This document shows positions 1-64,000 of a DNA stretch of 64,000 nt, piece by piece. The translations under genes were made by a program, and so were the position numbers. The notes under the pieces are model-generated. The model did no database searches. It saw nothing but the letters and a program-made list of their open reading frames with translations, and had not been told where the DNA came from. Source of the stretch: Pseudaquabacterium terrae (GTDB lineage Bacteria > Pseudomonadota > Gammaproteobacteria > Burkholderiales > Burkholderiaceae_C); NCBI RefSeq assembly GCF_013266755.1, contig NZ_JABRWJ010000010.1:124001-188000 (forward strand), read 5' to 3'. The stretch's first letter is position 1. Each line of letters opens with the position of its first letter.

Positions 1-464
1 CAGGCGTTGGCGGCGGGGCTCGTGATGTCGGTGGCAAACGTGTATTTGTAGCGGCCACTGCCCAGGCGTTCGAGCATGCCGAAGGCATAACCGTTGGCAA
101 CGCGCTCCTGGCTGCCCTGCACCAGGCCGCCGCTCGAGCGGTTGATGTAGTTCTGCCAGCGCGCTGGCTCGCCATCGCCGATCGGCATCAACTTGGCGAT
201 GTTGAAGCGCAGGTCGGCCGGCTGCAGGCCGGTCATGCCGGCGCCGGCGTGGTTGGTCACGGTGAATTCGATCACCGGCTTGCCGGCGAAGCGGGCGCTG
301 TCGACGCGGATCGTGATCGACTCGGCGGCGGCGAGCGCGGCGGGGCCGGTGTCGATGGTCGGCGGCCGCACCGGGTCGGGCGGGGGCGTGCCGGCCGCCC
401 CGCCGCCACCGCCGCAGGCCACGAGGGTGGCAGCCAGCCAGGCCGCTGACAACAGCCTAAGCAC
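1..464 (-). CDS. OmcA/MtrC-type surface lipoprotein, N-terminal part only
   Basis: The gene starts at a GTG at 464 and runs off the left edge, so only about 154 residues are visible. The GTG is preceded by AAAGGAAA and overlaps the stop of the upstream gene by 8 bases. The protein opens with a lipoprotein signal, and the lipobox LVAC is followed by a run of glycines. After a Pro-rich linker, the sequence (RFNIAKLMP, RWQNYI, GSGRYKYTF) parallels the N-terminal domain of the decaheme protein at 767-3520. No CXXCH motif falls in the visible part; in the neighbour the hemes also begin only after residue 270. It is probably a second outer-surface multiheme cytochrome of the same operon. The heme content is inference because the C-terminal part lies outside the window. 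Confidence 0.75.
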   Translation of the reverse strand, partial: MLRLLSAAWLAATLVACGGGGGAAGTPPPDPVRPPTIDTGPAALAAAESITIRVDSARFAGKPVIEFTVTNHAGAGMTGLQPADLRFNIAKLMPIGDGEPARWQNYINRSSGGLVQGSQERVANGYAFGMLERLGSGRYKYTFATDITSPAANA

Positions 465-759
465 GCGGCTTTCCTTTCTGCCTGGCGATCACGCGACCCT
501 TGATCTGCAGGTACACGCCCGCCGGCAGCGCCTTCGTCAGCACCAGGTCGGCCTTGGTCAGGTACGGCCGGTGCGCGACGATGCGCTCGGCCTCGGCGTC
601 GCCGATGCCGGGCAACGTCTTCAGCTCGGCGCGGCCGGCGCTGTTGATGTCCACCAGCGCCGGGGCTGCCGGAAGCCTGGCCGCCGGCGCGGCGGCCAGG
701 GCGCCGCCCGCGGCCAGCACCAGTGCGGCGAGCACAGCGCGAACGATCGTGCGTTGCAT
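457..759 (-). CDS. secreted helix-hairpin-helix protein, ComEA-like
   Basis: A 100-residue protein with a clear Sec signal (residues 1 to about 23, ending ALAAA) and one helix-hairpin-helix domain (VDINSAGRAELKTLPGIG, then AEAERIVAHRPY). This fold is the DNA-binding part of ComEA and is also common in small exported proteins of unknown role. It lies between two OmcA/MtrC-type genes, 7 bases downstream of one and overlapping the other by 8 bases, so it is co-transcribed with electron-transfer genes and not with competence genes. It could bind DNA at the cell surface or act as a structural partner of the cytochromes. The domain call is secure; the role is unknown. Confidence 0.8.
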   Translation of the reverse strand: MQRTIVRAVLAALVLAAGGALAAAPAARLPAAPALVDINSAGRAELKTLPGIGDAEAERIVAHRPYLTKADLVLTKALPAGVYLQIKGRVIARQKGKPRA

Positions 760-766
760 GGCTGCC

Positions 767-3520
767 TCACTTCTCGTGCATCACCTTGATGTCGGCGACC
801 TTGCCTTGCGCGTGGCACAGCATGCACTGCTCGCCGCGGGCCAGCGCCTCGCTGCGCGGCGCGTAGAACGAGCCGCCGTTGGTGCGCATGTGCGAGATCG
901 CGAGGCTCGAGTCGTGGCAGGCGACGCAGGCGGTGGCGATCGGCGAGTTCACCAGCGTCGTCGGTGCCGCCGCGGTGGTGGCGCCGGTGCCGACGTTGAA
1001 GCTGAAGCCGCCGCCGTAGGCGAAGTCCTTGGTGATGTACGGCGACATCGAGAACAGGCTCAGCGCCGATGCCGTCGAGCTGAACGTGCCGGTGGCCGCG
1101 CCGCGGTGCAGCCGGTTCGGCAGCGCATTGGCCGATGCCGTGGCACTGAAGTCGTAGGTGCCGGGCAGGTGGCAGCCCTCGCACTGCTTGAGCACGCCCG
1201 GGTACTTGATGTCGGCGAACGATTCGGTGGTGCTCAGCGCGTGCCAGGTGAAGGGCACCTCGCGCTTGTTGCCGCCGTGGATCGAATGCACGAAGCTCGT
1301 CGAATCGGCCGCCCAGCCGCTGCTGGTGCGGTTGGGCGTGTGGCACCACGAGCAGGTCGTGCCGTCGTTGCGCTGGCCGCCGTGGAAGGCCTCTTCGGTG
1401 AAAGTGCCGAGCTCCTGGTGGCAGTTGTTGCAGCGCTTGTCCTCGACCACCGCGCGCCGGCCGCTGAAGCCGTCCGCCACCTTCTGCGCATTGGGCGCGA
1501 TGACGATCAGGCCGCCGGTCTTGTTCGGCATCGCCGGGTTCAGGCCGCTGGTCGCGGTGGCCGCGGCGACCGGATAGTCCGCCAGGTTGGTCTGCGTCAG
1601 CGGCAGCGTGTTGATCACGCTGTACGAGTAGCCGAGGCCACCGGTCAGCATCACCGCGCTGGCGGGAATGGTCGCGCCGGTGAGCGTGGCGGTGTAGTAG
1701 CCGTCGGCATCGGGGCCGGCCAGCGTGCCCTTGGCGGTGCCGCTGGCGCTGCCGTTCCACAGGCTGCGCAGGTAGCTCGAGACGCTGGCGTTGAAGTCGG
1801 CCGGCGCCGCGACGCCGTCCTGCGGCACCGCGAAGACGAAGTACACGCTGGGCGCGCCCATGAAGTTGTCCCACAGCTCGGCCTTGGCGCCGGTGTTGAA
1901 GTCGGCGCGCGCGCCGTTCTGCAGCATGCGGAACACCATCACCGGATTGCGGCCCGCATTCAGCGCCACGCTCTTGATGTCGTAGCTGACCTTGATCGCG
2001 CCCGGCGGCAGCCGGCTGGTATTCGACGCGATCCACGCCGCATTGGTATTGCTGTTGGTGCCGCCGGCGAGCAGTGAATTGCTCGCGCTGGGCGGCGTCA
2101 CCGGAAGGTGCGCCAGGTCGATCGCGGCGGGCTTGTGGCACAACGCGCACAACGAATCGTCGCCCTGCGCACCGCCGACGTGGCCGTGCGTGCTCGACGC
2201 CAGCCCCTTGGCCGCGTCGGCGATCGTCACCCCCTTGCCGGTGGCGAAGTTGATGCCGTCGTGGCAGGCGCCGCAGGCCAGCCGGCTCGGCACGTTCTTC
2301 CAGTTGTCGCCCTGCGCGGTTTTCGCCGTGGAGGTCGTGCTGCCGTCATGGCACTTGGTGCAGTTGCGGATGTCCTGCGGGAACTTCACGTGGTTGTACT
2401 GAACGCCGCCGTAGTTGTAGTTCTGCTTCGCGAGGTGCGCACCCATGTGCGTCTTGTGGATGTGGTTCGGCAGGTCGCCGACCGCGCGGCCGTCGACCAC
2501 CTCGGTGTTCGACGTGAACTTGCGCGTTGCCGCGTCGTACTTCGCTTCGCTGCGGCCGTACTTGCGCTGGTCGGTGTGGCAGACGACGCAGTAGCGCGTC
2601 TCGTTGCGGCTGCCGCCGTGGAAGCCGGCGCCGGAGCTCTCGGGGCTGTCGCCGGGAATGCCGCCGAGCTTCTGGTGGCATTCGTTGCATTTGGCGGTGG
2701 CGACGATCTCGCGGCTGGCATCACCCGCACCGACCGGCTTGCCGGTGGCCGGGATGAAGTCGTGGATCGCATCGACCGGCTTGACCAGCGGCACGCCGGG
2801 CGTCACCTGCACGGCGTTGGCGGTGTTGGTGCCGGTGCCGGGCGCGTTGCCCGACAGCTGCAGCGTCAGCCGGTGCGTCAGGTTCGCGTCGTACGTCAGG
2901 TCGCCCAGGTCGGCCTTGTTGTTGCTGCCGCTGACCGTCATCGCCGCCACGGCGTCCTTGACCTTGGTGACGTCGCGGTAGAACATGTACTTGTAGGTGC
3001 CGTTGCGGTTGTCGACCAGCGTGCCGGTGTTGTCGGTCGTCGGTCGCGTCGGTGCGGCGGCCGCGGTGGTCGACGGCACGGTTGTCACGATGTAGCTGAC
3101 CCACTTGCTCGGGCTGCCGTTGCTGCCGGGGACCAGCTTGGCGAGCGAGAACGCGATGTTCGGATAACTCGCAACGGACGCGGTGGCGGACTTGGCCGTG
3201 CTGCCAAGCCCGATGATCGCGTTGCCGTCGACGTCGGTGACCGCGAAGTCGACCGTCGGCGGTCCTCCGGCGATCGTCACCTTGCCGATCGTCACCTTCG
3301 GCGCCAATGCGGCGAAGGTGGCTGGCGGCGTGTTCGCCGTCAGCGTGACCGGCGAGGTGCCGGTGGGCATGGCGACCGGCGGTGGCTCCGCGGTGGGCGG
3401 TGGCGTGGTCGGCGGGGGCGGTGTCGATTCACCGCCGCCACCGCCGCCGCAACCGGCGATCAGGGCGAAGGCCAGGGCGGCAAACCCGAAGCGGGCGGAG
3501 CGGGCGAAGGCTGGCTTCAT
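767..3520 (-). CDS. decaheme c-type cytochrome lipoprotein, OmcA/MtrC family
   Basis: A 917-residue outer-surface cytochrome that would pass electrons to extracellular acceptors such as metal oxides or other cells. It has a lipoprotein signal with lipobox LIAGC followed by six Gly, then a Pro/Thr-rich linker. There are exactly ten CXXCH heme sites between residues about 278 and 903: CNECH, CVVCH, CTKCH, CGACH, CALCH, then CNNCH, CSWCH, CEGCH, CVACH, CMLCH. They form two five-heme halves separated by a beta-rich domain, as in MtrC/OmcA. It lies 19 bases downstream of a NapC-type gene, which can feed it electrons from quinol. The porin and periplasmic decaheme partners (MtrB, MtrA) are not in the window and may lie to the left. 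Confidence 0.93.
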   Translation of the reverse strand: MKPAFARSARFGFAALAFALIAGCGGGGGGESTPPPPTTPPPTAEPPPVAMPTGTSPVTLTANTPPATFAALAPKVTIGKVTIAGGPPTVDFAVTDVDGNAIIGLGSTAKSATASVASYPNIAFSLAKLVPGSNGSPSKWVSYIVTTVPSTTAAAAPTRPTTDNTGTLVDNRNGTYKYMFYRDVTKVKDAVAAMTVSGSNNKADLGDLTYDANLTHRLTLQLSGNAPGTGTNTANAVQVTPGVPLVKPVDAIHDFIPATGKPVGAGDASREIVATAKCNECHQKLGGIPGDSPESSGAGFHGGSRNETRYCVVCHTDQRKYGRSEAKYDAATRKFTSNTEVVDGRAVGDLPNHIHKTHMGAHLAKQNYNYGGVQYNHVKFPQDIRNCTKCHDGSTTSTAKTAQGDNWKNVPSRLACGACHDGINFATGKGVTIADAAKGLASSTHGHVGGAQGDDSLCALCHKPAAIDLAHLPVTPPSASNSLLAGGTNSNTNAAWIASNTSRLPPGAIKVSYDIKSVALNAGRNPVMVFRMLQNGARADFNTGAKAELWDNFMGAPSVYFVFAVPQDGVAAPADFNASVSSYLRSLWNGSASGTAKGTLAGPDADGYYTATLTGATIPASAVMLTGGLGYSYSVINTLPLTQTNLADYPVAAATATSGLNPAMPNKTGGLIVIAPNAQKVADGFSGRRAVVEDKRCNNCHQELGTFTEEAFHGGQRNDGTTCSWCHTPNRTSSGWAADSTSFVHSIHGGNKREVPFTWHALSTTESFADIKYPGVLKQCEGCHLPGTYDFSATASANALPNRLHRGAATGTFSSTASALSLFSMSPYITKDFAYGGGFSFNVGTGATTAAAPTTLVNSPIATACVACHDSSLAISHMRTNGGSFYAPRSEALARGEQCMLCHAQGKVADIKVMHEK

Positions 3521-3539
3521 GGCGTCCTCCAGGACGGAG

Positions 3540-4145
3540 TTACTTCGTTGCGTGGACCGACAGTTCCTGCGGACCGGGGCCTTCCGGCTCCTTGTGCGCG
3601 ATGCCGAAATGGCAATCGATGCAGGTCTTGCCGTCGGTCTTGGCCTTCTCGTGGCGCGCCCAGGCCTTGGGCGATTGCGCGTCCTGGCTCATTGCCGCCG
3701 CCGTGTGGCAGTTGCGACATTCGAGCGAGTCGGTGCGCTTCATGCGGGCCCACACCCGCTTGGCCATCTCGTAGCGATGGGCCTCGAACTTCTCTTTGGT
3801 GTCGATCTTGCCGACCATCGCGCCATAGAGCTCGCCGGTCGCTTCGATCTTGCGATAGATCTTCGGCCAGAACTCCTTGGGCACGTGGCAGTCGGAACAC
3901 ACCGCGCGCACGCCGCTGCGGTTGGTGTCGTGGATCGTGCCCTTGAATTCCGCATACACGTTGTCGCGCATCTCGTGGCAACCGGTGCAGAACTTCTCGG
4001 TGTTGGTCCACGACAGGCCGGCGGTGGCGCCGGCCATGCCGCCGATGCCGACCACCAGGCCGAGCACGGTGGCGACGAGCGCCAGTTTCAGCGGCGCGTG
4101 GCGCCCGAGGCGCGCACGCAGCCGATCGAGCAGCTTGAAGCCCAT
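3540..4145 (-). CDS. NapC/NirT-type tetraheme quinol dehydrogenase
   Basis: A 201-residue membrane-anchored cytochrome of the NapC/NirT/CymA family, which oxidises quinol in the cytoplasmic membrane and passes electrons to periplasmic carriers. One uncleaved N-terminal membrane helix (residues about 19 to 44) is followed by four heme sites: CTGCH, CSDCH, CRNCH and CIDCH. Length and heme count match the family. It sits between a soluble cytochrome c gene (7 bases upstream) and the decaheme lipoprotein gene, which suggests a CymA-like role feeding extracellular electron transfer. A role in nitrate, nitrite or TMAO reduction is less likely because no such reductase lies nearby. Confidence 0.92.
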   Translation of the reverse strand: MGFKLLDRLRARLGRHAPLKLALVATVLGLVVGIGGMAGATAGLSWTNTEKFCTGCHEMRDNVYAEFKGTIHDTNRSGVRAVCSDCHVPKEFWPKIYRKIEATGELYGAMVGKIDTKEKFEAHRYEMAKRVWARMKRTDSLECRNCHTAAAMSQDAQSPKAWARHEKAKTDGKTCIDCHFGIAHKEPEGPGPQELSVHATK

Positions 4146-4152
4146 CGCCCAC

Positions 4153-4488
4153 TCACTGCGACAGGATCCACTGCACGACGTTCTTCACGTCGGCCTCGTT
4201 CTTGGTCTTCAGGTTGTCGTGTTCCTCGTCCTTGCCGTCGACCTTGACCTTCGGGCTGGTGGTCAGGTGCACGACGAGCTTCTGCTCCGCGTCGCCCTTG
4301 CCCTTGTACTTGGCGGCGGTTTCCTTGAACGAAGGCCCTTCCTTCTTCGCCGCAACCGAGTGGCATTTCATGCAGTTGCTCTTCTTGGCCAGGGCCTCGG
4401 CGGCGGCCACGTCGGCGGCCTGTGCTGGCAGCGACAGCGCGACAAGGGCTGCGGCGAGCAGGGCGAGGGCGGACGGTCTGGCGTTCAT
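4153..4488 (-). CDS. periplasmic class I cytochrome c
   Basis: A monoheme cytochrome of 111 residues. The ATG at 4488 is chosen because GGAGAG lies 6 bases upstream and the protein then opens with a clean Sec signal ending LPAQA. An upstream in-frame start at 4554 would bury that signal. The mature part has one CMKCH heme site near its start and a C-terminal helix (VKNVVQWIL) typical of cytochrome c5/c551 types. A Met ligand is not obvious by eye: the only Met residues are the initiator and the one inside CMKCH, so the sixth ligand may not be Met. It leads a run of electron-transfer genes and could shuttle electrons in the periplasm between NapC and its partners. Confidence 0.88.
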   Translation of the reverse strand: MNARPSALALLAAALVALSLPAQAADVAAAEALAKKSNCMKCHSVAAKKEGPSFKETAAKYKGKGDAEQKLVVHLTTSPKVKVDGKDEEHDNLKTKNEADVKNVVQWILSQ

Positions 4489-4575
4489 AGGTTCTCTCCG
4501 ATCAGTTAAGGCGTTAGACATCGATGTGAACCATGCCCTCTTGCTGCAGGACATTGTTCGGGATGGGGTGTGCAG

Positions 4576-4589
4576 GTGCCTTGCGGCAC
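4576..4589 (-). other. hairpin directly after lctP
   Basis: On the minus strand GTGCC-GCAA-GGCAC starts one base after the lctP stop codon (4591-4593). No T-run follows, so it is weak as an intrinsic terminator. It could protect the 3' end of the lut-lctP message or partly reduce read-through into the cytochrome genes about 90 bases further on. The remaining 4490-4575 bases hold no other clear signal apart from a short ACATCGATGT palindrome near 4530. Confidence 0.3.
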
Positions 4590-4590
4590 G

Positions 4591-6377
<1,787 letters not shown>

Positions 6378-6381
<4 letters not shown>

Positions 6382-6980
6382 TGCGCGCTCCTCTGTCCTG
6401 CTTGCGGAATCACGGTGAGCGTGCGAATGCCCTGCGCGCCGCGGACCAGCACGCCCTCGATGTCCGCGGTGGCCGAAGGTCCGGTCATCAGCACCGCGTA
6501 GCGCGCGCCGAAGAACGCCTGGTCGCGGTAGACCTGGTGCAGGTCGGCGACGATGGCGGCCGGATCGAGCAGCACGACCAGGTGCTGCGACAAGAAGCCG
6601 AGCGCGTTGACGCCGAACTCACATTCGCTCAAGCCGACCGAGCCGGTCTCGGCGACGCCGAAGGCCGCGCGCACGACGCCGACGTCGACGTCGTCGAGCG
6701 CCGCCGGCGGTTGCGTCGGATCGGGCCGGCGCGTGCCTTCGGCTTCGGGCACGGCCGAGCAGATCACGCGTGCATCGGCGAAGCGTTCACGCAGCCAGGC
6801 GTCGAGCGACTGGTCCGGCGCCGGCGCGGCGACCGTGCCGCCCATGCGCGCCAGCGCGGCCGCGAAGTCATCCCACGGCGAATCGATGACGCGCGGGAAC
6901 TCGGGGCTCGCCGGCAGCGCTTCGGCTGCCGGATGGTTGGCGCGCACGCGCGCCAGGATCAGGCCGCGGCTGTCGATCAT
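6378..6980 (-). CDS. lutC: LutC/YkgG-type lactate utilisation protein
   Basis: A 200-residue LUD-domain protein, one of three parts of the LutABC L-lactate dehydrogenase complex that oxidises lactate to pyruvate. Family features include the stretch GVAETGSVGLSE and the C-terminal TGPSATADIEGVLVRGAQG. The start at 6980 overlaps the lutB stop (6977) in an ATGA and the end overlaps lctP in the same way. An extended upstream reading frame was rejected because it lies inside lutB and has no LUD-like content. Confidence 0.93.
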
Positions 6981-8356
6981 GCCGAGCCTCCGCGCGTCTT
7001 CAGGTACCACTGGCGGAAGGTCAGCGGCGGCGCGGCCGGCACCTCGCGCTGGCGGCCCCAGGCGTTGAACGGGTTGTAGATCAGCGTGCGCGGCAGGTGG
7101 TCGATTCCGGCGGCCGCGGCCTCGACGGCGGCGCGGTACAGGCGCGGGCGCGCCAGGATCTTGCCGGCCACGCGCATCGCCTCGCGCTTGACCAGCGGCA
7201 GCTGGCGCCGCTCGGCGATGACCTGGCGCCACTTGTAGATCTGCTCGTGGATGTTGATCTTCACCGGGCACACGCTGGTGCAGCTGCCGTTGAGCGTGGA
7301 AGCGAACGGCAGCGCGCTGTACTTGCGCAGGTTGAAGGTCGGGTCGATGATCACGCCGATCGGGCCCGAGTAGGTGGCGCCATAGGACAGGCCGCCCGAG
7401 CGCCGGTACACCGGGCAGGTGTTCATGCAGGCGCCGCAGCGGATGCACTTGAGCGAATACCAGAAGTCGGGCATGCCGAGCCGCTCCGATCGACCGTTAT
7501 CCACCAGCACCACGTGCAGCTCGGCGCCGGGGCGCGGTGCGCGGAAGTGCGAGGTGATCTGCGTGATCGGCGAGCCGAGCGCGCTGCGCGACAGCATGCG
7601 CACGAAGACGCCCAGGTGCTCGAGCTTCGGGATCAGCTTCTCGATGCCGATCGAGGCGATGTGCAGCGGCGGCAGGTTGGCGCTCAGGTCCGCATTGCCC
7701 TCGTTGGTGCAGACTACGAAGCTGCCGGTCTCGGCCACCGCGAAGTTGGCGCCCGTCATGCCGGCGCCGGCGGCCAGGTACGAAGGCCGCGTGTGGCGGC
7801 GCTGGCTCTCGGCGAGGTAGGGCACGTCGTGGTTGGCCGGGTCGGTGCCGATCGTGCGGGCGAATACTGCGGCGACATCGCTGCGCAGCTTGTGCACCGC
7901 CGGCACGACGATGTGGCTCGGCGGCTCGTCGTCGAGCTGCTGGATGCGCTCGCCGAGGTCGGTCTCCATCACGCTGATGCCGCGCTGCTCGAGGTAGGGC
8001 CGCATCTCGCACTCGTCGGTCAGCATCGACTTGCTCTTGACCAGCAGCGTGACGCCGCGCGCGGCGAGCAGCCGGTGCACGACCTCGTTGTGCTCGGCCG
8101 CATCGCGTGCCCAATGCACGACGATGCCGTTGGCCTGCGCGTTGCGCTCGAACTGCTCGAGGTAGTCGGCCAGGTGCGTCAGCGTGTGCGCCTTGATTGC
8201 CGAGGCCAGCTCGCGCAGCGTCTCCCACTCGGGCAGGCCATGGGCTTCATGGTCGCGCTTGCCGCGCAGGTCCCACAACCGCTTGTCGTGGAACTCGACG
8301 TGGCGGGTCGCGGCGATGAAGGTCGACGACGCCTCGGCGTGGTCGATGCGCTTCAT
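6977..8356 (-). CDS. lutB: LutB-type iron-sulfur LUD-domain protein
   Basis: A 459-residue subunit of the LutABC lactate oxidation complex. The N-terminal two thirds are a LUD domain (TNEGNADLSANLPPLHI). The C-terminal part carries a ferredoxin-like region with CIRCGACMNTCPVYR and a second Cys group, CTSVCPVKINIHEQI, together fit for two 4Fe-4S clusters. The length matches LutB. The ATG at 8356 overlaps the lutA stop in an ATGA. No FAD domain is present, which separates it from D-lactate or glycolate oxidases of the GlcD type. Confidence 0.94.
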   Translation of the reverse strand: MKRIDHAEASSTFIAATRHVEFHDKRLWDLRGKRDHEAHGLPEWETLRELASAIKAHTLTHLADYLEQFERNAQANGIVVHWARDAAEHNEVVHRLLAARGVTLLVKSKSMLTDECEMRPYLEQRGISVMETDLGERIQQLDDEPPSHIVVPAVHKLRSDVAAVFARTIGTDPANHDVPYLAESQRRHTRPSYLAAGAGMTGANFAVAETGSFVVCTNEGNADLSANLPPLHIASIGIEKLIPKLEHLGVFVRMLSRSALGSPITQITSHFRAPRPGAELHVVLVDNGRSERLGMPDFWYSLKCIRCGACMNTCPVYRRSGGLSYGATYSGPIGVIIDPTFNLRKYSALPFASTLNGSCTSVCPVKINIHEQIYKWRQVIAERRQLPLVKREAMRVAGKILARPRLYRAAVEAAAAGIDHLPRTLIYNPFNAWGRQREVPAAPPLTFRQWYLKTRGGSA

Positions 8357-9096
8357 GAATGATCCCCGTTCAGGATCTGCGCGATATGCCGGAATTGCAG
8401 CGGCAGGCCGGCGCGCTCGGCGCAGCCTTTCTGGTGCATCAGGCAGGACATGTCCGGCGAGACGATGTAGTCGGCGCCGGCGCCGCGGTGGTCGGCCACC
8501 TTGTCGTGGCCCATGCGGCCCGACACCGGCTCCTCGAACACCGAGAAGCTGCCGCCGAAGCCGCAGCATTCGTCGGGCCGCTGTGGCGCGACGAGCTGGA
8601 TGCCGCGCACGCTCTCGAGCAGCGCGCGCGGCTTGTTCCATTGCGGGCTGCCGATCTCCGAGCACTGCGCCTCGTTGAGCCCGCGCAGCGTCGCGCAGCC
8701 GATGTGCAGGCCCACCTTGTGGGGGAACGCGGCCCACGGGAATTCGCGCACCTCGAGCACGTCGTGCAGGAACTCGACCAGCTCCCAGGTGCGTGCGCGC
8801 ACCCGCGCCACCTCGGGGGTCTGCTCGATCGCCGTCAGGTGCTTGCGCACGTGGTGCGCGCAGCTGCCCGAGGGCGTGACGATGAAGTCGTGCGCCGCGA
8901 AGTTGCGCACGAAGAGCGCCTCGGCGCCGCGGGCATCCTCTTCGCAGCCGCTGTTGGCCATCGGCTGGCCGCAGCAGGTCTGGTGCAACGGGTAGTCGAC
9001 CTCGCAGCCCAGCCGCTCGAGCAGCTCGAGCGTCGCGATGCCGACCTCGGGGAAGAAGGCATCGACGTAGCAGGGGATGAACAGACCGACTTTCAT
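8353..9096 (-). CDS. lutA: LutA-type cysteine-rich (CCG) protein
   Basis: A 247-residue first subunit of the LutABC complex. It has two cysteine-rich CCG motifs (TCCGQPMANSGC at residues about 38 to 49 and ECCGFGGSF near 180), as in LutA and the heterodisulfide-reductase-like CCG family that holds Fe-S clusters. The ATG at 9096 follows GGGAG by several bases and the protein opens MKVGLFIPCY, as in the family. It is the first gene of the operon. The only upstream space is 9097-9218, which carries a perfect CTTG-N8-CAAG palindrome. Confidence 0.94.
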   Translation of the reverse strand: MKVGLFIPCYVDAFFPEVGIATLELLERLGCEVDYPLHQTCCGQPMANSGCEEDARGAEALFVRNFAAHDFIVTPSGSCAHHVRKHLTAIEQTPEVARVRARTWELVEFLHDVLEVREFPWAAFPHKVGLHIGCATLRGLNEAQCSEIGSPQWNKPRALLESVRGIQLVAPQRPDECCGFGGSFSVFEEPVSGRMGHDKVADHRGAGADYIVSPDMSCLMHQKGCAERAGLPLQFRHIAQILNGDHS

Positions 9097-9147
9097 CCGG
9101 GGCTCCCGGGGTGTCGGGCCACTGTGACGGCAGCGGGCGGCGGGTGG

Positions 9148-9163
9148 CTTGCGAATTCGCAAG
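9148..9163. promoter_or_regulatory. perfect palindrome upstream of lutA
   Basis: CTTGCGAATTCGCAAG is a perfect 16-base inverted repeat centred about 60 bases before the lutA ATG, in the 122-base gap after the histidine kinase gene. It has the TTG-N8-CAA frame of CRP/FNR-family operators, with TTGCG half-sites as described for NnrR-type regulators. No GntR-type lut regulator gene lies in the window. Operator function is inference. Confidence 0.45.
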
Positions 9164-9218
9164 AGCGGCGCGGCGCCTGCTCGACCGCGATCTCCCGGCT
9201 CACCGGATCGGCGAAAAC

Positions 9219-10502
9219 TCAGTCCAGTGACGCGGTTGCGCAGGAGCGCGTGGCGGGGTCGGGTTCATCGTCGTCTGCACATGTCTGACGTCTCCGATCA
9301 CCCGGTGGTGAGCGTCGTCCAGCCAGTGGCGCTCGCGCTGCGCCAACGAATGGCTGCGAAGGAAGCCAGACCTCGAACTGGCAGCCCCCGTCGGGACGCC
9401 GATGCACTTCGAGGCGTCCGCTCATCGCCTGCACCAGCTGCTTCGAGATGACGAGGCCGAGGCCGGTGCCGGGGACGCGGCCGTCCTTCGCGGCCAGGCG
9501 CTCGAAGGGCCGGAACAGCCGCGCGCGCTGCTCCGCGGACAGGCCCTGGCCCTCGTCGCCGATGCCGATGGCCACCTCGGCGCCGACGCTGCGCAGCTCG
9601 ACCCAGAGCCGGCCGCGCTCGCGGTTGTACTTGATTGCGTTGGACAGCAGGTTCAGCAGCACCTGACCCAGCGCACGGCGGTCCGCCAGCGCGACGGCGG
9701 CGTCAGGGCCGCGTACCGGCATCACGCGGATGCCGCGCTCGAGCGCAAGCGGTTCGACCAGCGCCAGGTTCGACTGCAGCACGCCGCGCACGTCGAGCGG
9801 CTGCGGCTCGATGGCGCGCCCGCCGTATTCGATGCGCGCCAGGTCGAGGATGTCGTCGACCAGGGCGAGCAGGTGGTCGCACGCGGCGGCGATGTGCTGC
9901 AGCTGACCCCGGGCGCGCTCGGGCAGCTGCCCGTCGGCCTGCATCAGCTGCGTGAACCCGAGCACGGCATTCAACGGCGTCCGCAGCTCGTGACTGACCT
10001 GCGCCACGAATGCGGTCTTCGCCCGGCTCGCGCGCTCGCAGACGAGCTTGTCGCGGCGCAGTTGCTCGAGATCGCGGCTGGCGATGCGCTGCTCGACGGC
10101 GCGCGCCAGGTCGCGCAGCAGCGCGCGCTGCTGCGCGTCGAGCTGCCGCGGCCGGTGGTCGATCACGCACAGCGCGCCGATGCGCTGCCCGCCGCTGCCG
10201 ATCGGCACGCCGGCACAGAAGCGCAGGCGCGGTTCAGCGCTGACCAGCGGGTGGCCGGCATGGCGCGGATCGACCGACGCATCGGGCACTTCGAACGGCT
10301 CGTCGCCGGGCAGCGCATGCACGCCGAATGCCGCGTCGAACGCGGCCTTGTCGAAGTCTGCGCCGACGCGCGCCTCGAAGCCAGGTCGATCGACCGCGCT
10401 CACGACGGCGATCGGGCAGCCGGCCAGCGCTGCGGCGCAGCGCAGCAGGCCATCGAGCACCGGGTCCACGGGCGTGCCGGGCGGGTGCAGGTCAGGAATC
10501 AT
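9219..10502 (-). CDS. GAF-domain sensor histidine kinase
   Basis: A 427-residue soluble sensor kinase. An N-terminal GAF domain (residues about 20 to 165, with CAGVPIGSGGQRIGALCVID) is followed by a HisKA domain with [14 protein letters not shown] and a HATPase_c domain (NLLSNAIKYN, GDEGQGLS, GTGLGLVIS). No membrane helix is present. The ATG at 10502 overlaps the preceding gene, a degenerate receiver, in an ATGA, so the two are probably translated together. The GAF sequence CPIAVVSAVDRPGFEARVG belongs to the common kinase-linked GAF group of unknown ligand. The output partner is not evident: the neighbouring receiver lacks its phosphate-accepting Asp. Confidence 0.9.
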   Translation of the reverse strand: MIPDLHPPGTPVDPVLDGLLRCAAALAGCPIAVVSAVDRPGFEARVGADFDKAAFDAAFGVHALPGDEPFEVPDASVDPRHAGHPLVSAEPRLRFCAGVPIGSGGQRIGALCVIDHRPRQLDAQQRALLRDLARAVEQRIASRDLEQLRRDKLVCERASRAKTAFVAQVSHELRTPLNAVLGFTQLMQADGQLPERARGQLQHIAAACDHLLALVDDILDLARIEYGGRAIEPQPLDVRGVLQSNLALVEPLALERGIRVMPVRGPDAAVALADRRALGQVLLNLLSNAIKYNRERGRLWVELRSVGAEVAIGIGDEGQGLSAEQRARLFRPFERLAAKDGRVPGTGLGLVISKQLVQAMSGRLEVHRRPDGGCQFEVWLPSQPFVGAARAPLAGRRSPPGDRRRQTCADDDEPDPATRSCATASLD

Positions 10503-10912
10503 GAAGTGCCTCTGTGACGCGGAAGGAACGGTTGCGGGCCGGCGGCCCGGAGTGCATCGATCGCCCGCCGCAGCGCCGCTTGCGCATCGGTCCAGCAGTG
10601 GACGTCGTAGGGCCGGATCGGCAGGCACGTGGCGGCCTCGTCGAAGGCGACGACCACGGTCGCTGGAGCGACGCGCGCGAGGTGGTGGATCAGCGCGAGC
10701 GGCCGGCCCTGCGCGACGGCGAGCTCCAGCACCAGCAGCTCGGCCCGCTCGCGCGCCAGGTGCGCCGACGCTTCGCCGGCGCTCGCCGCGCTGGCGACCC
10801 GGCAGCGCGGTGCGATGCTGCCCAGCAGCCCGCGCAGCCGCTGCCGCTGCGCGACGTGCGCCACCAGCAGGATGACCTGCAGCGGGTGGGTCGAAGGGTT
10901 CGATGCCGGCAT
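10499..10912 (-). CDS. degenerate receiver-domain protein (pseudo-receiver)
   Basis: A 137-residue stand-alone protein with the layout of a CheY-like receiver, but its key residues are gone. The usual acidic pair after the first strand reads ILLVAHVAQ where ILLVDDE is expected. The phosphate-accepting Asp is replaced by Glu in ELLVLELAV. The helix after it (QRQRLRGLLGSI) and the repeated strand/helix order keep the fold recognisable. It cannot be phosphorylated in the normal way and may sit in a fixed state, perhaps regulating the GAF kinase translated from the overlapping ATGA. The family call is by pattern only. Confidence 0.65.
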   Translation of the reverse strand: MPASNPSTHPLQVILLVAHVAQRQRLRGLLGSIAPRCRVASAASAGEASAHLARERAELLVLELAVAQGRPLALIHHLARVAPATVVVAFDEAATCLPIRPYDVHCWTDAQAALRRAIDALRAAGPQPFLPRHRGTS

Positions 10913-11053
10913 GGCCGCCCTGAGGCCGGGAGGTGCGTCCGGCGGACGCGAAGAACCTTCCCGGTAGCCGTCAATCTAGGCGGCGGCGGGGCCCGCGTCT
11001 GCGGGGGATCCTGGATCGGCGCTGGCAGGCGGTCGTGCAGGCGCTGCGCGCCT
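10913..11053. other. intergenic gap with two hairpins
   Basis: This 141-base gap separates the NarL-type regulator (ends 11054) from the pseudo-receiver (starts 10912). Two inverted repeats are visible. CCCGC-GTCT-GCGGG at 10992-11005 lies about 50 bases after the regulator stop and could be a weak terminator without a T-run. GCGTCCG-G-CGGACGC at 10935-10949 lies just before the next gene. No promoter was recognised. Confidence 0.3.
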
Positions 11054-11695
11054 TCAGTCGTCGTCGGCATCGATCAGGCCGGCCCGGATCGCGAACCGCA
11101 CCAGCGCGGGCAGGTCGGCAACGCCCAGCTTGGCCATCAAGCGGCTGCGGTAGGAGTCGACCGTCTTCGGCGACAGGTGCAGCAGCCGGCCGATCTCGGG
11201 GCTCGACTGGCCGCGCACGACCAGCGCGACGATCTGCCGCTCGCGGGCCGACAGGCTGGCGAGCGCGGCATCGCCGTCGCGCTCGGTCAGCCCCTGCACG
11301 GCGAGCTCGGCAACGTCGCTGCCCAGGTGGCGGCGGCCCTGCAGCACCGTGTCGATGGCGCTCAGCAGCTCGGCCGCGGACGCGCCTTTCAGGACATAGC
11401 CCGCGGCGCCGAGGCGCAGCGCCTCCGCGACATGGCGCGGCTGCGCGGACATCGTCAGGACGATCGTGCGGGCATCGAGCCTGCGGCGTTGCAGCTCGGT
11501 GAGCAGCTCGAATCCGGAGCGCAGGCCCAGGTGCAGGTCGAGCAGCAGCACGGCCGGCGCCAGCCGCTGCAGATCGGCCAGCGCCTGCGTCGGGTCGGCC
11601 GATTCCCCGGTGACCCGGTGGCCCGCCGCGGCCAGCACCGAGCGCAGCCCGTCACGCATCATCGCGTGGTCGTCGACGAGGTAGACGTCGGTCAT
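11054..11695 (-). CDS. NarL/FixJ-family response regulator
   Basis: A 213-residue transcription factor. The receiver domain (residues 1 to about 120) keeps the acidic pair in VYLVDDH, the phospho-Asp in VLLLDLHLG and the Lys in GYVLKGAS. The C-terminal LuxR-type helix-turn-helix reads LSARERQIVALVVRGQSSPEIG, then LHLSPKTVDSYRSRLMAKLG. The ATG at 11695 overlaps the stop of the kinase gene in an ATGA, so the two form one pair. The kinase is of the NarX/DegS HisKA_3 class that normally pairs with this regulator class. Target genes are unknown; the por operon and lut operon are the nearest candidates. Confidence 0.95.
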   Translation of the reverse strand: MTDVYLVDDHAMMRDGLRSVLAAAGHRVTGESADPTQALADLQRLAPAVLLLDLHLGLRSGFELLTELQRRRLDARTIVLTMSAQPRHVAEALRLGAAGYVLKGASAAELLSAIDTVLQGRRHLGSDVAELAVQGLTERDGDAALASLSARERQIVALVVRGQSSPEIGRLLHLSPKTVDSYRSRLMAKLGVADLPALVRFAIRAGLIDADDD

Positions 11696-13482
11696 GGACG
11701 ACGGCCCTCCCAGCACAGCGACACGCGGGTGCCGCCGTCGGGCTCGGCGTCGACACCGAAGCGCGCGCCGATCGCGATCGAGCGCTCGCGCATCCCGACG
11801 ATGCCCAGGTGGCCGGGGCGGCCGCGCATCAGTGGCGCCGGGATGCCGCCGCCGTCGTCGATGACATCGAGCCTGAGAGAATCCGCGTCGCCACCGAGCA
11901 CCACGCGGATCAGCGACGCGCCGGCATGCTGCTGGGCGTTGGCGATCGCCTCGCGCGCCACCATGAACGCGCCGTACTCGACATCGTCGGGCCAACGGCA
12001 CGCGGCAAGCTCGTCGGACGTCTCCAGCAGCAGGTCCGCGCTGCCATCGGCGATGGTGCGCACGCGGATCTCGTTGTCGAGCGCTGCGGCCAGCCCCTGC
12101 TCCTCGAGCAGCGGCGGGCGCAGGTCGGTCAGCACCTGGCGCACTTCGCTCACGGCCTGCTCGAGCAGTGCGGCGATCCGGGTGCTCTGCTGCCTCAGCG
12201 GTGCGGGCATCGAGGCCGCATGCGTCGCGATGCAGGCGTCGAGGTTCAGGCGCGCCACCGCCAGCGTCTGGCCGAGATGGTCATGCAAGACCTGCGCGAC
12301 CCGCTGCGTGGTGGTCTTCTCCTGGTTCAGCAGGCGTTGCGTCAGCTCGGACAGCTCGAACTGGAATGCCAACAGCGCTTGCTCGGACGCATGCCGCGTC
12401 GTGATGTCGCGCACCACCGCCAGCAGGCGGCGATCGTCGAGCGCGCGCGCATTGGCCTCGGCCGCAAAGCAGCTGCCGTCCTTGCGCACGATCTGCCATT
12501 CGGCCAGGTGCCGGCTGCCGCCCAGGACCGCCTGCACTTCTTCGGCCACGCGCCCCCGCTGCGCCGGCGGCACCAGGTCGTCCGCGACGAGTGCGAGCAG
12601 CTCCGTGCGCGCGTAGCCCAGCATCACCAGCGCCTGCGGGTTGGCATCGAGGATGCGATGCTGGCGGTCGATCAGCAGCACGGCATCGCTGAGCTGCTCG
12701 AACAGGCTGCGGCCGTAGGCCTCGGACTCGCGCAGCTGCGTCTCCACCTGCTTGCGCGCGCTGATGTCGGTGAGGTAGATCGACAGGCCGTCCGGCGAGG
12801 GATAGAGCCGGGCTTCGAACCAGCGCGCGTCCGCCCCGGGGCAGACTTCGACGACGCCGGCCTGCTGCGTCGCGGCCGCCTGCGCACAGGCGTGCTGGAA
12901 CGGCGAGCCGGCGAGCTGCGGAGAGTCCGACCACGGATGGCGGCCGAGCAGCCCGTCCGCGTTGTCGCGGCCCAGCAGCCGTGCCGCGCGCGGGTTGACG
13001 TAGGTGCAGCGCTGCTCGGCATCGAGCGCGAGGAAACCGTCGTCCACCCGCGTCAGCACGTCCTGCAAGTGGGCGCGCGCGGCCTGGTTCTCGCGTTCGA
13101 GCGCGCGCCGTTGGGTCACGTCGTGCGCCAGCACCAGGCGCGCCGCACGGCCGTCGAGCACCAGGCCGGTCGACGAGATCTCGACCTCGATCGAACGGCC
13201 GTCCTTGCAACGATGGGTCCACACCCCGATCTCGTGCCGGGCCTGTGCGGTGTCGCGCGCCAGATCGGCCAGCACTCCTGCCAGCCGCGGCCGTTCCTCG
13301 GGCGGCCGGATGTCGGCGATCGTCATCGCCAGGAATTCGGCGCGGCTGAATCCGTAGTGCGCGATCGCGGCCGCGTTGACGGCGATGAAGCGCAGGTTGG
13401 CGCTGTCGACGATCCACATCGGCTGCGGGTTGGACTCGAACAGGAGCGGGTAGGGCAGGTTCGCAGTCAGGATGGCTGGCAT
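11692..13482 (-). CDS. PAS-PAS-PAS sensor histidine kinase, HisKA_3 class
   Basis: A 596-residue soluble kinase with three PAS domains (residues about 10 to 130, 140 to 250 and 260 to 375). A HisKA_3 domain follows, with the phospho-His in LHDHLGQTLA, then a HATPase_c domain (REAIANAQQHAGA, DDGGGI, GHLGIVGMRER), as in NarX/UhpB-type kinases. No transmembrane helix is visible, so it senses a cytoplasmic cue; no PAS heme or flavin signature could be confirmed. The ATG at 13482 is preferred over a TTG two codons upstream. A TTGAC-N4-ATCAA element lies 61 bases before this start, so the pair may be induced under low oxygen. It may report on redox state for the por/lut genes around it. Confidence 0.92.
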   Translation of the reverse strand: MPAILTANLPYPLLFESNPQPMWIVDSANLRFIAVNAAAIAHYGFSRAEFLAMTIADIRPPEERPRLAGVLADLARDTAQARHEIGVWTHRCKDGRSIEVEISSTGLVLDGRAARLVLAHDVTQRRALERENQAARAHLQDVLTRVDDGFLALDAEQRCTYVNPRAARLLGRDNADGLLGRHPWSDSPQLAGSPFQHACAQAAATQQAGVVEVCPGADARWFEARLYPSPDGLSIYLTDISARKQVETQLRESEAYGRSLFEQLSDAVLLIDRQHRILDANPQALVMLGYARTELLALVADDLVPPAQRGRVAEEVQAVLGGSRHLAEWQIVRKDGSCFAAEANARALDDRRLLAVVRDITTRHASEQALLAFQFELSELTQRLLNQEKTTTQRVAQVLHDHLGQTLAVARLNLDACIATHAASMPAPLRQQSTRIAALLEQAVSEVRQVLTDLRPPLLEEQGLAAALDNEIRVRTIADGSADLLLETSDELAACRWPDDVEYGAFMVAREAIANAQQHAGASLIRVVLGGDADSLRLDVIDDGGGIPAPLMRGRPGHLGIVGMRERSIAIGARFGVDAEPDGGTRVSLCWEGRRP

Positions 13483-13536
13483 CGGCAACGCTCTTGTCAG
13501 GGTGCAAGGAGCGTAGGCGCTGCCGCGAGCAGCCGC

Positions 13537-13550
13537 TTGACGGCGATCAA
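13537..13550. promoter_or_regulatory. FNR-type box before the three-PAS kinase
   Basis: TTGAC-GGCG-ATCAA matches nine of ten positions of the FNR consensus TTGAT-N4-ATCAA. It is centred about 61 bases before the ATG at 13482, in the 114-base gap after the oxidoreductase gene. This spacing would suit activation at about -41 with a short leader. Confidence 0.55.
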
Positions 13551-13596
13551 GCGGGAGCGCGCCGCACGGTGTCCTGTGTTGCAGTGTGCGTGCCGC

Positions 13597-15228
13597 TCAT
13601 CGCAGCTCCGGCACCATCTCGATCGCCCCGCACGGGCATTCGGCAACGCACAGGCCGCAGCCCTTGCAGTAGTCGAGCTTGAATTCGAAGCCCTTGCCGG
13701 GGCCGAGCTTGATCACCGCGTTGTCGGGGCAGACGCCATAGCAGTTGTCGCACTCGAAGCAGTTGCCGCACGACAGGCAGCGGCGCGCCTCGAACAGCGC
13801 ATTGCCTTCGTCGAGCCCGCCCTGCACCTCGTCGAAGCTCGACTGGCGGCGGATCAGGTCGAGCTGCGGGCGCACGGTCTTCGGTGCGTCGCTGTAGTAC
13901 CAGGTGTTCAGCGTCTCGAAGCCAGCCGGCGGCGGCTTCGGCGCGGGCTTGAATTCGATGTAGCGCAGCCAGTCGTCGATGTGGCGCGCCGCCTTCTTGC
14001 CGTGACCGATGGCGACGGTGACGTTGCGCTCGGCGGGCACCATGTCGCCGCCGGCGAAGATGCCGGCGTGGCCGGTCATCATGCGTTGATCGACCTGCAC
14101 CACGCCGTCCTCGATGCGAAGGCCGGGCACGCCATGCAGCAGCGACAGGTCGACGTCCTGGCCGAGCGCCAGCACCAGCGCATCGGCCGGCAGCGTCTCG
14201 AGCTCGCCGGTCGGCTGCGGGAAGCCGCTGGCATCGAGCACCATGCGCTCGACGGTGATGTCGTGGTCGCCGGCCTCGCGGATCGTCGACAGCCACTTGA
14301 TCGTCACGCCTTCCTCGAGCGCCTCTTCGATCTCGAAGTCGTGCGCCGGCATCTTCTCGCGCGTGCGGCGGTAGACGATCACGGCTTCAGTCGCGCCGAG
14401 GCGGCGCGCGGTGCGCGCGACATCGATCGCGGTATTGCCGCCGCCGTAGACGACGACGCGCCGGCCGAGCAGCGGCGGTGCTTCGCCCTCCATCGAACGC
14501 AGCACGGCCACCGCATCGAGCACGCGCGCCGAATCGCCGGCCGGGATGAACGCGCGCTTGGCGATGTGCGCACCGACGGCGAGGAAGGCGGCATCGAAGC
14601 CGCCCTCGCGCATCGTGTCGATGATGTGCTCGACCTTGCGGCCGAGCTCGATGCGCACGCCGAGCGCGACGATGCGCTGCACCTCGGCATCGAGCACGTC
14701 GCGCGGCAGGCGGTACTTCGGAATGCCGAAGCGCATCATGCCGCCGGCGCGCGGGCCGGCCTCGTGGATCGTCACCGCGTGGCCGAGCCGCGCCAGGTGG
14801 TAGGCCGCCGAGAGCCCCGACGGCCCGGCACCGACGATCAGCACGCGCCGGCCGCTGGGCGCGGGCGGCGCATCGAAGGCCCAGCCGCGGCGGATCGCCT
14901 CGTCGCCGAGAAAACGCTCGACCGCGTTGATGCCCACCGGCGCGTCGAGCCGGCCGCGGTTGCAGCGGCTCTCGCAGCTGTGATAACAGACGCGGCCCAT
15001 GACCGCCGGGAACGGGTTGTCGCGCACCAGCTGGCGCCAGGCGGCTTCGTAGCGGCCGGCTTCGGCCTCGTAGAGCCAGCCCTGGATGTCCTCGCCGGCG
15101 GGGCATTCCTGGTTGCACGGCGGCATGCGGTGCACATACACCGGCCGCTCGGTGCGCCACGAGCCGGTGTGATTGGCCAGCGAGGAGCCGACGTCCAGCG
15201 TGATGGCGAAGGGTTTGTGCCTGCTCAT
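13597..15228 (-). CDS. GltD-like NAD(P)H/FAD subunit with C-terminal 2x[4Fe-4S] of a 2-oxoacid oxidoreductase
   Basis: A 543-residue flavoprotein. The N-terminal Cys-rich part (CNQECPAGEDI and CYHSCESRCNRG) is the iron-sulfur domain of the GltD/dihydropyrimidine dehydrogenase family. Next come an FAD site (VLIVGAGPSGLSAAYHLA), a second dinucleotide site (VVVYGGGNTAIDVARTARR) and the closing FAD motif (GIFAGGDM). The last about 90 residues add a ferredoxin domain with CLSCGNCFECDNC and CKGCGLCVAECPCGAIE. It starts in an ATGA overlap with the TPP-binding beta subunit. The likely role is moving electrons from 2-oxoacid oxidation to NAD(P)+, as the PadH subunit does in phenylglyoxylate dehydrogenase. 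The fused ferredoxin domain replaces a separate delta subunit. Confidence 0.88.
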   Translation of the reverse strand: MSRHKPFAITLDVGSSLANHTGSWRTERPVYVHRMPPCNQECPAGEDIQGWLYEAEAGRYEAAWRQLVRDNPFPAVMGRVCYHSCESRCNRGRLDAPVGINAVERFLGDEAIRRGWAFDAPPAPSGRRVLIVGAGPSGLSAAYHLARLGHAVTIHEAGPRAGGMMRFGIPKYRLPRDVLDAEVQRIVALGVRIELGRKVEHIIDTMREGGFDAAFLAVGAHIAKRAFIPAGDSARVLDAVAVLRSMEGEAPPLLGRRVVVYGGGNTAIDVARTARRLGATEAVIVYRRTREKMPAHDFEIEEALEEGVTIKWLSTIREAGDHDITVERMVLDASGFPQPTGELETLPADALVLALGQDVDLSLLHGVPGLRIEDGVVQVDQRMMTGHAGIFAGGDMVPAERNVTVAIGHGKKAARHIDDWLRYIEFKPAPKPPPAGFETLNTWYYSDAPKTVRPQLDLIRRQSSFDEVQGGLDEGNALFEARRCLSCGNCFECDNCYGVCPDNAVIKLGPGKGFEFKLDYCKGCGLCVAECPCGAIEMVPELR

Positions 15229-16226
15229 GCCGTGGCTCCTGCCGCGTCCACTTGCCGATAGCGCCGGATGTTGCGATCGGCCAGCGCCTGCAGCCGCTCG
15301 AGCGTCTCGGTGTCGGGCGCATCGCCGAACAGGTGGGCGAAGCGCTTCTGCGGCTTCAGGTAGTCCTGCACCGGCACCTGGCGCCGGATCTTCGAGCTGC
15401 CGGTCAGCTCGCCGCCGATGGCCTCGAACACCGGGAACAGCCCGCTCTCGTGGGCCAGCCGCGCGAGGCGGATGGTGTCGTGCGAGGCCGCGCCCCAGCC
15501 GAGCGGGCAGGGCACCAGCACGTGCAGGTAGCGCGCGCCGCGGATCGCCATCGCGGTGCGCACCTTGCGTTCCAGGTCGTGCAGCTCGGCGACCGTGGCG
15601 GTCGCGACATAGGGGATCTCGTGCGCCATCGCGATGCCCGGCAGGTACTTGCCCTGGCCGAACACGTTGCCCGGCCGCGCGCCGATGGCCGGCGTGGTCG
15701 CGGTGCGCGCGGCAGCCGGCGTGGCCGACGAGCGCTGCACGCCGGTGTTCATGTAGGCCTCGTTGTCATAACAGATGTAGAGCACGTCGTCGTTGCGCTC
15801 GAATAGGCCCGACAGGCAGCCGAAACCGATGTCGGTGGTGCCGCCGTCGCCACCCTGCGCGACCACGCGCACGTCGTCGCGCCCCTGCACGCGCAGCGCC
15901 GCGGCGATGCCGGTGCCCACCGCCGCGACGTTGCCGAACAGCGAGTGGATCCACGGGATCTGCCACGAGGTCTCGGGGTAGGGCGTCGAGAACACCTCGA
16001 GGCAGCCGGTGGCGTTGGCGGCGATCAGGCGGCCGCCGGTGGCGCGCATCGCGGCGTCGATGGCGTAGCGCGCGCCCAGCGCCTCGCCACAGCCCTGGCA
16101 GGCGCGGTGGCCGGAGTTCAGCGCATTGCTGCGCTGTTCCGATGCCTGGACCGTGCGCTGCTGCGGCGCGAGCAGGCGGTTGCCGACCGTGAAGGTGCCG
16201 GTCTGGTAGAACTTGATCGCGTCCAT
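15225..16226 (-). CDS. porB: 2-oxoacid:acceptor oxidoreductase beta subunit (TPP-binding)
   Basis: A 333-residue catalytic half that binds thiamine diphosphate. Visible motifs are CQGCGEALGARYAIDAA near residue 43, the TPP/Mg site GGDGGTTDIGFGCLSG and YDNEAYMNTGVQRS, all as in pyruvate:ferredoxin oxidoreductase beta subunits. It lies 4 bases after the alpha gene and overlaps the GltD-like gene in an ATGA. Substrate cannot be read from sequence: pyruvate is most likely, while phenylglyoxylate and other 2-oxoacids are possible because the gene set resembles the Pad cluster. Confidence 0.92.
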   Translation of the reverse strand: MDAIKFYQTGTFTVGNRLLAPQQRTVQASEQRSNALNSGHRACQGCGEALGARYAIDAAMRATGGRLIAANATGCLEVFSTPYPETSWQIPWIHSLFGNVAAVGTGIAAALRVQGRDDVRVVAQGGDGGTTDIGFGCLSGLFERNDDVLYICYDNEAYMNTGVQRSSATPAAARTATTPAIGARPGNVFGQGKYLPGIAMAHEIPYVATATVAELHDLERKVRTAMAIRGARYLHVLVPCPLGWGAASHDTIRLARLAHESGLFPVFEAIGGELTGSSKIRRQVPVQDYLKPQKRFAHLFGDAPDTETLERLQALADRNIRRYRQVDAAGATA

Positions 16227-16230
16227 GGTT

Positions 16231-17496
16231 TTATCCGATGCGCGAGGCGACGGTGCCGATGTCGCGCAGCACGCCCTCGGCGATCGGGCCGGAGCGGCGC
16301 GTGGCGCGTTCGCGCGCCAGCACGCGCTCGACGAGCGGGTGGTCGAGGTCGAGGAAGGTCAGCGGCCCCAGCCGATCGGCCAGCGCATCGAGCAGCAACC
16401 GCCGCAGCGAGGCCTGCGTGATGGCGCGCCCGCCCAGGCCGGCCACCACCGCCAGCACCGGCAGCGGATGCTCGCGCAGCGCCATGCGCACGTCGCGCTC
16501 GACGATGCCGCCGATGCCGACCGCGAAGCACTTCTCGACCACCACGATGCGCCGCGCGCGGCCGAGCGCCGCCTGCAGCGCGGCGATCGGGAACGGGCGG
16601 AACGAGGTGATGCCGACGGCGCCGATGCGGTGGCCTTCGTCGCGCAGCGCATCGATCGTGTCCTTGATGGTGCCGAGCACCGAGCCGAGCGCGATCACCA
16701 TGGTCTCGGCGTCGTCGCTGCGGTAGCGGCTGATCAGCCCGCCCGACACGCCGTCGACCCCGCGGCCGAAGCGGCAGCGGAAGTCATCGGCCACCTGCGG
16801 GATCAGGTCGAGTGCCTGCAGCTGCTTGGCATGCGCCAGGTAGCGCACCTCGGTGAAGGCCTCCGGCCCGACCATCGCGCCGATGCTCACCGGCTCGGCC
16901 GGGTCGAGCAGCTGGCGTGGTTCATAACGCGGCAGGAACGCGTCCACGGTGGCCTGATCTGGCAGGTCGATGCGCTCGACGGCATGCGTCAGGATGAAGC
17001 CGTCCATGCACACCATCACCGGCAGCGACAGCTCCTCGGCGATGCGGAAGGCCTGGATGTGCAGGTCGACCGCGTCCTGGTTCGATTCGGCGAAGAGCTG
17101 GATCCAGCCGGCGTCGCGCATCGCCATGCTGTCGCTGTGATCGTTCCAGATGTTGATCGGCGCGCCGATCGCGCGGTTGGCCACCGTCATGACGATCGGC
17201 AGCCCGAGGCCGGAGGCGTTGTAGACGGCCTCGGCCATGAACAGCAGCCCCTGGCTCGCGGTGGCGGTGTAGGCGCGCGCGCCGGCCGCCGAGGCGCCGA
17301 TGGCCACGCTCATCGCGGCGAACTCGGATTCGACGTTGATGAACTCGCAGCGCTCGAGCGTGCCGTCCTTCACCAGCGCGCCCAGGCCCTCGACGATGTG
17401 CGTCTGCGGCGAGATCGGGTAGGCGCAGATCACCTCGGGGCGGCAGGCGGCCACCGCCTGCGCCACGGCAAACGAGCCTTCGCACTGTTCAAGCAT
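16231..17496 (-). CDS. porA: 2-oxoacid:acceptor oxidoreductase alpha subunit
   Basis: A 421-residue subunit. The ATG at 17496 overlaps the gamma-subunit stop by 8 bases and gives the family's usual N-terminus, followed by CAYPISPQTHIVEGLG and FINVESEFAAMSVAIGA. The middle and C-terminal parts (TATASQGLLFMAEA, GSVLGTIKDTIDALR, FRPFPIAAL) are typical of PorA. It pairs with beta to bind TPP and the 2-oxoacid. Longer upstream starts were rejected because they read through the gamma gene with no family content. In the Por family this enzyme is oxygen-sensitive, which fits the FNR-type boxes found upstream of the operon. Confidence 0.92.
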   Translation of the reverse strand: MLEQCEGSFAVAQAVAACRPEVICAYPISPQTHIVEGLGALVKDGTLERCEFINVESEFAAMSVAIGASAAGARAYTATASQGLLFMAEAVYNASGLGLPIVMTVANRAIGAPINIWNDHSDSMAMRDAGWIQLFAESNQDAVDLHIQAFRIAEELSLPVMVCMDGFILTHAVERIDLPDQATVDAFLPRYEPRQLLDPAEPVSIGAMVGPEAFTEVRYLAHAKQLQALDLIPQVADDFRCRFGRGVDGVSGGLISRYRSDDAETMVIALGSVLGTIKDTIDALRDEGHRIGAVGITSFRPFPIAALQAALGRARRIVVVEKCFAVGIGGIVERDVRMALREHPLPVLAVVAGLGGRAITQASLRRLLLDALADRLGPLTFLDLDHPLVERVLARERATRRSGPIAEGVLRDIGTVASRIG

Positions 17497-18079
17497 CGGT
17501 GGCCTCCGCGGGCTGCCGCTGCTGCTGGCGGACCCATTGGTGGGCGGCGGTGGCGGCGGCGACGTTGCCGCGGGCCAGCGCGCCGCTGAAGCGCGCTTCG
17601 ATCGCCGCCTGCACGTCTGCCAGTTGGATGAGGCCGCAGAGCGCCGCGAAGGCACCGAGCAGCGCGGCATTCGGCAGCGGGCGGCCGACGTGTTCGAGTG
17701 CCAGCTCGGTCGCCGGCACCGTCATCAGCCGTTCGGCCGGAAAGCCGGCCGCGAAGTCGCCGAGGCCCAGCGCCTCGAAGCTGCGCGCGCTGTTGATCAG
17801 GATCGCGCCGCCGCGATGCAGGCCGCTGAAGACATCGACCTGGTGCAGCAGCGTCGGGTCCTGGATGATCAGCGCGTCGGGCGCGACGATCGGCTCGCGC
17901 GAGCGGATCGGCGAGTCGGCGATGCGGCAGAAGGCCACCACCGGCGCGCCGGTGCGCTCGGAGCCGAAGCTCGGAAAGGCCTGCGCGTGCCGGCCGCCGA
18001 CGAACGCGGCGACCGACAGCATCTCTGCCGCGGTGACCACGCCCTGGCCGCCGCGGCCGTGAATGCGTACCTGGAACAT
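17489..18079 (-). CDS. porG: 2-oxoacid:acceptor oxidoreductase gamma subunit
   Basis: A 196-residue subunit with the family opening FQVRIHGRGGQGVVTAAEML, then GRHAQAFPSFGSERTGAPV. The ATG at 18079 follows GGAGG at good spacing; an upstream start at 18181 would cross the regulatory region and was rejected. It is the first gene of a four-gene operon (gamma, alpha, beta, GltD-like). Two CRP/FNR-type sites lie upstream at 18137-18150 and 18168-18181, and the second is a perfect FNR consensus shared with the divergent small membrane gene. Confidence 0.92.
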   Translation of the reverse strand: MFQVRIHGRGGQGVVTAAEMLSVAAFVGGRHAQAFPSFGSERTGAPVVAFCRIADSPIRSREPIVAPDALIIQDPTLLHQVDVFSGLHRGGAILINSARSFEALGLGDFAAGFPAERLMTVPATELALEHVGRPLPNAALLGAFAALCGLIQLADVQAAIEARFSGALARGNVAAATAAHQWVRQQQRQPAEATDA

Positions 18080-18136
18080 GCGGCCTCCGCGTCGCGTAGA
18101 GGGAGCCGATGCTCGGGCGAATGCGGTGGCGCCGGC

Positions 18137-18150
18137 TTGCGGATCGTCAA
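18137..18150. promoter_or_regulatory. TTG-N8-CAA site before porG
   Basis: TTGCG-GATC-GTCAA is centred about 64 bases before the porG ATG, a spacing close to that of similar sites at lutA, the three-PAS kinase and hemerythrin. It departs from strict FNR consensus but keeps the TTG and CAA ends. Function is inference. Confidence 0.4.
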
Positions 18151-18167
18151 ACCCGGCATCGCGCGGG

Positions 18168-18181
18168 TTGATGGGCATCAA
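18168..18181. promoter_or_regulatory. consensus FNR box in a divergent promoter
   Basis: TTGAT-GGGC-ATCAA is an exact match to the FNR/Anr consensus. It sits between porG (minus, start 18079) and the small membrane gene (plus, start 18244), centred about 70 bases before the latter. A poor -10-like CACGAT at 18204-18209 fits a plus-strand start near 18216, which would place the box at about -41. Confidence 0.65.
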
Positions 18182-18243
18182 TCAGCCGGCCCGCCCAGCG
18201 CTGCACGATCACGCTCACGTCACCCACCCCGAGGAGCAGCGAC

Positions 18244-18402
18244 ATGAGCGACAAGGACCTGGAGCGCACCCAGTGCCTGGGCGTGATCGGCAGCATGCTG
18301 ATCGCCGCGGTGATCGTGGCGCTCGCGCTGCCCGATGCGCCCGGCGACGCGCCGCCGAGCGCGCCGGCCGGCCCGGTGGTCCTGACATCGGCGGCGCGCT
18401 GA
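18244..18402 (+). CDS. small single-pass membrane protein, unknown
   Basis: A 52-residue reading frame with GAGGAGC about 7 bases before its ATG. Residues 1 to 11 are polar (MSDKDLERTQC), about 12 to 30 form one hydrophobic helix (LGVIGSMLIAAVIVALALP), and the tail is Pro/Ala-rich. It resembles no family I can name. Small proteins like this are sometimes found beside respiratory enzymes. Support comes from the strong ribosome site, the membrane helix and the perfect FNR box 63 bases upstream. The gene probably responds to low oxygen together with the divergent por operon. Confidence 0.65.
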   Translation: MSDKDLERTQCLGVIGSMLIAAVIVALALPDAPGDAPPSAPAGPVVLTSAAR

Positions 18403-18413
18403 GCCGATCTCCC

Positions 18414-18432
18414 GAGCCCCAAGCCCGGGCTC
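18414..18432. terminator. hairpin between convergent genes
   Basis: GAGCCC and GGGCTC arms (18414-18419 and 18427-18432) lie in the 34-base gap between the small membrane gene and the hemerythrin gene, which converge here. The position suits a two-way terminator. There is no T-run on either side, so confidence is low. Confidence 0.35.
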
Positions 18433-18436
18433 CTGG

Positions 18437-19000
18437 TCATGGCGCGGTGCGCCGCCCCTGCTGGCGTTCCGCGCGCCGGCGCGCGGCCATCTCGCGCCCC
18501 ATGTCGCACCGAGCGCGTTCACGCAGACGCTCGCGCGCCTGCGGATAGATCATCGATTCCTCGAGCGCGATGTGGTCGTGCAGAAGCGCGCTGAACACCG
18601 CCGCGCCGTCGCGCAGCACCTCGACATTGCACCAGGCCTGGCCGGCGGCGATCGCCGCGAGCTGCGGCTGCAGCTCCATCCAGTCCTCCTCCAGCCAGTC
18701 GTGATCCTGCGCCAGGCGCAGCACCGCCTGCACGGTGTCGGGGTCGCCCGCGGCGACCAGCGGCGGAAAGACGTGGCGCTCCTCGTCCTCGTGGTGGCGG
18801 CGCACGGTGGTGTCGAAGAAGTCGAACACTTCGCGCGCCAGGGCCTGCGCCTCCTCGTCCGGGCCGATGCCGGCGAGCCGCGTGATCAGCGCCGACAGCT
18901 TGCCCAGCGTGAACAGCATCTGGCGGTGGCAGGCGTCGAGCACGTCGAAGCCGTCGTCGGACACGACGGGCCGGGTGGCGGATACGGGCATGGCGGTCAC
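18437..19000 (-). CDS. hemerythrin HHE-domain protein
   Basis: A 187-residue cytoplasmic protein with a hemerythrin-like four-helix domain. Metal-ligand candidates are spread as in the family: the His of LDACHRQM, the HHEDEERHVFPPL motif, the His of LAQDHDWLEEDW and the HDHIALEESMIYP motif. A di-iron site that binds O2 or NO, or senses redox state, is expected. The C-terminus is Arg-rich and probably disordered. The GTG at 19000 is preferred because GGAGA lies about 8 bases before it; the ATG at 18991 is possible. A TTG-N8-CAA site lies about 61 bases upstream, which fits a role under low oxygen or nitrosative stress. Confidence 0.88.
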   Translation of the reverse strand: MTAMPVSATRPVVSDDGFDVLDACHRQMLFTLGKLSALITRLAGIGPDEEAQALAREVFDFFDTTVRRHHEDEERHVFPPLVAAGDPDTVQAVLRLAQDHDWLEEDWMELQPQLAAIAAGQAWCNVEVLRDGAAVFSALLHDHIALEESMIYPQARERLRERARCDMGREMAARRRAERQQGRRTAP

Positions 19001-19054
19001 GGTGGGTCTCCTCGGCTGGTGGCTTCAGCGTAGGCGAGCGTCGCGGGACGCGCC

Positions 19055-19068
19055 TTGACCGGGCGCAA
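19055..19068. promoter_or_regulatory. TTG-N8-CAA site before hemerythrin
   Basis: Read toward the gene the site is TTGCG-CCCG-GTCAA, centred about 61 bases before the start at 19000. The identical 14 bases occur again at 37387-37400 ahead of a GGDEF-EAL gene. The form is CRP/FNR-like and not a strict FNR consensus. Confidence 0.45.
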
Positions 19069-19104
19069 GCTCGCCGCGGCCAGGGGCAGACCTGCCGGAA
19101 GCCG

Positions 19105-20082
19105 CTAGAAGCGGTACCGCTTGCCCACCGCGGTAGGAACGACAGCGTCGCCGAACGCACCCGCCAGCGCGTTCACCGCGCGCCAGCCGGTGCAGTGCCC
19201 GGCGGCAATGGTCTTCAGCTCGAAGGAACGCAACGCGGCCACGGTGTCGGGGATGACGCGCTCGTTGCCGCCGGACAGATGGAAGCCGCCGATCACGCCA
19301 TGCAGCGCCCGCCCCGCGAAGCATTCGCGCGCATGCGTCATCACGTTGACGACGCCGGCGTGCGAGCAGGCGGTGAGAACGATGACGCCCTTGTCCTTCA
19401 CGCTGATCGCCACGAAGCGCTCGTCGATCAGCAGGGGGTCGGGTTCCCAGTCCTGGCCGTCCTCGGTGCGTCGCATCTGCCCCGGCATCCCGGTCTCGAA
19501 GGGCGTGACGCGCGGGATCTCGCCGCTCAGGTAGAACAGGTCGTCCAGCAGCAGCTGCGGCTCGGTGGCGTGGATCACGCGCGCGCCTGCCTGCTCGAGC
19601 TGCGCGGCGCTCGGCACGTCGCCGAAGGGCCGCATGGAGCCGTCTGGCGCCTTCATGGCGCGCGTGCGGTACATGCCGGGATGCATGTAGGTGGGAATCG
19701 CACAGCCGCCGTTGCGCAGGGCGATCATTTCGAGCGCGCGCAGCATGGCGCCGGCATGGTCCCAGTGCCCGTGCGACAGCACCAGCGCCTCCACGCTGCC
19801 CATGTCGAAGCCCAGCCGCTCGACGTTGCGCTCGAACACCCAGTCGTCGGGGCCGGTGTCGAAGAGCAGCGTGCGGACCGTGTCGCCGCGCGTGGCCGTG
19901 ATCGCGCACGACAGCCCGTGCGCCGCACAACACATGCACCGGCCCGACCACAACCGCAGTCCGCGCTTCCACAGCCGCGGCACCTCGTTGTCCACGTAGT
20001 CGGGCACGGAGGAGAGGTTGTCGGTCACGTTGTCGACCAGCACCAGGATCTCGACGTGGTCGGCTTCGGCGAGCTGGAGCAT
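19105..20082 (-). CDS. metallo-beta-lactamase-fold protein, ribofuranosylaminobenzene phosphate synthase-like
   Basis: A 325-residue hydrolase-fold protein. The metal site HxHxDH is present in SHGHWDHAG, with further His residues in TACSHAGVVNV, GGFHLSGG and AAGHCTGWRA. The last two are typical of the subgroup that includes the so-called dihydropterin ribofuranosylaminobenzene 5'-phosphate synthases and related predicted hydrolases. A CMCC run (residues about 49 to 52) inside the domain could bind metal or respond to redox change. The ATG at 20082 is preceded by GGGAG. Substrate is unknown. It stands alone between hemerythrin and a damaged gene pair, with a 16-base palindrome 37 bases upstream. 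Confidence 0.82.
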   Translation of the reverse strand: MLQLAEADHVEILVLVDNVTDNLSSVPDYVDNEVPRLWKRGLRLWSGRCMCCAAHGLSCAITATRGDTVRTLLFDTGPDDWVFERNVERLGFDMGSVEALVLSHGHWDHAGAMLRALEMIALRNGGCAIPTYMHPGMYRTRAMKAPDGSMRPFGDVPSAAQLEQAGARVIHATEPQLLLDDLFYLSGEIPRVTPFETGMPGQMRRTEDGQDWEPDPLLIDERFVAISVKDKGVIVLTACSHAGVVNVMTHARECFAGRALHGVIGGFHLSGGNERVIPDTVAALRSFELKTIAAGHCTGWRAVNALAGAFGDAVVPTAVGKRYRF

Positions 20083-20118
20083 GGGAGGTCTCCCGACGGT
20101 GGTCCTCGGCCAAGTCTA

Positions 20119-20134
20119 GGCCTGTCGACAGGCC
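20119..20134. other. 16-base palindrome GGCCTGTCGACAGGCC
   Basis: A perfect palindrome 37 bases before the metallo-beta-lactamase-fold gene and 16 bases past the stop of the damaged gene at 20151. It can be an operator for the former or, as a six-base stem with a TCGA loop, a terminator for the latter. No T-run follows. Confidence 0.3.
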
Positions 20135-20150
20135 GTGCGCAGCTCGCCGG

Positions 20151-20547
20151 CTACGCTGCAACCCCGCGGCTGGCCAGCGCGCGCAGCTTGTCGGTGTCGA
20201 GCACATCGATGCGGTAGCCGTGGATGTCGATGATCACCTGCGTGCCGCCGGGTGTCCGGCTCATCGAGTCCAGCAGCCACGAGGCCAGGCGCTCGAGCAC
20301 GTCCTTGGCGACGAGGTCGCGCGCCGCTTCGGTCGCTCGCCAGCGTGACCTCGTTGTCCGCCAGCACCTGCACGAGCTTGGGCAGCGCGGGCGAACCCGG
20401 AGGCACGTTGCGCGCGACGTTGCCGAACAAGCGCGCCGCGCCGCCCGCGTCGGCCGCGCCGAGGCTCAGCTCGAGCATGCGGCCGCCGCCCACGCCGAAC
20501 CGGTAGCCGTGCACGGCGCCCGCCGGAACGATGCGAAGGATCGCCAG
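20151..20547 (-). pseudogene. 3' remnant of a cupin-like gene, frameshifted
   Basis: Only the end of a gene remains. Reading on the minus strand from 20547, one frame gives RIVPAGAVHGYRFGVGGGRM, then PPGSPALPKLVQVLADNEVT. Near 20333-20343 the coding frame shifts by one base and continues in another frame as ATEAARDLVAKDVLERLASW to a TAG at 20151-20153. The first part resembles the C-terminal end of cupin-type proteins, but weakly. There is no start codon or ribosome site, and at its 5' side the sequence passes directly into an LysR fragment of opposite direction. The shift may also be a sequencing error, but the missing 5' end would remain. Confidence 0.6.
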
Positions 20548-21201
20548 CTGACGGGGCGGCTGCGCGTCAGCGTGCCGCTGCACCTGGGCCGCCGCCTCGC
20601 CGCGCCGATCCTCGCGCGGCTGCTGGTCGAGCACCCGCGGCTCGACCTGGAGATCTCGTTCAGCGACCGTGTCGTCGATCTGCTCGAGGAGGGATTCGAC
20701 CTCGGCGTGCGGCTGGGCCCGCTGCGCGACAGCAGCACGCTGGCGGCACGCTCGCTGGGACATTTCGAGTTCGTGCTGTGCGCTGCGCCGAAATACCTGC
20801 GGCGGCACGGCACACCGAAGACGGCAGACGACTTCGAGCGCCACGTCGGCATCGTCTATGCGCGCACCGGCCCTGAGTCGCCGTGGCTGGCGAGCGGCGC
20901 CGATGGCGTGGAACAGGTGCTGCGCGTGCAGCGCCGCCTGCGCATGGACGATCTCGATGCGATCGCCGACGCGGCACTGGCCGGCCGCGGCCTGGCGCGC
21001 CTGCCGCGCTGGCTGGCTGCCGCCCATGTGCGCGCGGGCGCGCTGCGCTGGGTCTGGGAGGGGCGCCATGCACAGCGCGTCGACGTGCACGCCATCTGGC
21101 CCCACACGCCGTTCCTGCCGATGAAGACGCGGGTGGCCATCGACCGCCTGGCCGCCGACATTCCCGAGGCATTGCGCACGGGACTCGACGGACACGCTTG
21201 A
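20548..21201 (+). pseudogene. LysR-family regulator, 5'-truncated (no DNA-binding domain)
   Basis: About 217 residues of the co-inducer-binding half of a LysR regulator, from LTGRLRVSVPLHLGRRLAAP to the stop at 21199-21201. Motifs SFSDRVVDLLEEGFDLGVRLG and FVLCAAPKYL fit the CrgA/DsdC-like group. The N-terminal helix-turn-helix (about 90 residues) is missing. The upstream plus-strand frame is only the complement of the minus-strand cupin-like remnant. The fragment therefore starts exactly where that remnant ends, which points to one deletion that removed the shared divergent promoter and both 5' ends. It could still be translated but could not act as a normal regulator. Confidence 0.75.
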
Positions 21202-21274
21202 GCGTTTGCCAGCGGGGCATGCAAGCCGGCGAACAGGCGAACGACGCGGGGTCGATCACCACCTCGTCAAGCCT

Positions 21275-24200
21275 TCAGCGCCCTTGCGCACCGGCCTGGA
21301 TGAAATCGGTCATCGCGTCGAACGGCAGCGGGCGGCAGACCAGGAAGCCCTGCATCTGGTCGCAGCGCAGCAGGCGCAGCAGCTTGGCCTGCTCGGGCGT
21401 CTCGACGCCCTCGGCCACCGACTTCATGCGCAGCGAATGCGCCAGCGAGATAACGGTCGAGATCAGCGACATGTGATTCGGGTCGTCGAGCATCGTCGAG
21501 ACGAACGCGCGGTCGATCTTGACGATCTGCGCCGGCAGCCGCGCCAGGTAGGCCAGCGACGAGTAGCCGGTGCCGAAATCGTCGATCGCCAGCTCGATGC
21601 CCAGCTCGTTCAGCGCCTGCAGCTTGCCGATGTTGGCCTGCACGTCCTCCATGATGACGCTTTCCGTCAGCTCGAAGTCGATGCCGTGCGGGTGCTCGCC
21701 CGCATCGAGGGCCCGCTCCACGCGCGCCAGGAAATCCGGCTCGCGCAGCTGCACGGCCGAGACGTTGACGGCAATTCGCGGCGCGGCGAGCTGCATGTCG
21801 CGCCAGGCGGCATGGTCGGCCACCGCCTGGCGCAGCACCCAGGCCCCGACCTCGACGATCAGGCCGGTCTGCTCCAGCAAGGGGATGAAGCGGTCCGGCG
21901 CCACCAGGCCGCGCTCCGGACTGTTCCAGCGGATCAGCGCCTCGACACCGAGAAGGCGGCGCGTCTCGAGGTCGACCTTCGGCTGGTAGTGCAGCACGAA
22001 CTCGCCGCGCTCCAGCGCGCGGCGCAACTGCTCCTCGAGCGCCAGCTCGCCGGCCACGCTCTCGGCCATCCGGGCGTCGAAGAACACCACCCGCTCGGCG
22101 CCGCGCTTGGCCTTGCGCACCGCGGCCTCGGCATGGCGCAACAGCGTTTCCGCGTCCTCGCCATCGCCGGGATACAGCGCGATGCCGACACGGGCGGCGA
22201 CGCGCAACTCGTGGCCCGCGATGACCTGCGGCGGTTCGAACCAGCGCCGGTACTGCTCGGCCAGCTGGCGGCCCACGAGTGCCGCATCGCGCACGTCGTG
22301 CAGCAACAGTGCAAAGTGATCGGCGTCCAGGCGCGCCAGCCGTGCGCGGGCATCGAGCCCTTCACTCATCCGCGCCGCCACCTGCTTGAGCAGCGCATCC
22401 CCGCCATGGCGGCCGAGCGAGTGGTTGAAGGTCCTGAACCGCTCCAGGTCCACCAGCGCCAGCGCCAGCAACTGCCCTTCGGCGGCGGCCGCCGCGATGC
22501 CCTGCGCCAGGTGCTGGTTCAGCAGGCTGGCGTTGGCCAGGCCGGTGAGCGCGTCGTAGTAGGCCAGGTGGTCGAGTCGCTCGGCCTTGTGCAGGTGGTC
22601 GAAGGCGAAGGCGATGTCATCGGCCAGCTCGCCCAGCAGCGCGGTCTCCTGGTCGTCGAAGGTGTCGAGCTCCTGCGAGCACAGCGTCAGCACGCCGATC
22701 GACCGGCCGTCGACGAGCAGCGGGAAGCAGGCCTGCGAGCGCAGGCCGAGGCCGAGCAGCGCGTCGCGCACGGGCGCGTCCAGCGTGGCATCAGCGGGGA
22801 TGTCGTTGGAGAGCACCGGCCGCATCAGCCGCATCGCGCGGTTGGCCGGCCGGTCCCGGGTCGGCGCATCGGCGTGCACGCTCAGCCGCACCGTGACCGC
22901 GAAATCGTCGTCGGCGCCGTGCCAGGCCACGATCCGCCCTTGCCCGGTGGCCGCGTCGACGGTGCCGATCCAGGCCAGCTTGTACTCGCCGACCTCCACT
23001 GCGATGCGGCAGGCCTCGCGGAACAGCTCGTCGCGGCTGCGCACGCGCACGATCAGCGCGTTGATGCCGCTGAGCACGGCGTGCACGCGGTTCAGGTGCG
23101 CGATCCGCTGCTCGACCAGCTTCTGCCCGGTCACGTCCTGCAGCGTGCTGAACCAGCGGCCGGGCCGATCGAGGTCGCCCAGCGGCTCGATCTCCTGGTG
23201 CACGTGGATCCAGCGGGTGTCGCGGCAAAGGCGATAGTCGACCTGGACCTTCACGCCCTGCGCCGCGGCCCGGATGCACGTGGCGCGGAACAGCGCCTGG
23301 TCGTCGGGATGCACCCGCGCCAGCCAGGCCCGCGTGGTGGGCGGCAGGTCGACCGGCGTCACCCCGGCCAGCACCGGCAGCGAGTCGGACCAGCTCTCGA
23401 ACGAGCCGTCCGGCCGGGTGATCACGTGTGCCAGGTGCGCCACCGCCTGCGCGTGTGCCAGGCCGGCGGCGCGCTCCTGCAGCTCGGCGGCCAGGCGCAC
23501 CCGCTCGGTGATGTCCTCGGCGATGCCGGCGATGCGGTAGACCTTGCCCGCGGCGTCGCGGATCGGAAAGCCGCGGGTGCCGATCCAGCGCACGCCGCCA
23601 TCCGGGCGCACGATGCGGTACTCGTAGTCGAACGGCGCAGCGGCATCGGCCTGCTGCTGCAGACTCTGCACGCGCGCGCGGTCATCGGGGTGGATGGTGC
23701 CGACATCGTGCTGCGGCGCGCAGCGCAGGCTGGCGGTGCTGCGGCCCCACACCTGCGCGTAAGCCGGGCTGACGTACAGCAGCTGCGACGGCTCGGCGCC
23801 GGTCAGGAAGAACACCTCGCGGATGTTCTCGGCCAGCTGGCGGAAGCGCAGCTCGCTCTCGTGCAGCTTCTCCGCCGCGGCACGTCGTTCGGCTATCTCG
23901 GCTCGCAATCGGTCGGTGTTGACCTGCAGCTGGCGGTACAGACTGCCGCTTTCGTAGATGCGCCCGGCCTGCGCCGCATGGATGCCCAGCAGACGCTCGT
24001 CGTCCGCGTCGAAGCTGTCGGCCCCGAGCTTGTCGATCAGCAGGATCCAGCCGTGCACCCGCGTCAGCGAGCCCACCGGCACGATCAGCGCCGAGTGCAC
24101 CGGCGGGTAGGCGCCCGACAGCCCCGCCGCCGCCGGGTCGCCGCCGGGGTTGAAGATGCGCCGCGCCACGCGCTCCTCCATCACCCGGCGCGGCAGCCCG

Positions 24201-24937
24201 ACGTCGACCTGCAGTTGCTTGACCGGCGCGGCCTCCGAATCGGCCATGCCCGACGTGGTGACGCGGGTCAGCACGGCATGCGCCATGTCCTTGACGCCGA
24301 GCACGGCGTAGCGCGCGCCGATCAGCGTGCGCGCCCCGCGGCAGACCTTCTCGAGCAAGGCGTCGGGGTCGCTTTCGGAGGCCAGCTGCAGGTTCAGCTC
24401 GGTCAGCGCGGCCAGCCGCAGGTTGGCGCGCTCGAGCTGGTCGGCCTTCTGCGTCAGCTGATCGGACGTCTGCGCCAGTTGGTCCGACTTCTGCACCAGC
24501 TTGTCGGCCAGCAGCTGGCGGTGCTGCCGCTCGAAGCCCGCGGCGTCGGCCACCGGTGCGGGCGGCCCGGCGTGGGCCAGCGCGCGATCGATCACCGCCA
24601 GCGCGTGTTCCGCCTCGCACGGCTTCAGCAGCACCTGCGAGACGCCGCAGCTCAGGGCCAGGTTGCGCGCTTCCTGCTCGAGGAAGGTGGCGGTGTAGAA
24701 CACCACCTCGGTGGCGGCGATCGCGCTGTCGGCGCGCAGCTGGCGCACGAACTCGTAGCCGTCCATGTTGGGCATCAGCACGTCGCAGATCACCAGGTCG
24801 GGGTGGCTGCCGCGCACCGCGTCGAGCGCCTCGACGCCGTCGGCGGCTTCGACCGATTCGTGCCCGCGATGCCGCAGCAGGTCGACGATCAGTTCGCGAT
24901 TCGGCGCATGGTCGTCGACGACCAGGACCTTCGCCAT
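21275..24937 (-). CDS. response regulator with GAF/PAS sensors, degenerate GGDEF and intact EAL domain
   Basis: A 1220-residue soluble c-di-GMP protein. Order: receiver (1 to about 120; VLVVDDH, phospho-Asp in VICDVLMP, KP pair), GAF (about 165 to 330), two PAS (about 345 to 600), GAF (about 620 to 775), GGDEF (about 785 to 940), EAL (about 955 to 1205). The GGDEF signature is lost (RLDADHFALL), so cyclase activity is unlikely. The EAL domain keeps GVEALIRW, NVSAVQL, ELTESVIMED, IDDFGTGYSSL and VAEGVET, so phosphodiesterase activity is expected. The ATG at 24937 lies 2 bases after a histidine kinase gene, its probable phosphate donor. It is a paralogue of the protein at 26505-30626. Confidence 0.92.
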   Translation of the reverse strand: MAKVLVVDDHAPNRELIVDLLRHRGHESVEAADGVEALDAVRGSHPDLVICDVLMPNMDGYEFVRQLRADSAIAATEVVFYTATFLEQEARNLALSCGVSQVLLKPCEAEHALAVIDRALAHAGPPAPVADAAGFERQHRQLLADKLVQKSDQLAQTSDQLTQKADQLERANLRLAALTELNLQLASESDPDALLEKVCRGARTLIGARYAVLGVKDMAHAVLTRVTTSGMADSEAAPVKQLQVDVGLPRRVMEERVARRIFNPGGDPAAAGLSGAYPPVHSALIVPVGSLTRVHGWILLIDKLGADSFDADDERLLGIHAAQAGRIYESGSLYRQLQVNTDRLRAEIAERRAAAEKLHESELRFRQLAENIREVFFLTGAEPSQLLYVSPAYAQVWGRSTASLRCAPQHDVGTIHPDDRARVQSLQQQADAAAPFDYEYRIVRPDGGVRWIGTRGFPIRDAAGKVYRIAGIAEDITERVRLAAELQERAAGLAHAQAVAHLAHVITRPDGSFESWSDSLPVLAGVTPVDLPPTTRAWLARVHPDDQALFRATCIRAAAQGVKVQVDYRLCRDTRWIHVHQEIEPLGDLDRPGRWFSTLQDVTGQKLVEQRIAHLNRVHAVLSGINALIVRVRSRDELFREACRIAVEVGEYKLAWIGTVDAATGQGRIVAWHGADDDFAVTVRLSVHADAPTRDRPANRAMRLMRPVLSNDIPADATLDAPVRDALLGLGLRSQACFPLLVDGRSIGVLTLCSQELDTFDDQETALLGELADDIAFAFDHLHKAERLDHLAYYDALTGLANASLLNQHLAQGIAAAAAEGQLLALALVDLERFRTFNHSLGRHGGDALLKQVAARMSEGLDARARLARLDADHFALLLHDVRDAALVGRQLAEQYRRWFEPPQVIAGHELRVAARVGIALYPGDGEDAETLLRHAEAAVRKAKRGAERVVFFDARMAESVAGELALEEQLRRALERGEFVLHYQPKVDLETRRLLGVEALIRWNSPERGLVAPDRFIPLLEQTGLIVEVGAWVLRQAVADHAAWRDMQLAAPRIAVNVSAVQLREPDFLARVERALDAGEHPHGIDFELTESVIMEDVQANIGKLQALNELGIELAIDDFGTGYSSLAYLARLPAQIVKIDRAFVSTMLDDPNHMSLISTVISLAHSLRMKSVAEGVETPEQAKLLRLLRCDQMQGFLVCRPLPFDAMTDFIQAGAQGR

Positions 24938-24939
24938 GA

Positions 24940-26415
<1,476 letters not shown>

Positions 26416-26427
26416 CGTCGGCCCCTC

Positions 26428-26444
26428 CCGGAACGCCTTTCCGG
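26428..26444 (-). other. hairpin just before a kinase ribosome site
   Basis: CCGGAA (26428-26433) and TTCCGG (26439-26444) form a six-base stem with a five-base loop. On the minus strand it ends at the GGGAGGGG ribosome site of the kinase that starts at 26415. It may end transcription from the 1373-residue gene upstream or affect translation of the kinase. The rest of the 89-base gap (26416-26504) shows nothing else. Confidence 0.3.
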
Positions 26445-26504
26445 CCCATTAGAGCAGGCATTCGCCGCGCGCGGACGCGAAATCGCTACCGCTCGCGACG
26501 CGCG

Positions 26505-29500
26505 TCAGGCCGGCGCCAGCGCGGGCTCGCCTTCGATGATCCGCTGCGCGAGCTCGGCCGCCGGCATGGGCCGGCCGCACAGGTAGCCCTGCATCTGGTC
26601 GCAGCGCAACAGGTGAAGCAGCCGGGCCTGCTCCTCGGTTTCCACGCCCTCGGCCACGACCTTCAGCCGCAGCGAGTGGGCCAGCGTGATCATCGTCGAG
26701 ACCAGCGTCATGCTGTTCGGGTCGTCGACCATCGAGTGCACGAAGCCGCGGTCGATCTTCAGCACCTGCACCGGCAGCTTGGCCAGGTAGGCGAGCGACG
26801 AATAGCCGGTGCCGAAGTCGTCGATCGCGAGGTCGATGCCGAGCCTGCGCAGCGCGTGCAGCTTGGCGATCGTGCTGCCGATGTCGGCCATCAGCAGGCT
26901 CTCGGTGATCTCGACATCGATGCCGTGCGCCGTTCCGCCGGGCTGCAGCACGGTTTCGACCGTGCTGACGAAATCGGCGCGGGCCAGTTGCACCGCCGAG
27001 ACGTTGACGGCGATGCGCGGCGCCGCATGGCCGGCATCGCGCCAGGCCCGGTGCTGGCGCGCGGCGGCGTCGAGCACCCACAGCCCGACGTCGGCGATCA
27101 GCCCGGTTTCTTCGAGCAGCGGGATGAAGGTGCCGGGCGCCACCAACCCGCGCTCGGGACTGTTCCAGCGCAGCAGCGCCTCGACCGCGACGATGCGGCG
27201 GCTGCGCAGGTCGATCTTCGGCTGGTAGAACAGCACGAACTCGTCGTTGGCCAGCGCGCGCCGCAGCTCGCTCTCGAGCGCCAGGCGCTGCGCGACCGCC
27301 TCGGTCATGCGCGGGTTGTAGAACAGCATGTGCTCGGACTCCGCCTTGGCCTTCTTCAGCGCCGCCTCGGCGTTGCGGTAGAGGGTTTCGACGTCGCTGC
27401 CGTCGTCGGGATAGACCGCGATGCCGATGCGCGCCGATGCGCTCAGCTCGCAACTGCCCAGCATGAACGGCACGCCGAAGCAGTGCTCGGCACCGCGGCG
27501 GAACTGCCGCGCGACGTCGCTCTCGGCACCCAGGCCGGGCATCGTCACGGCAAAGACGTCGCCGCCGATGCGCGCCACGTGTCCCGCATCGCCGGTGCAC
27601 TCCACCAGCCGGCCGGCCGTCTGCTGCAGCAGCGCATCGCCGGCCTGCCGGCCCTGCGTTTCATTGACGTAGCGGAAACGATCCAGGTCCAGCAGCCCGA
27701 AGGCCACGCGCTCGTTGGCCTGAGCCGCCTCGGCGATGTGCTGCCGCAGGCGCTCGCGCAGCAGGCTGCTGTTGGCCAGGCCGGTCAGCGGGTCGAAGTG
27801 CGCCAGCCGGTGCAGTTGCTCCTCCTTCTGCAGGTGGTCGACCGCGAACGCGACGTCGCCCGCCAGCTCGTTCAGCAGCCGCAGCTCGGCGGCGTCGAAC
27901 ACCCCGGCATCCTCGGCCAGCAGCGAGAGCACGGCATCGACGCGGCCGTCGACGATGATCGGCAAGCAGGCCAGCGCGCGGTAGCCGGCCTGCAGCAGGC
28001 TGTCGCGCAGCGTGACACGTGCGCCGAAGTCCGCATGCAGGTCGTTGCAGATCAGCGGCACCGCGGCCAGCGCGGCGGCGCGCACCGGGTGGCCGTCGTC
28101 GGGCGCGCCGTCGAGGGCCGGCAGCGCGAACGCCGCCAGCGGCGCGGCTTCGCTGCCGTGCCAGGCCGCGATGCTGGCCGCGCCGCTACCGGGCGCGATG
28201 GCCGCGATCCAGGCCAGCTTGAACGCCCCGGCCTCGACGGCGATGCGGCAGGCCTCGCGGAACAGCTCGTCGCGGCTGCGCACCCGCACGATCAGCGTGT
28301 TGATGCCGCTCAGCACGGCGTAGACCCGGTTCAGCCGCGCGATGCGGCGCTCGGCGCGGCGCTGCTCGGTCACGTCCTGCAGCGTGCTGAACCAGCGGCC
28401 CGCCGCGGCGTCGCCCTCGGCGACGATCGGCTCCATCGACTGGCGAACGTGGATCGGCGTGTCGTCACTCGGGTGGCGCACGCGGTACTCCAGGTCGGCG
28501 GCACGGCCGTCGCGCGCGGCGGCGCGGCAGCCCTCGCGGAAGTGCTCGCGGTCGCGCGGGTCCACCAGTGCCAGCCAGTCCTGCGTGCTGCGCGGCAGGC
28601 CGTCGGCGTGCGTGCCGACCAGCGCGGGCAGGGTCTCGGACCAGCGCTCGAACGAGCCGTCCGGCCGCGTGATCACGTGGCCCAGGTGGGCCATCTTCTG
28701 CGCCCGCAGCAGCGCCACCTCGCGCTCGTGCACGGCCTGCTGCAGCGCCACGCGCTCGCCGATGTCGCGCGCGATCTGCGAGATGCCGGTCACGCGGCCT
28801 TCGGCATCGCGGATCGGCGAGATCGTCAGCGCCACGTGCACCATGCTGCCGTCGCGGCGCAGGCGCTGGGTCTCGAGGCCGTCGATCGATTCGCCGCGCT
28901 GCAGCGCGGCGAGGATGCGCTGCTCCTCGGCCAGCCGCTCGGGCGGCAGCAGCATCGTCATCGGCTGCCCGATCGCCTCGGCGGCGGCATGGCCGAACAG
29001 GCGCTGCGCGCCGGCGTTCCAGCTGGTGATGATGCCGTCCAGCGTCTTGCCGATGATCGCGTCGCTGGAGGACTGCACGATCGCCGCCAGCTCCGAACGC
29101 GCCCGGTCGCTGCGCTCGCGTTCGGTGACGTCGCGCACGATGGCGGTGAAGAGGGTCTCGCCGGCGGCCTCGAAGCGCGACAGCGACACCTCGATCGGGA
29201 ATTCCTCGCCGTTCGCGCGCAGGCCCTTGATCGGGCGCAGCGCACCCATGCGGCGGTTGGTGGTGCCCGCGCGGCCGTACTCGGCGGCGTGGTCGTGGTG
29301 CGCATGGCGCCAGGCCTGCGGGATCAGCCGGTCGAGCGGGCCACCGCAGACCGCTGCGGCGGCATGGCCGAACATGCGCTCGGCGGCCGGGTTGAAGACC
29401 ACGATGCGCAGGGCGCCGTCCACCGTGACCACCGCGTCCATCGCCGAGTCGATCAGGCCCGCCAGCCGGGCCTGGCTGGCCTGCAGCTGGTTCGTCCGCT

Positions 29501-30626
29501 GCCGGGTTTCCTCGGCGGCGATCTGCAGCTGCGCCGCATGGCCCTGCACCAGGTCGTACAGCTGCACGTTCTCGTAGGCCACCGCGAACTGCGCCGCCAT
29601 CGCGCTGGCGACGCGGCTGTCGTCGGCGTCGAAAGCGCTGCCGTCGAGCTTGTCGCCGAAGCACAGCCAGCCATGCAGCTGCGTTCCGCCGCGGATCGCC
29701 AGGCCGAGCAGCTCGCTGCTGCCGCCCAGGGCCTGCGGCCAGGCGGCGCCGGCGGTGCCGGCGCTCAGCGTCTGCGGTTCGGCGGCGTCGAGCAAGGCAC
29801 CGGGCCAGCTGCCACGCTCGAGCGCGCCGGCACGCAGCGCCTGGGCATCGGCACCTTCGGCCAGCAGCTGGGCGACGCGCTGCTCGGTCGGGTCGAGCAG
29901 GCAGATCGCCACCGTCCGGGCACCCAGGATGCGCAGCGCGGCGCGCAGGAACAGCGCCACCATCTCCGCCGGGCTGCGCTCGGCCATCAGGCGCAGGCCC
30001 AGCTCCTCCAGTGCGGTCAGACGCGCGGTGATGCTTTGCAGGTGGCCCAGGTTGCGCTCGAAGCGCAGCGACAGCTCGGTCATGCGGCCGCGGTCCTGCG
30101 CCAGCGCCTGGCCATGGCCGATGATGCGCTCGATCATGCGGCGCGCCACGTCCAGGTCGTCGAGGTAGAGGCCGATCTTGTCGCCGATGCGGTGCAGCTC
30201 GTGCAGCTCGACCGAGCCATGCACCAGGTCGCCCGGCGGCAGCGCGACGGGCAACGCGTCGAGGCCCAGCTCATGGTTCACGGCAGCGAGGATCGCCTGC
30301 GGCTCCGAAGGCTTGGGCAGCACGGTGCCGACACCGCAGCGCGCGGCCATCGCGCGGGCCTGCGGCTCCGCGTAGGTGGCGCTGTAGAAGATCACCCGGG
30401 TGGCGGCCAGCTCGGCATCGGCGCGCAACGCCTTGACGAACTCGAAGCCGTCCATCCCCGGCATCAGGATGTCGGTGATCACCAGGTCGGGCCGCTCGGC
30501 GCGCACCGCCGCGAGCGCCTGCGCGCCGTCGGCGGCTTCGAGCAGGCGGTGCCGGGCGTAGCCCAGCAGCGTCAGCAGGAACTGGCGGTTGGTCGGGCGG
30601 TCGTCGACGACGAGGATGGTGCTCAT
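26505..30626 (-). CDS. response regulator with GAF/PAS sensors, degenerate GGDEF and intact EAL domain (paralogue 2)
   Basis: A 1373-residue soluble protein. Order: receiver (1 to about 125; VVDDR, phospho-Asp in VITDILMP, LPKPSE), GAF (about 205 to 360), three PAS (about 390 to 505, 510 to 628, 640 to 755), GAF (about 775 to 935), GGDEF (about 940 to 1095), EAL (about 1110 to 1360). The GGDEF motif reads GGDVF, with Glu replaced by Val, so cyclase activity is doubtful. EAL keeps VEALLRW, EITESLLMAD, DDFGTGYSSL and VAEGVET and should be active. The ATG at 30626 overlaps the stop of the two-receiver gene in an ATGA. It differs from its paralogue at 21275-24937 by one extra PAS. Confidence 0.92.
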   Translation of the reverse strand: MSTILVVDDRPTNRQFLLTLLGYARHRLLEAADGAQALAAVRAERPDLVITDILMPGMDGFEFVKALRADAELAATRVIFYSATYAEPQARAMAARCGVGTVLPKPSEPQAILAAVNHELGLDALPVALPPGDLVHGSVELHELHRIGDKIGLYLDDLDVARRMIERIIGHGQALAQDRGRMTELSLRFERNLGHLQSITARLTALEELGLRLMAERSPAEMVALFLRAALRILGARTVAICLLDPTEQRVAQLLAEGADAQALRAGALERGSWPGALLDAAEPQTLSAGTAGAAWPQALGGSSELLGLAIRGGTQLHGWLCFGDKLDGSAFDADDSRVASAMAAQFAVAYENVQLYDLVQGHAAQLQIAAEETRQRTNQLQASQARLAGLIDSAMDAVVTVDGALRIVVFNPAAERMFGHAAAAVCGGPLDRLIPQAWRHAHHDHAAEYGRAGTTNRRMGALRPIKGLRANGEEFPIEVSLSRFEAAGETLFTAIVRDVTERERSDRARSELAAIVQSSSDAIIGKTLDGIITSWNAGAQRLFGHAAAEAIGQPMTMLLPPERLAEEQRILAALQRGESIDGLETQRLRRDGSMVHVALTISPIRDAEGRVTGISQIARDIGERVALQQAVHEREVALLRAQKMAHLGHVITRPDGSFERWSETLPALVGTHADGLPRSTQDWLALVDPRDREHFREGCRAAARDGRAADLEYRVRHPSDDTPIHVRQSMEPIVAEGDAAAGRWFSTLQDVTEQRRAERRIARLNRVYAVLSGINTLIVRVRSRDELFREACRIAVEAGAFKLAWIAAIAPGSGAASIAAWHGSEAAPLAAFALPALDGAPDDGHPVRAAALAAVPLICNDLHADFGARVTLRDSLLQAGYRALACLPIIVDGRVDAVLSLLAEDAGVFDAAELRLLNELAGDVAFAVDHLQKEEQLHRLAHFDPLTGLANSSLLRERLRQHIAEAAQANERVAFGLLDLDRFRYVNETQGRQAGDALLQQTAGRLVECTGDAGHVARIGGDVFAVTMPGLGAESDVARQFRRGAEHCFGVPFMLGSCELSASARIGIAVYPDDGSDVETLYRNAEAALKKAKAESEHMLFYNPRMTEAVAQRLALESELRRALANDEFVLFYQPKIDLRSRRIVAVEALLRWNSPERGLVAPGTFIPLLEETGLIADVGLWVLDAAARQHRAWRDAGHAAPRIAVNVSAVQLARADFVSTVETVLQPGGTAHGIDVEITESLLMADIGSTIAKLHALRRLGIDLAIDDFGTGYSSLAYLAKLPVQVLKIDRGFVHSMVDDPNSMTLVSTMITLAHSLRLKVVAEGVETEEQARLLHLLRCDQMQGYLCGRPMPAAELAQRIIEGEPALAPA

Positions 30627-31438
30627 GAATGCCTCGGTTCGGAGGGCGGCAGCAGCGCTGCCAGCTCGCGCAGCAGCGCCTGGGGCTCGATCGGGCGCAG
30701 CAGGAAGCGCGCGGCACCCTTGTCGAGGGCCTCGCGTTCATCCTTGTCGCCGTAGACCGACGAGGTGATGAAGACAAACGGAATCGTCGCCAGCGCCGGG
30801 TCGGCCTTGACCGACTCGAGCAGGGACATGCCGTCCTGGCCCGGCATGTGCATGTCCGACAGGATCAGGTCGGGCCGCTGCGCCCGCGCCGCCTGCAGGC
30901 CCGCGGCCACGCTGTCGGCCAGCGTCACCTGGTAGCCGAAGGGGCGCAGCGTGCACTCGATGAGGTTGCGGTTGGTCGCCGAATCGTCGATCACCAGCAC
31001 CACCGCCCGCCGGCCCGGGGAGGGGTGGGGCGGCGCTGGCGATGGCGCTTCGACCGCGGTGTTCTCGTGCGGTGCGAGGCCGAGAAAGGTCTCCACCTGC
31101 CCGACGAAACGCTCCGGCTCGATCGGCTTGCTGAGGTAGTCGTCGAACCCGGCCGCCAGCACCTTGGCGCGGTCGCCCAGCATCGCCAGCGCCGTCACCG
31201 CGACGCAGCGCACGCGCGCGAGCGCCGGATCGGCGCGCAGGCGTTGCAGCACGCCGAAGCCGTCGAGCCGCGGCATGTGGATGTCGCACAGCACCAGGTC
31301 CGGCCGCTCGCGCTGCGCCAGCAGCAGCCCTTCCTCGCCGCTCTGGGCGGCCAGCGGCTCGTGCCCGAAGGCGCGCAGCAGGTAGACCATCAGGTCGAGG
31401 TTCTCGGGGTTGTCTTCGATGACCAGGATGCGGGCCAT
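30623..31438 (-). CDS. tandem double-receiver response regulator
   Basis: A 271-residue protein made of two CheY-like receivers (residues 1 to about 120 and about 143 to 265) joined by a Pro-rich linker, with no output domain. Both keep their active residues: VIEDN, LVLCDIHMP and SKPIEP in the first; VIDDS, LILSDMHMP and RPIEP in the second, where Arg stands for the usual Lys before Pro. It lies 7 bases after the ten-PAS kinase and overlaps the receiver/EAL gene in an ATGA. It may act as a phosphate relay or sink between kinase and effector. Confidence 0.92.
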   Translation of the reverse strand: MARILVIEDNPENLDLMVYLLRAFGHEPLAAQSGEEGLLLAQRERPDLVLCDIHMPRLDGFGVLQRLRADPALARVRCVAVTALAMLGDRAKVLAAGFDDYLSKPIEPERFVGQVETFLGLAPHENTAVEAPSPAPPHPSPGRRAVVLVIDDSATNRNLIECTLRPFGYQVTLADSVAAGLQAARAQRPDLILSDMHMPGQDGMSLLESVKADPALATIPFVFITSSVYGDKDEREALDKGAARFLLRPIEPQALLRELAALLPPSEPRHS

Positions 31439-31445
31439 GGCGTCC

Positions 31446-34400
31446 TCAGGCGGGGATGCGCAGCGTGAAGCAGCTGCCGCGGCCGAACTCGCTGTGCAGC
31501 GTGATGCGCCCGCCGATCAGCTGCGCCAGCTTCTGCGACAGGTGCAGGCCGAGGCCGGTGCCTTCGTGGCGGCGCATCGAGCCCGAGTCGAGCTGGCTGA
31601 AGGCCTGGAACAGCCTGTCGGCGTCCTCGGGCTTGATGCCGATGCCGGTATCGGTGATGCGCACCTCGGTGCACGCCTGGGCGCCATCGCCGATCTGCAG
31701 CAGCTCGACCGTGACGCCGCCGGTCTCGGTGAACTTGATCGCGTTGCCGATCAGGTTGATCGCGATCTGCGACAGCGTGCGCCGGTCGGTGCGCAGCGAC
31801 AGCGGCTGCGCCGGCAGGCGCAGCTCGAAGACCAGGCCCTTCTGCTGTGCCAGCGGGCGCAGCGTGGCGGCCACTTCGTCCAGCACCTCGGCCCACACCA
31901 CCGGCTCGAGCTTCAGCTCGACCTTGCCGGACTCGATCTTGGTCAGGTCCAGCAGGTCGTTGATCAGCGACAGCAGGTGGCGCGCGCTGCCCTGCACGGT
32001 GCGCAGCTGCTTGTCCTGGTCGGCGTTCAGCGGCCCGGCCAGCTTCATCAGCAGCGTGCCGGTGAAGCCGATGATCGCGTTCAGCGGCGTGCGCAGCTCG
32101 TGCGACATGCTCGACAGGAAGCGGTCCTTCGACTGGCTGGCGCTCTCGAGCTCGAGGTTCTTCTCCTGCAGCGTCAGCTCGAAGCGCTTGCGCTCGGTGA
32201 TGTCGCGCGCCGCGGCGAACACGCCCTGCAGCTTGCCCTCGCGGTCGTAGAAGGTGGTGGCGTTGTACGACACCACGGTCTCGGTGCCGCCCTTGGCGCG
32301 CGCGGTCAGCTCGTAGTTGGTGACCTTGCTCTCGCGCAGCACCAGCTTGATGCCTTCCTCGGCGAGGCCGGGGTCGGTGAAGTAGTCCTTGAACGGCGTG
32401 CCGATCAGCTCCTCGCGGGTGCAGCCGGTCAGCGCCTCCATCTGCTGGTTGACGTCGCTGATCACGCCCACCGGGTCGGTGGTCATCAGCGCGTCGACGT
32501 TCGATTCGATCAGCGAGCGGGAATAGAACTGCTGGTCGCGCAGCTGCTGCTCGAGCGCCTTCTGGTCGGTGATGTCGCGCGCCGCGGCCAGGATGCCCAG
32601 CGGCGCGCTGGCGGCGTCGGTGAACACGCCGGCGTTGAAGCTCACCGCGATGCGCCGCCCCTGGCGCGTGATCAGCACCAGCTCGTAGCCGAGCACGCGG
32701 CTGTCGCGCATCGTCTGCTCGACGCCGGCGCCGGCCTGGGCGGGGGCGGTGAAGTACTCGGCGAAGCGCGAGTTCACCAGGTGCTTGCGCGAATAGCCGG
32801 TGAGCCGCGTCGCGGCCTCGTTGACGTCGGTGATCACGCCGTCGGGCGCGATCGCGAAGAGGGCATCGGCCGAGGCCTCGATCAGCGAGCGGTTGTAGGC
32901 CTGCTGCTCGTTGAGCTGGTTCTGCAGCCGCGCCTGGTCGGAGATGTCGCGCGCGCTGGCGAAGATGCCCTGCAGCATGCCGTCGGCGGCGCGGAACACC
33001 GAGGCGTTGAACGACACCGTGGCCTTGCGCCCGCCCTTGTGGCGCAGCGTCAGCTCGTAGTTGGTGACGATGCCGTCGGCCAGCGTGCGCTTGACGCCCA
33101 GGTCGGCGCGCTCGGCCTCGGTGAAGTACTTCTTGAACTGCGAGCCGATCAGCTCGCCGCGCGCGAAGCCGCTCATGCGGCACATCTGCTCGTTGACGTC
33201 GGTGATGAAGCCCTCGGGGTCCACCGTCACCAGCCCGTCGACCGAGGACTCGATCAAGCCGCGCAGGTAGGTCTGCTGCTCGCGCATCTGCTCCTCGAGC
33301 CGCACGCGGTCGGTGACGTCGCGCGCGCTGGCGAAGATGCCGCGCACCTGGCCGGCCTCGTCCTTGAACACCGAGGCGTTGAACGACACCTGCAAGAGGC
33401 GCCGCGAGCGCGCGATCAGCGTCAGCGCGTACTCGGTGACGACGCCCTTGTCGAAGGTCTGCGCCACGCCGTCGCGCGCACGCAGCGGCTCGGTGAAGTA
33501 GTCGGTGAACGGCGTGCCGACCAGTTCGCCGCGCGCGTAGCCGGTCATCTGGCACATGCGGTCGTTGACGTCGCTGATCGTGCCCGACGGGTCCACCGTG
33601 ACCAGGCCGTCGACCGAGGCCTCGATCAACCCGCGGTTGTAGGCCTGCGACTGGCGCAGCTGCTCCTCGAGCTTCTTCTGCTCGGTGATGTCGCGCGCCG
33701 CGGCGAACACGCCCTGCAGCTTGCCCTGCGCATCGTTGAAGGTGACGGCGTTGTACGAGACCACCGTCTCGCGCCCGTCCTTGGCCCGCGCGGTGAGCTC
33801 GTAGTTGGTGACGCGGCCCTCGCGCAGCACGCGCTTGATGCCTTCCTCGGCGCGCTTCGAATCGGTGAAGTAGTCCTTGAACGCGGTGCCGATCAGCTCG
33901 GCGCGCGAACGGCCGGTGAGCGCCTCCATCTGCTCGTTGACGTCGCTGATGATGCCCAGCGAGTCGGTCGTCATCAGCGCGTCGATGTTCGATTCGATCA
34001 GCGAGCGGGTGTAGAACTGCGACGACTGCAGCTGCATCTCCAGCTGCTGCTGCGCGGTGATGTCGCGCGCGCTGGCGAAGATGCCGCGCACCTTGCCGGC
34101 CACGTCCTTGAACACCGCGGCGTTGAACGACACCGGCACCTGGCGGCCGTCGGCGGCCTGCAGCGTCAGCACGTAGTTGGTCACCGCACCTTCGCGGAAG
34201 GTCAGGCGCACGCCGTTCTCGGCCCGCTCGCGCTCGGTGAAGTAGGCGGCGAACGGCGAGCCGATCAGCTGGTCGCGCTTGCGCCCGGCCATGCGGCACA
34301 TCGTGTCGTTGACGTCGGTGACGATCATCGCCTCGTCCACCGTCACCAGGCCGTCGACCGAGGCTTCGATCAGGCCGCGGTTGTAGGCGCGTTCCTCGGC

Positions 34401-35990
34401 CAGCTGGTCCTGCAGCCGGCTCTGCTCGGTGATGTCGCGGGCGCTGGCGAAGATGCCGCGCACGGTGCCGGCCTGGTCCTTGAAGATCGCGGCATTGAAC
34501 GACACCAGCTGCTCGCGCCCGTCCTGGCTGCGCAGCACCAGCTGGTAGTTGGTGACGGCGCCCTTGTCGAAGGTCAGCCGCACGCCGTCGGCGGCCTGGC
34601 GCGCATCGGTGAAGTACTGCGGGAACGGCGAGCCGACCAGCTCGGCGCGGCTGTAGCCGGCCATGCGGCACATGGTCTCGTTGACGTCGGTGATCACCAG
34701 CATCGGGTCGACGGTGATCAGCCCGTCGAGCGAAGCCTCGATCAGGCCGCGGTTGTAGGTGCGCTCGTCGCCGAGCTGGCTCTGCAGCCGCGCCTGCTCG
34801 GTGATGTCGCGGGCGCTGGCGAAGATGCCGCCGACCTCGCCGGCCTCGTTGCGGAACACCGAGGCGTTGAACGAGACGGCCAGCTGCGCGCCGCTGCGCA
34901 TCGCCAGCGTCAGCACGTAGTCGGTGACGACACCCTTGTCGAAGGTCTCGCGCACCCCGGCGAGCGCACGCTCGGCGTCGACGAAATAGTCGACGAAGGG
35001 GGTGCCGATCAGCTCCTCGCGCGCATAGCCGCTCATCTGGCACATGCGGGCGTTGACGTCGCTGATGGTGCCCGACGGATCGACCGTGATCAGCCCGTCG
35101 ACCGAGGCCTCGATCAGCCCGCGGTTGTACGACTGCGATTCGCGCAGCTGCTCTTCCAGCTGCTTCTGCTCGGTGATGTCGCGCGCGGCGGCGAACACGC
35201 CCTGCAGCTTGCCCTCGGCGTCCTTGAAGGTCGAGGCGTTGTACGACACCAGCGTGCGGCGGCCGTCCTTGGCGCGCGCGGTGAGCTCGTAGTTGGTGAC
35301 CTTGCCTTCGCGCAGCACCAGCTTGATGCCTTCCTCGGCGCGCTGCGGGTCGGTGAAGCAGCCCTTGAACGGCGTGCCGATCAGCTCCTCGCGGGTGCGA
35401 CCGGTGAGTGCCTCCATCTGCTGGTTGACGTCGGTGATCACGCCGACGGAGTCGGTGGTCATCAGCGCGTCGATGTTCGATTCGATCAGCGAGCGGGTGT
35501 AGAACTGCGTCGCCTTGAGCTGCTCGGTGAGGCGGATCTCGTCGGAGATGTCCTTCGAGATCAGCAGGTAGCCCACCGCCTTGCCGGCGGCGTCGCGCCG
35601 CGGCGTGATGACCACGCGGGCAATGAAGCGCTCGCCGTTCTTGCGCAGCCGGCCGATCGTGCCTTCCCACTTGCCGGCGCCGAGCGCCACGTCGAGGATC
35701 TGGCGCGGCTGGTTCGCCGCCACGTCCTCGGGCAGGTGCAGGATGTTCGAGTTGGCCTTGCCGACGACCTCCTCGGGCTCGTAGCCGTAGAGGCGCCGCG
35801 CGCCCTCGTTCCACAGCAGGATCTTGCCGTCGAGGTCCTTGCCGATCACCGAGTACTCGGTCGACGACTCGAGGATGTTGCCGATGAAGTCGAGCGCTTC
35901 CTGCGCGTTGCCGACGATCGCGTTGTCGAACAGCTTGGTGCGGTGCGGGGCTTCGTTGCCGCGCAGCTCGTGTGAGGGCCTGTCGGACAT
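31446..35990 (-). CDS. giant sensor histidine kinase with ten PAS domains
   Basis: A 1514-residue soluble kinase. A divergent first PAS (residues about 30 to 150) is followed by nine PAS units of exactly 124 residues each (165 to 1280), then HisKA with [19 protein letters not shown] near 1315 and HATPase_c to the end ([31 protein letters not shown]). Each unit carries a GLIE or SLIE start, a DVN turn and ends in ARDIT. The ATG at 35990 follows GGGAG by 5 bases. No membrane helices or signal peptide are seen. It lies 53 bases after a REC-GGDEF gene and 7 bases before the double receiver. Ligand is unknown; such arrays may lengthen or tune signal passing. Confidence 0.93.
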   Translation of the reverse strand: MSDRPSHELRGNEAPHRTKLFDNAIVGNAQEALDFIGNILESSTEYSVIGKDLDGKILLWNEGARRLYGYEPEEVVGKANSNILHLPEDVAANQPRQILDVALGAGKWEGTIGRLRKNGERFIARVVITPRRDAAGKAVGYLLISKDISDEIRLTEQLKATQFYTRSLIESNIDALMTTDSVGVITDVNQQMEALTGRTREELIGTPFKGCFTDPQRAEEGIKLVLREGKVTNYELTARAKDGRRTLVSYNASTFKDAEGKLQGVFAAARDITEQKQLEEQLRESQSYNRGLIEASVDGLITVDPSGTISDVNARMCQMSGYAREELIGTPFVDYFVDAERALAGVRETFDKGVVTDYVLTLAMRSGAQLAVSFNASVFRNEAGEVGGIFASARDITEQARLQSQLGDERTYNRGLIEASLDGLITVDPMLVITDVNETMCRMAGYSRAELVGSPFPQYFTDARQAADGVRLTFDKGAVTNYQLVLRSQDGREQLVSFNAAIFKDQAGTVRGIFASARDITEQSRLQDQLAEERAYNRGLIEASVDGLVTVDEAMIVTDVNDTMCRMAGRKRDQLIGSPFAAYFTERERAENGVRLTFREGAVTNYVLTLQAADGRQVPVSFNAAVFKDVAGKVRGIFASARDITAQQQLEMQLQSSQFYTRSLIESNIDALMTTDSLGIISDVNEQMEALTGRSRAELIGTAFKDYFTDSKRAEEGIKRVLREGRVTNYELTARAKDGRETVVSYNAVTFNDAQGKLQGVFAAARDITEQKKLEEQLRQSQAYNRGLIEASVDGLVTVDPSGTISDVNDRMCQMTGYARGELVGTPFTDYFTEPLRARDGVAQTFDKGVVTEYALTLIARSRRLLQVSFNASVFKDEAGQVRGIFASARDVTDRVRLEEQMREQQTYLRGLIESSVDGLVTVDPEGFITDVNEQMCRMSGFARGELIGSQFKKYFTEAERADLGVKRTLADGIVTNYELTLRHKGGRKATVSFNASVFRAADGMLQGIFASARDISDQARLQNQLNEQQAYNRSLIEASADALFAIAPDGVITDVNEAATRLTGYSRKHLVNSRFAEYFTAPAQAGAGVEQTMRDSRVLGYELVLITRQGRRIAVSFNAGVFTDAASAPLGILAAARDITDQKALEQQLRDQQFYSRSLIESNVDALMTTDPVGVISDVNQQMEALTGCTREELIGTPFKDYFTDPGLAEEGIKLVLRESKVTNYELTARAKGGTETVVSYNATTFYDREGKLQGVFAAARDITERKRFELTLQEKNLELESASQSKDRFLSSMSHELRTPLNAIIGFTGTLLMKLAGPLNADQDKQLRTVQGSARHLLSLINDLLDLTKIESGKVELKLEPVVWAEVLDEVAATLRPLAQQKGLVFELRLPAQPLSLRTDRRTLSQIAINLIGNAIKFTETGGVTVELLQIGDGAQACTEVRITDTGIGIKPEDADRLFQAFSQLDSGSMRRHEGTGLGLHLSQKLAQLIGGRITLHSEFGRGSCFTLRIPA
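32151..35498 (-). repeat. nine tandem 372-bp PAS-coding repeats
   Basis: Nine units of exactly 372 bases without insertions or deletions: the unit start TRSLIESN at 35498 recurs as SRSLIESN at 32522, eight units later. Subtypes are ordered A-B-C-C'-A-B-D-E-A, where A units read SLIESNxDALMTTD and B units read VDPSGTISDVN. The order suggests an older four-unit block that was itself duplicated. This is coding repeat DNA inside the kinase gene and not a CRISPR or satellite. Confidence 0.9.
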
Positions 35991-36043
35991 GGTTGCTCCC
36001 TGACCGGGACGGTTGCCCGGCATCGAATGATGCGCCTGTGAAG

Positions 36044-37174
36044 TCATGCGAGGGCGGCGCTGTGCGGCGGCAGCAGGTCGAGGGCCATGTAGTCGGACGA
36101 CAGCTGCGCCTGGTCGCGGCCGGCCTGCTTGACGCGGTAGAGCGCCCGGTCGGCGGCCTGCAGCATCGCCGTGACGCTGCGCCGCGACGTCGTCATCGAG
36201 GCCACGCCGATCGACAGCGTGACCGGCGGCAGCGCGCTGCCTTCCTGCACGATCTGCAGCTCGCGCATGCGCGAGCGAAGGCGGTCGGCGCAGTCGCGCG
36301 CCGCCACCGGCGTGGTGCCCGGCATCAGCACGACGAACTCGTCGCCGCCGTAGCGGCACACCGTGTCCTCCTCGCGGAAAGCGGCCCGCAGGTGCGTGCT
36401 GACGGCGCGCAGCATCGCGTCGCCGGCGGCATGGCCGAAGCGGTCGTTGCACTGCTTGAAGTGATCGATGTCGATCAGCAGGAGGCTGAGGCTTCGCTCG
36501 TGGCGCACCGCCTGCGCGATCTCGCGCTGCAGCACCTCGTCCAGGCAGCGCCGGTTGTACAGGCCGGTCAGGCCGTCGCGCAGCGATTCCTCGCGCAGGC
36601 GGCGGTTGGCCGCGTCGAGCGCCTGCTGGGCCTGCTGGCGCTCGCGAACCTCGCGCTGCAATTCGCGCGTGCGGTCCTCGACGCGACGCTCGAGCTCGCC
36701 CTGCAGGCGCTCCAGCTCGGCGATCTTCTGGTGCAGCTTGTCGCCGACGACGCCGAGCTGTTCGTCCGTCACCGGCGTGCCGGCCGGGGACACCTCGCGC
36801 GGCCGGGTCTCGCGCAGCGCCTGCTCGACGACGTCGAGCACCAGCTCCGGCTCGCACGGCTTGGCCAGCAGCCGCCACACGCCGCAGTGCCGCACCAGGG
36901 CCCGCGCCTCCTTCTCGTCGTATGCGGCCGAGCACAGGATGACCTGGGTCTCGCGCAGCTGCGGGTAGTCGGCCAGGCGCCGCGCCAGCGAGTAGCCGTC
37001 GAGGCGCGGCATCACGATGTCGGCGATGACGAGCTTCGGCCGTTCGCGGCGGGCGATCTCGAGCGCCTCGACACCGTCGCCGGCTTCCAGCAGCCGGTGG
37101 CCGCGGCCGCGCAGCAGCGTGATCAGGAATTCCCGGTTGGCCGGCAGGTCGTCGACGATGAGGATGGTGTGCAT
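36044..37174 (-). CDS. PleD-like response regulator diguanylate cyclase (REC-coiled coil-GGDEF)
   Basis: A 376-residue protein with a receiver (1 to about 125; IVDDL, VIADIVMP, LAKPCEP), a long coiled coil (about 150 to 205) and a GGDEF domain. The active motif RYGGDEFVVL is intact, and an inhibitory site RxxD (REED) stands five residues before it, so it should make c-di-GMP and be feedback-limited. The ATG at 37174 starts the protein at MHTILIVDD; a longer start at 37234 adds only a Pro-rich stretch. An FNR-like box lies about 96 bases upstream. It is the first gene of the signalling operon that runs down to 21275. Confidence 0.94.
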   Translation of the reverse strand: MHTILIVDDLPANREFLITLLRGRGHRLLEAGDGVEALEIARRERPKLVIADIVMPRLDGYSLARRLADYPQLRETQVILCSAAYDEKEARALVRHCGVWRLLAKPCEPELVLDVVEQALRETRPREVSPAGTPVTDEQLGVVGDKLHQKIAELERLQGELERRVEDRTRELQREVRERQQAQQALDAANRRLREESLRDGLTGLYNRRCLDEVLQREIAQAVRHERSLSLLLIDIDHFKQCNDRFGHAAGDAMLRAVSTHLRAAFREEDTVCRYGGDEFVVLMPGTTPVAARDCADRLRSRMRELQIVQEGSALPPVTLSIGVASMTTSRRSVTAMLQAADRALYRVKQAGRDQAQLSSDYMALDLLPPHSAALA

Positions 37175-37263
37175 GATGGCCTTGCGGTCGGGTGTTGGCG
37201 TCAGCGGCGGCCGGCGTGGCTGCAACGTTTGCAAGGAGTTTCGAAGGCGAGCGGACGCGCGAG

Positions 37264-37277
37264 CTGATCTGCATCAA
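37264..37277. promoter_or_regulatory. FNR-like box before the REC-GGDEF gene
   Basis: Read toward the minus-strand gene the site is TTGAT-GCAG-ATCAG, nine of ten to FNR consensus. Its 12-base core TGATGCAGATCA recurs exactly in the site at 48380-48393 ahead of another c-di-GMP gene. Confidence 0.55.
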
Positions 37278-37386
37278 GTCAGGCTGTAGGGAGATATCGC
37301 CGGTTCGCGCGGCGTGCAGTGGTTCACGAACGGCCGACTGCGCGCGCCGCTGGGCTCGGGACACGCATCGGCGCGCTGCGCCGCGC

Positions 37387-37400
37387 TTGCGCCCGGTCAA
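37387..37400. promoter_or_regulatory. TTG-N8-CAA site before the GGDEF-EAL gene
   Basis: TTGCG-CCCG-GTCAA, base for base the same as the site ahead of the hemerythrin gene. It is centred about 100 bases before the GTG at 37493. Likely bound by a CRP/FNR-family regulator, by analogy only. Confidence 0.4.
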
Positions 37401-37492
37401 CCCCGCGCCCCCGGTTCCCCGGCACGCTGGCGCCACGGTGGCCGTCCGCGCCGTTCGAGCGGGCGACAGGGCTGCGGCCAGGAGCGACAGCG

Positions 37493-39541
37493 GTGGCACA
37501 CGGACTCGGCGATTGGAAGCGGTGGGTCCTGTGGGGTGCGGGGCTGGCCCTGGTCATCGCGCTGCTCGCCGGCGTGCTGCGCCAGGCCGCGCAGGAGCAG
37601 CTCGAGCGCGACACGCGGCACTCGGCGCTGAACTGGGCGCACCTGGCCGGATCGACGGTGCCCGACCTGGAGGCGTTGTTCGAAGGCCGCGGCGTCAGTC
37701 CCGGTGCGCGCCAGCAGCTCGAACGGCTGCGCCACGCGTCGCAGGTGTTCCGCTTCAAGCTGTTCGATCGCCGGGGCATCCTGCTGCTGGTGTCCGACGA
37801 GCTCGATCGCGACGCCGCCAGCGGCGGCCCAGCGGCGGCAGGGCCCAGGCCGGACGCCTACTCGGCGCCGGCGGCTGCGCTGGCCGGCAGCAGCCTGATC
37901 GTCTTGAAGCGCGAGCAGCGGCCGGATCGGCCCGCGGTGTACAGCGAAGCCTACGTGCCGCTGCTGCGCGACGGCCGCGTGCTCGGCATCGTCGAGGTCT
38001 ACGTCGATCAGGTGGCGCAGGCGGCCAGCATCGAGCGGGCCTTCGCGCGCGTGGCCGGCGCGGTGGCCGCGCTGCTGTCGCTGCTGGTGGCGCTGGCCGG
38101 GTGGCAGCTCTGGTGCCGCGGCCGGCAGCAGCGTGCGGCCGAGGCACGCATGCGTTATCTGGCACATCACGACGTGCTGAGCGGCGTGATGAACCGCACC
38201 AGCTTTCACGAGGCCCTGCGCCAGGCCAGCTGGCGCCATGGCGAGGGCGGGCCCGGCTTCGCGCTGCTGTGCATCGACCTCGATCACTTCAAGGACGTCA
38301 ACGACTCGCTCGGCCACGCCGCCGGCGACGAGGTGCTGCGCCAGGCCGCGCAGCGCCTGGGCGATGCGGTGCGCCACGGCGACCACGTGGCCCGGCTGGG
38401 CGGCGACGAGTTCGCGGTGCTGCAGACGGGGGTGGCCGGCGCGGCCGACGTCACGACGCTGGCCGAGCGCATCGTGCAGGCGCTGGCCGCGCCCTACGAG
38501 GCCGGCGGCGCGCAGGTGCACTGCAGCGGCAGTGTCGGCGCGGCGATCCATGGGGTCGACGCCACCGGGCTGAAGGACCTGCTGCACAAGGCCGACCTGG
38601 CGCTGTACCGCGCCAAGTCCACCGGCCGCAGCACGTTCAGCTTCTACGACGCGACGATGGACGAGCAGCTGCAGGACCGGCGCATGCTGACGCGCGAGCT
38701 GCGCGACGCCATCGCCGGCAACCAGTTGACGCTGGCCTACCAGCCGCTGCATGCGGCCAACGGCCTGACCTTGACCGGCTACGAGGCGCTGCTGCGCTGG
38801 CAGCACCCGAGCCGCGGCGCCGTGGGGCCGGCCGAGTTCATTCCGCTGGCCGAGGACAGCGGGCTGATCGACGCGCTCGGGCGCTGGGTGCTGCGGCGCG
38901 CGTGCGCCGACGCCGCCGGCTGGCCCGAGCCGCTGAGCGTGGCGGTGAACCTGTCGGCCGCGCAGTTCGGCCGCGGCGAGCTGGTGGCGGTGGTCAGCGC
39001 CGCGCTCGCCGATGCCGGCCTGGCGCCTCATCGGCTGGAGCTGGAGATCACCGAGTCGCTGCTGATGAGCAACACCGAGCAGACCCTGGGCACGCTGCAG
39101 GTGCTGTCGGCGATGGGCATCGCCATCGCGATGGACGACTTCGGCACCGGCTATTCGAGCCTGGCCTACCTGTGGCGCTTTCCGTTCGACAAGGTCAAGA
39201 TCGACCGCGCTTTCACGCAGAACCTCGGCAGTGATCCGAAGGTGAGCCTGATCGTGCACTCGATCATTTCGCTGGCGCATTCGCTGAACATCCGCGTCAA
39301 CGCCGAAGGCGTGGAAACGCCGGCCCAGATGGCCGCGCTGCAGGCCCACGGCTGCGACGAGCTGCAGGGTTTCCTGCTCGGACACCCGCGCCCGCTGGCG
39401 GCACTCGCGCCCCGGCCCGCGGTCTTGCCGCCGCGGCAGGCGCCACGGCGCGGTGCCGCCGGGCATTCGATCTGGGACACGCCGCCGACCGTGCCGCTGC
39501 CGCCGGCGGTCCGGCCCACGCGCCCGGCACCGCTGGGCTGA
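37493..39541 (+). CDS. membrane-bound GGDEF-EAL protein
   Basis: A 682-residue protein from the GTG at 37493 (AGGAG 9 bases before). Two membrane helices (about residues 12 to 30 and 178 to 200) frame a periplasmic domain of about 145 residues with no family I recognise. A GGDEF domain with intact RLGGDEFAVL and an RxxD inhibitory site (RHGD) follows. The EAL domain keeps GYEALLRW, NLSAAQF, EITESLLMSN, MDDFGTGYSSL and NAEGVETP. Both activities are possible. The C-terminus is a Pro/Arg-rich tail of about 50 residues. It converges with the GGDEF gene at 39570, 28 bases away. Confidence 0.9.
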   Translation: MAHGLGDWKRWVLWGAGLALVIALLAGVLRQAAQEQLERDTRHSALNWAHLAGSTVPDLEALFEGRGVSPGARQQLERLRHASQVFRFKLFDRRGILLLVSDELDRDAASGGPAAAGPRPDAYSAPAAALAGSSLIVLKREQRPDRPAVYSEAYVPLLRDGRVLGIVEVYVDQVAQAASIERAFARVAGAVAALLSLLVALAGWQLWCRGRQQRAAEARMRYLAHHDVLSGVMNRTSFHEALRQASWRHGEGGPGFALLCIDLDHFKDVNDSLGHAAGDEVLRQAAQRLGDAVRHGDHVARLGGDEFAVLQTGVAGAADVTTLAERIVQALAAPYEAGGAQVHCSGSVGAAIHGVDATGLKDLLHKADLALYRAKSTGRSTFSFYDATMDEQLQDRRMLTRELRDAIAGNQLTLAYQPLHAANGLTLTGYEALLRWQHPSRGAVGPAEFIPLAEDSGLIDALGRWVLRRACADAAGWPEPLSVAVNLSAAQFGRGELVAVVSAALADAGLAPHRLELEITESLLMSNTEQTLGTLQVLSAMGIAIAMDDFGTGYSSLAYLWRFPFDKVKIDRAFTQNLGSDPKVSLIVHSIISLAHSLNIRVNAEGVETPAQMAALQAHGCDELQGFLLGHPRPLAALAPRPAVLPPRQAPRRGAAGHSIWDTPPTVPLPPAVRPTRPAPLG

Positions 39542-39569
39542 TCGGCGGGTCAGCGGCCGCGTCGATCGA

Positions 39570-42323
39570 TCACGCCAGCGCAGTGCTGCCGCGCCCGATG
39601 CCTTGGTCCGGCGCCGGCGATGCTGCATTCGCGGCCGTCGCGACCCGGTTGCGTCCGGCGGCCTTGGCGCGGTAGAGCGCCTGGTCTGCCCGGGCCAGCA
39701 GCGTCTGCGGCGTGTCGGCGGCGCCGGGCAGGGGCTGCGCGGCCAGCGTGGCCACGCCCAGGCTCACGGTCACGCACGCGGCCGTCTCCGAGGCCCCATG
39801 CGGCAGCGCGAGCGCAGCGACAGCGGCGCGAATCCGCTCGGCCACCAGCGCGGCCGCCGCGGCGTCGGTGTTCGGCAGGACGACGGCGAATTCCTCGCCG
39901 CCGTAGCGCGCCGCCAGGTCGCCGACACGGCCCACCGCGGTGGCGATCGCCCGCGCCACCTGGCGCAGGCAGTCGTCGCCGGCCTGGTGGCCATGGCGGT
40001 CGTTGTAGCGCTTGAAGTGGTCGATGTCGGCCATCACCAACGACAAGGGCGGGCCACTGCGTTGGGCGCGCTGGCACTCGCGCGCCAGCACCTCGTCGAA
40101 GACGCGCCGGTTCGCGATGCCGGTCAGCCCGTCCACCGAGGCCAGCTCGCGCAGCCGCGCTTCGAGGCGGTGGCGCTCGGTGCTGTCGCTGAAGACGGCC
40201 GCGTAGTGGCTGACCCGCCCGTCGGCGTCGCGCAGCAGGCTGATCGAGGTCTGCTGCGGATAGACCTCGCCGCTGCGACGGCGATTCCAGATCTCGCCGT
40301 GCCAGTGGCCGGTGGTATCTGCCGCCTCGCGGATGCGCCGGAAGAATTCGTCGTCGTGGCGGCCCGAGAACAGCAGCCGCGGCGTCCGCCCCAACGACTC
40401 GGCCGGCGAGAAGCCGGTGATGTGCCCGAACGCCGGGTTGATCGATTCGATGCGCAACTCGGCGTCGAGGACCATCACGCCTTCGGCGGCGCTGGTGATC
40501 ACGGCGGCGGCAACGGCATTCGATTCGCCCAGCGCGCGCAGCGCTTCATGGCTGTCCTGCATCGCCCGCTGGGACGCGACGATGCGCTCGGCCATGCGGT
40601 TGAACGAACGCGCCAGCCCGTCGAGCTCGGAAACACCGGACGCGGCACCGGCGCGGGCCGATGCATCACCTTCGCCCAGCCGTGTCGCCGCGGCGGACAG
40701 CTCGCGCACCGGCCGGTAGATCGAACGCGCCAGCTTCAGGCCCAGCAGCACGGCCGCGCCGGCCATCGTTGCCGCGACAGTCGCGACGAAGCCGAACAGG
40801 CGATGCATCGGCTCGAGCACCTCGCGCGCGGGCACCGCGTGCACCAGCGTCCAGTCGGCGAACCGGTTGTCGCCGAACGGTCCGAGGCGGGCATAGCTGC
40901 TGAGCAGGCGTTCGGGCGGCAGCGGAGAGGTTCCGGCGTGGGCGAGCGGCAGATCGAACGAGCCGCGCTGCGCCGTCGCCGTGCGCAGCGCGGCCGCCAG
41001 CGGGTGGACCGTCTCGCGCGTCACGTCGGGGTCCACGCTGGCGACGATGCGGCCCTGGCCATCGAGCAGGTAGGCGTACTCGTCGCCGTCGCCGTCGCCG
41101 CTGCCCTCGCCGACGTCGGCGATGCGCTGCAGCAGGTGGCGGCGGTCGAGCGTGGCGACCAGCACCGCGAACGAGCGCCCGGCGCCGTCGGCCGCGCCGC
41201 TCAGTGCATGCAGCGCACTTTCGCTGCGCTGGACGTCGATGAACAGCGCATCCGGCGGCTCGTCCTGCGCCTGGCGGCGCAAGGCCTCGAGGGCCGCGTC
41301 GTGCAGCTGCGCGAACCGCCGGCCGCGATTCTCGGGCCGCGTGGTCGCGACGATCACGCCGTCGCGGTCCACCAGCTCGAAGGAGGCCAGCATCGGCAGG
41401 TAGTTCAGCGTCTCGCGGAAATGCGCCTCGAGCTCCGGCACGCTCGCCTTGTGCAGCACCGGGTTGACACTCAGCACGCGCAGGCTGTTTGCGAAGGTGT
41501 TCACCAGCTCGTCGAGGTGCTTCGCCGCCAGCACCACCTTGCCCTCGACCTCGCGCACCGCGTTGGCGGTGGCCGCCTGGCGCATCTGCAGGTAGGTGAT
41601 GGACAGCGTCACCGCCAGCGATGGCAGCGTCAACGCCAGCAGCGCCAGCGACAGGCGCCGGCGCAGCGACAGCTGCAGCGCGACGCTGCTCCAGGGCTCG
41701 ACGCGCCAGTCGAGCCACAGCGCGAGCGCCAGCAGCACGAAGCCGCTGGCGGTGGGCAGCGCGACCTGCGACAGGAAGTAGAAGTCGAGCGTGCCGGGCA
41801 GCCCGAGCAGGTAGCCGATCAGCGCGAGCAGGCCGAGTGCGCCCAGCATCGCGGCGAGCGTGCCCACGCCGAGCCGGTGCAGTGCGGTGCGTGCCCGCGG
41901 CACGACGAGGAAGATGCTGCCGGCGAGCACCATGCCGAGCGCGGTCGCGCGCGAGGGACGCCCGGGAAACGGATTGCGGCCGGGATCGATCAGCCAGGTG
42001 TGCAGCGCGCGACCATCGATGCCGAAGTCGGCGCCGAAGCCGTATTCCGCCAGCACCAGCAGCCCGAGCGCGGCGAGGGCGACGCCGGCGGCTGTCTTGA
42101 CCGTGCGCCGCCACGCGGGCAGCCCCACGCCGGCCAGCAGCGCCAGTCCGGCCACTGTGAACCCCAGCGCGGTGTCGAACACCATCAGGAAGCCGGGCAC
42201 CAGGCGCACCAGCTGGGGCTGCCGCAGCAGCCAGCCGGCCATCGTGAACAGGCCGAACAGTGCGAGCAGCGCGCCGAGCACGGCGACGCTGCGGCGGGCG
42301 AAGGGGGCAGACAGGGTGGTCAT
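39570..42323 (-). CDS. membrane diguanylate cyclase with periplasmic sensor, HAMP and PAS
   Basis: A 917-residue protein, the last gene of the Kai operon. The N-terminal 250 residues contain about seven hydrophobic helices. A periplasmic Cache-like domain (about 255 to 490), another helix (about 500 to 525), HAMP, PAS (about 610 to 720) and GGDEF follow. The cyclase motif RYGGEEFAVVL is intact, with an RxxD inhibitory site (RVGD) five residues before it, so it should make c-di-GMP under product inhibition. The ATG at 42323 overlaps the HD-GYP stop in an ATGA, which ties synthesis of c-di-GMP to its breakdown and to KaiBC in one message. Confidence 0.9.
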   Translation of the reverse strand: MTTLSAPFARRSVAVLGALLALFGLFTMAGWLLRQPQLVRLVPGFLMVFDTALGFTVAGLALLAGVGLPAWRRTVKTAAGVALAALGLLVLAEYGFGADFGIDGRALHTWLIDPGRNPFPGRPSRATALGMVLAGSIFLVVPRARTALHRLGVGTLAAMLGALGLLALIGYLLGLPGTLDFYFLSQVALPTASGFVLLALALWLDWRVEPWSSVALQLSLRRRLSLALLALTLPSLAVTLSITYLQMRQAATANAVREVEGKVVLAAKHLDELVNTFANSLRVLSVNPVLHKASVPELEAHFRETLNYLPMLASFELVDRDGVIVATTRPENRGRRFAQLHDAALEALRRQAQDEPPDALFIDVQRSESALHALSGAADGAGRSFAVLVATLDRRHLLQRIADVGEGSGDGDGDEYAYLLDGQGRIVASVDPDVTRETVHPLAAALRTATAQRGSFDLPLAHAGTSPLPPERLLSSYARLGPFGDNRFADWTLVHAVPAREVLEPMHRLFGFVATVAATMAGAAVLLGLKLARSIYRPVRELSAAATRLGEGDASARAGAASGVSELDGLARSFNRMAERIVASQRAMQDSHEALRALGESNAVAAAVITSAAEGVMVLDAELRIESINPAFGHITGFSPAESLGRTPRLLFSGRHDDEFFRRIREAADTTGHWHGEIWNRRRSGEVYPQQTSISLLRDADGRVSHYAAVFSDSTERHRLEARLRELASVDGLTGIANRRVFDEVLARECQRAQRSGPPLSLVMADIDHFKRYNDRHGHQAGDDCLRQVARAIATAVGRVGDLAARYGGEEFAVVLPNTDAAAAALVAERIRAAVAALALPHGASETAACVTVSLGVATLAAQPLPGAADTPQTLLARADQALYRAKAAGRNRVATAANAASPAPDQGIGRGSTALA

Positions 42324-44446
42324 GACTTGTCCCAGCTGAAGCCGTGGGTCCGGAAGACGCGCAGGCAGGCGTCCACCGCTTGCGGGTCGAGCCACGAACC
42401 GCGCCGGGCCTCGACCTCCGCCAATGCCGCTTCGATGCCCAGGCCGGCGCGGTAGGGCCGGTGCGAGGACATCGCCTCGACCATGTCGGCCACCGCGAGG
42501 ATGCGTGCCTCGAGCGCGATGGCGTCGCCCTTCAGGCCCTGCGGGTAGCCGCTGCCGTCGATGCGCTCGTGGTGCTGGTGCACCATCTCGGCCACCGGCC
42601 ACGGAAAGCGGATGTCCTTGACGATCTCGTAGCCGGCCTGGGCGTGGGTCTTGATCAGCTCGAACTCGAGCTTCGACAGCCGCGTCGGCTTGGACAGCAG
42701 CTCCGCCGGCACCTGCACCTTGCCCAGGTCGTGGATCAGCGCGCCGAAGTGGATGCCTTCGACCGCCGGCTCGGCCAGGCCCATCTCGCGCGCGATCGCC
42801 GCCGCCAGCGCGGCCACGCGCCGCTGGTGCCCGGCGGTGTACGGGTCGCGCATCTCCACCGTCGCGGCGATCGCGTCGATGGTCGAGACCAGTGCCGCAT
42901 GCAGCGTTTCCTGGGCACGACGGCGCTCGGCGATGTCGATGCGCTGCGCCGCGCGGGCGCGCAGGTTCGAGACGCCGTAGGCCAGGTTGGCCGCCAGCTC
43001 CTCCAGCAGCTGCACCTCGGCGGCATCGAACGATTCGTCGTCGGCGGCGGCGATGACCACCGCGGCGAGCGGTCGCTCGCCGGCCGCCAGCCGCAGCGGC
43101 AGTGCGAGCAGGCCGGGCCAGTGCTGGAAGACGCGCGGCCCGCACGGGGGACCCTGCACGGCCTCGCCGGCGCGCATCAGCTGCGTCCGGCCGAGCCGCA
43201 GCGCGCGCGCCAGCCCGTGCTGGCCGTGCGCGTCGTCGCGCCATGTCAGCGGGCCGGCGGCGAGCGCGGCGGGGTCGATGCCGGTGCAGCCGCGCGGCTC
43301 GATCGAGCACGGCGCATCGTCGAGCGCATAGCCGACGAAGGCCATCGGGTAGCCGCCGATATCGCACAGGATGCGCGTCATCTGCGCGATCAGCCCGTCC
43401 TCGTCGGCGGCCCGCACCAGCGCTTCGTTGCCGGCGCTCAGCGTCCGCAGCGCACGGTTGGCGCGTTCGATCGCGTGCTGGCGCGCCAGCCGCTCCGAGA
43501 TGTCGCGGACGAACCCGGCCGCGCACCACCGCCCGTGCAGCCGGACCGCCGAGATCGCCAGCTCGACCGGCAGCTCCTCGCCGCCCTTGCGCAGGGCGTG
43601 CATCTCGACCACGTGGCCGATCACCGCGCCGCCGCCGTCGCCGACGAAGCGGGCGAAGCCGCCGGCGAAGGCGTCGTAGTAGCGCGCCGGCACCACGAGC
43701 CGGTGCAGTTCCGCGCCGACCGCTTCTTCGGCGGTGTAGCCGAGCATGCGCTCGGCCGAGGCATTCCAGAACGTGATCCGGCCGGTGCCGTCCATCAGGA
43801 TCACCGCATCCATCGTCGCGCCCGTGATCGCCTGGAAGGTCTGCTCGCCGGCGCGCAGCGACTGCTCCACGCGCAGCTGGTCCTCGAGCAGGCTCAGCAG
43901 CGCCCGCCGCGAGCGTTCGGACTGCTCGAGCTGCGACCGCGCCAGCGCGCCGCGCTCGCGCTCGCGCAGGTCGGACACCACCAGGGCGACCCGGCCTTCG
44001 GTGCCGCCGAGCGGCGTGGCCGTCACCAGCGCCGGCCGGCCGCTGCCGTCGCCGCCGGCGAGGTCGATCTGCTGCGGCACGCCGGCCGCGGCGTCCGGCC
44101 GCAGCAGCGCGTCCAGCGCCGCGCGATCGCAGGCGACGGCCATCTCGCGCGCCAGCGTGCCGATCACCGTCTTCAGCGGGCGCTCCAGCAGGCGCGCGAG
44201 CGCCTCGTTGGCATACAGCAGGCAGCCCGACGCATCGACCGTGGCGGCGCCTTCGTGCATCGCTTCGACGAAGGCGCGGTACGGCGTTTCCGCGCCCTCC
44301 AGCGTGAACACGTTGTGCGCGCCCGGCGCGCCGGTCACCAGCGCGTCGACGCTGCCGCTGCGCAGCGCGGCCAGCACCGCCTCGGCCTCGTCGAGCCGCT
44401 CGCGCAGCGCCGCGTTCTCGCTCACCAGGTCGGGCTCGGCACGCAT
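42320..44446 (-). CDS. PAS-PAS-GAF-HD-GYP c-di-GMP phosphodiesterase
   Basis: A 708-residue soluble protein. After a short N-terminal coiled coil (LRERLDEAEAVLAALRSG) come two PAS domains (about 53 to 165 and 200 to 320), a GAF domain (about 335 to 480) and a C-terminal HD-GYP domain. HD-GYP signatures are intact: GHQRRVAALAAAIA, IHDLGKVQVP, the HH of MVHQHHERIDGSGYPQGL and ILAVADMVEAMSSHRPYR. It should cleave c-di-GMP. It starts 4 bases after the second kaiB stop and overlaps the GGDEF gene, so it is the link between KaiBC and c-di-GMP. Confidence 0.93.
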   Translation of the reverse strand: MRAEPDLVSENAALRERLDEAEAVLAALRSGSVDALVTGAPGAHNVFTLEGAETPYRAFVEAMHEGAATVDASGCLLYANEALARLLERPLKTVIGTLAREMAVACDRAALDALLRPDAAAGVPQQIDLAGGDGSGRPALVTATPLGGTEGRVALVVSDLRERERGALARSQLEQSERSRRALLSLLEDQLRVEQSLRAGEQTFQAITGATMDAVILMDGTGRITFWNASAERMLGYTAEEAVGAELHRLVVPARYYDAFAGGFARFVGDGGGAVIGHVVEMHALRKGGEELPVELAISAVRLHGRWCAAGFVRDISERLARQHAIERANRALRTLSAGNEALVRAADEDGLIAQMTRILCDIGGYPMAFVGYALDDAPCSIEPRGCTGIDPAALAAGPLTWRDDAHGQHGLARALRLGRTQLMRAGEAVQGPPCGPRVFQHWPGLLALPLRLAAGERPLAAVVIAAADDESFDAAEVQLLEELAANLAYGVSNLRARAAQRIDIAERRRAQETLHAALVSTIDAIAATVEMRDPYTAGHQRRVAALAAAIAREMGLAEPAVEGIHFGALIHDLGKVQVPAELLSKPTRLSKLEFELIKTHAQAGYEIVKDIRFPWPVAEMVHQHHERIDGSGYPQGLKGDAIALEARILAVADMVEAMSSHRPYRAGLGIEAALAEVEARRGSWLDPQAVDACLRVFRTHGFSWDKS

Positions 44447-44450
44447 CGCT

Positions 44451-44789
44451 TCAGCGGCTGCGGATGTCGAGCGCGGCGAACAGACGCACGCGGTCGGACA
44501 GGTCGCCGATCAGGCGGCGCACCGGCGGCGGCGCGTCCTTGACGAGCGTCGGCGCGGCGAGGATGCGGCCCTGCAGCGCGAGCAGCGGCTCCTGGTAGAC
44601 ATCGATCACCTCCAGCTCGTAGCGCCCGGCCAGGTGCTGCTCGCACGCCGCGCGCAGGTTGGCGATGGCGTGCGCCGAACGCTCGGTGGCGCCGGTGACG
44701 TACAGGCGCAGCACATAAGCGGCCGCCGCATCGTCCTCGAGCGCGTGCTCGAAGGCCTGCGTCGCCGTCGGTTCGAGACGATCGCTCAT
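44451..44789 (-). CDS. kaiB: KaiB-family protein, second copy
   Basis: A 112-residue KaiB-fold protein with an N-terminal extension of about 25 residues. Core motifs [52 protein letters not shown] and [12 protein letters not shown] follow KaiB. KaiB binds the KaiC CI ring during the clock cycle. This copy is the more divergent of the two: the conserved [14 protein letters not shown] stretch has become LALQGRIL. It overlaps the first kaiB in an ATGA and precedes the HD-GYP gene by 4 bases. It may bind KaiC differently or hand its state to the HD-GYP protein (inference). Confidence 0.9.
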
Positions 44790-45133
44790 GATGCCGTCCC
44801 TTGCGAGGGCAGGGCGGCCAGCGGTACCAGCTTCAGGCCCACCAGGGCCTTCTCGGTATCCGACAGGTCGCCGACCACCTTGCGCAGCGGCGGCGGCAGC
44901 TTGCACACCACCGTGGGCATCGCCAGGATGCCGTCCTCGTCGGCGCGCTGCGGGTCGGCCTTCAGGTCGATCACCTCGATGCGGTAGCGCCCGCGCAGGT
45001 GCTGCTCGGCGATGCGCTTGAGGTTGGCGAAGGCGGTCATCGAGCGCGCGGTCTGGCCGGCGACGTACAGGCGCAGCTCCCACACCTCGCCGGCGGCAGC
45101 GACGGCGGGGCCGGCGATGGCGGGCGCGTTCAT
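44786..45133 (-). CDS. kaiB: KaiB-family protein, first copy
   Basis: A 115-residue KaiB homologue. Motifs [33 protein letters not shown] and [21 protein letters not shown] closely track cyanobacterial KaiB. It starts in an ATGA overlap with kaiC, so the two are translated together. It is the likely canonical KaiC partner, while the next gene is a second, more divergent KaiB. KaiB in other species switches fold to bind KaiC; whether this one does cannot be read from sequence. Confidence 0.93.
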
Positions 45134-46845
45134 GCGCGCTCCCCGGCGGCCGCTTCGTCCTTGCGCAGCGTGGCCCGGGCCGAGCGGTCGGTCTCCAGCA
45201 GCACCTCGCTGCGCTCGGCCTGCGCGATCAGCGTCTCGGCCTCGAGCATCTCGGCGGCCGATTCGGCGCGCAGCATCAGGATCCGGGCCTCGACCACCTC
45301 GCGCCGGCGCTCGATGTCGCGCCGGCGGGCCTGCACCTCCTGGGCCCGCACCAGCGTCTCGGCCTTCTCGGTGCTTTCCTGCACCTGGCGCGCCGTGCCC
45401 GTGAGCACGCCGGCGGTGCCGAGGTAGACATCGCGCAGCTCGATGCCGCGGTCGGTCAGCAGGAACTCGCGCATCTGGTTCGAGTGCGCCATGCCGCGCG
45501 ACTTCAGCAGGTAGAGCAGGCGGTTGCGCTCGCCGTTGCTCTCCACGTCGCGCAGCAGCAGCCAGGTGTCGGCCAGCGACGAGATGTGGGTGTCGGTGGC
45601 TTCCAGCGTATTGCCGGCGTGGTTCAGGCTGGTGAACAGCGCGGTGATCTGCAGGCTCTTCAGGAAGTCGATCAGGCGCGTCAGCATCGCCCGCACTTCG
45701 AGCGCCGAGCCGATGGTGGTCAGGTTCGATATCGGGTCGATCACCACCACCTGCGGGTGGAAGCGGTTGACGGCGCGGTGGATGGTCGCCAGGTGCAGCT
45801 CGAGCCCGCAGGCGGTGGAGCGCGACGGCAGGATCTGCAGCTTGCCGCCGTCGACCCACGGTTGCAGGTCGATGCCGATGGAGCGCATGTTGCGCACGAT
45901 CTGCGCCGGCGATTCCTCGAGCGCCAGGTACAGGCAGCGCTCGCCGCGGCGGCAGGCGGCGTCGACGAAGCTCGCCGCCAGGCTCGACTTGCCGGTGCCG
46001 GCGGTGCCGGACACCAGGATGCTGCTGCCGCGGTAGTAGCCGCCGCCGCCGAGCAGCGCATCGAGCCGGTGCACGCCGCTGGGCACGCGCTCGGACGACA
46101 CCGCATGCGTGAGGTTCAGCGAGGTGATCGGCAGCACGGAGATGCCGTCGGCGTCGATCAGGAACGGGTACTCGTCGGGTCCGTGCACCGAGCCGCGGTA
46201 CTTGACGACGCGCACCCGCCGCGTCGCGATCTGGTCGACGATGCGGTGGTCGAGCACGATCACGCAGTCGGCCACGTACTCCTCCAGGCCATGCCGGGTG
46301 TAGGTGCGGTCGCCGCGCTCGCCGGTGATCACCGCGGTCAGGCCGCGGGCCTTGAGCCACCTGAACAGGCGCTGCAGCTCGGCGCGCAGGATGGTCTCGT
46401 TGGGAAAGCTGCCGAACAAGGTCTCGATGGTGTCGAGCACGATGCGCCGGGCCCCCACCGAGTCGATCGCGTTGCCGAGCTGGATGAACAGGCCCTCCAG
46501 GTCGTAGTCGCCGGCCACCTCGATCTCGCTGCGGTCGAGCTGGATGTGCTTGATCGCCATGCGCCCGCTCGCCACCAGCGCATCGAGGTCCACGCCGAGC
46601 GAGGCGACGTTGCGGGTCAGCTCCGGCGGCGTTTCCTCGAAGGTGACGAAGACGCCGGGTTCGTTGCAGTCGAGGGCGCCGCGGATCAGGAACTCCATGC
46701 CGAGCAGCGTCTTGCCGCAGCCGGCACCGCCGCAGACCAGTGTCGGACGGCCCCGCGGCAGGCCGCCGGCGGTGATCTCGTCCAGGCCCGGGATGCCGGT
46801 GGGGCACTTCTCGATGCCGGTGGTCATGCCTGCTGCTCGGTCCAT
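45130..46845 (-). CDS. kaiC: KaiC-family clock ATPase/kinase
   Basis: A 571-residue protein with two RecA-like halves. CI (about 10 to 250) has Walker A GGAGCGKT and catalytic [13 protein letters not shown] (about 255 to 480) has Walker A GTAGTGKS and ALEESPAQI. The phosphosite region reads [11 protein letters not shown]: the two sites match cyanobacterial S431/T432 as Ser-Ser, and the helper Thr is kept. The last about 90 residues form a long charged coiled coil in place of the short KaiA-binding tail, as known for KaiA-independent KaiC of Rhodobacter type. No kaiA is present. The ATG at 46845 follows GGAG by 7 bases. A RadA/ordinary RecA role is ruled out by the two-domain KaiC layout and kaiB linkage. 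Confidence 0.95.
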
Positions 46846-46869
46846 CGTCTGCTCCGTTCGTTTCGGGTG

Positions 46870-48228
46870 TTAGTCGGCGCTCGGATAGGGCGCCGGGTGT
46901 TCGAGTTGCCGCGCGAGCGTGTTGACCTCGCGCTTGAGTGCCAGCACGCGTTCTTCGCGGTCGAGCGTCAGCTGCTGCCAGCGCTGCAGCTCGTCGAGCT
47001 GCGCGCGCAGCGTCGCCTCGGCCTCGTGGCGGGCGGTGGCGTCGCGCACCGAGCCGAGCAGGCAGGGCCTGTCGCCGAGCAGGATCGGAGATCCCGTGAT
47101 GTCGACGACGACGGCGCTGCCGTCCGACTTGCGCAGCGGCAGGCCGGCCCGGAAGTGCAGCTCGCCGCGGGCGCCGCGGTCGAACTCCCCGAGCACCTGC
47201 TCGAGCGCCGCGGGGTCGATGAACGTGGCGATGGGCAGGCCGTGCAGCTGGCCGGGGCCGTACCCGAGCAGGCGCTCCATGCTGCCGTTGACCAGCGTCA
47301 CGCGCCGCGTGGCGACGTCCATCACGGCGATGCCGTCGGTGGTGTGCTCGAAGATGGCCTGGAACGTCGCCTGCGACTGGCGCAACGCCTGCTCGCCGTC
47401 GCGCGCGGCGCGCAGGGACATCACCAGCGCGATCTTGTCCGCGAGGCGCTCGGCGAACTCGACCTCGTCGGGCCTCCACCGCCGCGACGGATCGGCAGGC
47501 ACGAGGCTTAGCAGCCCGACGCGCGCGTCGCCGACAGTGACCGCCGCATGCAGCGCGCCGGCGGCGTCGAAGGCCGCGTCGCGCGTGGGCTCGCCGCCGG
47601 CGTGCCGGCCGGTCGCGGCGTCGTAGTCGTCGATGCAGCGCAGCGGCGGTGCGCCGGAGCCGGCGAGCTCGACACGGGCCCTCACGGCAGCGGTGACGCG
47701 CGCCGCCACCTCGGTGACGTGCCGTACCACGCGTTCCACTTCGCCTTCATGCGCCGCGGCGGCGGCCGCGATGTCCTGCATCGCGCGCGCCTGATCGGCC
47801 GCCCGGTGGCGCACGGTGACGTCCTCGAACAGCAGCAGCACCTGGCCGTCGCCCGCCTCTCCGACCGGCTCGGCACGGACCAGGAAGAATTCGCCGTTGT
47901 CCAGGCACAGGTTGCTGTCGGGCCTGCGGGCGCTGCCGGGTTCGCCGCCGACCGCTCCGCCCTCGAGCGGCGCCTCGCGCTTCGGAAAGCAGTTCCAGTA
48001 GGGCCGCCCGATGAGGTCACCGGCCGGCGCACCGGCCCGCACGGCATAGGCACGGTTGCAACGCAGCACGCGCTGCTGGCGGTCGTGCACCACCAGCGGC
48101 ATCGCGACCGCGTCGGCCATCTTCAGCCAGTCGCGCTGCGCCTGCGCAAGCGCACGGTGGGTTCGCTGCAGCGTTTCACGCAAGCGCGCGAGTGCAGGCT
48201 CGGGAGAGCGGACAGCCGGATGGTCCAT
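46870..48228 (-). CDS. PAS-GAF-PAS sensor protein without output domain, first gene of Kai operon
   Basis: A 452-residue soluble protein: PAS (about 38 to 150), GAF-like (about 165 to 290), PAS (about 300 to 420) and a C-terminal coiled coil ([19 protein letters not shown]). No kinase, GGDEF or EAL domain follows, so output must go through protein contact. It ends 24 bases before kaiC. The ATG at 48228 gives MDHPAV; a longer start would read into the promoter region. It may feed an environmental cue into KaiC or form an adaptor with the HD-GYP protein. In other bacteria this place in kai operons is often held by a PAS histidine kinase. Confidence 0.82.
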
Positions 48229-48262
48229 GCCGGCCAGTCTGAGGCGCGCGCCGCGCTGCACG

Positions 48263-48276
48263 TTGACGAGCCTCAA
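48263..48276. promoter_or_regulatory. TTG-N8-CAA site before the Kai operon
   Basis: TTGAC-GAGC-CTCAA matches eight of ten positions to the FNR consensus. It is centred only 41 bases before the ATG at 48228, which would place a class II start almost at the ATG, so the true start codon or role may differ. Weak site. Confidence 0.35.
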
Positions 48277-48310
48277 GTCACGCCCGCGTCGCGCGCGCCG
48301 TCGGTGCTGC

Positions 48311-48326
48311 CGTGACATTGCTCACG
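48311..48326. promoter_or_regulatory. CRP-like palindrome CGTGA-N6-TCACG
   Basis: A perfect five-base inverted repeat with six-base spacer, close to the CRP consensus TGTGA-N6-TCACA, in the divergent region between the Kai operon and the degenerate EAL gene. A second pair, CGTG-N7-CACG, lies at 48341-48355. Which gene it serves is unclear. Confidence 0.4.
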
Positions 48327-48379
48327 CGCAGCCATCGCAACGTGCAGATGTCACGGCTGGCCGCGCCGCGGCCGCGCAA

Positions 48380-48393
48380 CTGATGCAGATCAA
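48380..48393. promoter_or_regulatory. FNR-like box before the degenerate EAL gene
   Basis: CTGAT-GCAG-ATCAA, nine of ten to FNR consensus, centred about 65 bases before the ATG at 48452. It shares the 12-base core TGATGCAGATCA with the site at 37264-37277. Confidence 0.55.
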
Positions 48394-48451
48394 CCCCGCG
48401 CCGGGTTGAGCGAGAACACTGCGCGGCATCGGCAGCACCTGAGGTCAAACG

Positions 48452-50818
48452 ATGGAAACGACGGACGTACAGCAGCGATCGCCCAAGGCGCACTCTCGCG
48501 ACTCGATTGCGCTCGCGACCATCCTCGATCGGCTCGGCCCGAACGTGAGCGTGCAGCTGCTGATGGCCGACGGCACGCTGCTCCATGCCAACCAGGCCTC
48601 GCTCGACGCGGTGGGCACGACGCTGACCGACGTGATCGGCCTGCCGTTCCACGCGACGCCGTGGTGGCCCGTCAACCCGCACGAGCGCCAGCGGCTGCAG
48701 GCCGCGATGGAGGACGGGCTGCACGGCAAGCCGAGCCGCTTCGAGGTGCACCTGCAGCGTGCCGACGGGCGGATGACGACGGCGGACTTCACGCTCAATC
48801 CGGTGTTCGACGGCGCGGGCAAGGTGGCCTTCCTGGTGCCCTCGGCCTGCGACACGAGCGGGCGGCATGCCGAACGCGAGCGCATTTCCTTCCTTGCCGA
48901 GCATGATGCGCTGACCGGACTTCCCAACGCGCATCGGATGCGGCAACTGCTGCCGCAGGTGATCGCCGACGCCCGGCAGCTCGGCAGGCGCCCGGCGTTG
49001 CTGTGCATCGGCATGGACCACTTCAACCGCATCAACACCGCGCTGGGCCTGCCGGCCGGGGACGAGGTGCTGCGCACGATGGGCACGCGCATCGCGGCCT
49101 GCCTGGAGCCCGGCGACCTGCTGGCGCGCGGCAATGGCGACGAGTTCATCGTCGCGCTGGCGGCCCCGGCGGCACCCGACGAAGCCTGCGAGCAGCTGGT
49201 GCTGCTGCTGCAGGACACGATCGCCGCGCCGATCGTCGTGGAGGGTCGCGAGGTGGTGGTGACCGCCGGCATCGGCCTGGCCAGCGCCGATGCCGACAGG
49301 GCCGACCCCGACCTGCTGATGCGGCACGCCGGCATCGCGCTGGAGCAGGCGCAGCGCAGCGGCTGCGGCCGCAGCGCGACCTACGGGCGCGACCGGCTGG
49401 ATGCCGATCCGGACCACCTCGCGCTCGCAGCGGCGTTGCGGCACGCGATCGAGCGCGATCAGCTGCACCTGGTCTACCAGCCGCAGGCCGACCTGGTGAC
49501 CGGGCGCATCGTCGGCGTCGAGGCCTTGCTGCGCTGGCAGCATCCGCAATTCGGCCTGGTGCCGCCCGAGCGCTTCCTGCCGATCGCCGAGGAGACCGGC
49601 CTCGGCGCGGCGATCGGCGACTGGGTGATCCGCAGCGCGTGCCGCAAGGCGGCCGCGTGGCAGCAGCCGGGCTGGCCCGGCGTGCGCATCAGCGTGAACG
49701 TCTCGGCAGCCCAACTGCAGCAGGCCGACTTCGTCGAGGGCATCGAGCGCCGGCTGCGCGAAGCCGGCCTGCAGCCGCGCCGCTTCGGCCTGGAGATCAG
49801 CGAGAACCAGCTGATGGCGCGGCCGGACCAGGCAGCGGCACGGCTGCGCCGGCTGCGCGCGCTGGGCGTCGAGGTCGCGCTGGGCAATTTCGGCACCGGC
49901 CACTCCAGCCTCGCCTGCCTGCGCAGCCTGCCGCTGGACGTGGTGAAGATCGACCGTTCGCTGATCCCGGGCATCACCGCCGGCGCCGGGGCGCTGTCGA
50001 TCACGCGCGCCATCCTGGCGATGGCCCACTGCCTGGGCATGAAGGTCGTCGCCGAGGGCGTCGAGAGTGCAGGGCAGCTGGAGCTGCTGGCGGCCAACCA
50101 CTGCGACCGCGTGCAGGGCCACTTCGTCGGCGCGCCGGTGGCCGCAGGCGCCATCGACGACCTGCTGCGGGTGGGCCGCGCGTTGCTGGAGCCGCGGCGC
50201 AGGCATGCGCCGGTGCGCACCCTGCTGGTGGCCATCGACGATCCGGTGATGCTCGAGCGCATCCAGCGCCAGGTGCTGCTGCGCTTCGAGGAGCAGCTGC
50301 GGGTGGACACCTGCCGCAGCGGCCCTGATGCGCTGGAACGCCTGCGCGCCGGCCCGGTCGACGTGCTCCTGGCTGCCGGCAACCTGCCGGTCCTGGACGG
50401 CGGCACGCTGCTCAAGCTGGTCAAGGTGTTGCAGCCGAACACGGTGCGCATGATGGTGCTGGACGCGGCCGAGCTGGCCGCCGTGGCCGACGATCCGCGC
50501 CAGCAGGACGTGTTCCGCTACCTGTCGCGCGGCGGCGTCCTGGACCACCTGCTGCAGCACCTGAAGGCGGCGCTGGACCTGACCGACCGGCAGCGTGCGC
50601 TGCGCATCCTGGACATCGCGGTGGACGGCGCTCCCTATCAGCCAACGCCGGTGGAGCGCGAGCTGCGGCGCCTGGAGGAGCTGGAGCCCGGCCTGACCGC
50701 CATGCAGCACGGGCCGGACGGCGAGCTGCTGATGCCGCAGACGCTGCCGACGATGCCCGGCGACCTCTGGACCTCGGCTGCGGCGAGCTTGCCCGCGCCT
50801 TCGGTCCTGCGGCGCTGA
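48452..50818 (+). CDS. degenerate PAS-GGDEF-EAL-receiver protein, probable c-di-GMP sensor/effector
   Basis: A 788-residue soluble protein: PAS (about 25 to 135), GGDEF-like (about 145 to 305), EAL-like (about 320 to 570) and a receiver-like end (about 590 to 720). The cyclase motif reads GNGDEF with the first Gly lost. The EAL motif itself remains (GVEALLRW), but the metal-binding pair in DDFGTGYS has become GNFGTGHS, so hydrolysis is unlikely. In the receiver-like part the phospho-Asp place reads VLLAAGNLPVLDGG with no Asp. All enzymatic outputs look disabled, which suggests ligand binding and protein contact. It is divergent from the Kai operon and directly precedes the sigma factor and pilus genes. 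Confidence 0.88.
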   Translation: METTDVQQRSPKAHSRDSIALATILDRLGPNVSVQLLMADGTLLHANQASLDAVGTTLTDVIGLPFHATPWWPVNPHERQRLQAAMEDGLHGKPSRFEVHLQRADGRMTTADFTLNPVFDGAGKVAFLVPSACDTSGRHAERERISFLAEHDALTGLPNAHRMRQLLPQVIADARQLGRRPALLCIGMDHFNRINTALGLPAGDEVLRTMGTRIAACLEPGDLLARGNGDEFIVALAAPAAPDEACEQLVLLLQDTIAAPIVVEGREVVVTAGIGLASADADRADPDLLMRHAGIALEQAQRSGCGRSATYGRDRLDADPDHLALAAALRHAIERDQLHLVYQPQADLVTGRIVGVEALLRWQHPQFGLVPPERFLPIAEETGLGAAIGDWVIRSACRKAAAWQQPGWPGVRISVNVSAAQLQQADFVEGIERRLREAGLQPRRFGLEISENQLMARPDQAAARLRRLRALGVEVALGNFGTGHSSLACLRSLPLDVVKIDRSLIPGITAGAGALSITRAILAMAHCLGMKVVAEGVESAGQLELLAANHCDRVQGHFVGAPVAAGAIDDLLRVGRALLEPRRRHAPVRTLLVAIDDPVMLERIQRQVLLRFEEQLRVDTCRSGPDALERLRAGPVDVLLAAGNLPVLDGGTLLKLVKVLQPNTVRMMVLDAAELAAVADDPRQQDVFRYLSRGGVLDHLLQHLKAALDLTDRQRALRILDIAVDGAPYQPTPVERELRRLEELEPGLTAMQHGPDGELLMPQTLPTMPGDLWTSAAASLPAPSVLRR

Positions 50819-50870
50819 CCGCCTGCGCGATCTCAAACGCCACCGCCATCCCATCCAAGAGACTCCCGCC

Positions 50871-51785
50871 ATGAACTCGATGCAGCACGTCAGCTCGGCA
50901 CTGATCGCCCGAAACGAATCGTGGGTCCGCAAGCAGGCGAGCGCGATGATGCGACGCATGCCTTCGAACGTCGAGAAGGCCGACCTGATCCAGGTCGGGC
51001 TGATCGGCGTCGCGCAGGCCGCCTTGGCATTCCAGTGGGCCGGCGATCGCGACAGCGACGAAGCGCGCCAGGCCTTCGTGCGCTACGCCCAGCTGCGGGT
51101 CAAGGGCGCGATGGTCGATGAATTGCGCCAGATGGACCAGCTCGGACGTGCCGAACGGCGCAAGCTCCAGGTGCTGCAGATCGCACGCGAACGCTGGCGC
51201 GCGCTGAACGGCGTCACCCCCCGGCTGGGCGAGCTGACCACGCTGTGCGGCATGAGCATCGACGAGATCGATCAACTGGACCAGGTGGCGCAATCGCTGC
51301 AGATCGAGAGCCTGTCGGGCGACGACGACCGGGCCGACGACGAGTCCTTGCGCACGCCCTGCACGGCGAAGGACGAGGTCGAGGCGCGGGTCGACACGGC
51401 GATCGTGCTGCGCCGGCTCGGCCCGTTCTTCGCGGCGTTGCCCGAACGCGAACGCCGGGTGATCGACGCCTACCTCGGCATCGGCCTGTCGCCGATCGAG
51501 CTGGCCGCCGAGCTGAACGTGACGCCGTCGCGCGTGTCGCAGATCTACAAGGACCTGTGTGCCCGCATTGCAAACCAGGTTCAGCGCGGCGAGCAGCGCG
51601 GCGTGGACGGCATGGCCGCCGTGCGGGACCTGTCGCCGGACGAGCTGGTGTCGCGCCGGGAAGAAGATCTCGAACGGTCGGCCGGCTCGTGGGGACGCAT
51701 GCTCGAGGAGGCCCTGGCCGAGCGGGTCGGGTCCGCGGGCGCGGACGAGCCGCTGGTGGTCGACATGAACACGCGCTGGGGTTGA
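50871..51785 (+). CDS. FliA-family sigma factor heading the pilus operon
   Basis: A 304-residue sigma-70-family protein of the FliA/WhiG group. Region 2 includes EKADLIQVGLIGVAQAALAF and RVKGAMVDELRQMDQ. Region 4 has LPERERRVIDAYLG and the helix-turn-helix SPIELAAELNVTPSRVSQIYK. It is longer than FliA (about 240) because of a C-terminal extension of about 60 acidic residues. The DW..R pattern after region 2 of flagellar FliA is changed to MDQLGRAERRK, which hints at different promoter choice. It ends 6 bases before mshI, so it is co-transcribed with MSHA-type genes, and no flagellar genes are nearby. A dedicated pilus sigma factor is likely (inference). Confidence 0.85.
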   Translation: MNSMQHVSSALIARNESWVRKQASAMMRRMPSNVEKADLIQVGLIGVAQAALAFQWAGDRDSDEARQAFVRYAQLRVKGAMVDELRQMDQLGRAERRKLQVLQIARERWRALNGVTPRLGELTTLCGMSIDEIDQLDQVAQSLQIESLSGDDDRADDESLRTPCTAKDEVEARVDTAIVLRRLGPFFAALPERERRVIDAYLGIGLSPIELAAELNVTPSRVSQIYKDLCARIANQVQRGEQRGVDGMAAVRDLSPDELVSRREEDLERSAGSWGRMLEEALAERVGSAGADEPLVVDMNTRWG

Positions 51786-51791
51786 GCGCGC

Positions 51792-52742
51792 ATGCCGGCT
51801 GCGCTGTCGTCCTGGTTTCGCCGCGAGGCCGATCGCGGCTGGGTCGCGCTGGCGCCCGAGGGGGACCGGGTGCGCGCGGTGCATGTCGTGCACGAGCCCG
51901 CCTGCCGCCCGGCGCTGCGCTGGGCCTGCACGGGTAGCTGGGCCGAGCCGGCGCTGGCGCTGCGCGCGCTGCGGCGTGCGCGCCGTCTGCGCCGCGAACC
52001 TTCCGTGCTGCTGCTGCGGCACGGCCAGTACCGGCTGCAGGTGCTGGACGCACCCGAGGACGTGCCGCGCGAGCAATGGCGCGATGCGCTGCGCTGGCGC
52101 CTGAAGGACACGGTGGACTTCGCCGTCGAGGGCGCAGGCATCGACCTGCTCGACATCGCCCCCGACCCGCAAGGGCGGCGCCGCAGCTCGGTACTGGCGG
52201 TGGCCGCCGCGCGCCCGGTGCTCGAGCCGCTGGTCTGCGCCGGCCGCGATGCCGGCTGGCCATGGCAGGCGATCGACGTGCCCGAAAGCGCGCTGCGCAA
52301 CCTCTGCCTGCTGTGCGCCGAGCCCGGCCGCGGCCAGGCACTGCTGCATGTGGGCAGCGCCCTCGGCACGCTGGTCATCACCGTCGGCACCGACCTGCTG
52401 GTGACGCGCGACATCGACCTCGGCCTCGACCGGCTGGCAGGCGCCGACGCGTCGGCCCGTCGCGCGCACCACGAGCGCGTCGGCCTCGAGCTGCAGCGCA
52501 CGCTCGACAACATCGAGCGCCAGCATGGCCATGTCGACCTGGCGCGGCTGCAGGTGGCTCCCGGCGCGCCCTTGCACGACTTCATCGACTACCTGGGGCA
52601 ACTGGTCGACGTGCCGGTGACGGCCTTCGAGCTCGGTGCCGTGCTCGACCTGTCGGCGGTGCCCGAGCTGGGCGATGCCGCGGAACAGGCCGGCTACCTG
52701 CCGGCCGTCGGCGCGGCGCTGCGCGGCCTCGAAGGGGCGTGA
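51792..52742 (+). CDS. mshI: MshI-like pilus biogenesis protein (PilM-type)
   Basis: A 316-residue protein in the position of MshI, the actin-like/PilM-type cytoplasmic part of the MSHA inner-membrane platform. Motifs such as ALRWRLKDTVDFAVE and the later LHVGSALGTLVITVGTDLLVTRDI and RTLDNIERQHGHV fit MshI/PilM. It starts 6 bases after the sigma factor and its end overlaps the next gene in a GTGA. It probably recruits the assembly ATPase MshE to the PilN-like partner. Confidence 0.82.
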   Translation: MPAALSSWFRREADRGWVALAPEGDRVRAVHVVHEPACRPALRWACTGSWAEPALALRALRRARRLRREPSVLLLRHGQYRLQVLDAPEDVPREQWRDALRWRLKDTVDFAVEGAGIDLLDIAPDPQGRRRSSVLAVAAARPVLEPLVCAGRDAGWPWQAIDVPESALRNLCLLCAEPGRGQALLHVGSALGTLVITVGTDLLVTRDIDLGLDRLAGADASARRAHHERVGLELQRTLDNIERQHGHVDLARLQVAPGAPLHDFIDYLGQLVDVPVTAFELGAVLDLSAVPELGDAAEQAGYLPAVGAALRGLEGA

Positions 52743-53341
52743 CCGTGGTGCACCAGGTCAACCTGCTCGATGCCGGCCTGGTGGCGCGGCCGTCGGGTCC
52801 GGGCAGCCGGTCCGCGCTGGCGGCACTGGCCGCCGGGCTGGCCGTGGTGACTGCCGGCACGCTAGCGCTGCACGGGCTGGAGCGCAGCGCCGCAGCGCGG
52901 GCCGACGCGGCGGCCGCCGCCTTGCCGGCGCCGCAGCCGGCCGCCCAGGTGCCGCCGGCCGTGGCCCGGCTGAACGCCGAGCTGGCCCGGCTGCGCGCGC
53001 TGGAGGCCGCGCAGCGTGGCCTGCGCACGGCGCTGGCGAGTATCCCGGCCGCCGGCCCTGCGGGTTATTCGGAGCACCTGCTCGCGCTGGCGCGTCAGAG
53101 CCAGGGCGGGCTGTGGCTGACGCGCGTGGACATCGCGCCGGACGGCAGCACGCTGCAGCTCGACGGGCGCATGACCGACCCGCGCCAGCTGCCCGACTAC
53201 CTGCGCCGGCTGCATGCCGAGCCGATGTTCAGGGGGCGCCAGTTCACGCAGCTGAGTGTCAAGGCGGTCGCGCCTGGTAGCGACGACGGTGCCGGTGCGG
53301 TCGAGTTCACGCTGCGCGGCGCTGCGGCAGTGCAGCCGTGA
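52739..53341 (+). CDS. PilN-like (MshI2) pilus platform protein
   Basis: A 200-residue bitopic membrane protein. It opens with the PilN signature VNLLDAG near residue 8, then one membrane helix (about 25 to 45), a coiled coil and a C-terminal fold with LWLTRVDIAPDGSTLQLDGR and LPDYLRRLHAEP, as in PilN/MshI2. The GTG at 52739 forms a GTGA overlap with the mshI stop and is preferred for coupling; GTGs at 52745 and 52748 are alternatives. It ends in a one-base overlap with mshJ. Confidence 0.8.
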   Translation: MTVVHQVNLLDAGLVARPSGPGSRSALAALAAGLAVVTAGTLALHGLERSAAARADAAAAALPAPQPAAQVPPAVARLNAELARLRALEAAQRGLRTALASIPAAGPAGYSEHLLALARQSQGGLWLTRVDIAPDGSTLQLDGRMTDPRQLPDYLRRLHAEPMFRGRQFTQLSVKAVAPGSDDGAGAVEFTLRGAAAVQP

Positions 53342-54012
53342 TGAGCGGGGCGATCGTGCTGCACGACCGCGTCTGCACCGCGCTGGCGCGCGGCCGCCGT
53401 CGTTTCGACGCCCGTGCCGCGCGCGAGCGGCTGCTGCTGATCGCCGCGAGCCTCGCGCTGCTGGGTCTGATGGCGGACTTCTTCCTGCTCCGTCCGGCGC
53501 TGGCCGACTGGAGCGCCGCGCGCGCGCGCCATGCCGTGGCGGTCGCGGCGCTGCAGCGCGCCGGCGCGGACGAGGCGCGGCGCGTCGCGGTCGAGCAGCA
53601 GCTGGCGCGCGACGTGGCGCAGGGGCAGGCGCGTGTCGACCACGCCGCTGCCGAGTTGCGCGCCTTGCGTGCCACGCTGGTCGCGGCGCCCGAGATGGGG
53701 CCGCTGCTGGCGCGCCTGCTGTCCGGCGTGGCGGGCGTGCAGGTGCGGTCGATGCTGTCGCTCGGTCCGACCGAGGCTGCAGCCGCGGGCGCCGGCGCGC
53801 CGGCCGCCGCCACCCCGCTCTATCGCCACGGCGTGGAGCTCGTGCTCGAGGGCCGCTATGCCGATCTGCTGGGTGGCCTGCAGGCCATCGAAGCGCTGCC
53901 GCAGCGGATGTTGTGGGGGGGGCTGCGGCTGCAGGTCGAGCAGCACCCGACGGTCGTGCTGACCGTGCGTCTGTACACGCTGAGCGAGCAGCGCAGCTGG
54001 CTGGAGCTTTGA
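53341..54012 (+). CDS. mshJ: MshJ-like (PilO-type) pilus platform protein
   Basis: A 223-residue bitopic membrane protein with one N-terminal helix (RLLLIAASLALLGLMADFFLL), a coiled coil and a small C-terminal domain (GVELVLEGRYADLLGGLQAIEALPQRM..WGGLRL) typical of MshJ/PilO. The ATG at 53341 overlaps the previous TGA by one base; a GTG one codon earlier is also possible. A run of eight G at 53915-53922 encodes Trp-Gly-Gly in a conserved-looking place. Confidence 0.82.
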   Translation: MSGAIVLHDRVCTALARGRRRFDARAARERLLLIAASLALLGLMADFFLLRPALADWSAARARHAVAVAALQRAGADEARRVAVEQQLARDVAQGQARVDHAAAELRALRATLVAAPEMGPLLARLLSGVAGVQVRSMLSLGPTEAAAAGAGAPAAATPLYRHGVELVLEGRYADLLGGLQAIEALPQRMLWGGLRLQVEQHPTVVLTVRLYTLSEQRSWLEL

Positions 54013-54014
54013 AG

Positions 54015-54425
54015 ATGCACCTGCGTCATGCCGCCTTCCTACTTGCCGCCGGCGCGTGCGTGCATGCCGCTGCCGGTGCGCCGCTGGCCGATCCGACCCA
54101 GCCGCCGGCACGCGTTGCACCGGCCGCGACGGCCGCGACGGCCGGCGAGCCGGCGCCACCGTCGTGGCCGCGGCTGCAGTCGGTGCAGGTCGGCGCCGCG
54201 GGCGGAGCGAGTGCGCTGCTCGACGGCCGCCTGGTGCACATCGGCGATCGGGTCGGCGCGCTGACGGTGGTGGCCATCGACCACCAGGGCGTGCTGCTGC
54301 GCGGACCTCACTTTGCGCAGCGGCTGGCGCTGACACCCGGCATCAGCAAGGCCGGATCGCTGCCGGCCGCGTTGCCGCCGGTGGCGCTGCCGAAGCTGGC
54401 GGCGCGGACGGGGGCCCAGCCGTGA
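54015..54425 (+). CDS. mshK: MshK-like (PilP-type) periplasmic pilus protein
   Basis: A 136-residue exported protein with a Sec signal (cleavage after about residue 21) and the family motif LADPTQPP at the mature start. The central VQVGAAGGASALLDGRLVHIGDRVG and VLLRGPHFAQRLAL stretch is the PilP/MshK beta fold. It lies 2 bases after mshJ and overlaps mshL by one base. It would link the inner-membrane platform to the secretin MshL. Confidence 0.82.
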   Translation: MHLRHAAFLLAAGACVHAAAGAPLADPTQPPARVAPAATAATAGEPAPPSWPRLQSVQVGAAGGASALLDGRLVHIGDRVGALTVVAIDHQGVLLRGPHFAQRLALTPGISKAGSLPAALPPVALPKLAARTGAQP

Positions 54426-55975
54426 TGGCCCCACGCCGCTTGCTGGCCGCCTGCGCGCTGCTGGCGTTGTCCGCCGGCGCGGCGGCGCTGGATGCGCCGC
54501 CGCCCGCGGGATCGCAGGCGCGCTTCGACCTCTCGGTCAACAACGCGCCGGCGGCGCAGGTCTTCCTGCAGCTCGGCGCGGGTACGCCGTACAGCATGCT
54601 GGTATCGCCCGAGGTGGCCGGCAACGTCACGCTGACGCTGAAGGACACCACCTTGCTGGAGGCGCTGGAGTCGCTGCGCGAGCTGTACGGCTACGAGTTC
54701 CGCGTCGCCGGCAACCGCATCCATGTGCAGCCCAACACCGTGCAGACGCGGCTGTTCCGCATCAACTACCTGTCGGGCCGGCGCGAGGGGGCGAGCGACA
54801 TCCGCGTCACGTCGAGCTCGATGTCGCAGGGCGGCAGCACGCCGGCCGGCAGCGCCGCCGGCGCCACAGGCAGCGGCAGCGGTGCCGCGTCGACGCAGGC
54901 GCGCAACGAAGACACCGCGCGTGTGCGCACCACCTCCGATGCCGACTTCTGGCGCGAGGTGAGGGCCTCGCTGGCGGCGCTGGTCGGCAGCGCCGAGCAG
55001 CGCAGCGTGGTGATCAACCCGGCGGCCGGCGTGATCGTCGTGCGGGCCGCGCCGGCCGAATTGCGCCAGGTGCAGGCCTACCTGGCGGCGATGCAGCTGA
55101 GCATCGAACGCCAGGTGATGCTGGAGGCCAAGATCGTCTCGGTCGAGCTCAGCCAGGGGGCGCAGTCCGGCGTCAACTGGGCCGCCTTCGGCAGCGCCGG
55201 CAGCGGGCGCCTGAGCATCGGCGCGGCGGCGCCCGGCGCCACGCTGGCGCCCAAGGGCTCGCCGATCAGCGACGGCATCAACACCCTCACCGCCGGCGCC
55301 GGGCTGGCCGCCGAGGCCCTCGGCAAGGGCTTCTACGGGCTCGCGTTCCAGGCCTCGAACTTCGCCGCGATGCTCAACTTCCTGGAGACGCAGGGCAACG
55401 TGCAGGTGCTGTCGAGCCCGCGCATCGCCACGCTGAACAACCAGAAGGCGGTGCTCAAGGTCGGCAGCGACGAGCTGTTCGTCACCGGCGTGTCGACCAC
55501 CACGACCACCAATGCCGCGGGCGGCACCGTGTCGACCCCCAGCCTGTCGCTGCAGGCCTTCTTCAGCGGCGTGGCGCTCGACGTGACGCCGCAGATCGAC
55601 GACGCCGGCAACGTGATGCTGCACGTGCACCCGACGATCAGCAGCGTGAGCGAGAAGACCAAGCACGTCGACCTCGGCGCGCTCGGCAGCTTCCGCCTGC
55701 CGCTGGCGCTCAGCGCCGTCAGCGAGACCGACAGCATCGTGCGGATGCGCGACGGCCAGATCGTCGCCATCGGCGGCCTGATGACGCAGGAGCTGCGCGA
55801 CGACCGCAGCGGCGTGCCCGGCGTCAGCGGGCTGCCGATCATCGGTGGGCTGTTCCGCCAGAAGACGGGATCGCTGACCAAGCGCGAGCTGGTGATCCTG
55901 ATCAAGCCCTCGGTCATCGCCGACGGCGGCGCCTGGCCCGAGGCCGACGTGTCGATGTCCGCCGCCGGACGCTGA
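54425..55975 (+). CDS. mshL: MshL outer-membrane secretin
   Basis: A 516-residue secretin that forms the outer-membrane pore for the pilus. After a Sec signal come an STN-type domain (ARFDLSVNNAPAAQVFLQLG, VTLTLKDTTLLEALESL), a Ser/Gly linker (residues about 130 to 160), a secretin N-domain (VVINPAAGVIVVRAAPAELRQV) and the secretin core ending GVPGVSGLPIIGGLFRQKT and KRELVILIKPSVI. The length fits MshL. It is followed after 8 bases by mshE; the usual mshM and mshN genes between them are absent. Confidence 0.92.
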   Translation: MAPRRLLAACALLALSAGAAALDAPPPAGSQARFDLSVNNAPAAQVFLQLGAGTPYSMLVSPEVAGNVTLTLKDTTLLEALESLRELYGYEFRVAGNRIHVQPNTVQTRLFRINYLSGRREGASDIRVTSSSMSQGGSTPAGSAAGATGSGSGAASTQARNEDTARVRTTSDADFWREVRASLAALVGSAEQRSVVINPAAGVIVVRAAPAELRQVQAYLAAMQLSIERQVMLEAKIVSVELSQGAQSGVNWAAFGSAGSGRLSIGAAAPGATLAPKGSPISDGINTLTAGAGLAAEALGKGFYGLAFQASNFAAMLNFLETQGNVQVLSSPRIATLNNQKAVLKVGSDELFVTGVSTTTTTNAAGGTVSTPSLSLQAFFSGVALDVTPQIDDAGNVMLHVHPTISSVSEKTKHVDLGALGSFRLPLALSAVSETDSIVRMRDGQIVAIGGLMTQELRDDRSGVPGVSGLPIIGGLFRQKTGSLTKRELVILIKPSVIADGGAWPEADVSMSAAGR

Positions 55976-55983
55976 AAGCCCCG

Positions 55984-57696
55984 ATGACCCGCCCCCAACG
56001 CGTGCGCCTCGGTGACCTGCTGGTGCAGGCCGGGCTGATAACGACTGAACAGCTCGGCCAGGCGTTGGCCGCGCAGCGCGGCACCGACCGGCGGCTCGGC
56101 CGCACGCTGATCGACAAGGGCTGGGTCGACGACGTGCAGATCGCCCAGGTGCTGGCGCAGCAGCTGCGCGCGCCCTTCGTCGACATGAGCCGGCGCAGCG
56201 TGCCCGAGGAGGTGGCGCGCCTGCTGCCCGAGACCCAGGCCCGGCGCCTGCGGGCGCTGCCGCTGGACCAGACCGCGACCACGGTGCGCGTGGGCATGGC
56301 CGATCCGACCGACCTGGCCGCCTACGACGAGATCGCCCGCATCCTCAAGCGCGAGATCGAGCTGGCAGTGGTGGCCGAGGGCCAGCTGCTGAGCGCGATC
56401 GACCGTTCGTACCGCCACGGCGACGACATCAGCGGCCTGGCGCGCGAGCTCGGCAGCGAGCTGGCCAGCGCGCAGGAAGACCTCGGCGACCTGCTGGGCC
56501 TGAACACCACCAGCAGCGAGGACGCGCCGGTGGTGCGGCTGCTGTACTCGGTGTTCGCCGAGGCGCTGCGCGTGCGCGCCTCCGACATCCACATCGAGCC
56601 GCAGGAGCGCCACCTGCGCATCCGCTACCGCATCGACGGCGTGCTGCACGTGCAAACCGAGGCCGATCCGAAGATCGCCAACGCGGTGGCCCTGCGGCTG
56701 AAGCTGATGTCCGGGCTCGACATCTCGGAGCGGCGGCTGCCGCAGGACGGCCGCTTCGCCGTCAAGCTGCGCGCCGGCGCGATCGACGTGCGCATCTCGA
56801 CGCTGCCGACGCAGTTCGGCGAGTCGGTGGTGATGCGCCTGCTCGACCAGGGCGGCGGCCTGCTGTCGATGGCCGGGCTGAAGCTGCCGCCGCGGGTGGC
56901 CGACGCGCTGCAGCGCGCGTTGCGGCGCCCGAGCGGCATGCTGCTGGTCACCGGCCCGACCGGCAGCGGCAAGACCACCACGCTGTACGCCGCGCTGCAG
57001 GCGCTGAACAGCACCGAGCGCAAGATCGTCACGGTCGAGGATCCGGTCGAGTACCGCCTGCCCGGCCTGAACCAGGTGCAGGTGCTGGACAAGATCGAGC
57101 TCGGCTTCGACCGCGTGCTGCGCGCCGCGCTGCGGCAGGACCCGGACGTGATCCTGGTCGGCGAGATGCGCGACCGCAACACCGCCGAGATCGGCATGCG
57201 GGCCGCCCTGACCGGGCACCTGGTGCTGTCCACCTTGCACACGAATGACGCGGCCGGGGCACCGGTGCGCCTGCTCGACATGGGCGTGCCGCGCTACATG
57301 GTGGCGCTGACGCTGCAGCTGGTGCTGGCGCAGCGCCTGATCCGCCTGGTCTGCCCGCATTGCGCGGTGCCGCATGTACCGGACGCGCAGGAGCAGGCCT
57401 GGCTGGACGCGCTGGCCACGCCCGGCGAGCTGGCGCAGGCGCGGCTCAAGCGCGCGCCCGGCTGCAGCGAATGCAACCACACCGGCCACCTCGGCCGCAC
57501 CGGCGTCTACGAATTCATCGAGATGACGCGGGCGCTGGTGGCCGCGCTGCACGACGCCGACCCGGCGGTCTTCACCGAGGCGGCGCGGCGTCAGATCGGC
57601 AGCCACACGCTCGCGCGCGGCGCGCTGGCGCTGGTGCTCGAGGGCCGCTCGACGATCGAGGACGCGATGCGCATCGGCAGCGCGGACGACGCATGA
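55984..57696 (+). CDS. mshE: MshE pilus assembly ATPase with c-di-GMP-binding MshEN domain
   Basis: A 570-residue GspE/PilB-type ATPase that powers pilin assembly. The N-terminal MshEN domain has both c-di-GMP motifs: RLGDLLVQAGLIT..QLGQAL near residue 8 and RLGRTLIDKGWVD..QIAQVL near residue 38. The ATPase core has Walker A GPTGSGKTTT, an Asp box (TVEDPVEYRL), Walker B (ILVGEMRDRNTAEIG) and a His box (LSTLHTNDAAGAPVRLLDMG). A tetra-Cys zinc site (CPHC, CSEC) is present. In Vibrio cholerae MshE, binding of c-di-GMP by this domain switches on pilus extension, so this protein links the window's c-di-GMP genes to the pilus. Confidence 0.95.
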   Translation: MTRPQRVRLGDLLVQAGLITTEQLGQALAAQRGTDRRLGRTLIDKGWVDDVQIAQVLAQQLRAPFVDMSRRSVPEEVARLLPETQARRLRALPLDQTATTVRVGMADPTDLAAYDEIARILKREIELAVVAEGQLLSAIDRSYRHGDDISGLARELGSELASAQEDLGDLLGLNTTSSEDAPVVRLLYSVFAEALRVRASDIHIEPQERHLRIRYRIDGVLHVQTEADPKIANAVALRLKLMSGLDISERRLPQDGRFAVKLRAGAIDVRISTLPTQFGESVVMRLLDQGGGLLSMAGLKLPPRVADALQRALRRPSGMLLVTGPTGSGKTTTLYAALQALNSTERKIVTVEDPVEYRLPGLNQVQVLDKIELGFDRVLRAALRQDPDVILVGEMRDRNTAEIGMRAALTGHLVLSTLHTNDAAGAPVRLLDMGVPRYMVALTLQLVLAQRLIRLVCPHCAVPHVPDAQEQAWLDALATPGELAQARLKRAPGCSECNHTGHLGRTGVYEFIEMTRALVAALHDADPAVFTEAARRQIGSHTLARGALALVLEGRSTIEDAMRIGSADDA

Positions 57697-58925
57697 ACTA
57701 CGCGTACACCGGGCGATCCGCCGCCGGCGCGGTCGACGGCGTGCTCGACGGCGAGAGTGCCGCGCGGGTGGCCGACCAGCTGCTCGGTGCCGGCATCACG
57801 CCGCTGACCATCGTGCCGGCCGCCGGCCGCCCGACGAGCGGCTGGACGCTGCCCCGGCCGGACCTGCGGCAATGGCTGCTGCCGCCGGTGCGCGCCGAGG
57901 ACCTGCTGCTGTTCAGCCGCCAGCTGCACACGCTGCTGCGCGCCGGCGTGCCGATCATGCAGGCGCTGGTCGGGCTGCAGGAGTCGGCCACCAGCGAGCG
58001 GCTGAAGCAGACGCTGCAGCAGCTGCGCGGCGGCCTCAACGCCGGGCTCGACCTGTCGACCTCGCTGGCCCGGCATCCGCAGGTGTTCGAGGGGCTGTAC
58101 GTCGCGCTGGTGCGGGTGGGCGAGTCGACCGGCCGGCTCGACGAGATCTTCCTGCGCCTGTTCCACCATCTCGAGTTCGAGCTGGTCATGCGCCAGCAGA
58201 TCAAGTCGGCGCTGCGTTATCCGATGTTCGTGCTGGCCGCGATGGCCATCGGCGTGGCGGTCATCAACGTGATGGTGATTCCCGCCTTCGCGACGGTGTT
58301 CAAGAGCTTCGGCGCCGAGTTGCCGCTGGCCACGCGGGTGCTGCTCGGCGCGTCGTCGTTCTCGGTGCACTACGGCTGGACGCTGCTGCTCGGCGGGGCT
58401 GCCGGCGGCTGGGCGCTGCGGCGCTGGATCGCGACGGCAGCGGGCCGGCTGGCCTGGGACCGCTTCAAGCTGCGCCTGCCGCTGGCCGGCCCGATCGTGC
58501 GCAAGGGCATGCTGGCGCGCTTCGCGCGCAGCTTCGCGCTCGCGCTGCGCAGCGGCGTGCCGGTGGAGCAGGCGCTGGGCATCGTCGCGCAGACGGTGGA
58601 CAACCAGCACATCGCGCAGCGCATCGAGGGCATGCGCGACAGCGTGGGCCATGGCGAGTCGATCCTGCGCGCCGCCGCCGCGGCGCAGGTCTTCACGCCG
58701 GTCGTGCTGCAGATGATCGCCGTCGGCGAGCAGACCGGCGCGCTCGACGAACTGCTCGACCAGGTCGGCGAGCTCTACAGCCAGGAAGTGCAGTACGAGC
58801 TGAAGACGCTGGGCCAGCAGATCGAGCCGATCCTGATCATCGGCCTCGGGCTGCTGGTGCTGGTGCTGGCGCTCGGCGTCTTCCTGCCGGTGTGGGACCT
58901 GGGCAGCGTGGCGCTGCGGCGCTGA
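57693..58925 (+). CDS. mshG: MshG inner-membrane platform protein (PilC/GspF type)
   Basis: A 410-residue polytopic protein of the GspF/PilC family. Two repeated GspF domains are visible, opening DLLLFSRQLHTLLRAGVPIMQAL and ARFARSFALALRSGVPVEQALG, each ending with GE.TG.LDE. Three membrane helices fall at residues about 170 to 195, 215 to 235 and 375 to 400. It starts in an ATGA overlap with mshE, its ATPase partner. Confidence 0.94.
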   Translation: MNYAYTGRSAAGAVDGVLDGESAARVADQLLGAGITPLTIVPAAGRPTSGWTLPRPDLRQWLLPPVRAEDLLLFSRQLHTLLRAGVPIMQALVGLQESATSERLKQTLQQLRGGLNAGLDLSTSLARHPQVFEGLYVALVRVGESTGRLDEIFLRLFHHLEFELVMRQQIKSALRYPMFVLAAMAIGVAVINVMVIPAFATVFKSFGAELPLATRVLLGASSFSVHYGWTLLLGGAAGGWALRRWIATAAGRLAWDRFKLRLPLAGPIVRKGMLARFARSFALALRSGVPVEQALGIVAQTVDNQHIAQRIEGMRDSVGHGESILRAAAAAQVFTPVVLQMIAVGEQTGALDELLDQVGELYSQEVQYELKTLGQQIEPILIIGLGLLVLVLALGVFLPVWDLGSVALRR

Positions 58926-58981
58926 GCTCACGATGCGCCCGCACCGATCCGATCCCGTGACCTGGCCCGAGGAGCATGCCG

Positions 58982-59254
58982 ATGCGGGAACTGCGACGCC
59001 GCCGCGCCGGGACGGCGCAGCTGGAATTCGCGCTGACGCTGATCGTGATCGGCATCGTCGTCGCGCTGGCGCTGCAGCAGCTGGCGCGGCTGCAGCGGGC
59101 TGCCGCGCTGGCGAGTGCCGAGACGGCGGCCGTGCAACGGCGTGCGGCCTCGGTGCTGGCCGACGGCTGCGACCTCGCGCGCCAAGACGCCGCCGCCCGC
59201 GCGCGCTGCGTGGCCGAACCAGCACCGATCCCCCGCAACGCCGCGGCGCCGTGA
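58982..59254 (+). CDS. short pilin-like protein in the MshF position
   Basis: A 90-residue protein with an Arg-rich start, a single hydrophobic helix (residues about 11 to 35) and a short Cys-containing tail. The stretch RAGTAQLEFALTLIVIG looks like a prepilin cleavage site with Thr at +1 and the key Glu at +5. GAGGAG lies about 8 bases before the ATG at 58982; an ATG at 58976 is too close to it. It lies between mshG and the main pilin gene, where MshF stands in Vibrio. Identity with MshF is by position only. Confidence 0.6.
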   Translation: MRELRRRRAGTAQLEFALTLIVIGIVVALALQQLARLQRAAALASAETAAVQRRAASVLADGCDLARQDAAARARCVAEPAPIPRNAAAP

Positions 59255-59303
59255 TGCCCGATCCTGTTTTTCCTGTTCCCTCCATCAAGCAAAGGACCTC
59301 TCC

Positions 59304-59717
59304 ATGAAGACCCGTCAATCCGGTTTCACGATGATCGAGCTGATCGTCGTGATCGTGATCCTCGGCATACTGGCCGCCGCCGCGCTGCCGCGGTTCATCA
59401 ACATGCGCGGCGACGCCGAGCAGGCCGCGGCCGACGGCATCGCCGGCGCCGCCGCCGCGGCGATGAACCTCAACTTCAGCGGCTGCGCGCTGACCAACAA
59501 CGTCGTCACGGCCAACAAGTGCGTGGCCGTGGACGCCTGCACCGACGTCGGCGCGCTGCTGCAGGGCGGCCTGGCGGCGGCGTACGCCGCCGCACCCGAC
59601 GTGGCCGGCGCGGACATCGGCACGACCAACGGCAACACCGCAGTCTGCAAGGTCAGCAAGACGGTCGGCACGGCGACCTACACGGCGACCTTCAACGGCA
59701 TCGCTGCCGGCAACTGA
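59304..59717 (+). CDS. mshA: MshA-like major type IV pilin
   Basis: A 137-residue prepilin with a short leader ending RQSG and cleavage before FTMIELIVVIVILGILAAA, the classic type IVa helix with Glu at +5, continuing ALPRFINM. The C-terminal part contains four Cys that could make the D-region disulfide(s). AAAGGA lies 8 bases upstream. A 49-base gap before it is one of the larger spaces in the operon, which may leave room for a separate promoter for this abundant protein; none was recognised. It is probably the main pilus subunit because it is the longest typical pilin and is placed like mshA. Confidence 0.9.
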   Translation: MKTRQSGFTMIELIVVIVILGILAAAALPRFINMRGDAEQAAADGIAGAAAAAMNLNFSGCALTNNVVTANKCVAVDACTDVGALLQGGLAAAYAAAPDVAGADIGTTNGNTAVCKVSKTVGTATYTATFNGIAAGN

Positions 59718-59745
59718 GACGGGCCCCGCGCCGCCACGACCGGCC

Positions 59746-62535
59746 ATGCGCTGCCTCGCTCGGGCCCTGCGCGCCGCGCTGCTCGCGGCCGTGCTCTGCG
59801 CCGGTCCGGCGCGCGCCGCGATCAGCTACGTCGGCGCCAGCAGCGTGGCCAGTTCGAGCGCGACCAATACCCTCACCGTGGCGCGGCCCGCCGGCCTGGC
59901 CGCCGGCGACGTGATGCTGGCGCAGGTGACCCAGCGCTACGGCAACTACCCGCTGGCCCAGAACATGCCCGGCGTTCCGGCCGGCTGGAGCGTGGTGATC
60001 GGCACCGACGACGGCAACCTGGTCGGTACCGTGGTGTACCGCAAGCTCGCCGGCGCCGCGGAGCCGGCGAGCTACACGTGGACGCTGTCGCGCAGTGACC
60101 AGACGGCGATCGCAATCGTCGCGTTCCGCGGCGTCGACGGCGGCAACCCGGTCAACGCCAGCGCGGCGCGCAGCAACGGCGCTGCGACGGCTTATGCCAC
60201 GCCGTCGGTCACGACGACCAGCGCCCAAACGATGCTGGTGGCCTTCTACAGCGCGGTCAACGGCAACGGCAGCGTCGCGGCGGCCACCGGCATGACGGGC
60301 GCGTTCAGCATCGGCACCGGCGCAGGCCCGAACGGCGCGGTGATCGGCGCCTCGTATGCCCTGCAGCCGGCCGCCGGTGCCAGCGGCAGCAAGGTGTCCA
60401 CCGGCAACCCTTCGCTGGTCAATCTGGGCCTGCTGGTGGCCTTCGATCCCGGCACGGTGACCGGCCCCGACCACTACGAGCTGGCGCTGCCGGCCAGCAG
60501 CATCAACTGCCTGCCGAGCACCGTGACGGTGACGGCGTGCGCCGACAACAGCAGCCCCTGCACCAGTGCCTACGCCGGCGCCGCCGGCAGCAGCGCCACG
60601 CTGGCCACCAGCGGCGCCACGCTGGGCGCGACGACGGTCACGTTCAATGCCGCGGGCGTGGCCAGCACCACGCTGAGCTACCCCGGCGCGCCCGACCCCG
60701 GCGTGGTGGCGGTGACGCTCTCGGGCGAGCAGCTGCCGGCCGTGGCCGCGCGCCGGTGCTGCCCCAACGGCGCCAGCTGCACGACTGCCAACAGCTGCTC
60801 CACCACCTTCAACAGCGCCGGCTTCATCATCGCCGCAGCGGCCGGCGGCGCGGCGGCGACGATCCCGGTCCAGACCGCCGGCACCGCGTCGGCCGGCCAT
60901 GTGCTGCGTGCGGTGCGCAGCAGCACCACCACGGCGGCGTGCAGCGCAGCGCTGACCGGCGCCATCACGGTCAACTGGGCCTATCGCTGCAGCAACCCGG
61001 CCCTGTGCAGCGGTGCCAACCTGATGGTGCTCAACGGTGGCAGCGCCACCCCGATCCAGCGCAACGACAGCGGCGCCCCGATCGCCAGCACGGCGGTGCC
61101 GATGAGCTTCGATGGCGCGGGCAATGCGCCGTTCAGCTTCACCTTCGCCGATGTGGGCCAGGTGGGGCTATGGGTGAGCAAGCTGGTCAACGGCGCGACG
61201 CTGTCGGGTTCCAGTAACACCTTCGTGACGCGGCCGGCGGGCTTCGTGGTCGACAGCATCACGCAGACGGCCAGCCCGTTCCTGGCCAACCCGGCGGCGG
61301 CCGACGCCGGCGGCCCGCGTTTCGTGCGCGCCGGCGAGCGCTTCGGCGCCCGCATCTCGGCGGTCGCCTCGACCGGCGCCGTCACGCCCAACTACGGCCG
61401 CGAGTCCACCCCCGAGGGCGTGCTGCTGGCGCGCGCGCTGGTGGCGCCGGCCGGCGGCGCCGCGGGCACGCTGTCGAACGCGCTGGTGGCCGGCGCGTCG
61501 TTCAGCAACGGCGTGGCCGCGCCGAGCGCGCTGGCCTGGGACGAGGTCGGCATCATCACGCTGAGCGCCGCCGTGGCCGACGGCGACTACCTCGGCGCCG
61601 GCAACGTCGCCGGGCCGGCCAGTGCCCGCATCGGGCGTTTCGTGCCCGACCGTTTCTCGATCGCCCCGGGCAGCGTGCAGCCGGCCTGCAGCAATGCCTT
61701 CAGCTACTTCGGGCAGGACGGCTTCGGTACCGATTTCACGCTGCGGGCCGAAAACGCGGGCGGCGTGATAACGCTCAATTACAGCGGCAGCTTTGCGCGG
61801 CTGGACTTGACGAGCTGGAGCCCGTTCGCCTTCTCGGCCGCCGGCCTGCCGGCCGGCGCGCTGCTCGGTGCCGGCGCCACGGCGCCCAGCGGCAGCTGGA
61901 GCCTGGGCCAGGCGGCCGTGTCGGCGCGCCACCAGGTCGGGCGGCCGCCGGCACCCAGCGTCGAAGCCGCGATCACGATCAGCGCCGCGCCGGTCGACAG
62001 CGACGGCGTGACGATGGCCGCCGCGCCGGTGGCCCCGGCCACGCCGCTGCGCTTCGGCCGGCTGCGGCTGTCCAATGCCTTCGGCTCGGAGACATCGAGC
62101 CTGTCGCTGCCGGTGCAGGCGCAGTACTGGAGCGGCCGCTCGTGGCTGCCCAACGGCGCCGACAGCTGCACCGTGGTGCCCGCCGCCGCCGTGGCGCGCA
62201 GCGGCACGCTCGACGGCAAGGGCGCGCCCAGCACCGCCTGGAGCACGACGCCCGGAGCCGTCAGCATCGTCGCCGGCAACGGCACGCTGCTGCTGTCGGC
62301 GCCGAGCCCGCCGATGACCGGCAGCGTGGACATCGCGTTGAACCTCGGTGCGGGCACGGTCGACCAGTCGTGCCTGGCGCTGCATCCGGCCAGCACCGGC
62401 GCCGGCCTGCCCTGGCTGCGCGGGCAGCAGGGCAGTTGCGCCCCGACCTGGGACCGCGATCCCGCCGCACGCGCCAGCTACGGCATCCACGCCCCCGAAA
62501 CCCGCCGGACGCTGCATGCGCGCGAGCTCTTCTGA
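59746..62535 (+). CDS. mshQ: MshQ-like large secreted protein (DUF6701 type)
   Basis: A 929-residue exported protein with a Sec signal (cleavage after about residue 24). The first about 210 residues are Ser/Thr/Gly-rich beta sequence. From LALPASSINCLPSTVTVTAC onward it follows MshQ/DUF6701 proteins, with paired Cys (CCPNGASC, CSGANL) and a C-terminal part containing PDRFSIAPGSVQPACSNAFSY and FGRLRLSNAFGSE. In Vibrio mshQ closes the msh cluster; here it comes before mshC, D and O. It may cap the pilus or act as an adhesin-like surface part, but its role is unknown in general. Confidence 0.85.
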   Translation: MRCLARALRAALLAAVLCAGPARAAISYVGASSVASSSATNTLTVARPAGLAAGDVMLAQVTQRYGNYPLAQNMPGVPAGWSVVIGTDDGNLVGTVVYRKLAGAAEPASYTWTLSRSDQTAIAIVAFRGVDGGNPVNASAARSNGAATAYATPSVTTTSAQTMLVAFYSAVNGNGSVAAATGMTGAFSIGTGAGPNGAVIGASYALQPAAGASGSKVSTGNPSLVNLGLLVAFDPGTVTGPDHYELALPASSINCLPSTVTVTACADNSSPCTSAYAGAAGSSATLATSGATLGATTVTFNAAGVASTTLSYPGAPDPGVVAVTLSGEQLPAVAARRCCPNGASCTTANSCSTTFNSAGFIIAAAAGGAAATIPVQTAGTASAGHVLRAVRSSTTTAACSAALTGAITVNWAYRCSNPALCSGANLMVLNGGSATPIQRNDSGAPIASTAVPMSFDGAGNAPFSFTFADVGQVGLWVSKLVNGATLSGSSNTFVTRPAGFVVDSITQTASPFLANPAAADAGGPRFVRAGERFGARISAVASTGAVTPNYGRESTPEGVLLARALVAPAGGAAGTLSNALVAGASFSNGVAAPSALAWDEVGIITLSAAVADGDYLGAGNVAGPASARIGRFVPDRFSIAPGSVQPACSNAFSYFGQDGFGTDFTLRAENAGGVITLNYSGSFARLDLTSWSPFAFSAAGLPAGALLGAGATAPSGSWSLGQAAVSARHQVGRPPAPSVEAAITISAAPVDSDGVTMAAAPVAPATPLRFGRLRLSNAFGSETSSLSLPVQAQYWSGRSWLPNGADSCTVVPAAAVARSGTLDGKGAPSTAWSTTPGAVSIVAGNGTLLLSAPSPPMTGSVDIALNLGAGTVDQSCLALHPASTGAGLPWLRGQQGSCAPTWDRDPAARASYGIHAPETRRTLHARELF

Positions 62536-62992
62536 ACGCGGCTTCACGCTGCCCGAGCTGGTGGCCGTGCTGCTGCTGACCGGCATCCTGGCGGCGACCG
62601 CGATGCCCCGGCTGCAGGGCTGGCTGAGCGTGCGCGACGACGGCTGGCGCGCGCAGCTGGTGGCCGCCCTGCAGCGCGCGCACCAGAGCGCCGTCGGGCA
62701 TCGCCGGCTGGTGTGCGCCGACATCGGCGCGGGGGAGGTCACGCTGCGCATCGCCGCCGCCAACCCCGCCACCGCGTGCAGCGCAGTGCTGCAGGGCAGC
62801 GACGGCACGGCGCGCAGCGCCGACGCGCGGGGCGGCGCCGCGGCCGTCGTCAGCCCGCCCGGTCCGATCTACTTCCAGCCGTCGGGCCGCGTCAGCAGCG
62901 ACGGCGCGGGCGCCAGCGTGGTCAACCGCAGCATCACCATCGCCGGCCAGCCGGCGATCATGCTGGTGGGGGAGACCGGCCATGTGGAATAG
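62516..62992 (+). CDS. mshC: MshC-like minor pilin
   Basis: A 158-residue prepilin with leader MRASSSERG and cleavage before FTLPELVAVLLLTGILAATA; Pro is at +4 and Glu at +5. The remainder (VRDDGWRAQLVAALQRAHQSAVGHRR, then a Cys pair and SITIAGQPAIMLV) fits GspH/FimT-type minor pilins such as MshC. It overlaps the mshQ end by 20 bases and the next pilin gene by 11, so translation is coupled. Confidence 0.85.
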   Translation: MRASSSERGFTLPELVAVLLLTGILAATAMPRLQGWLSVRDDGWRAQLVAALQRAHQSAVGHRRLVCADIGAGEVTLRIAAANPATACSAVLQGSDGTARSADARGGAAAVVSPPGPIYFQPSGRVSSDGAGASVVNRSITIAGQPAIMLVGETGHVE

Positions 62993-63440
62993 GCGGCGCC
63001 CGCGCGGCATGACGCTGATCGAGCTGGTGCTGTGCATCGTCGTGCTGGCGGTCGGCCTGGCCGGCGTGCTGCTGGCGTTCTCGACCGTCGCGCGCGGTTC
63101 GGCCGATCCGGTGCTGGCGCAGCAGATGCTGGCGATCGCCGAGGAGATGCTGGAGGAGATCGCGCTCAAGCCCTACGCCGCGGCGGCCAACGCGGCGCCG
63201 GCGGGCTGCGCGCGCACGGCCTTCAACGACGTGCGCGACTACCACGGGTATGCCAGCAGCGGGCAGGTCTGCGACATCGACGGCAACCCGATCGCCGCGC
63301 TGGCCGGCTGGTCGGTGCAGGTGCAGGTGCAGAGCGTGCCGCTGGGCGGCGTGGCGGCGGCGCTGCGCATCGACGTCACCGTCACGCGCGGCGCCGGCAG
63401 CCTGCGGCTGAGCGGCTGGCGCACCGACTTCGCGTCCTGA
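62982..63440 (+). CDS. mshD: MshD-like minor pilin
   Basis: A 152-residue prepilin with leader MWNRRRPRG and Met at +1 (MTLIELVLCIVVLAVGLAGV), then ARGSADPVLAQQMLAIAEEMLEEI, typical of MshD/PilV-type minor pilins. Two Cys in the globular part (ARTAF context and VCDIDG) may pair. It sits between the MshC-like and MshO-like genes, as in other msh clusters. Confidence 0.87.
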   Translation: MWNRRRPRGMTLIELVLCIVVLAVGLAGVLLAFSTVARGSADPVLAQQMLAIAEEMLEEIALKPYAAAANAAPAGCARTAFNDVRDYHGYASSGQVCDIDGNPIAALAGWSVQVQVQSVPLGGVAAALRIDVTVTRGAGSLRLSGWRTDFAS

Positions 63441-63447
63441 GGCCAGC

Positions 63448-64000
63448 ATGCAGCGGCGTCACGGCACACGCGGGGTCACGCTGGTCGAGCTGGTGCTGGT
63501 GATCGTGGTCGGCTCGGTGCTGGCCGCCACGCTGCTGGTGTTCTTGCGGCCTGCGCTCGAGGGCTACCTCGCTGCGCGCGCGCGCGCCGACCTGGCCGCC
63601 CAGGCCGACACCGCGCTGCGCCGCATGACGCGCGACGTGCGGCACGCCGTGCCGAACTCGATCCGCACGCCGGGCGGTGCCTGCTTCGAGCTGGTGCCCA
63701 GCGCCGGCGGCGGCCGCTACCGCGCCGGCCCCGACACGGTCAACGATGCCGCCCCGGCCTGCGCCCCGGCGGCCGACTGCGCGGCCGCGCTGGACCCGGC
63801 GACCGCCACCGCCGCGTTCGACGTGCTGAGCGTGCTGCCCAGCCTGCCGGCCCCCGGCGACTGGGTGGTGGTGGGCAACCAGTCGCCGGGCGACGTGTAC
63901 GTCGGCAGCAACCGCGCCGCGATCACCGCGCTGTCGATCCCGGCCGCGTCCTTCGGCCGCTATCGCCTGGCCATCGTGCCGCAGCAGTTTCCGCTCGGCC
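63448..64000 (+). CDS. mshO: MshO-like minor pilin, cut by right edge
   Basis: The first about 184 residues of a prepilin: leader MQRRHGTRG, then VTLVELVLVIVVGSVLAATL with Val at +1 and Glu at +5, followed by QADTALRRMTRDVRHAVPNSIR, as in MshO/PilW-type minor pilins. Two Cys pairs (CFEL; CAPAADC) are visible. It starts 7 bases after the MshD-like gene. The C-terminus lies outside the window, and an mshP-like gene would be expected next. Confidence 0.85.
   Translation, partial: MQRRHGTRGVTLVELVLVIVVGSVLAATLLVFLRPALEGYLAARARADLAAQADTALRRMTRDVRHAVPNSIRTPGGACFELVPSAGGGRYRAGPDTVNDAAPACAPAADCAAALDPATATAAFDVLSVLPSLPAPGDWVVVGNQSPGDVYVGSNRAAITALSIPAASFGRYRLAIVPQQFPLG

Follow-up and report, generated by a model that had tools for sequence, protein, structure and literature searches.

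We found that kaiC and two tandem kaiB genes of Pseudaquabacterium terrae are physically coupled, judging from gene order in the 64,000-nucleotide stretch analysed here (the window), to genes for predicted HD-GYP and GGDEF enzymes. The operon is one version of the widespread cassette kaiC-kaiB(-kaiB)-sensor kinase, with the HD-GYP gene standing in the kinase position, which agrees with the contrast that the initial annotation had drawn with kai operons carrying a PAS histidine kinase. What is new is the HD-GYP form and the shared putative adaptor module described below, whereas a link of c-di-GMP to kaiBC as such was already known: a 2011 Ramlibacter paper had remarked on GGDEF/EAL neighbours of kaiBC, in a section that names no HD-GYP (PMC3164672). 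Our literature search found no report on the kaiBC HD-GYP form or on the module.

Layout and proteins of the operon

All six genes lie on the minus strand between positions 39570 and 48228, with junctions that are either gaps of 4-24 bases or ATGA overlaps. The gene for a PAS-(GAF)-PAS protein (46870..48228) is followed after 24 bases by kaiC (45130..46845); kaiB1 (44786..45133) and kaiB2 (44451..44789), the first and second members of the tandem pair, are joined to kaiC and to each other by ATGA overlaps. Four bases then separate kaiB2 from the gene for a PAS-PAS-GAF-HD-GYP protein, a predicted c-di-GMP phosphodiesterase (42320..44446), which in turn overlaps by ATGA the gene for a membrane protein with a weak Cache domain followed by HAMP, PAS and GGDEF, a predicted diguanylate cyclase (39570..42323). 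These coordinates, junctions and the single direction of the six genes had been given correctly in the initial annotation. A consensus scan from 39400 to 48600, weakly informative in this GC-rich genome, found no promoter-like or terminator-like site (shuffles expect 0.2 and 1.5, respectively).

The surroundings raise an alternative, namely that kai and c-di-GMP genes were gathered in a signalling island in which KaiBC has no functional connection to c-di-GMP. The six GGDEF matches that the window contains from 22 to 49 kb, together with a ten-PAS kinase, fit such an island, as do the 81 GGDEF matches in the whole genome (which also has 12 HD_5 matches). The closeness of GGDEF to kai exceeds chance: within about 12.5 kb of the kai genes, 4 GGDEF matches start where 0.25 would be expected (Poisson P ~1.4e-4), a count that includes the operon's own match and a degenerate one. 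We nevertheless consider the island unlikely, given that each of the four junctions between kaiC and the GGDEF gene is an ATGA overlap or a 4-base gap, that other genera also have an HD-GYP gene following kaiB, and that the HD-GYP protein carries an N-terminal module otherwise found after kaiB. Divergent from the operon on the plus strand is a PAS-GGDEF(degenerate)-EAL-REC gene (48452..50818; domains by Pfam) that retains EALLR and has no GG[DE]EF motif; locus L078 likewise has a gene with this architecture divergent from kaiC (29.8% identity over 689 aa).

The 571-aa KaiC (Pfam KaiC, 2.5e-111) is assigned by sequence to the KaiC2, or Rhodobacter, type. Walker A and a catalytic Glu pair are present in both of its KaiC ATPase domains, and by alignment its phosphorylation sites are Ser-Ser. 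Residues 9-557 align to 8dba (E 3.3e-198), and the nearest solved relative is the KaiBC hourglass protein. A long C-terminal extension is present, most of it covered by this alignment, which reaches residue 557 of 571; in KaiCs of this type the extension, of ~50 residues, forms a coiled coil. Identity to the KaiC of C. sphaeroides is 59.4% over 508 aa. The KaiB domains of kaiB1 and kaiB2 (PF07689, 6.5e-22 and 1.7e-21) score 77.5 and 76.2 bits against a Pfam cut-off of 27, and both fall under the NCBIfam KaiB equivalog cut-offs. Model scores place kaiB1 in a conserved class near Rhodobacter KaiB (128.7 bits with the KB1 model versus 99.7 with KB2; 56.6% identity to C. sphaeroides KaiB) and kaiB2 in a separate, more variable class (115.3 bits with KB2 versus 101.9 with KB1). 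A tie between KaiB class and effector was considered and rejected: among loci with a single KaiB, both classes occur with both kinds of effector.

For the remaining proteins, Pfam supports most of the domains originally proposed, the exceptions being the GAF of the first gene and the Cache of the GGDEF protein. The first protein has PAS_4 and PAS matches and no recognised output domain; its GAF lies just under threshold (21.6 versus 22.4 bits, Pfam) and is probable from the sequence. Its C-terminal tail matches genes in L068 (iE 1.3e-11) and L188 (5.5e-8), both of which sit just upstream of kaiC. In the HD-GYP protein (Pfam PAS, PAS, GAF_2 and HD_5, the last at 6.5e-39), HDLGK and HHERIDGSGYP are present, and in the GGDEF protein (GGDEF 8.5e-50, HAMP 1.7e-11) RVGDLAARYGGEEF comprises both the A-site and the I-site (GG[DE]EF active site, RxxD I-site). 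The motifs are thus intact, as first reported, and it is by motif that phosphodiesterase and cyclase activities are predicted. The dCache_1 match of the GGDEF protein is only sub-cut-off (27.1 versus 45 bits). Pfam at E 0.001 gave no HisKA or HATPase match in the HD-GYP protein, nor in the PAS protein encoded upstream of kaiC. The second PAS of the HD-GYP protein has partial NCBIfam FixL and DosP matches, far under cut-offs; by eye, against a FixL stretch, the FixL haem histidine seems to be replaced by Phe, which we take as a lead only.

The module that follows kaiB

The gene after kaiB starts with a conserved helix-hairpin-PAS module that we observed across phyla, here the N-terminal part of the HD-GYP protein (43952..44446, minus strand) and a proposed reader of the KaiBC state. 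AlphaFold2 models its 165 residues (66 rows) at a mean pLDDT of 82.9, with a helix at 4-30, a hairpin at 35-48 and a PAS domain at 66-159; the PAS is confident and the hairpin low (blocks at 57 and 48). For the complete HD-GYP protein, modelled from 8 rows, confidence was poor (pLDDT 58.7), and that model was left unused. Among the PDB matches listed for the module, the best are PAS domains.

Because the surveyed loci were fetched by KaiC or KaiB, only the searches of the genome itself, the family, the order and plasmids are tests of linkage, and from their sequence matches we conclude that the module is tightly linked to kaiB. In its own genome, the HD-GYP gene is the one strong match, alongside a single weak one (5.5e-4) that covers residues 49-156. 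With a model trained on kai-linked rows and only the best 15 (family) or best 11 (order) candidates per genome scored, the 299 family genomes gave 12 matches, 11 of them immediately following kaiB, and the 399 order genomes gave 20, of which 10 do so; among matches reaching the N-terminal part of the module (start at position 8 or lower), all do (11/11 and 10/10). Twelve plasmid records match as well, and the 6 that we examined are all kaiC-kaiB(-kaiB)-sensor kinase; these include C. sphaeroides 2.4.1 and KD131, from which the characterised KaiBC hourglass comes.

Counted by distinct locus from the single-sequence model and alignment A2, the effectors behind the module at 91 loci comprise 66 histidine kinases (three recognised by Pfam only), 8 HD-GYP, 4 GGDEF-EAL and 1 GGDEF, with 12 PAS only or cut off. 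Four full-length module matches that the tally placed outside a kaiC-kaiB chain (L074, L163, L187 and L195) each follow a kaiB by annotation. At the threshold used, 36 of 127 kaiC-kaiB loci have no module, and 11 of these have a c-di-GMP enzyme next (9 GGDEF-EAL, 2 HD-GYP), so the module is not required for such neighbourhoods. An iterated module model picked up PAS genes upstream as well, perhaps through drift towards ordinary PAS domains. Distances between modules correlate with those between KaiCs (r 0.54, n 88; none of 2000 permutations reached this value), and so do distances between kinase ATPase domains (0.61, versus 0.70 for the module, n 58); such a correlation is expected for co-moved genes with or without contact.

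Recurrence in relatives

A lack of conservation of the gene order among relatives, named in the initial annotation as a ground for refutation, does not refute the first reading: the order kaiC-kaiB(-kaiB)-HD-GYP recurs in Polynucleobacter and in genomes G364 and G403, though not in the operon's own genus. All 6 KaiB-positive Polynucleobacter genomes (of 186) carry kaiC-kaiB(-kaiB)-HD-GYP, which is also present in G364 and G403 (L168, L173). The named congeners G001, G003, G010 and G013 gave no KaiB match, and congener G005 arranges its kaiB and kaiC genes in two other ways (L086, L087). At the level of the class, 20 stretches were examined, taken from the stronger matches; L177, which we treated as identical to L135, and L211, which is the L142 site again, were excluded from counts.

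The Polynucleobacter loci (L142, L206-L210) share with the operon a KaiC2-type KaiC, one or two kaiB genes, and the module plus HD-GYP directly after kaiB, the HD-GYP part of the operon protein being 57.7% identical over 196 aa to that of L142. Their HD-GYP proteins, at 379-385 residues, are shorter, and the one in L142 has just PAS and HD. No PAS protein lies upstream of kaiC in L142 and L208, and the other loci are cut off near kaiC. A co-directional GGDEF gene comes next in L206 and L207, which are near-identical, and a divergent one is found in L142 and L208; no sensor domain is recognised in the Polynucleobacter GGDEF protein, unlike in that of the operon. Since L209 and L210 have no GGDEF gene in 7-8 kb downstream, and the operon's GGDEF protein resembles the L206 partner in its domain only (33.5% over 173 aa), the pairing of HD-GYP with GGDEF is not fixed.

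On a KaiC tree of 123 rows, built without 13 Bacteroidetes kinase rows and KaiCs under 430 residues, 4 changes are required to explain the HD-GYP label (9 rows), and starred branches force at least 3 of them. With the set thinned further to 67 rows, a clade of the operon's KaiC with those of L142, L168, L206, L208 and L209 was not rejected (AU p 0.468). Independent recruitment of HD-GYP for this operon is therefore not claimed, as its placement in the KaiC tree is unreliable and the shared clade passes the AU test. On the HD-GYP domain tree, the HD-GYPs directly after kaiB fall, except for L198, in one 14-row set (100/99) that also holds HD-GYPs from elsewhere in G403 (L223, L225) and further ones that do not immediately follow kaiB; with such a mixture, this tree does not settle between a single origin and repeated recruitment.

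A candidate output route and its alternatives

We give even chances to a mechanism in which a KaiBC timer or energy-state sensor acts through the module on the HD-GYP domain, breaking down c-di-GMP against the GGDEF partner. By analogy with R. sphaeroides KaiBC, the Rhodobacter-type KaiC, with no KaiA in the operon, would phosphorylate itself on two serines and bind KaiB1 or KaiB2 according to phosphorylation and ATP/ADP. The helix-hairpin-PAS module would read this state, presumably by binding KaiB or KaiC, and switch the HD-GYP domain towards c-di-GMP breakdown; the phosphodiesterase would thereby replace the usual histidine kinase as output gene, and the membrane cyclase would supply opposing, environment-driven synthesis. 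Both the direction of signalling and the effect over time are conjectural. More tentatively, and at somewhat less than even chances, the module may be a general output adaptor of KaiC2-type timers, which have no cyanobacterial SasA route, with effectors swapped behind it, so that here and in Polynucleobacter the timer would act directly on c-di-GMP.

The C. sphaeroides operon, kaiC-kaiB-HWE histidine kinase (the KaiBC hourglass), is among the closest known systems: it shares the KaiC type (Ser-Ser, long tail), KaiB and gene order, and the N-terminal module of its kinase is 40% identical over 125 aa to that of our HD-GYP protein, but it has one KaiB, a histidine kinase in the HD-GYP position and no GGDEF gene next. 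Other kaiC-kaiB-GGDEF-EAL loci (L071, L080-L082, L179, L181-L183) share c-di-GMP enzymes directly 3′ of kaiBC, yet mostly have a Ser-Thr KaiC, a single KaiB and, at the threshold used, no module. SasA, the cyanobacterial clock output kinase, shares the proposed role of reading the KaiC state, which it does through a KaiB-like thioredoxin-fold domain (PMC5520375); the HD-GYP protein instead begins with helix-hairpin-PAS and has no KaiB domain by Pfam.

Information might also flow the other way, with the PAS-PAS-GAF-HD-GYP protein serving as an input device that informs KaiC of redox, oxygen or c-di-GMP. Its PAS and GAF sensor domains would suit that role, the PAS histidine kinase beside kaiBC in Rhodobacter has been discussed as an oxygen/redox input sensor rather than an output (PMC10931921), and the published link that we found, in S. 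elongatus, runs from c-di-GMP to the clock: lower c-di-GMP lengthened the period, although in vitro c-di-GMP did not consistently act on Kai proteins directly (PMC13001216). We count the kinase-as-input reading and the c-di-GMP-to-clock link against the output explanation. Still, the intact catalytic motifs suggest that the HD-GYP and GGDEF proteins can act on c-di-GMP, and varied effectors (kinase, GGDEF-EAL, HD-GYP) behind a constant module are the pattern of an output adaptor; reverse flow therefore seems improbable to us.

Should the output mechanism prove true, c-di-GMP levels in heterotrophic bacteria, and with them motility or biofilm decisions, would be under the control of a daily or energy-state timer. 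According to a 2017 survey, KaiC timers outside cyanobacteria must use an output pathway other than the Synechococcus one (PMC5520375). The module after kaiB in many phyla, including the characterised C. sphaeroides system, offers a concrete candidate route, and the HD-GYP form an enzymatic read-out, c-di-GMP breakdown, that is testable with purified proteins.

KaiBC may, finally, be an energy or stress sensor and no clock, reporting ATP/ADP or stress and tuning c-di-GMP without daily timing, to which we assign only slightly short of an even chance. R. sphaeroides KaiC autophosphorylates independently of KaiA in an hourglass set by ATP/ADP (PMC10076222), domain searches of the six operon proteins found no KaiA, and the Legionella kai operon has been tied to stress response (cited in PMC5520375). 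This sensor reading differs from the mechanism we favour only in the use to which the timer is put.

The kai operon of the window and its Kai proteins

Re-examination of genes, junctions and Pfam domains bore out the six-gene operon proposed in the initial annotation (39570-48228, minus strand) within this 8.04-Mb genome (window at C2, 124001-188000). The domain calls were borne out too, except that GAF in the first gene falls just under the Pfam cut-off and Cache in the last gene is weak. Residues 9-557 of the 571 in KaiC align to the Rhodobacter KaiC structure 8dba (E 3.3e-198), ATPase motifs are present in both domains, the phosphosites are Ser-Ser, and identity to the KaiC of Cereibacter (Rhodobacter) sphaeroides is 59.4% over 508 residues. 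Published work on the C. sphaeroides system (PMC10076222) describes KaiBC alone as an ATP/ADP-set hourglass; as traits of the KaiC2 subgroup it names two serines along with a longer C-terminal tail. Set beside that hourglass, a KaiBC that acts as an energy sensor with no timing role is an explanation to which we give slightly under an even chance.

The tandem KaiBs of the window (44451-45133) and of the fetched loci form two separate classes, the second more variable. Across 78 tandem pairs, the nearest KaiB of another locus occupied the same tandem position in 155 of 156 cases, and mean identity was 69% among first KaiBs, 51% among second KaiBs, and 48% between first and second. A search of the window's own genome returned only the operon's two KaiBs; the genome holds three more double-domain KaiC-like genes besides the operon kaiC.

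No recognised output domain was found by Pfam in the first operon gene, which encodes a PAS-(GAF)-PAS protein. Its C-terminal tail (GREERxxxLKREVNxLL...RYPSAD-like; 46870-47028) is common to the output-less PAS proteins encoded directly upstream of kaiC in a kinase-type kai locus (L068, 11562-12095) and in a GGDEF-EAL-type locus (L188, 11644-15195), and is alike in all three although the downstream effectors differ.

A helix-hairpin-PAS module behind kaiB

The HD-GYP protein begins with a module of about 110 residues, consisting of a helix, the motif RxGxVDALVV...VFTLxGAxxPYRxLxExMxEGA and a PAS fold. AlphaFold2 predicted the helix at residues 4-30, a low-confidence hairpin at 35-48 and a confident PAS domain; the PDB matches listed for the modelled module were PAS-containing proteins. 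Neighbourhoods were annotated with models from the window's own domains, enlarged with fetched loci, some doubtful cases being checked with Pfam, and tallied per distinct locus with kaiC then kaiB (n=127). The module lies directly after the last kaiB in 91 of these loci, on a kinase in 66, an HD-GYP protein in 8, a GGDEF-EAL protein in 4 and a GGDEF protein in 1; in the other 12 the gene shows just PAS or runs into a contig end. For the 36 module-less loci, a count that includes divergent modules skipped by the threshold (the kinases of L132 and L150 are marked by looser models), the next gene was GGDEF-EAL (9), kinase (9), HD-GYP (2), PAS only (2), or none recognised within 400 bases (14). 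The KaiC group in which Ser-Thr sites prevail had no module at the threshold used, and its next gene is often GGDEF-EAL. Two loci were rearranged: kaiB-kaiB-kinase-kaiC in a Methanoculleus MAG (L163), and two successive kaiC-kaiB-kinase units in a Fibrobacteres MAG (L128).

According to a 2011 genome paper (PMC3164672), in nearly all kaiC-kaiB clusters outside cyanobacteria the gene next after kaiC or kaiB encodes either a histidine kinase or a GGDEF/EAL protein; other papers describe kaiC-kaiB-PAS kinase in Rhodopseudomonas palustris (PMC4794148) and a PAS kinase adjoining kaiBC in R. rubrum and R. sphaeroides (PMC10931921). None of the titles listed in searches of open-licence papers is about an HD-GYP kai operon or about the module.

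Linkage was also assessed by searches not begun from kai neighbourhoods, using a module model trained on kai-linked rows. The window's own genome gave one strong match, the operon HD-GYP gene, and one weak match (residues 49-156). The family and order samples overlap, both include the window's genome, and 15 and 11 candidates per genome were scored, respectively. Among 299 family genomes, 11 of 12 module matches had a kaiB match no more than 110 bases away, the twelfth spanning only positions 45-109. Among 399 order genomes, 10 of 20 matches reached the N-terminal part, each with a kaiB match at most 140 bases away; the other 10 start at positions 33 to 58, none beside a KaiB from the order search. 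KaiB itself was found in 18 of the 299 family genomes, 18 of the 399 order genomes (21 at E 0.001) and 28 of 369 class genomes (33 at E 0.001), the order and class counts being those above cut-off. Among the best 80 matches listed in the named-genome scan, KaiCs are 55-66% identical and come from many phyla, including MAGs titled archaea.

In plasmids, 12 of 72,556 records matched the module; the six opened all carry kaiC-kaiB(-kaiB)-kinase, and the other six are further C. sphaeroides records. Such plasmid-borne operons (L232-L237) occur in Cereibacter, Rhizobium, Pararhizobium and Sinorhizobium, two of the plasmids being typed conjugative, and are a possible route for spread.

HD-GYP loci and the proposed direction of signalling

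The module precedes HD-GYP in eight loci (the window, L142, L168, L206-L210), of which five stem from a targeted search of the Polynucleobacter genus; two further HD-GYP loci (L173, L198) lack it at threshold. All six KaiB-positive genomes among 186 of that genus carry kaiC, one or two kaiBs and then a module-HD-GYP fusion (L142, L206-L210). A co-directional GGDEF gene follows in L206 and L207, as in the window (the KaiCs of these two loci are 99.8% identical), and a divergent GGDEF gene lies upstream in L142 and L208. In L209 and L210 no GGDEF gene is present in the 7-8 kb downstream, and upstream sequence ends within or just past kaiC. Both the HD-GYP and the GGDEF catalytic motifs are intact. 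The kai locus of G1067, the 2.6-Mb genome that hosts L142, holds two of its five HD_5 matches and one of its six GGDEF matches. A c-di-GMP relative in the window's family with a close KaiC (L078) has divergent PAS-GGDEF-EAL-REC, kaiC, kaiB, module-PAS-PAS-GGDEF-EAL and PAS-GGDEF.

A fixed module with a changing effector behind kaiB would look like an output adaptor. Because the module is constant and the effector variable, we take the HD-GYP protein as the candidate reader of KaiBC; it would degrade c-di-GMP, and the membrane cyclase encoded by the GGDEF gene would oppose it, a scheme we consider evenly balanced between right and wrong. The same gene order could serve a reverse flow, from the PAS-PAS-GAF-HD-GYP protein as sensor to KaiC, which we regard as unlikely.

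Other KaiC-like genes and c-di-GMP genes

All three remaining KaiC-like genes of the window's genome lie about 1.4 kb or less from a GGDEF match; under a 1.6-kb limit picked afterwards, the chance of this per locus is about 0.046. One of them, without kaiB, is directly followed by a GGDEF-HisKA-HATPase protein (L238, 4301-7837, contig C55); this pairing recurs in the same genus (genomes G001, G004, G016 and G017; loci L242, L244, L245 and L246) and at the second KaiC of L171 (13554-16851). The KaiC of G020 (L243) has no adjoining protein of this type. The GGDEF domain of the fusions is intact (GGDEF and I-site); Pfam scans of the L238, L242, L244 and L246 fusions found HisKA in all but the last. 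The paired KaiCs of L238, L242 and L244-L246 have Ala-Phe, versus Ser-Ser in the window, and the pairs may connect KaiC with c-di-GMP in a second way. The other two KaiC-like genes (L239 on C55, L240 on C1) also adjoin GGDEF-EAL genes: a divergent REC-PAS-GGDEF-EAL gene at L239, and two upstream genes at L240, CHASE-PAS-GAF-GGDEF-EAL and GGDEF-EAL. A histidine kinase is encoded on their downstream side.

Around the kai operon, 22100-50818 of the window is a c-di-GMP gene cluster, with six GGDEF matches in 27 kb (81 in the genome). A REC-GGDEF gene there adjoins a 1529-aa histidine kinase with ten consecutive PAS domains by Pfam (31446-36035).
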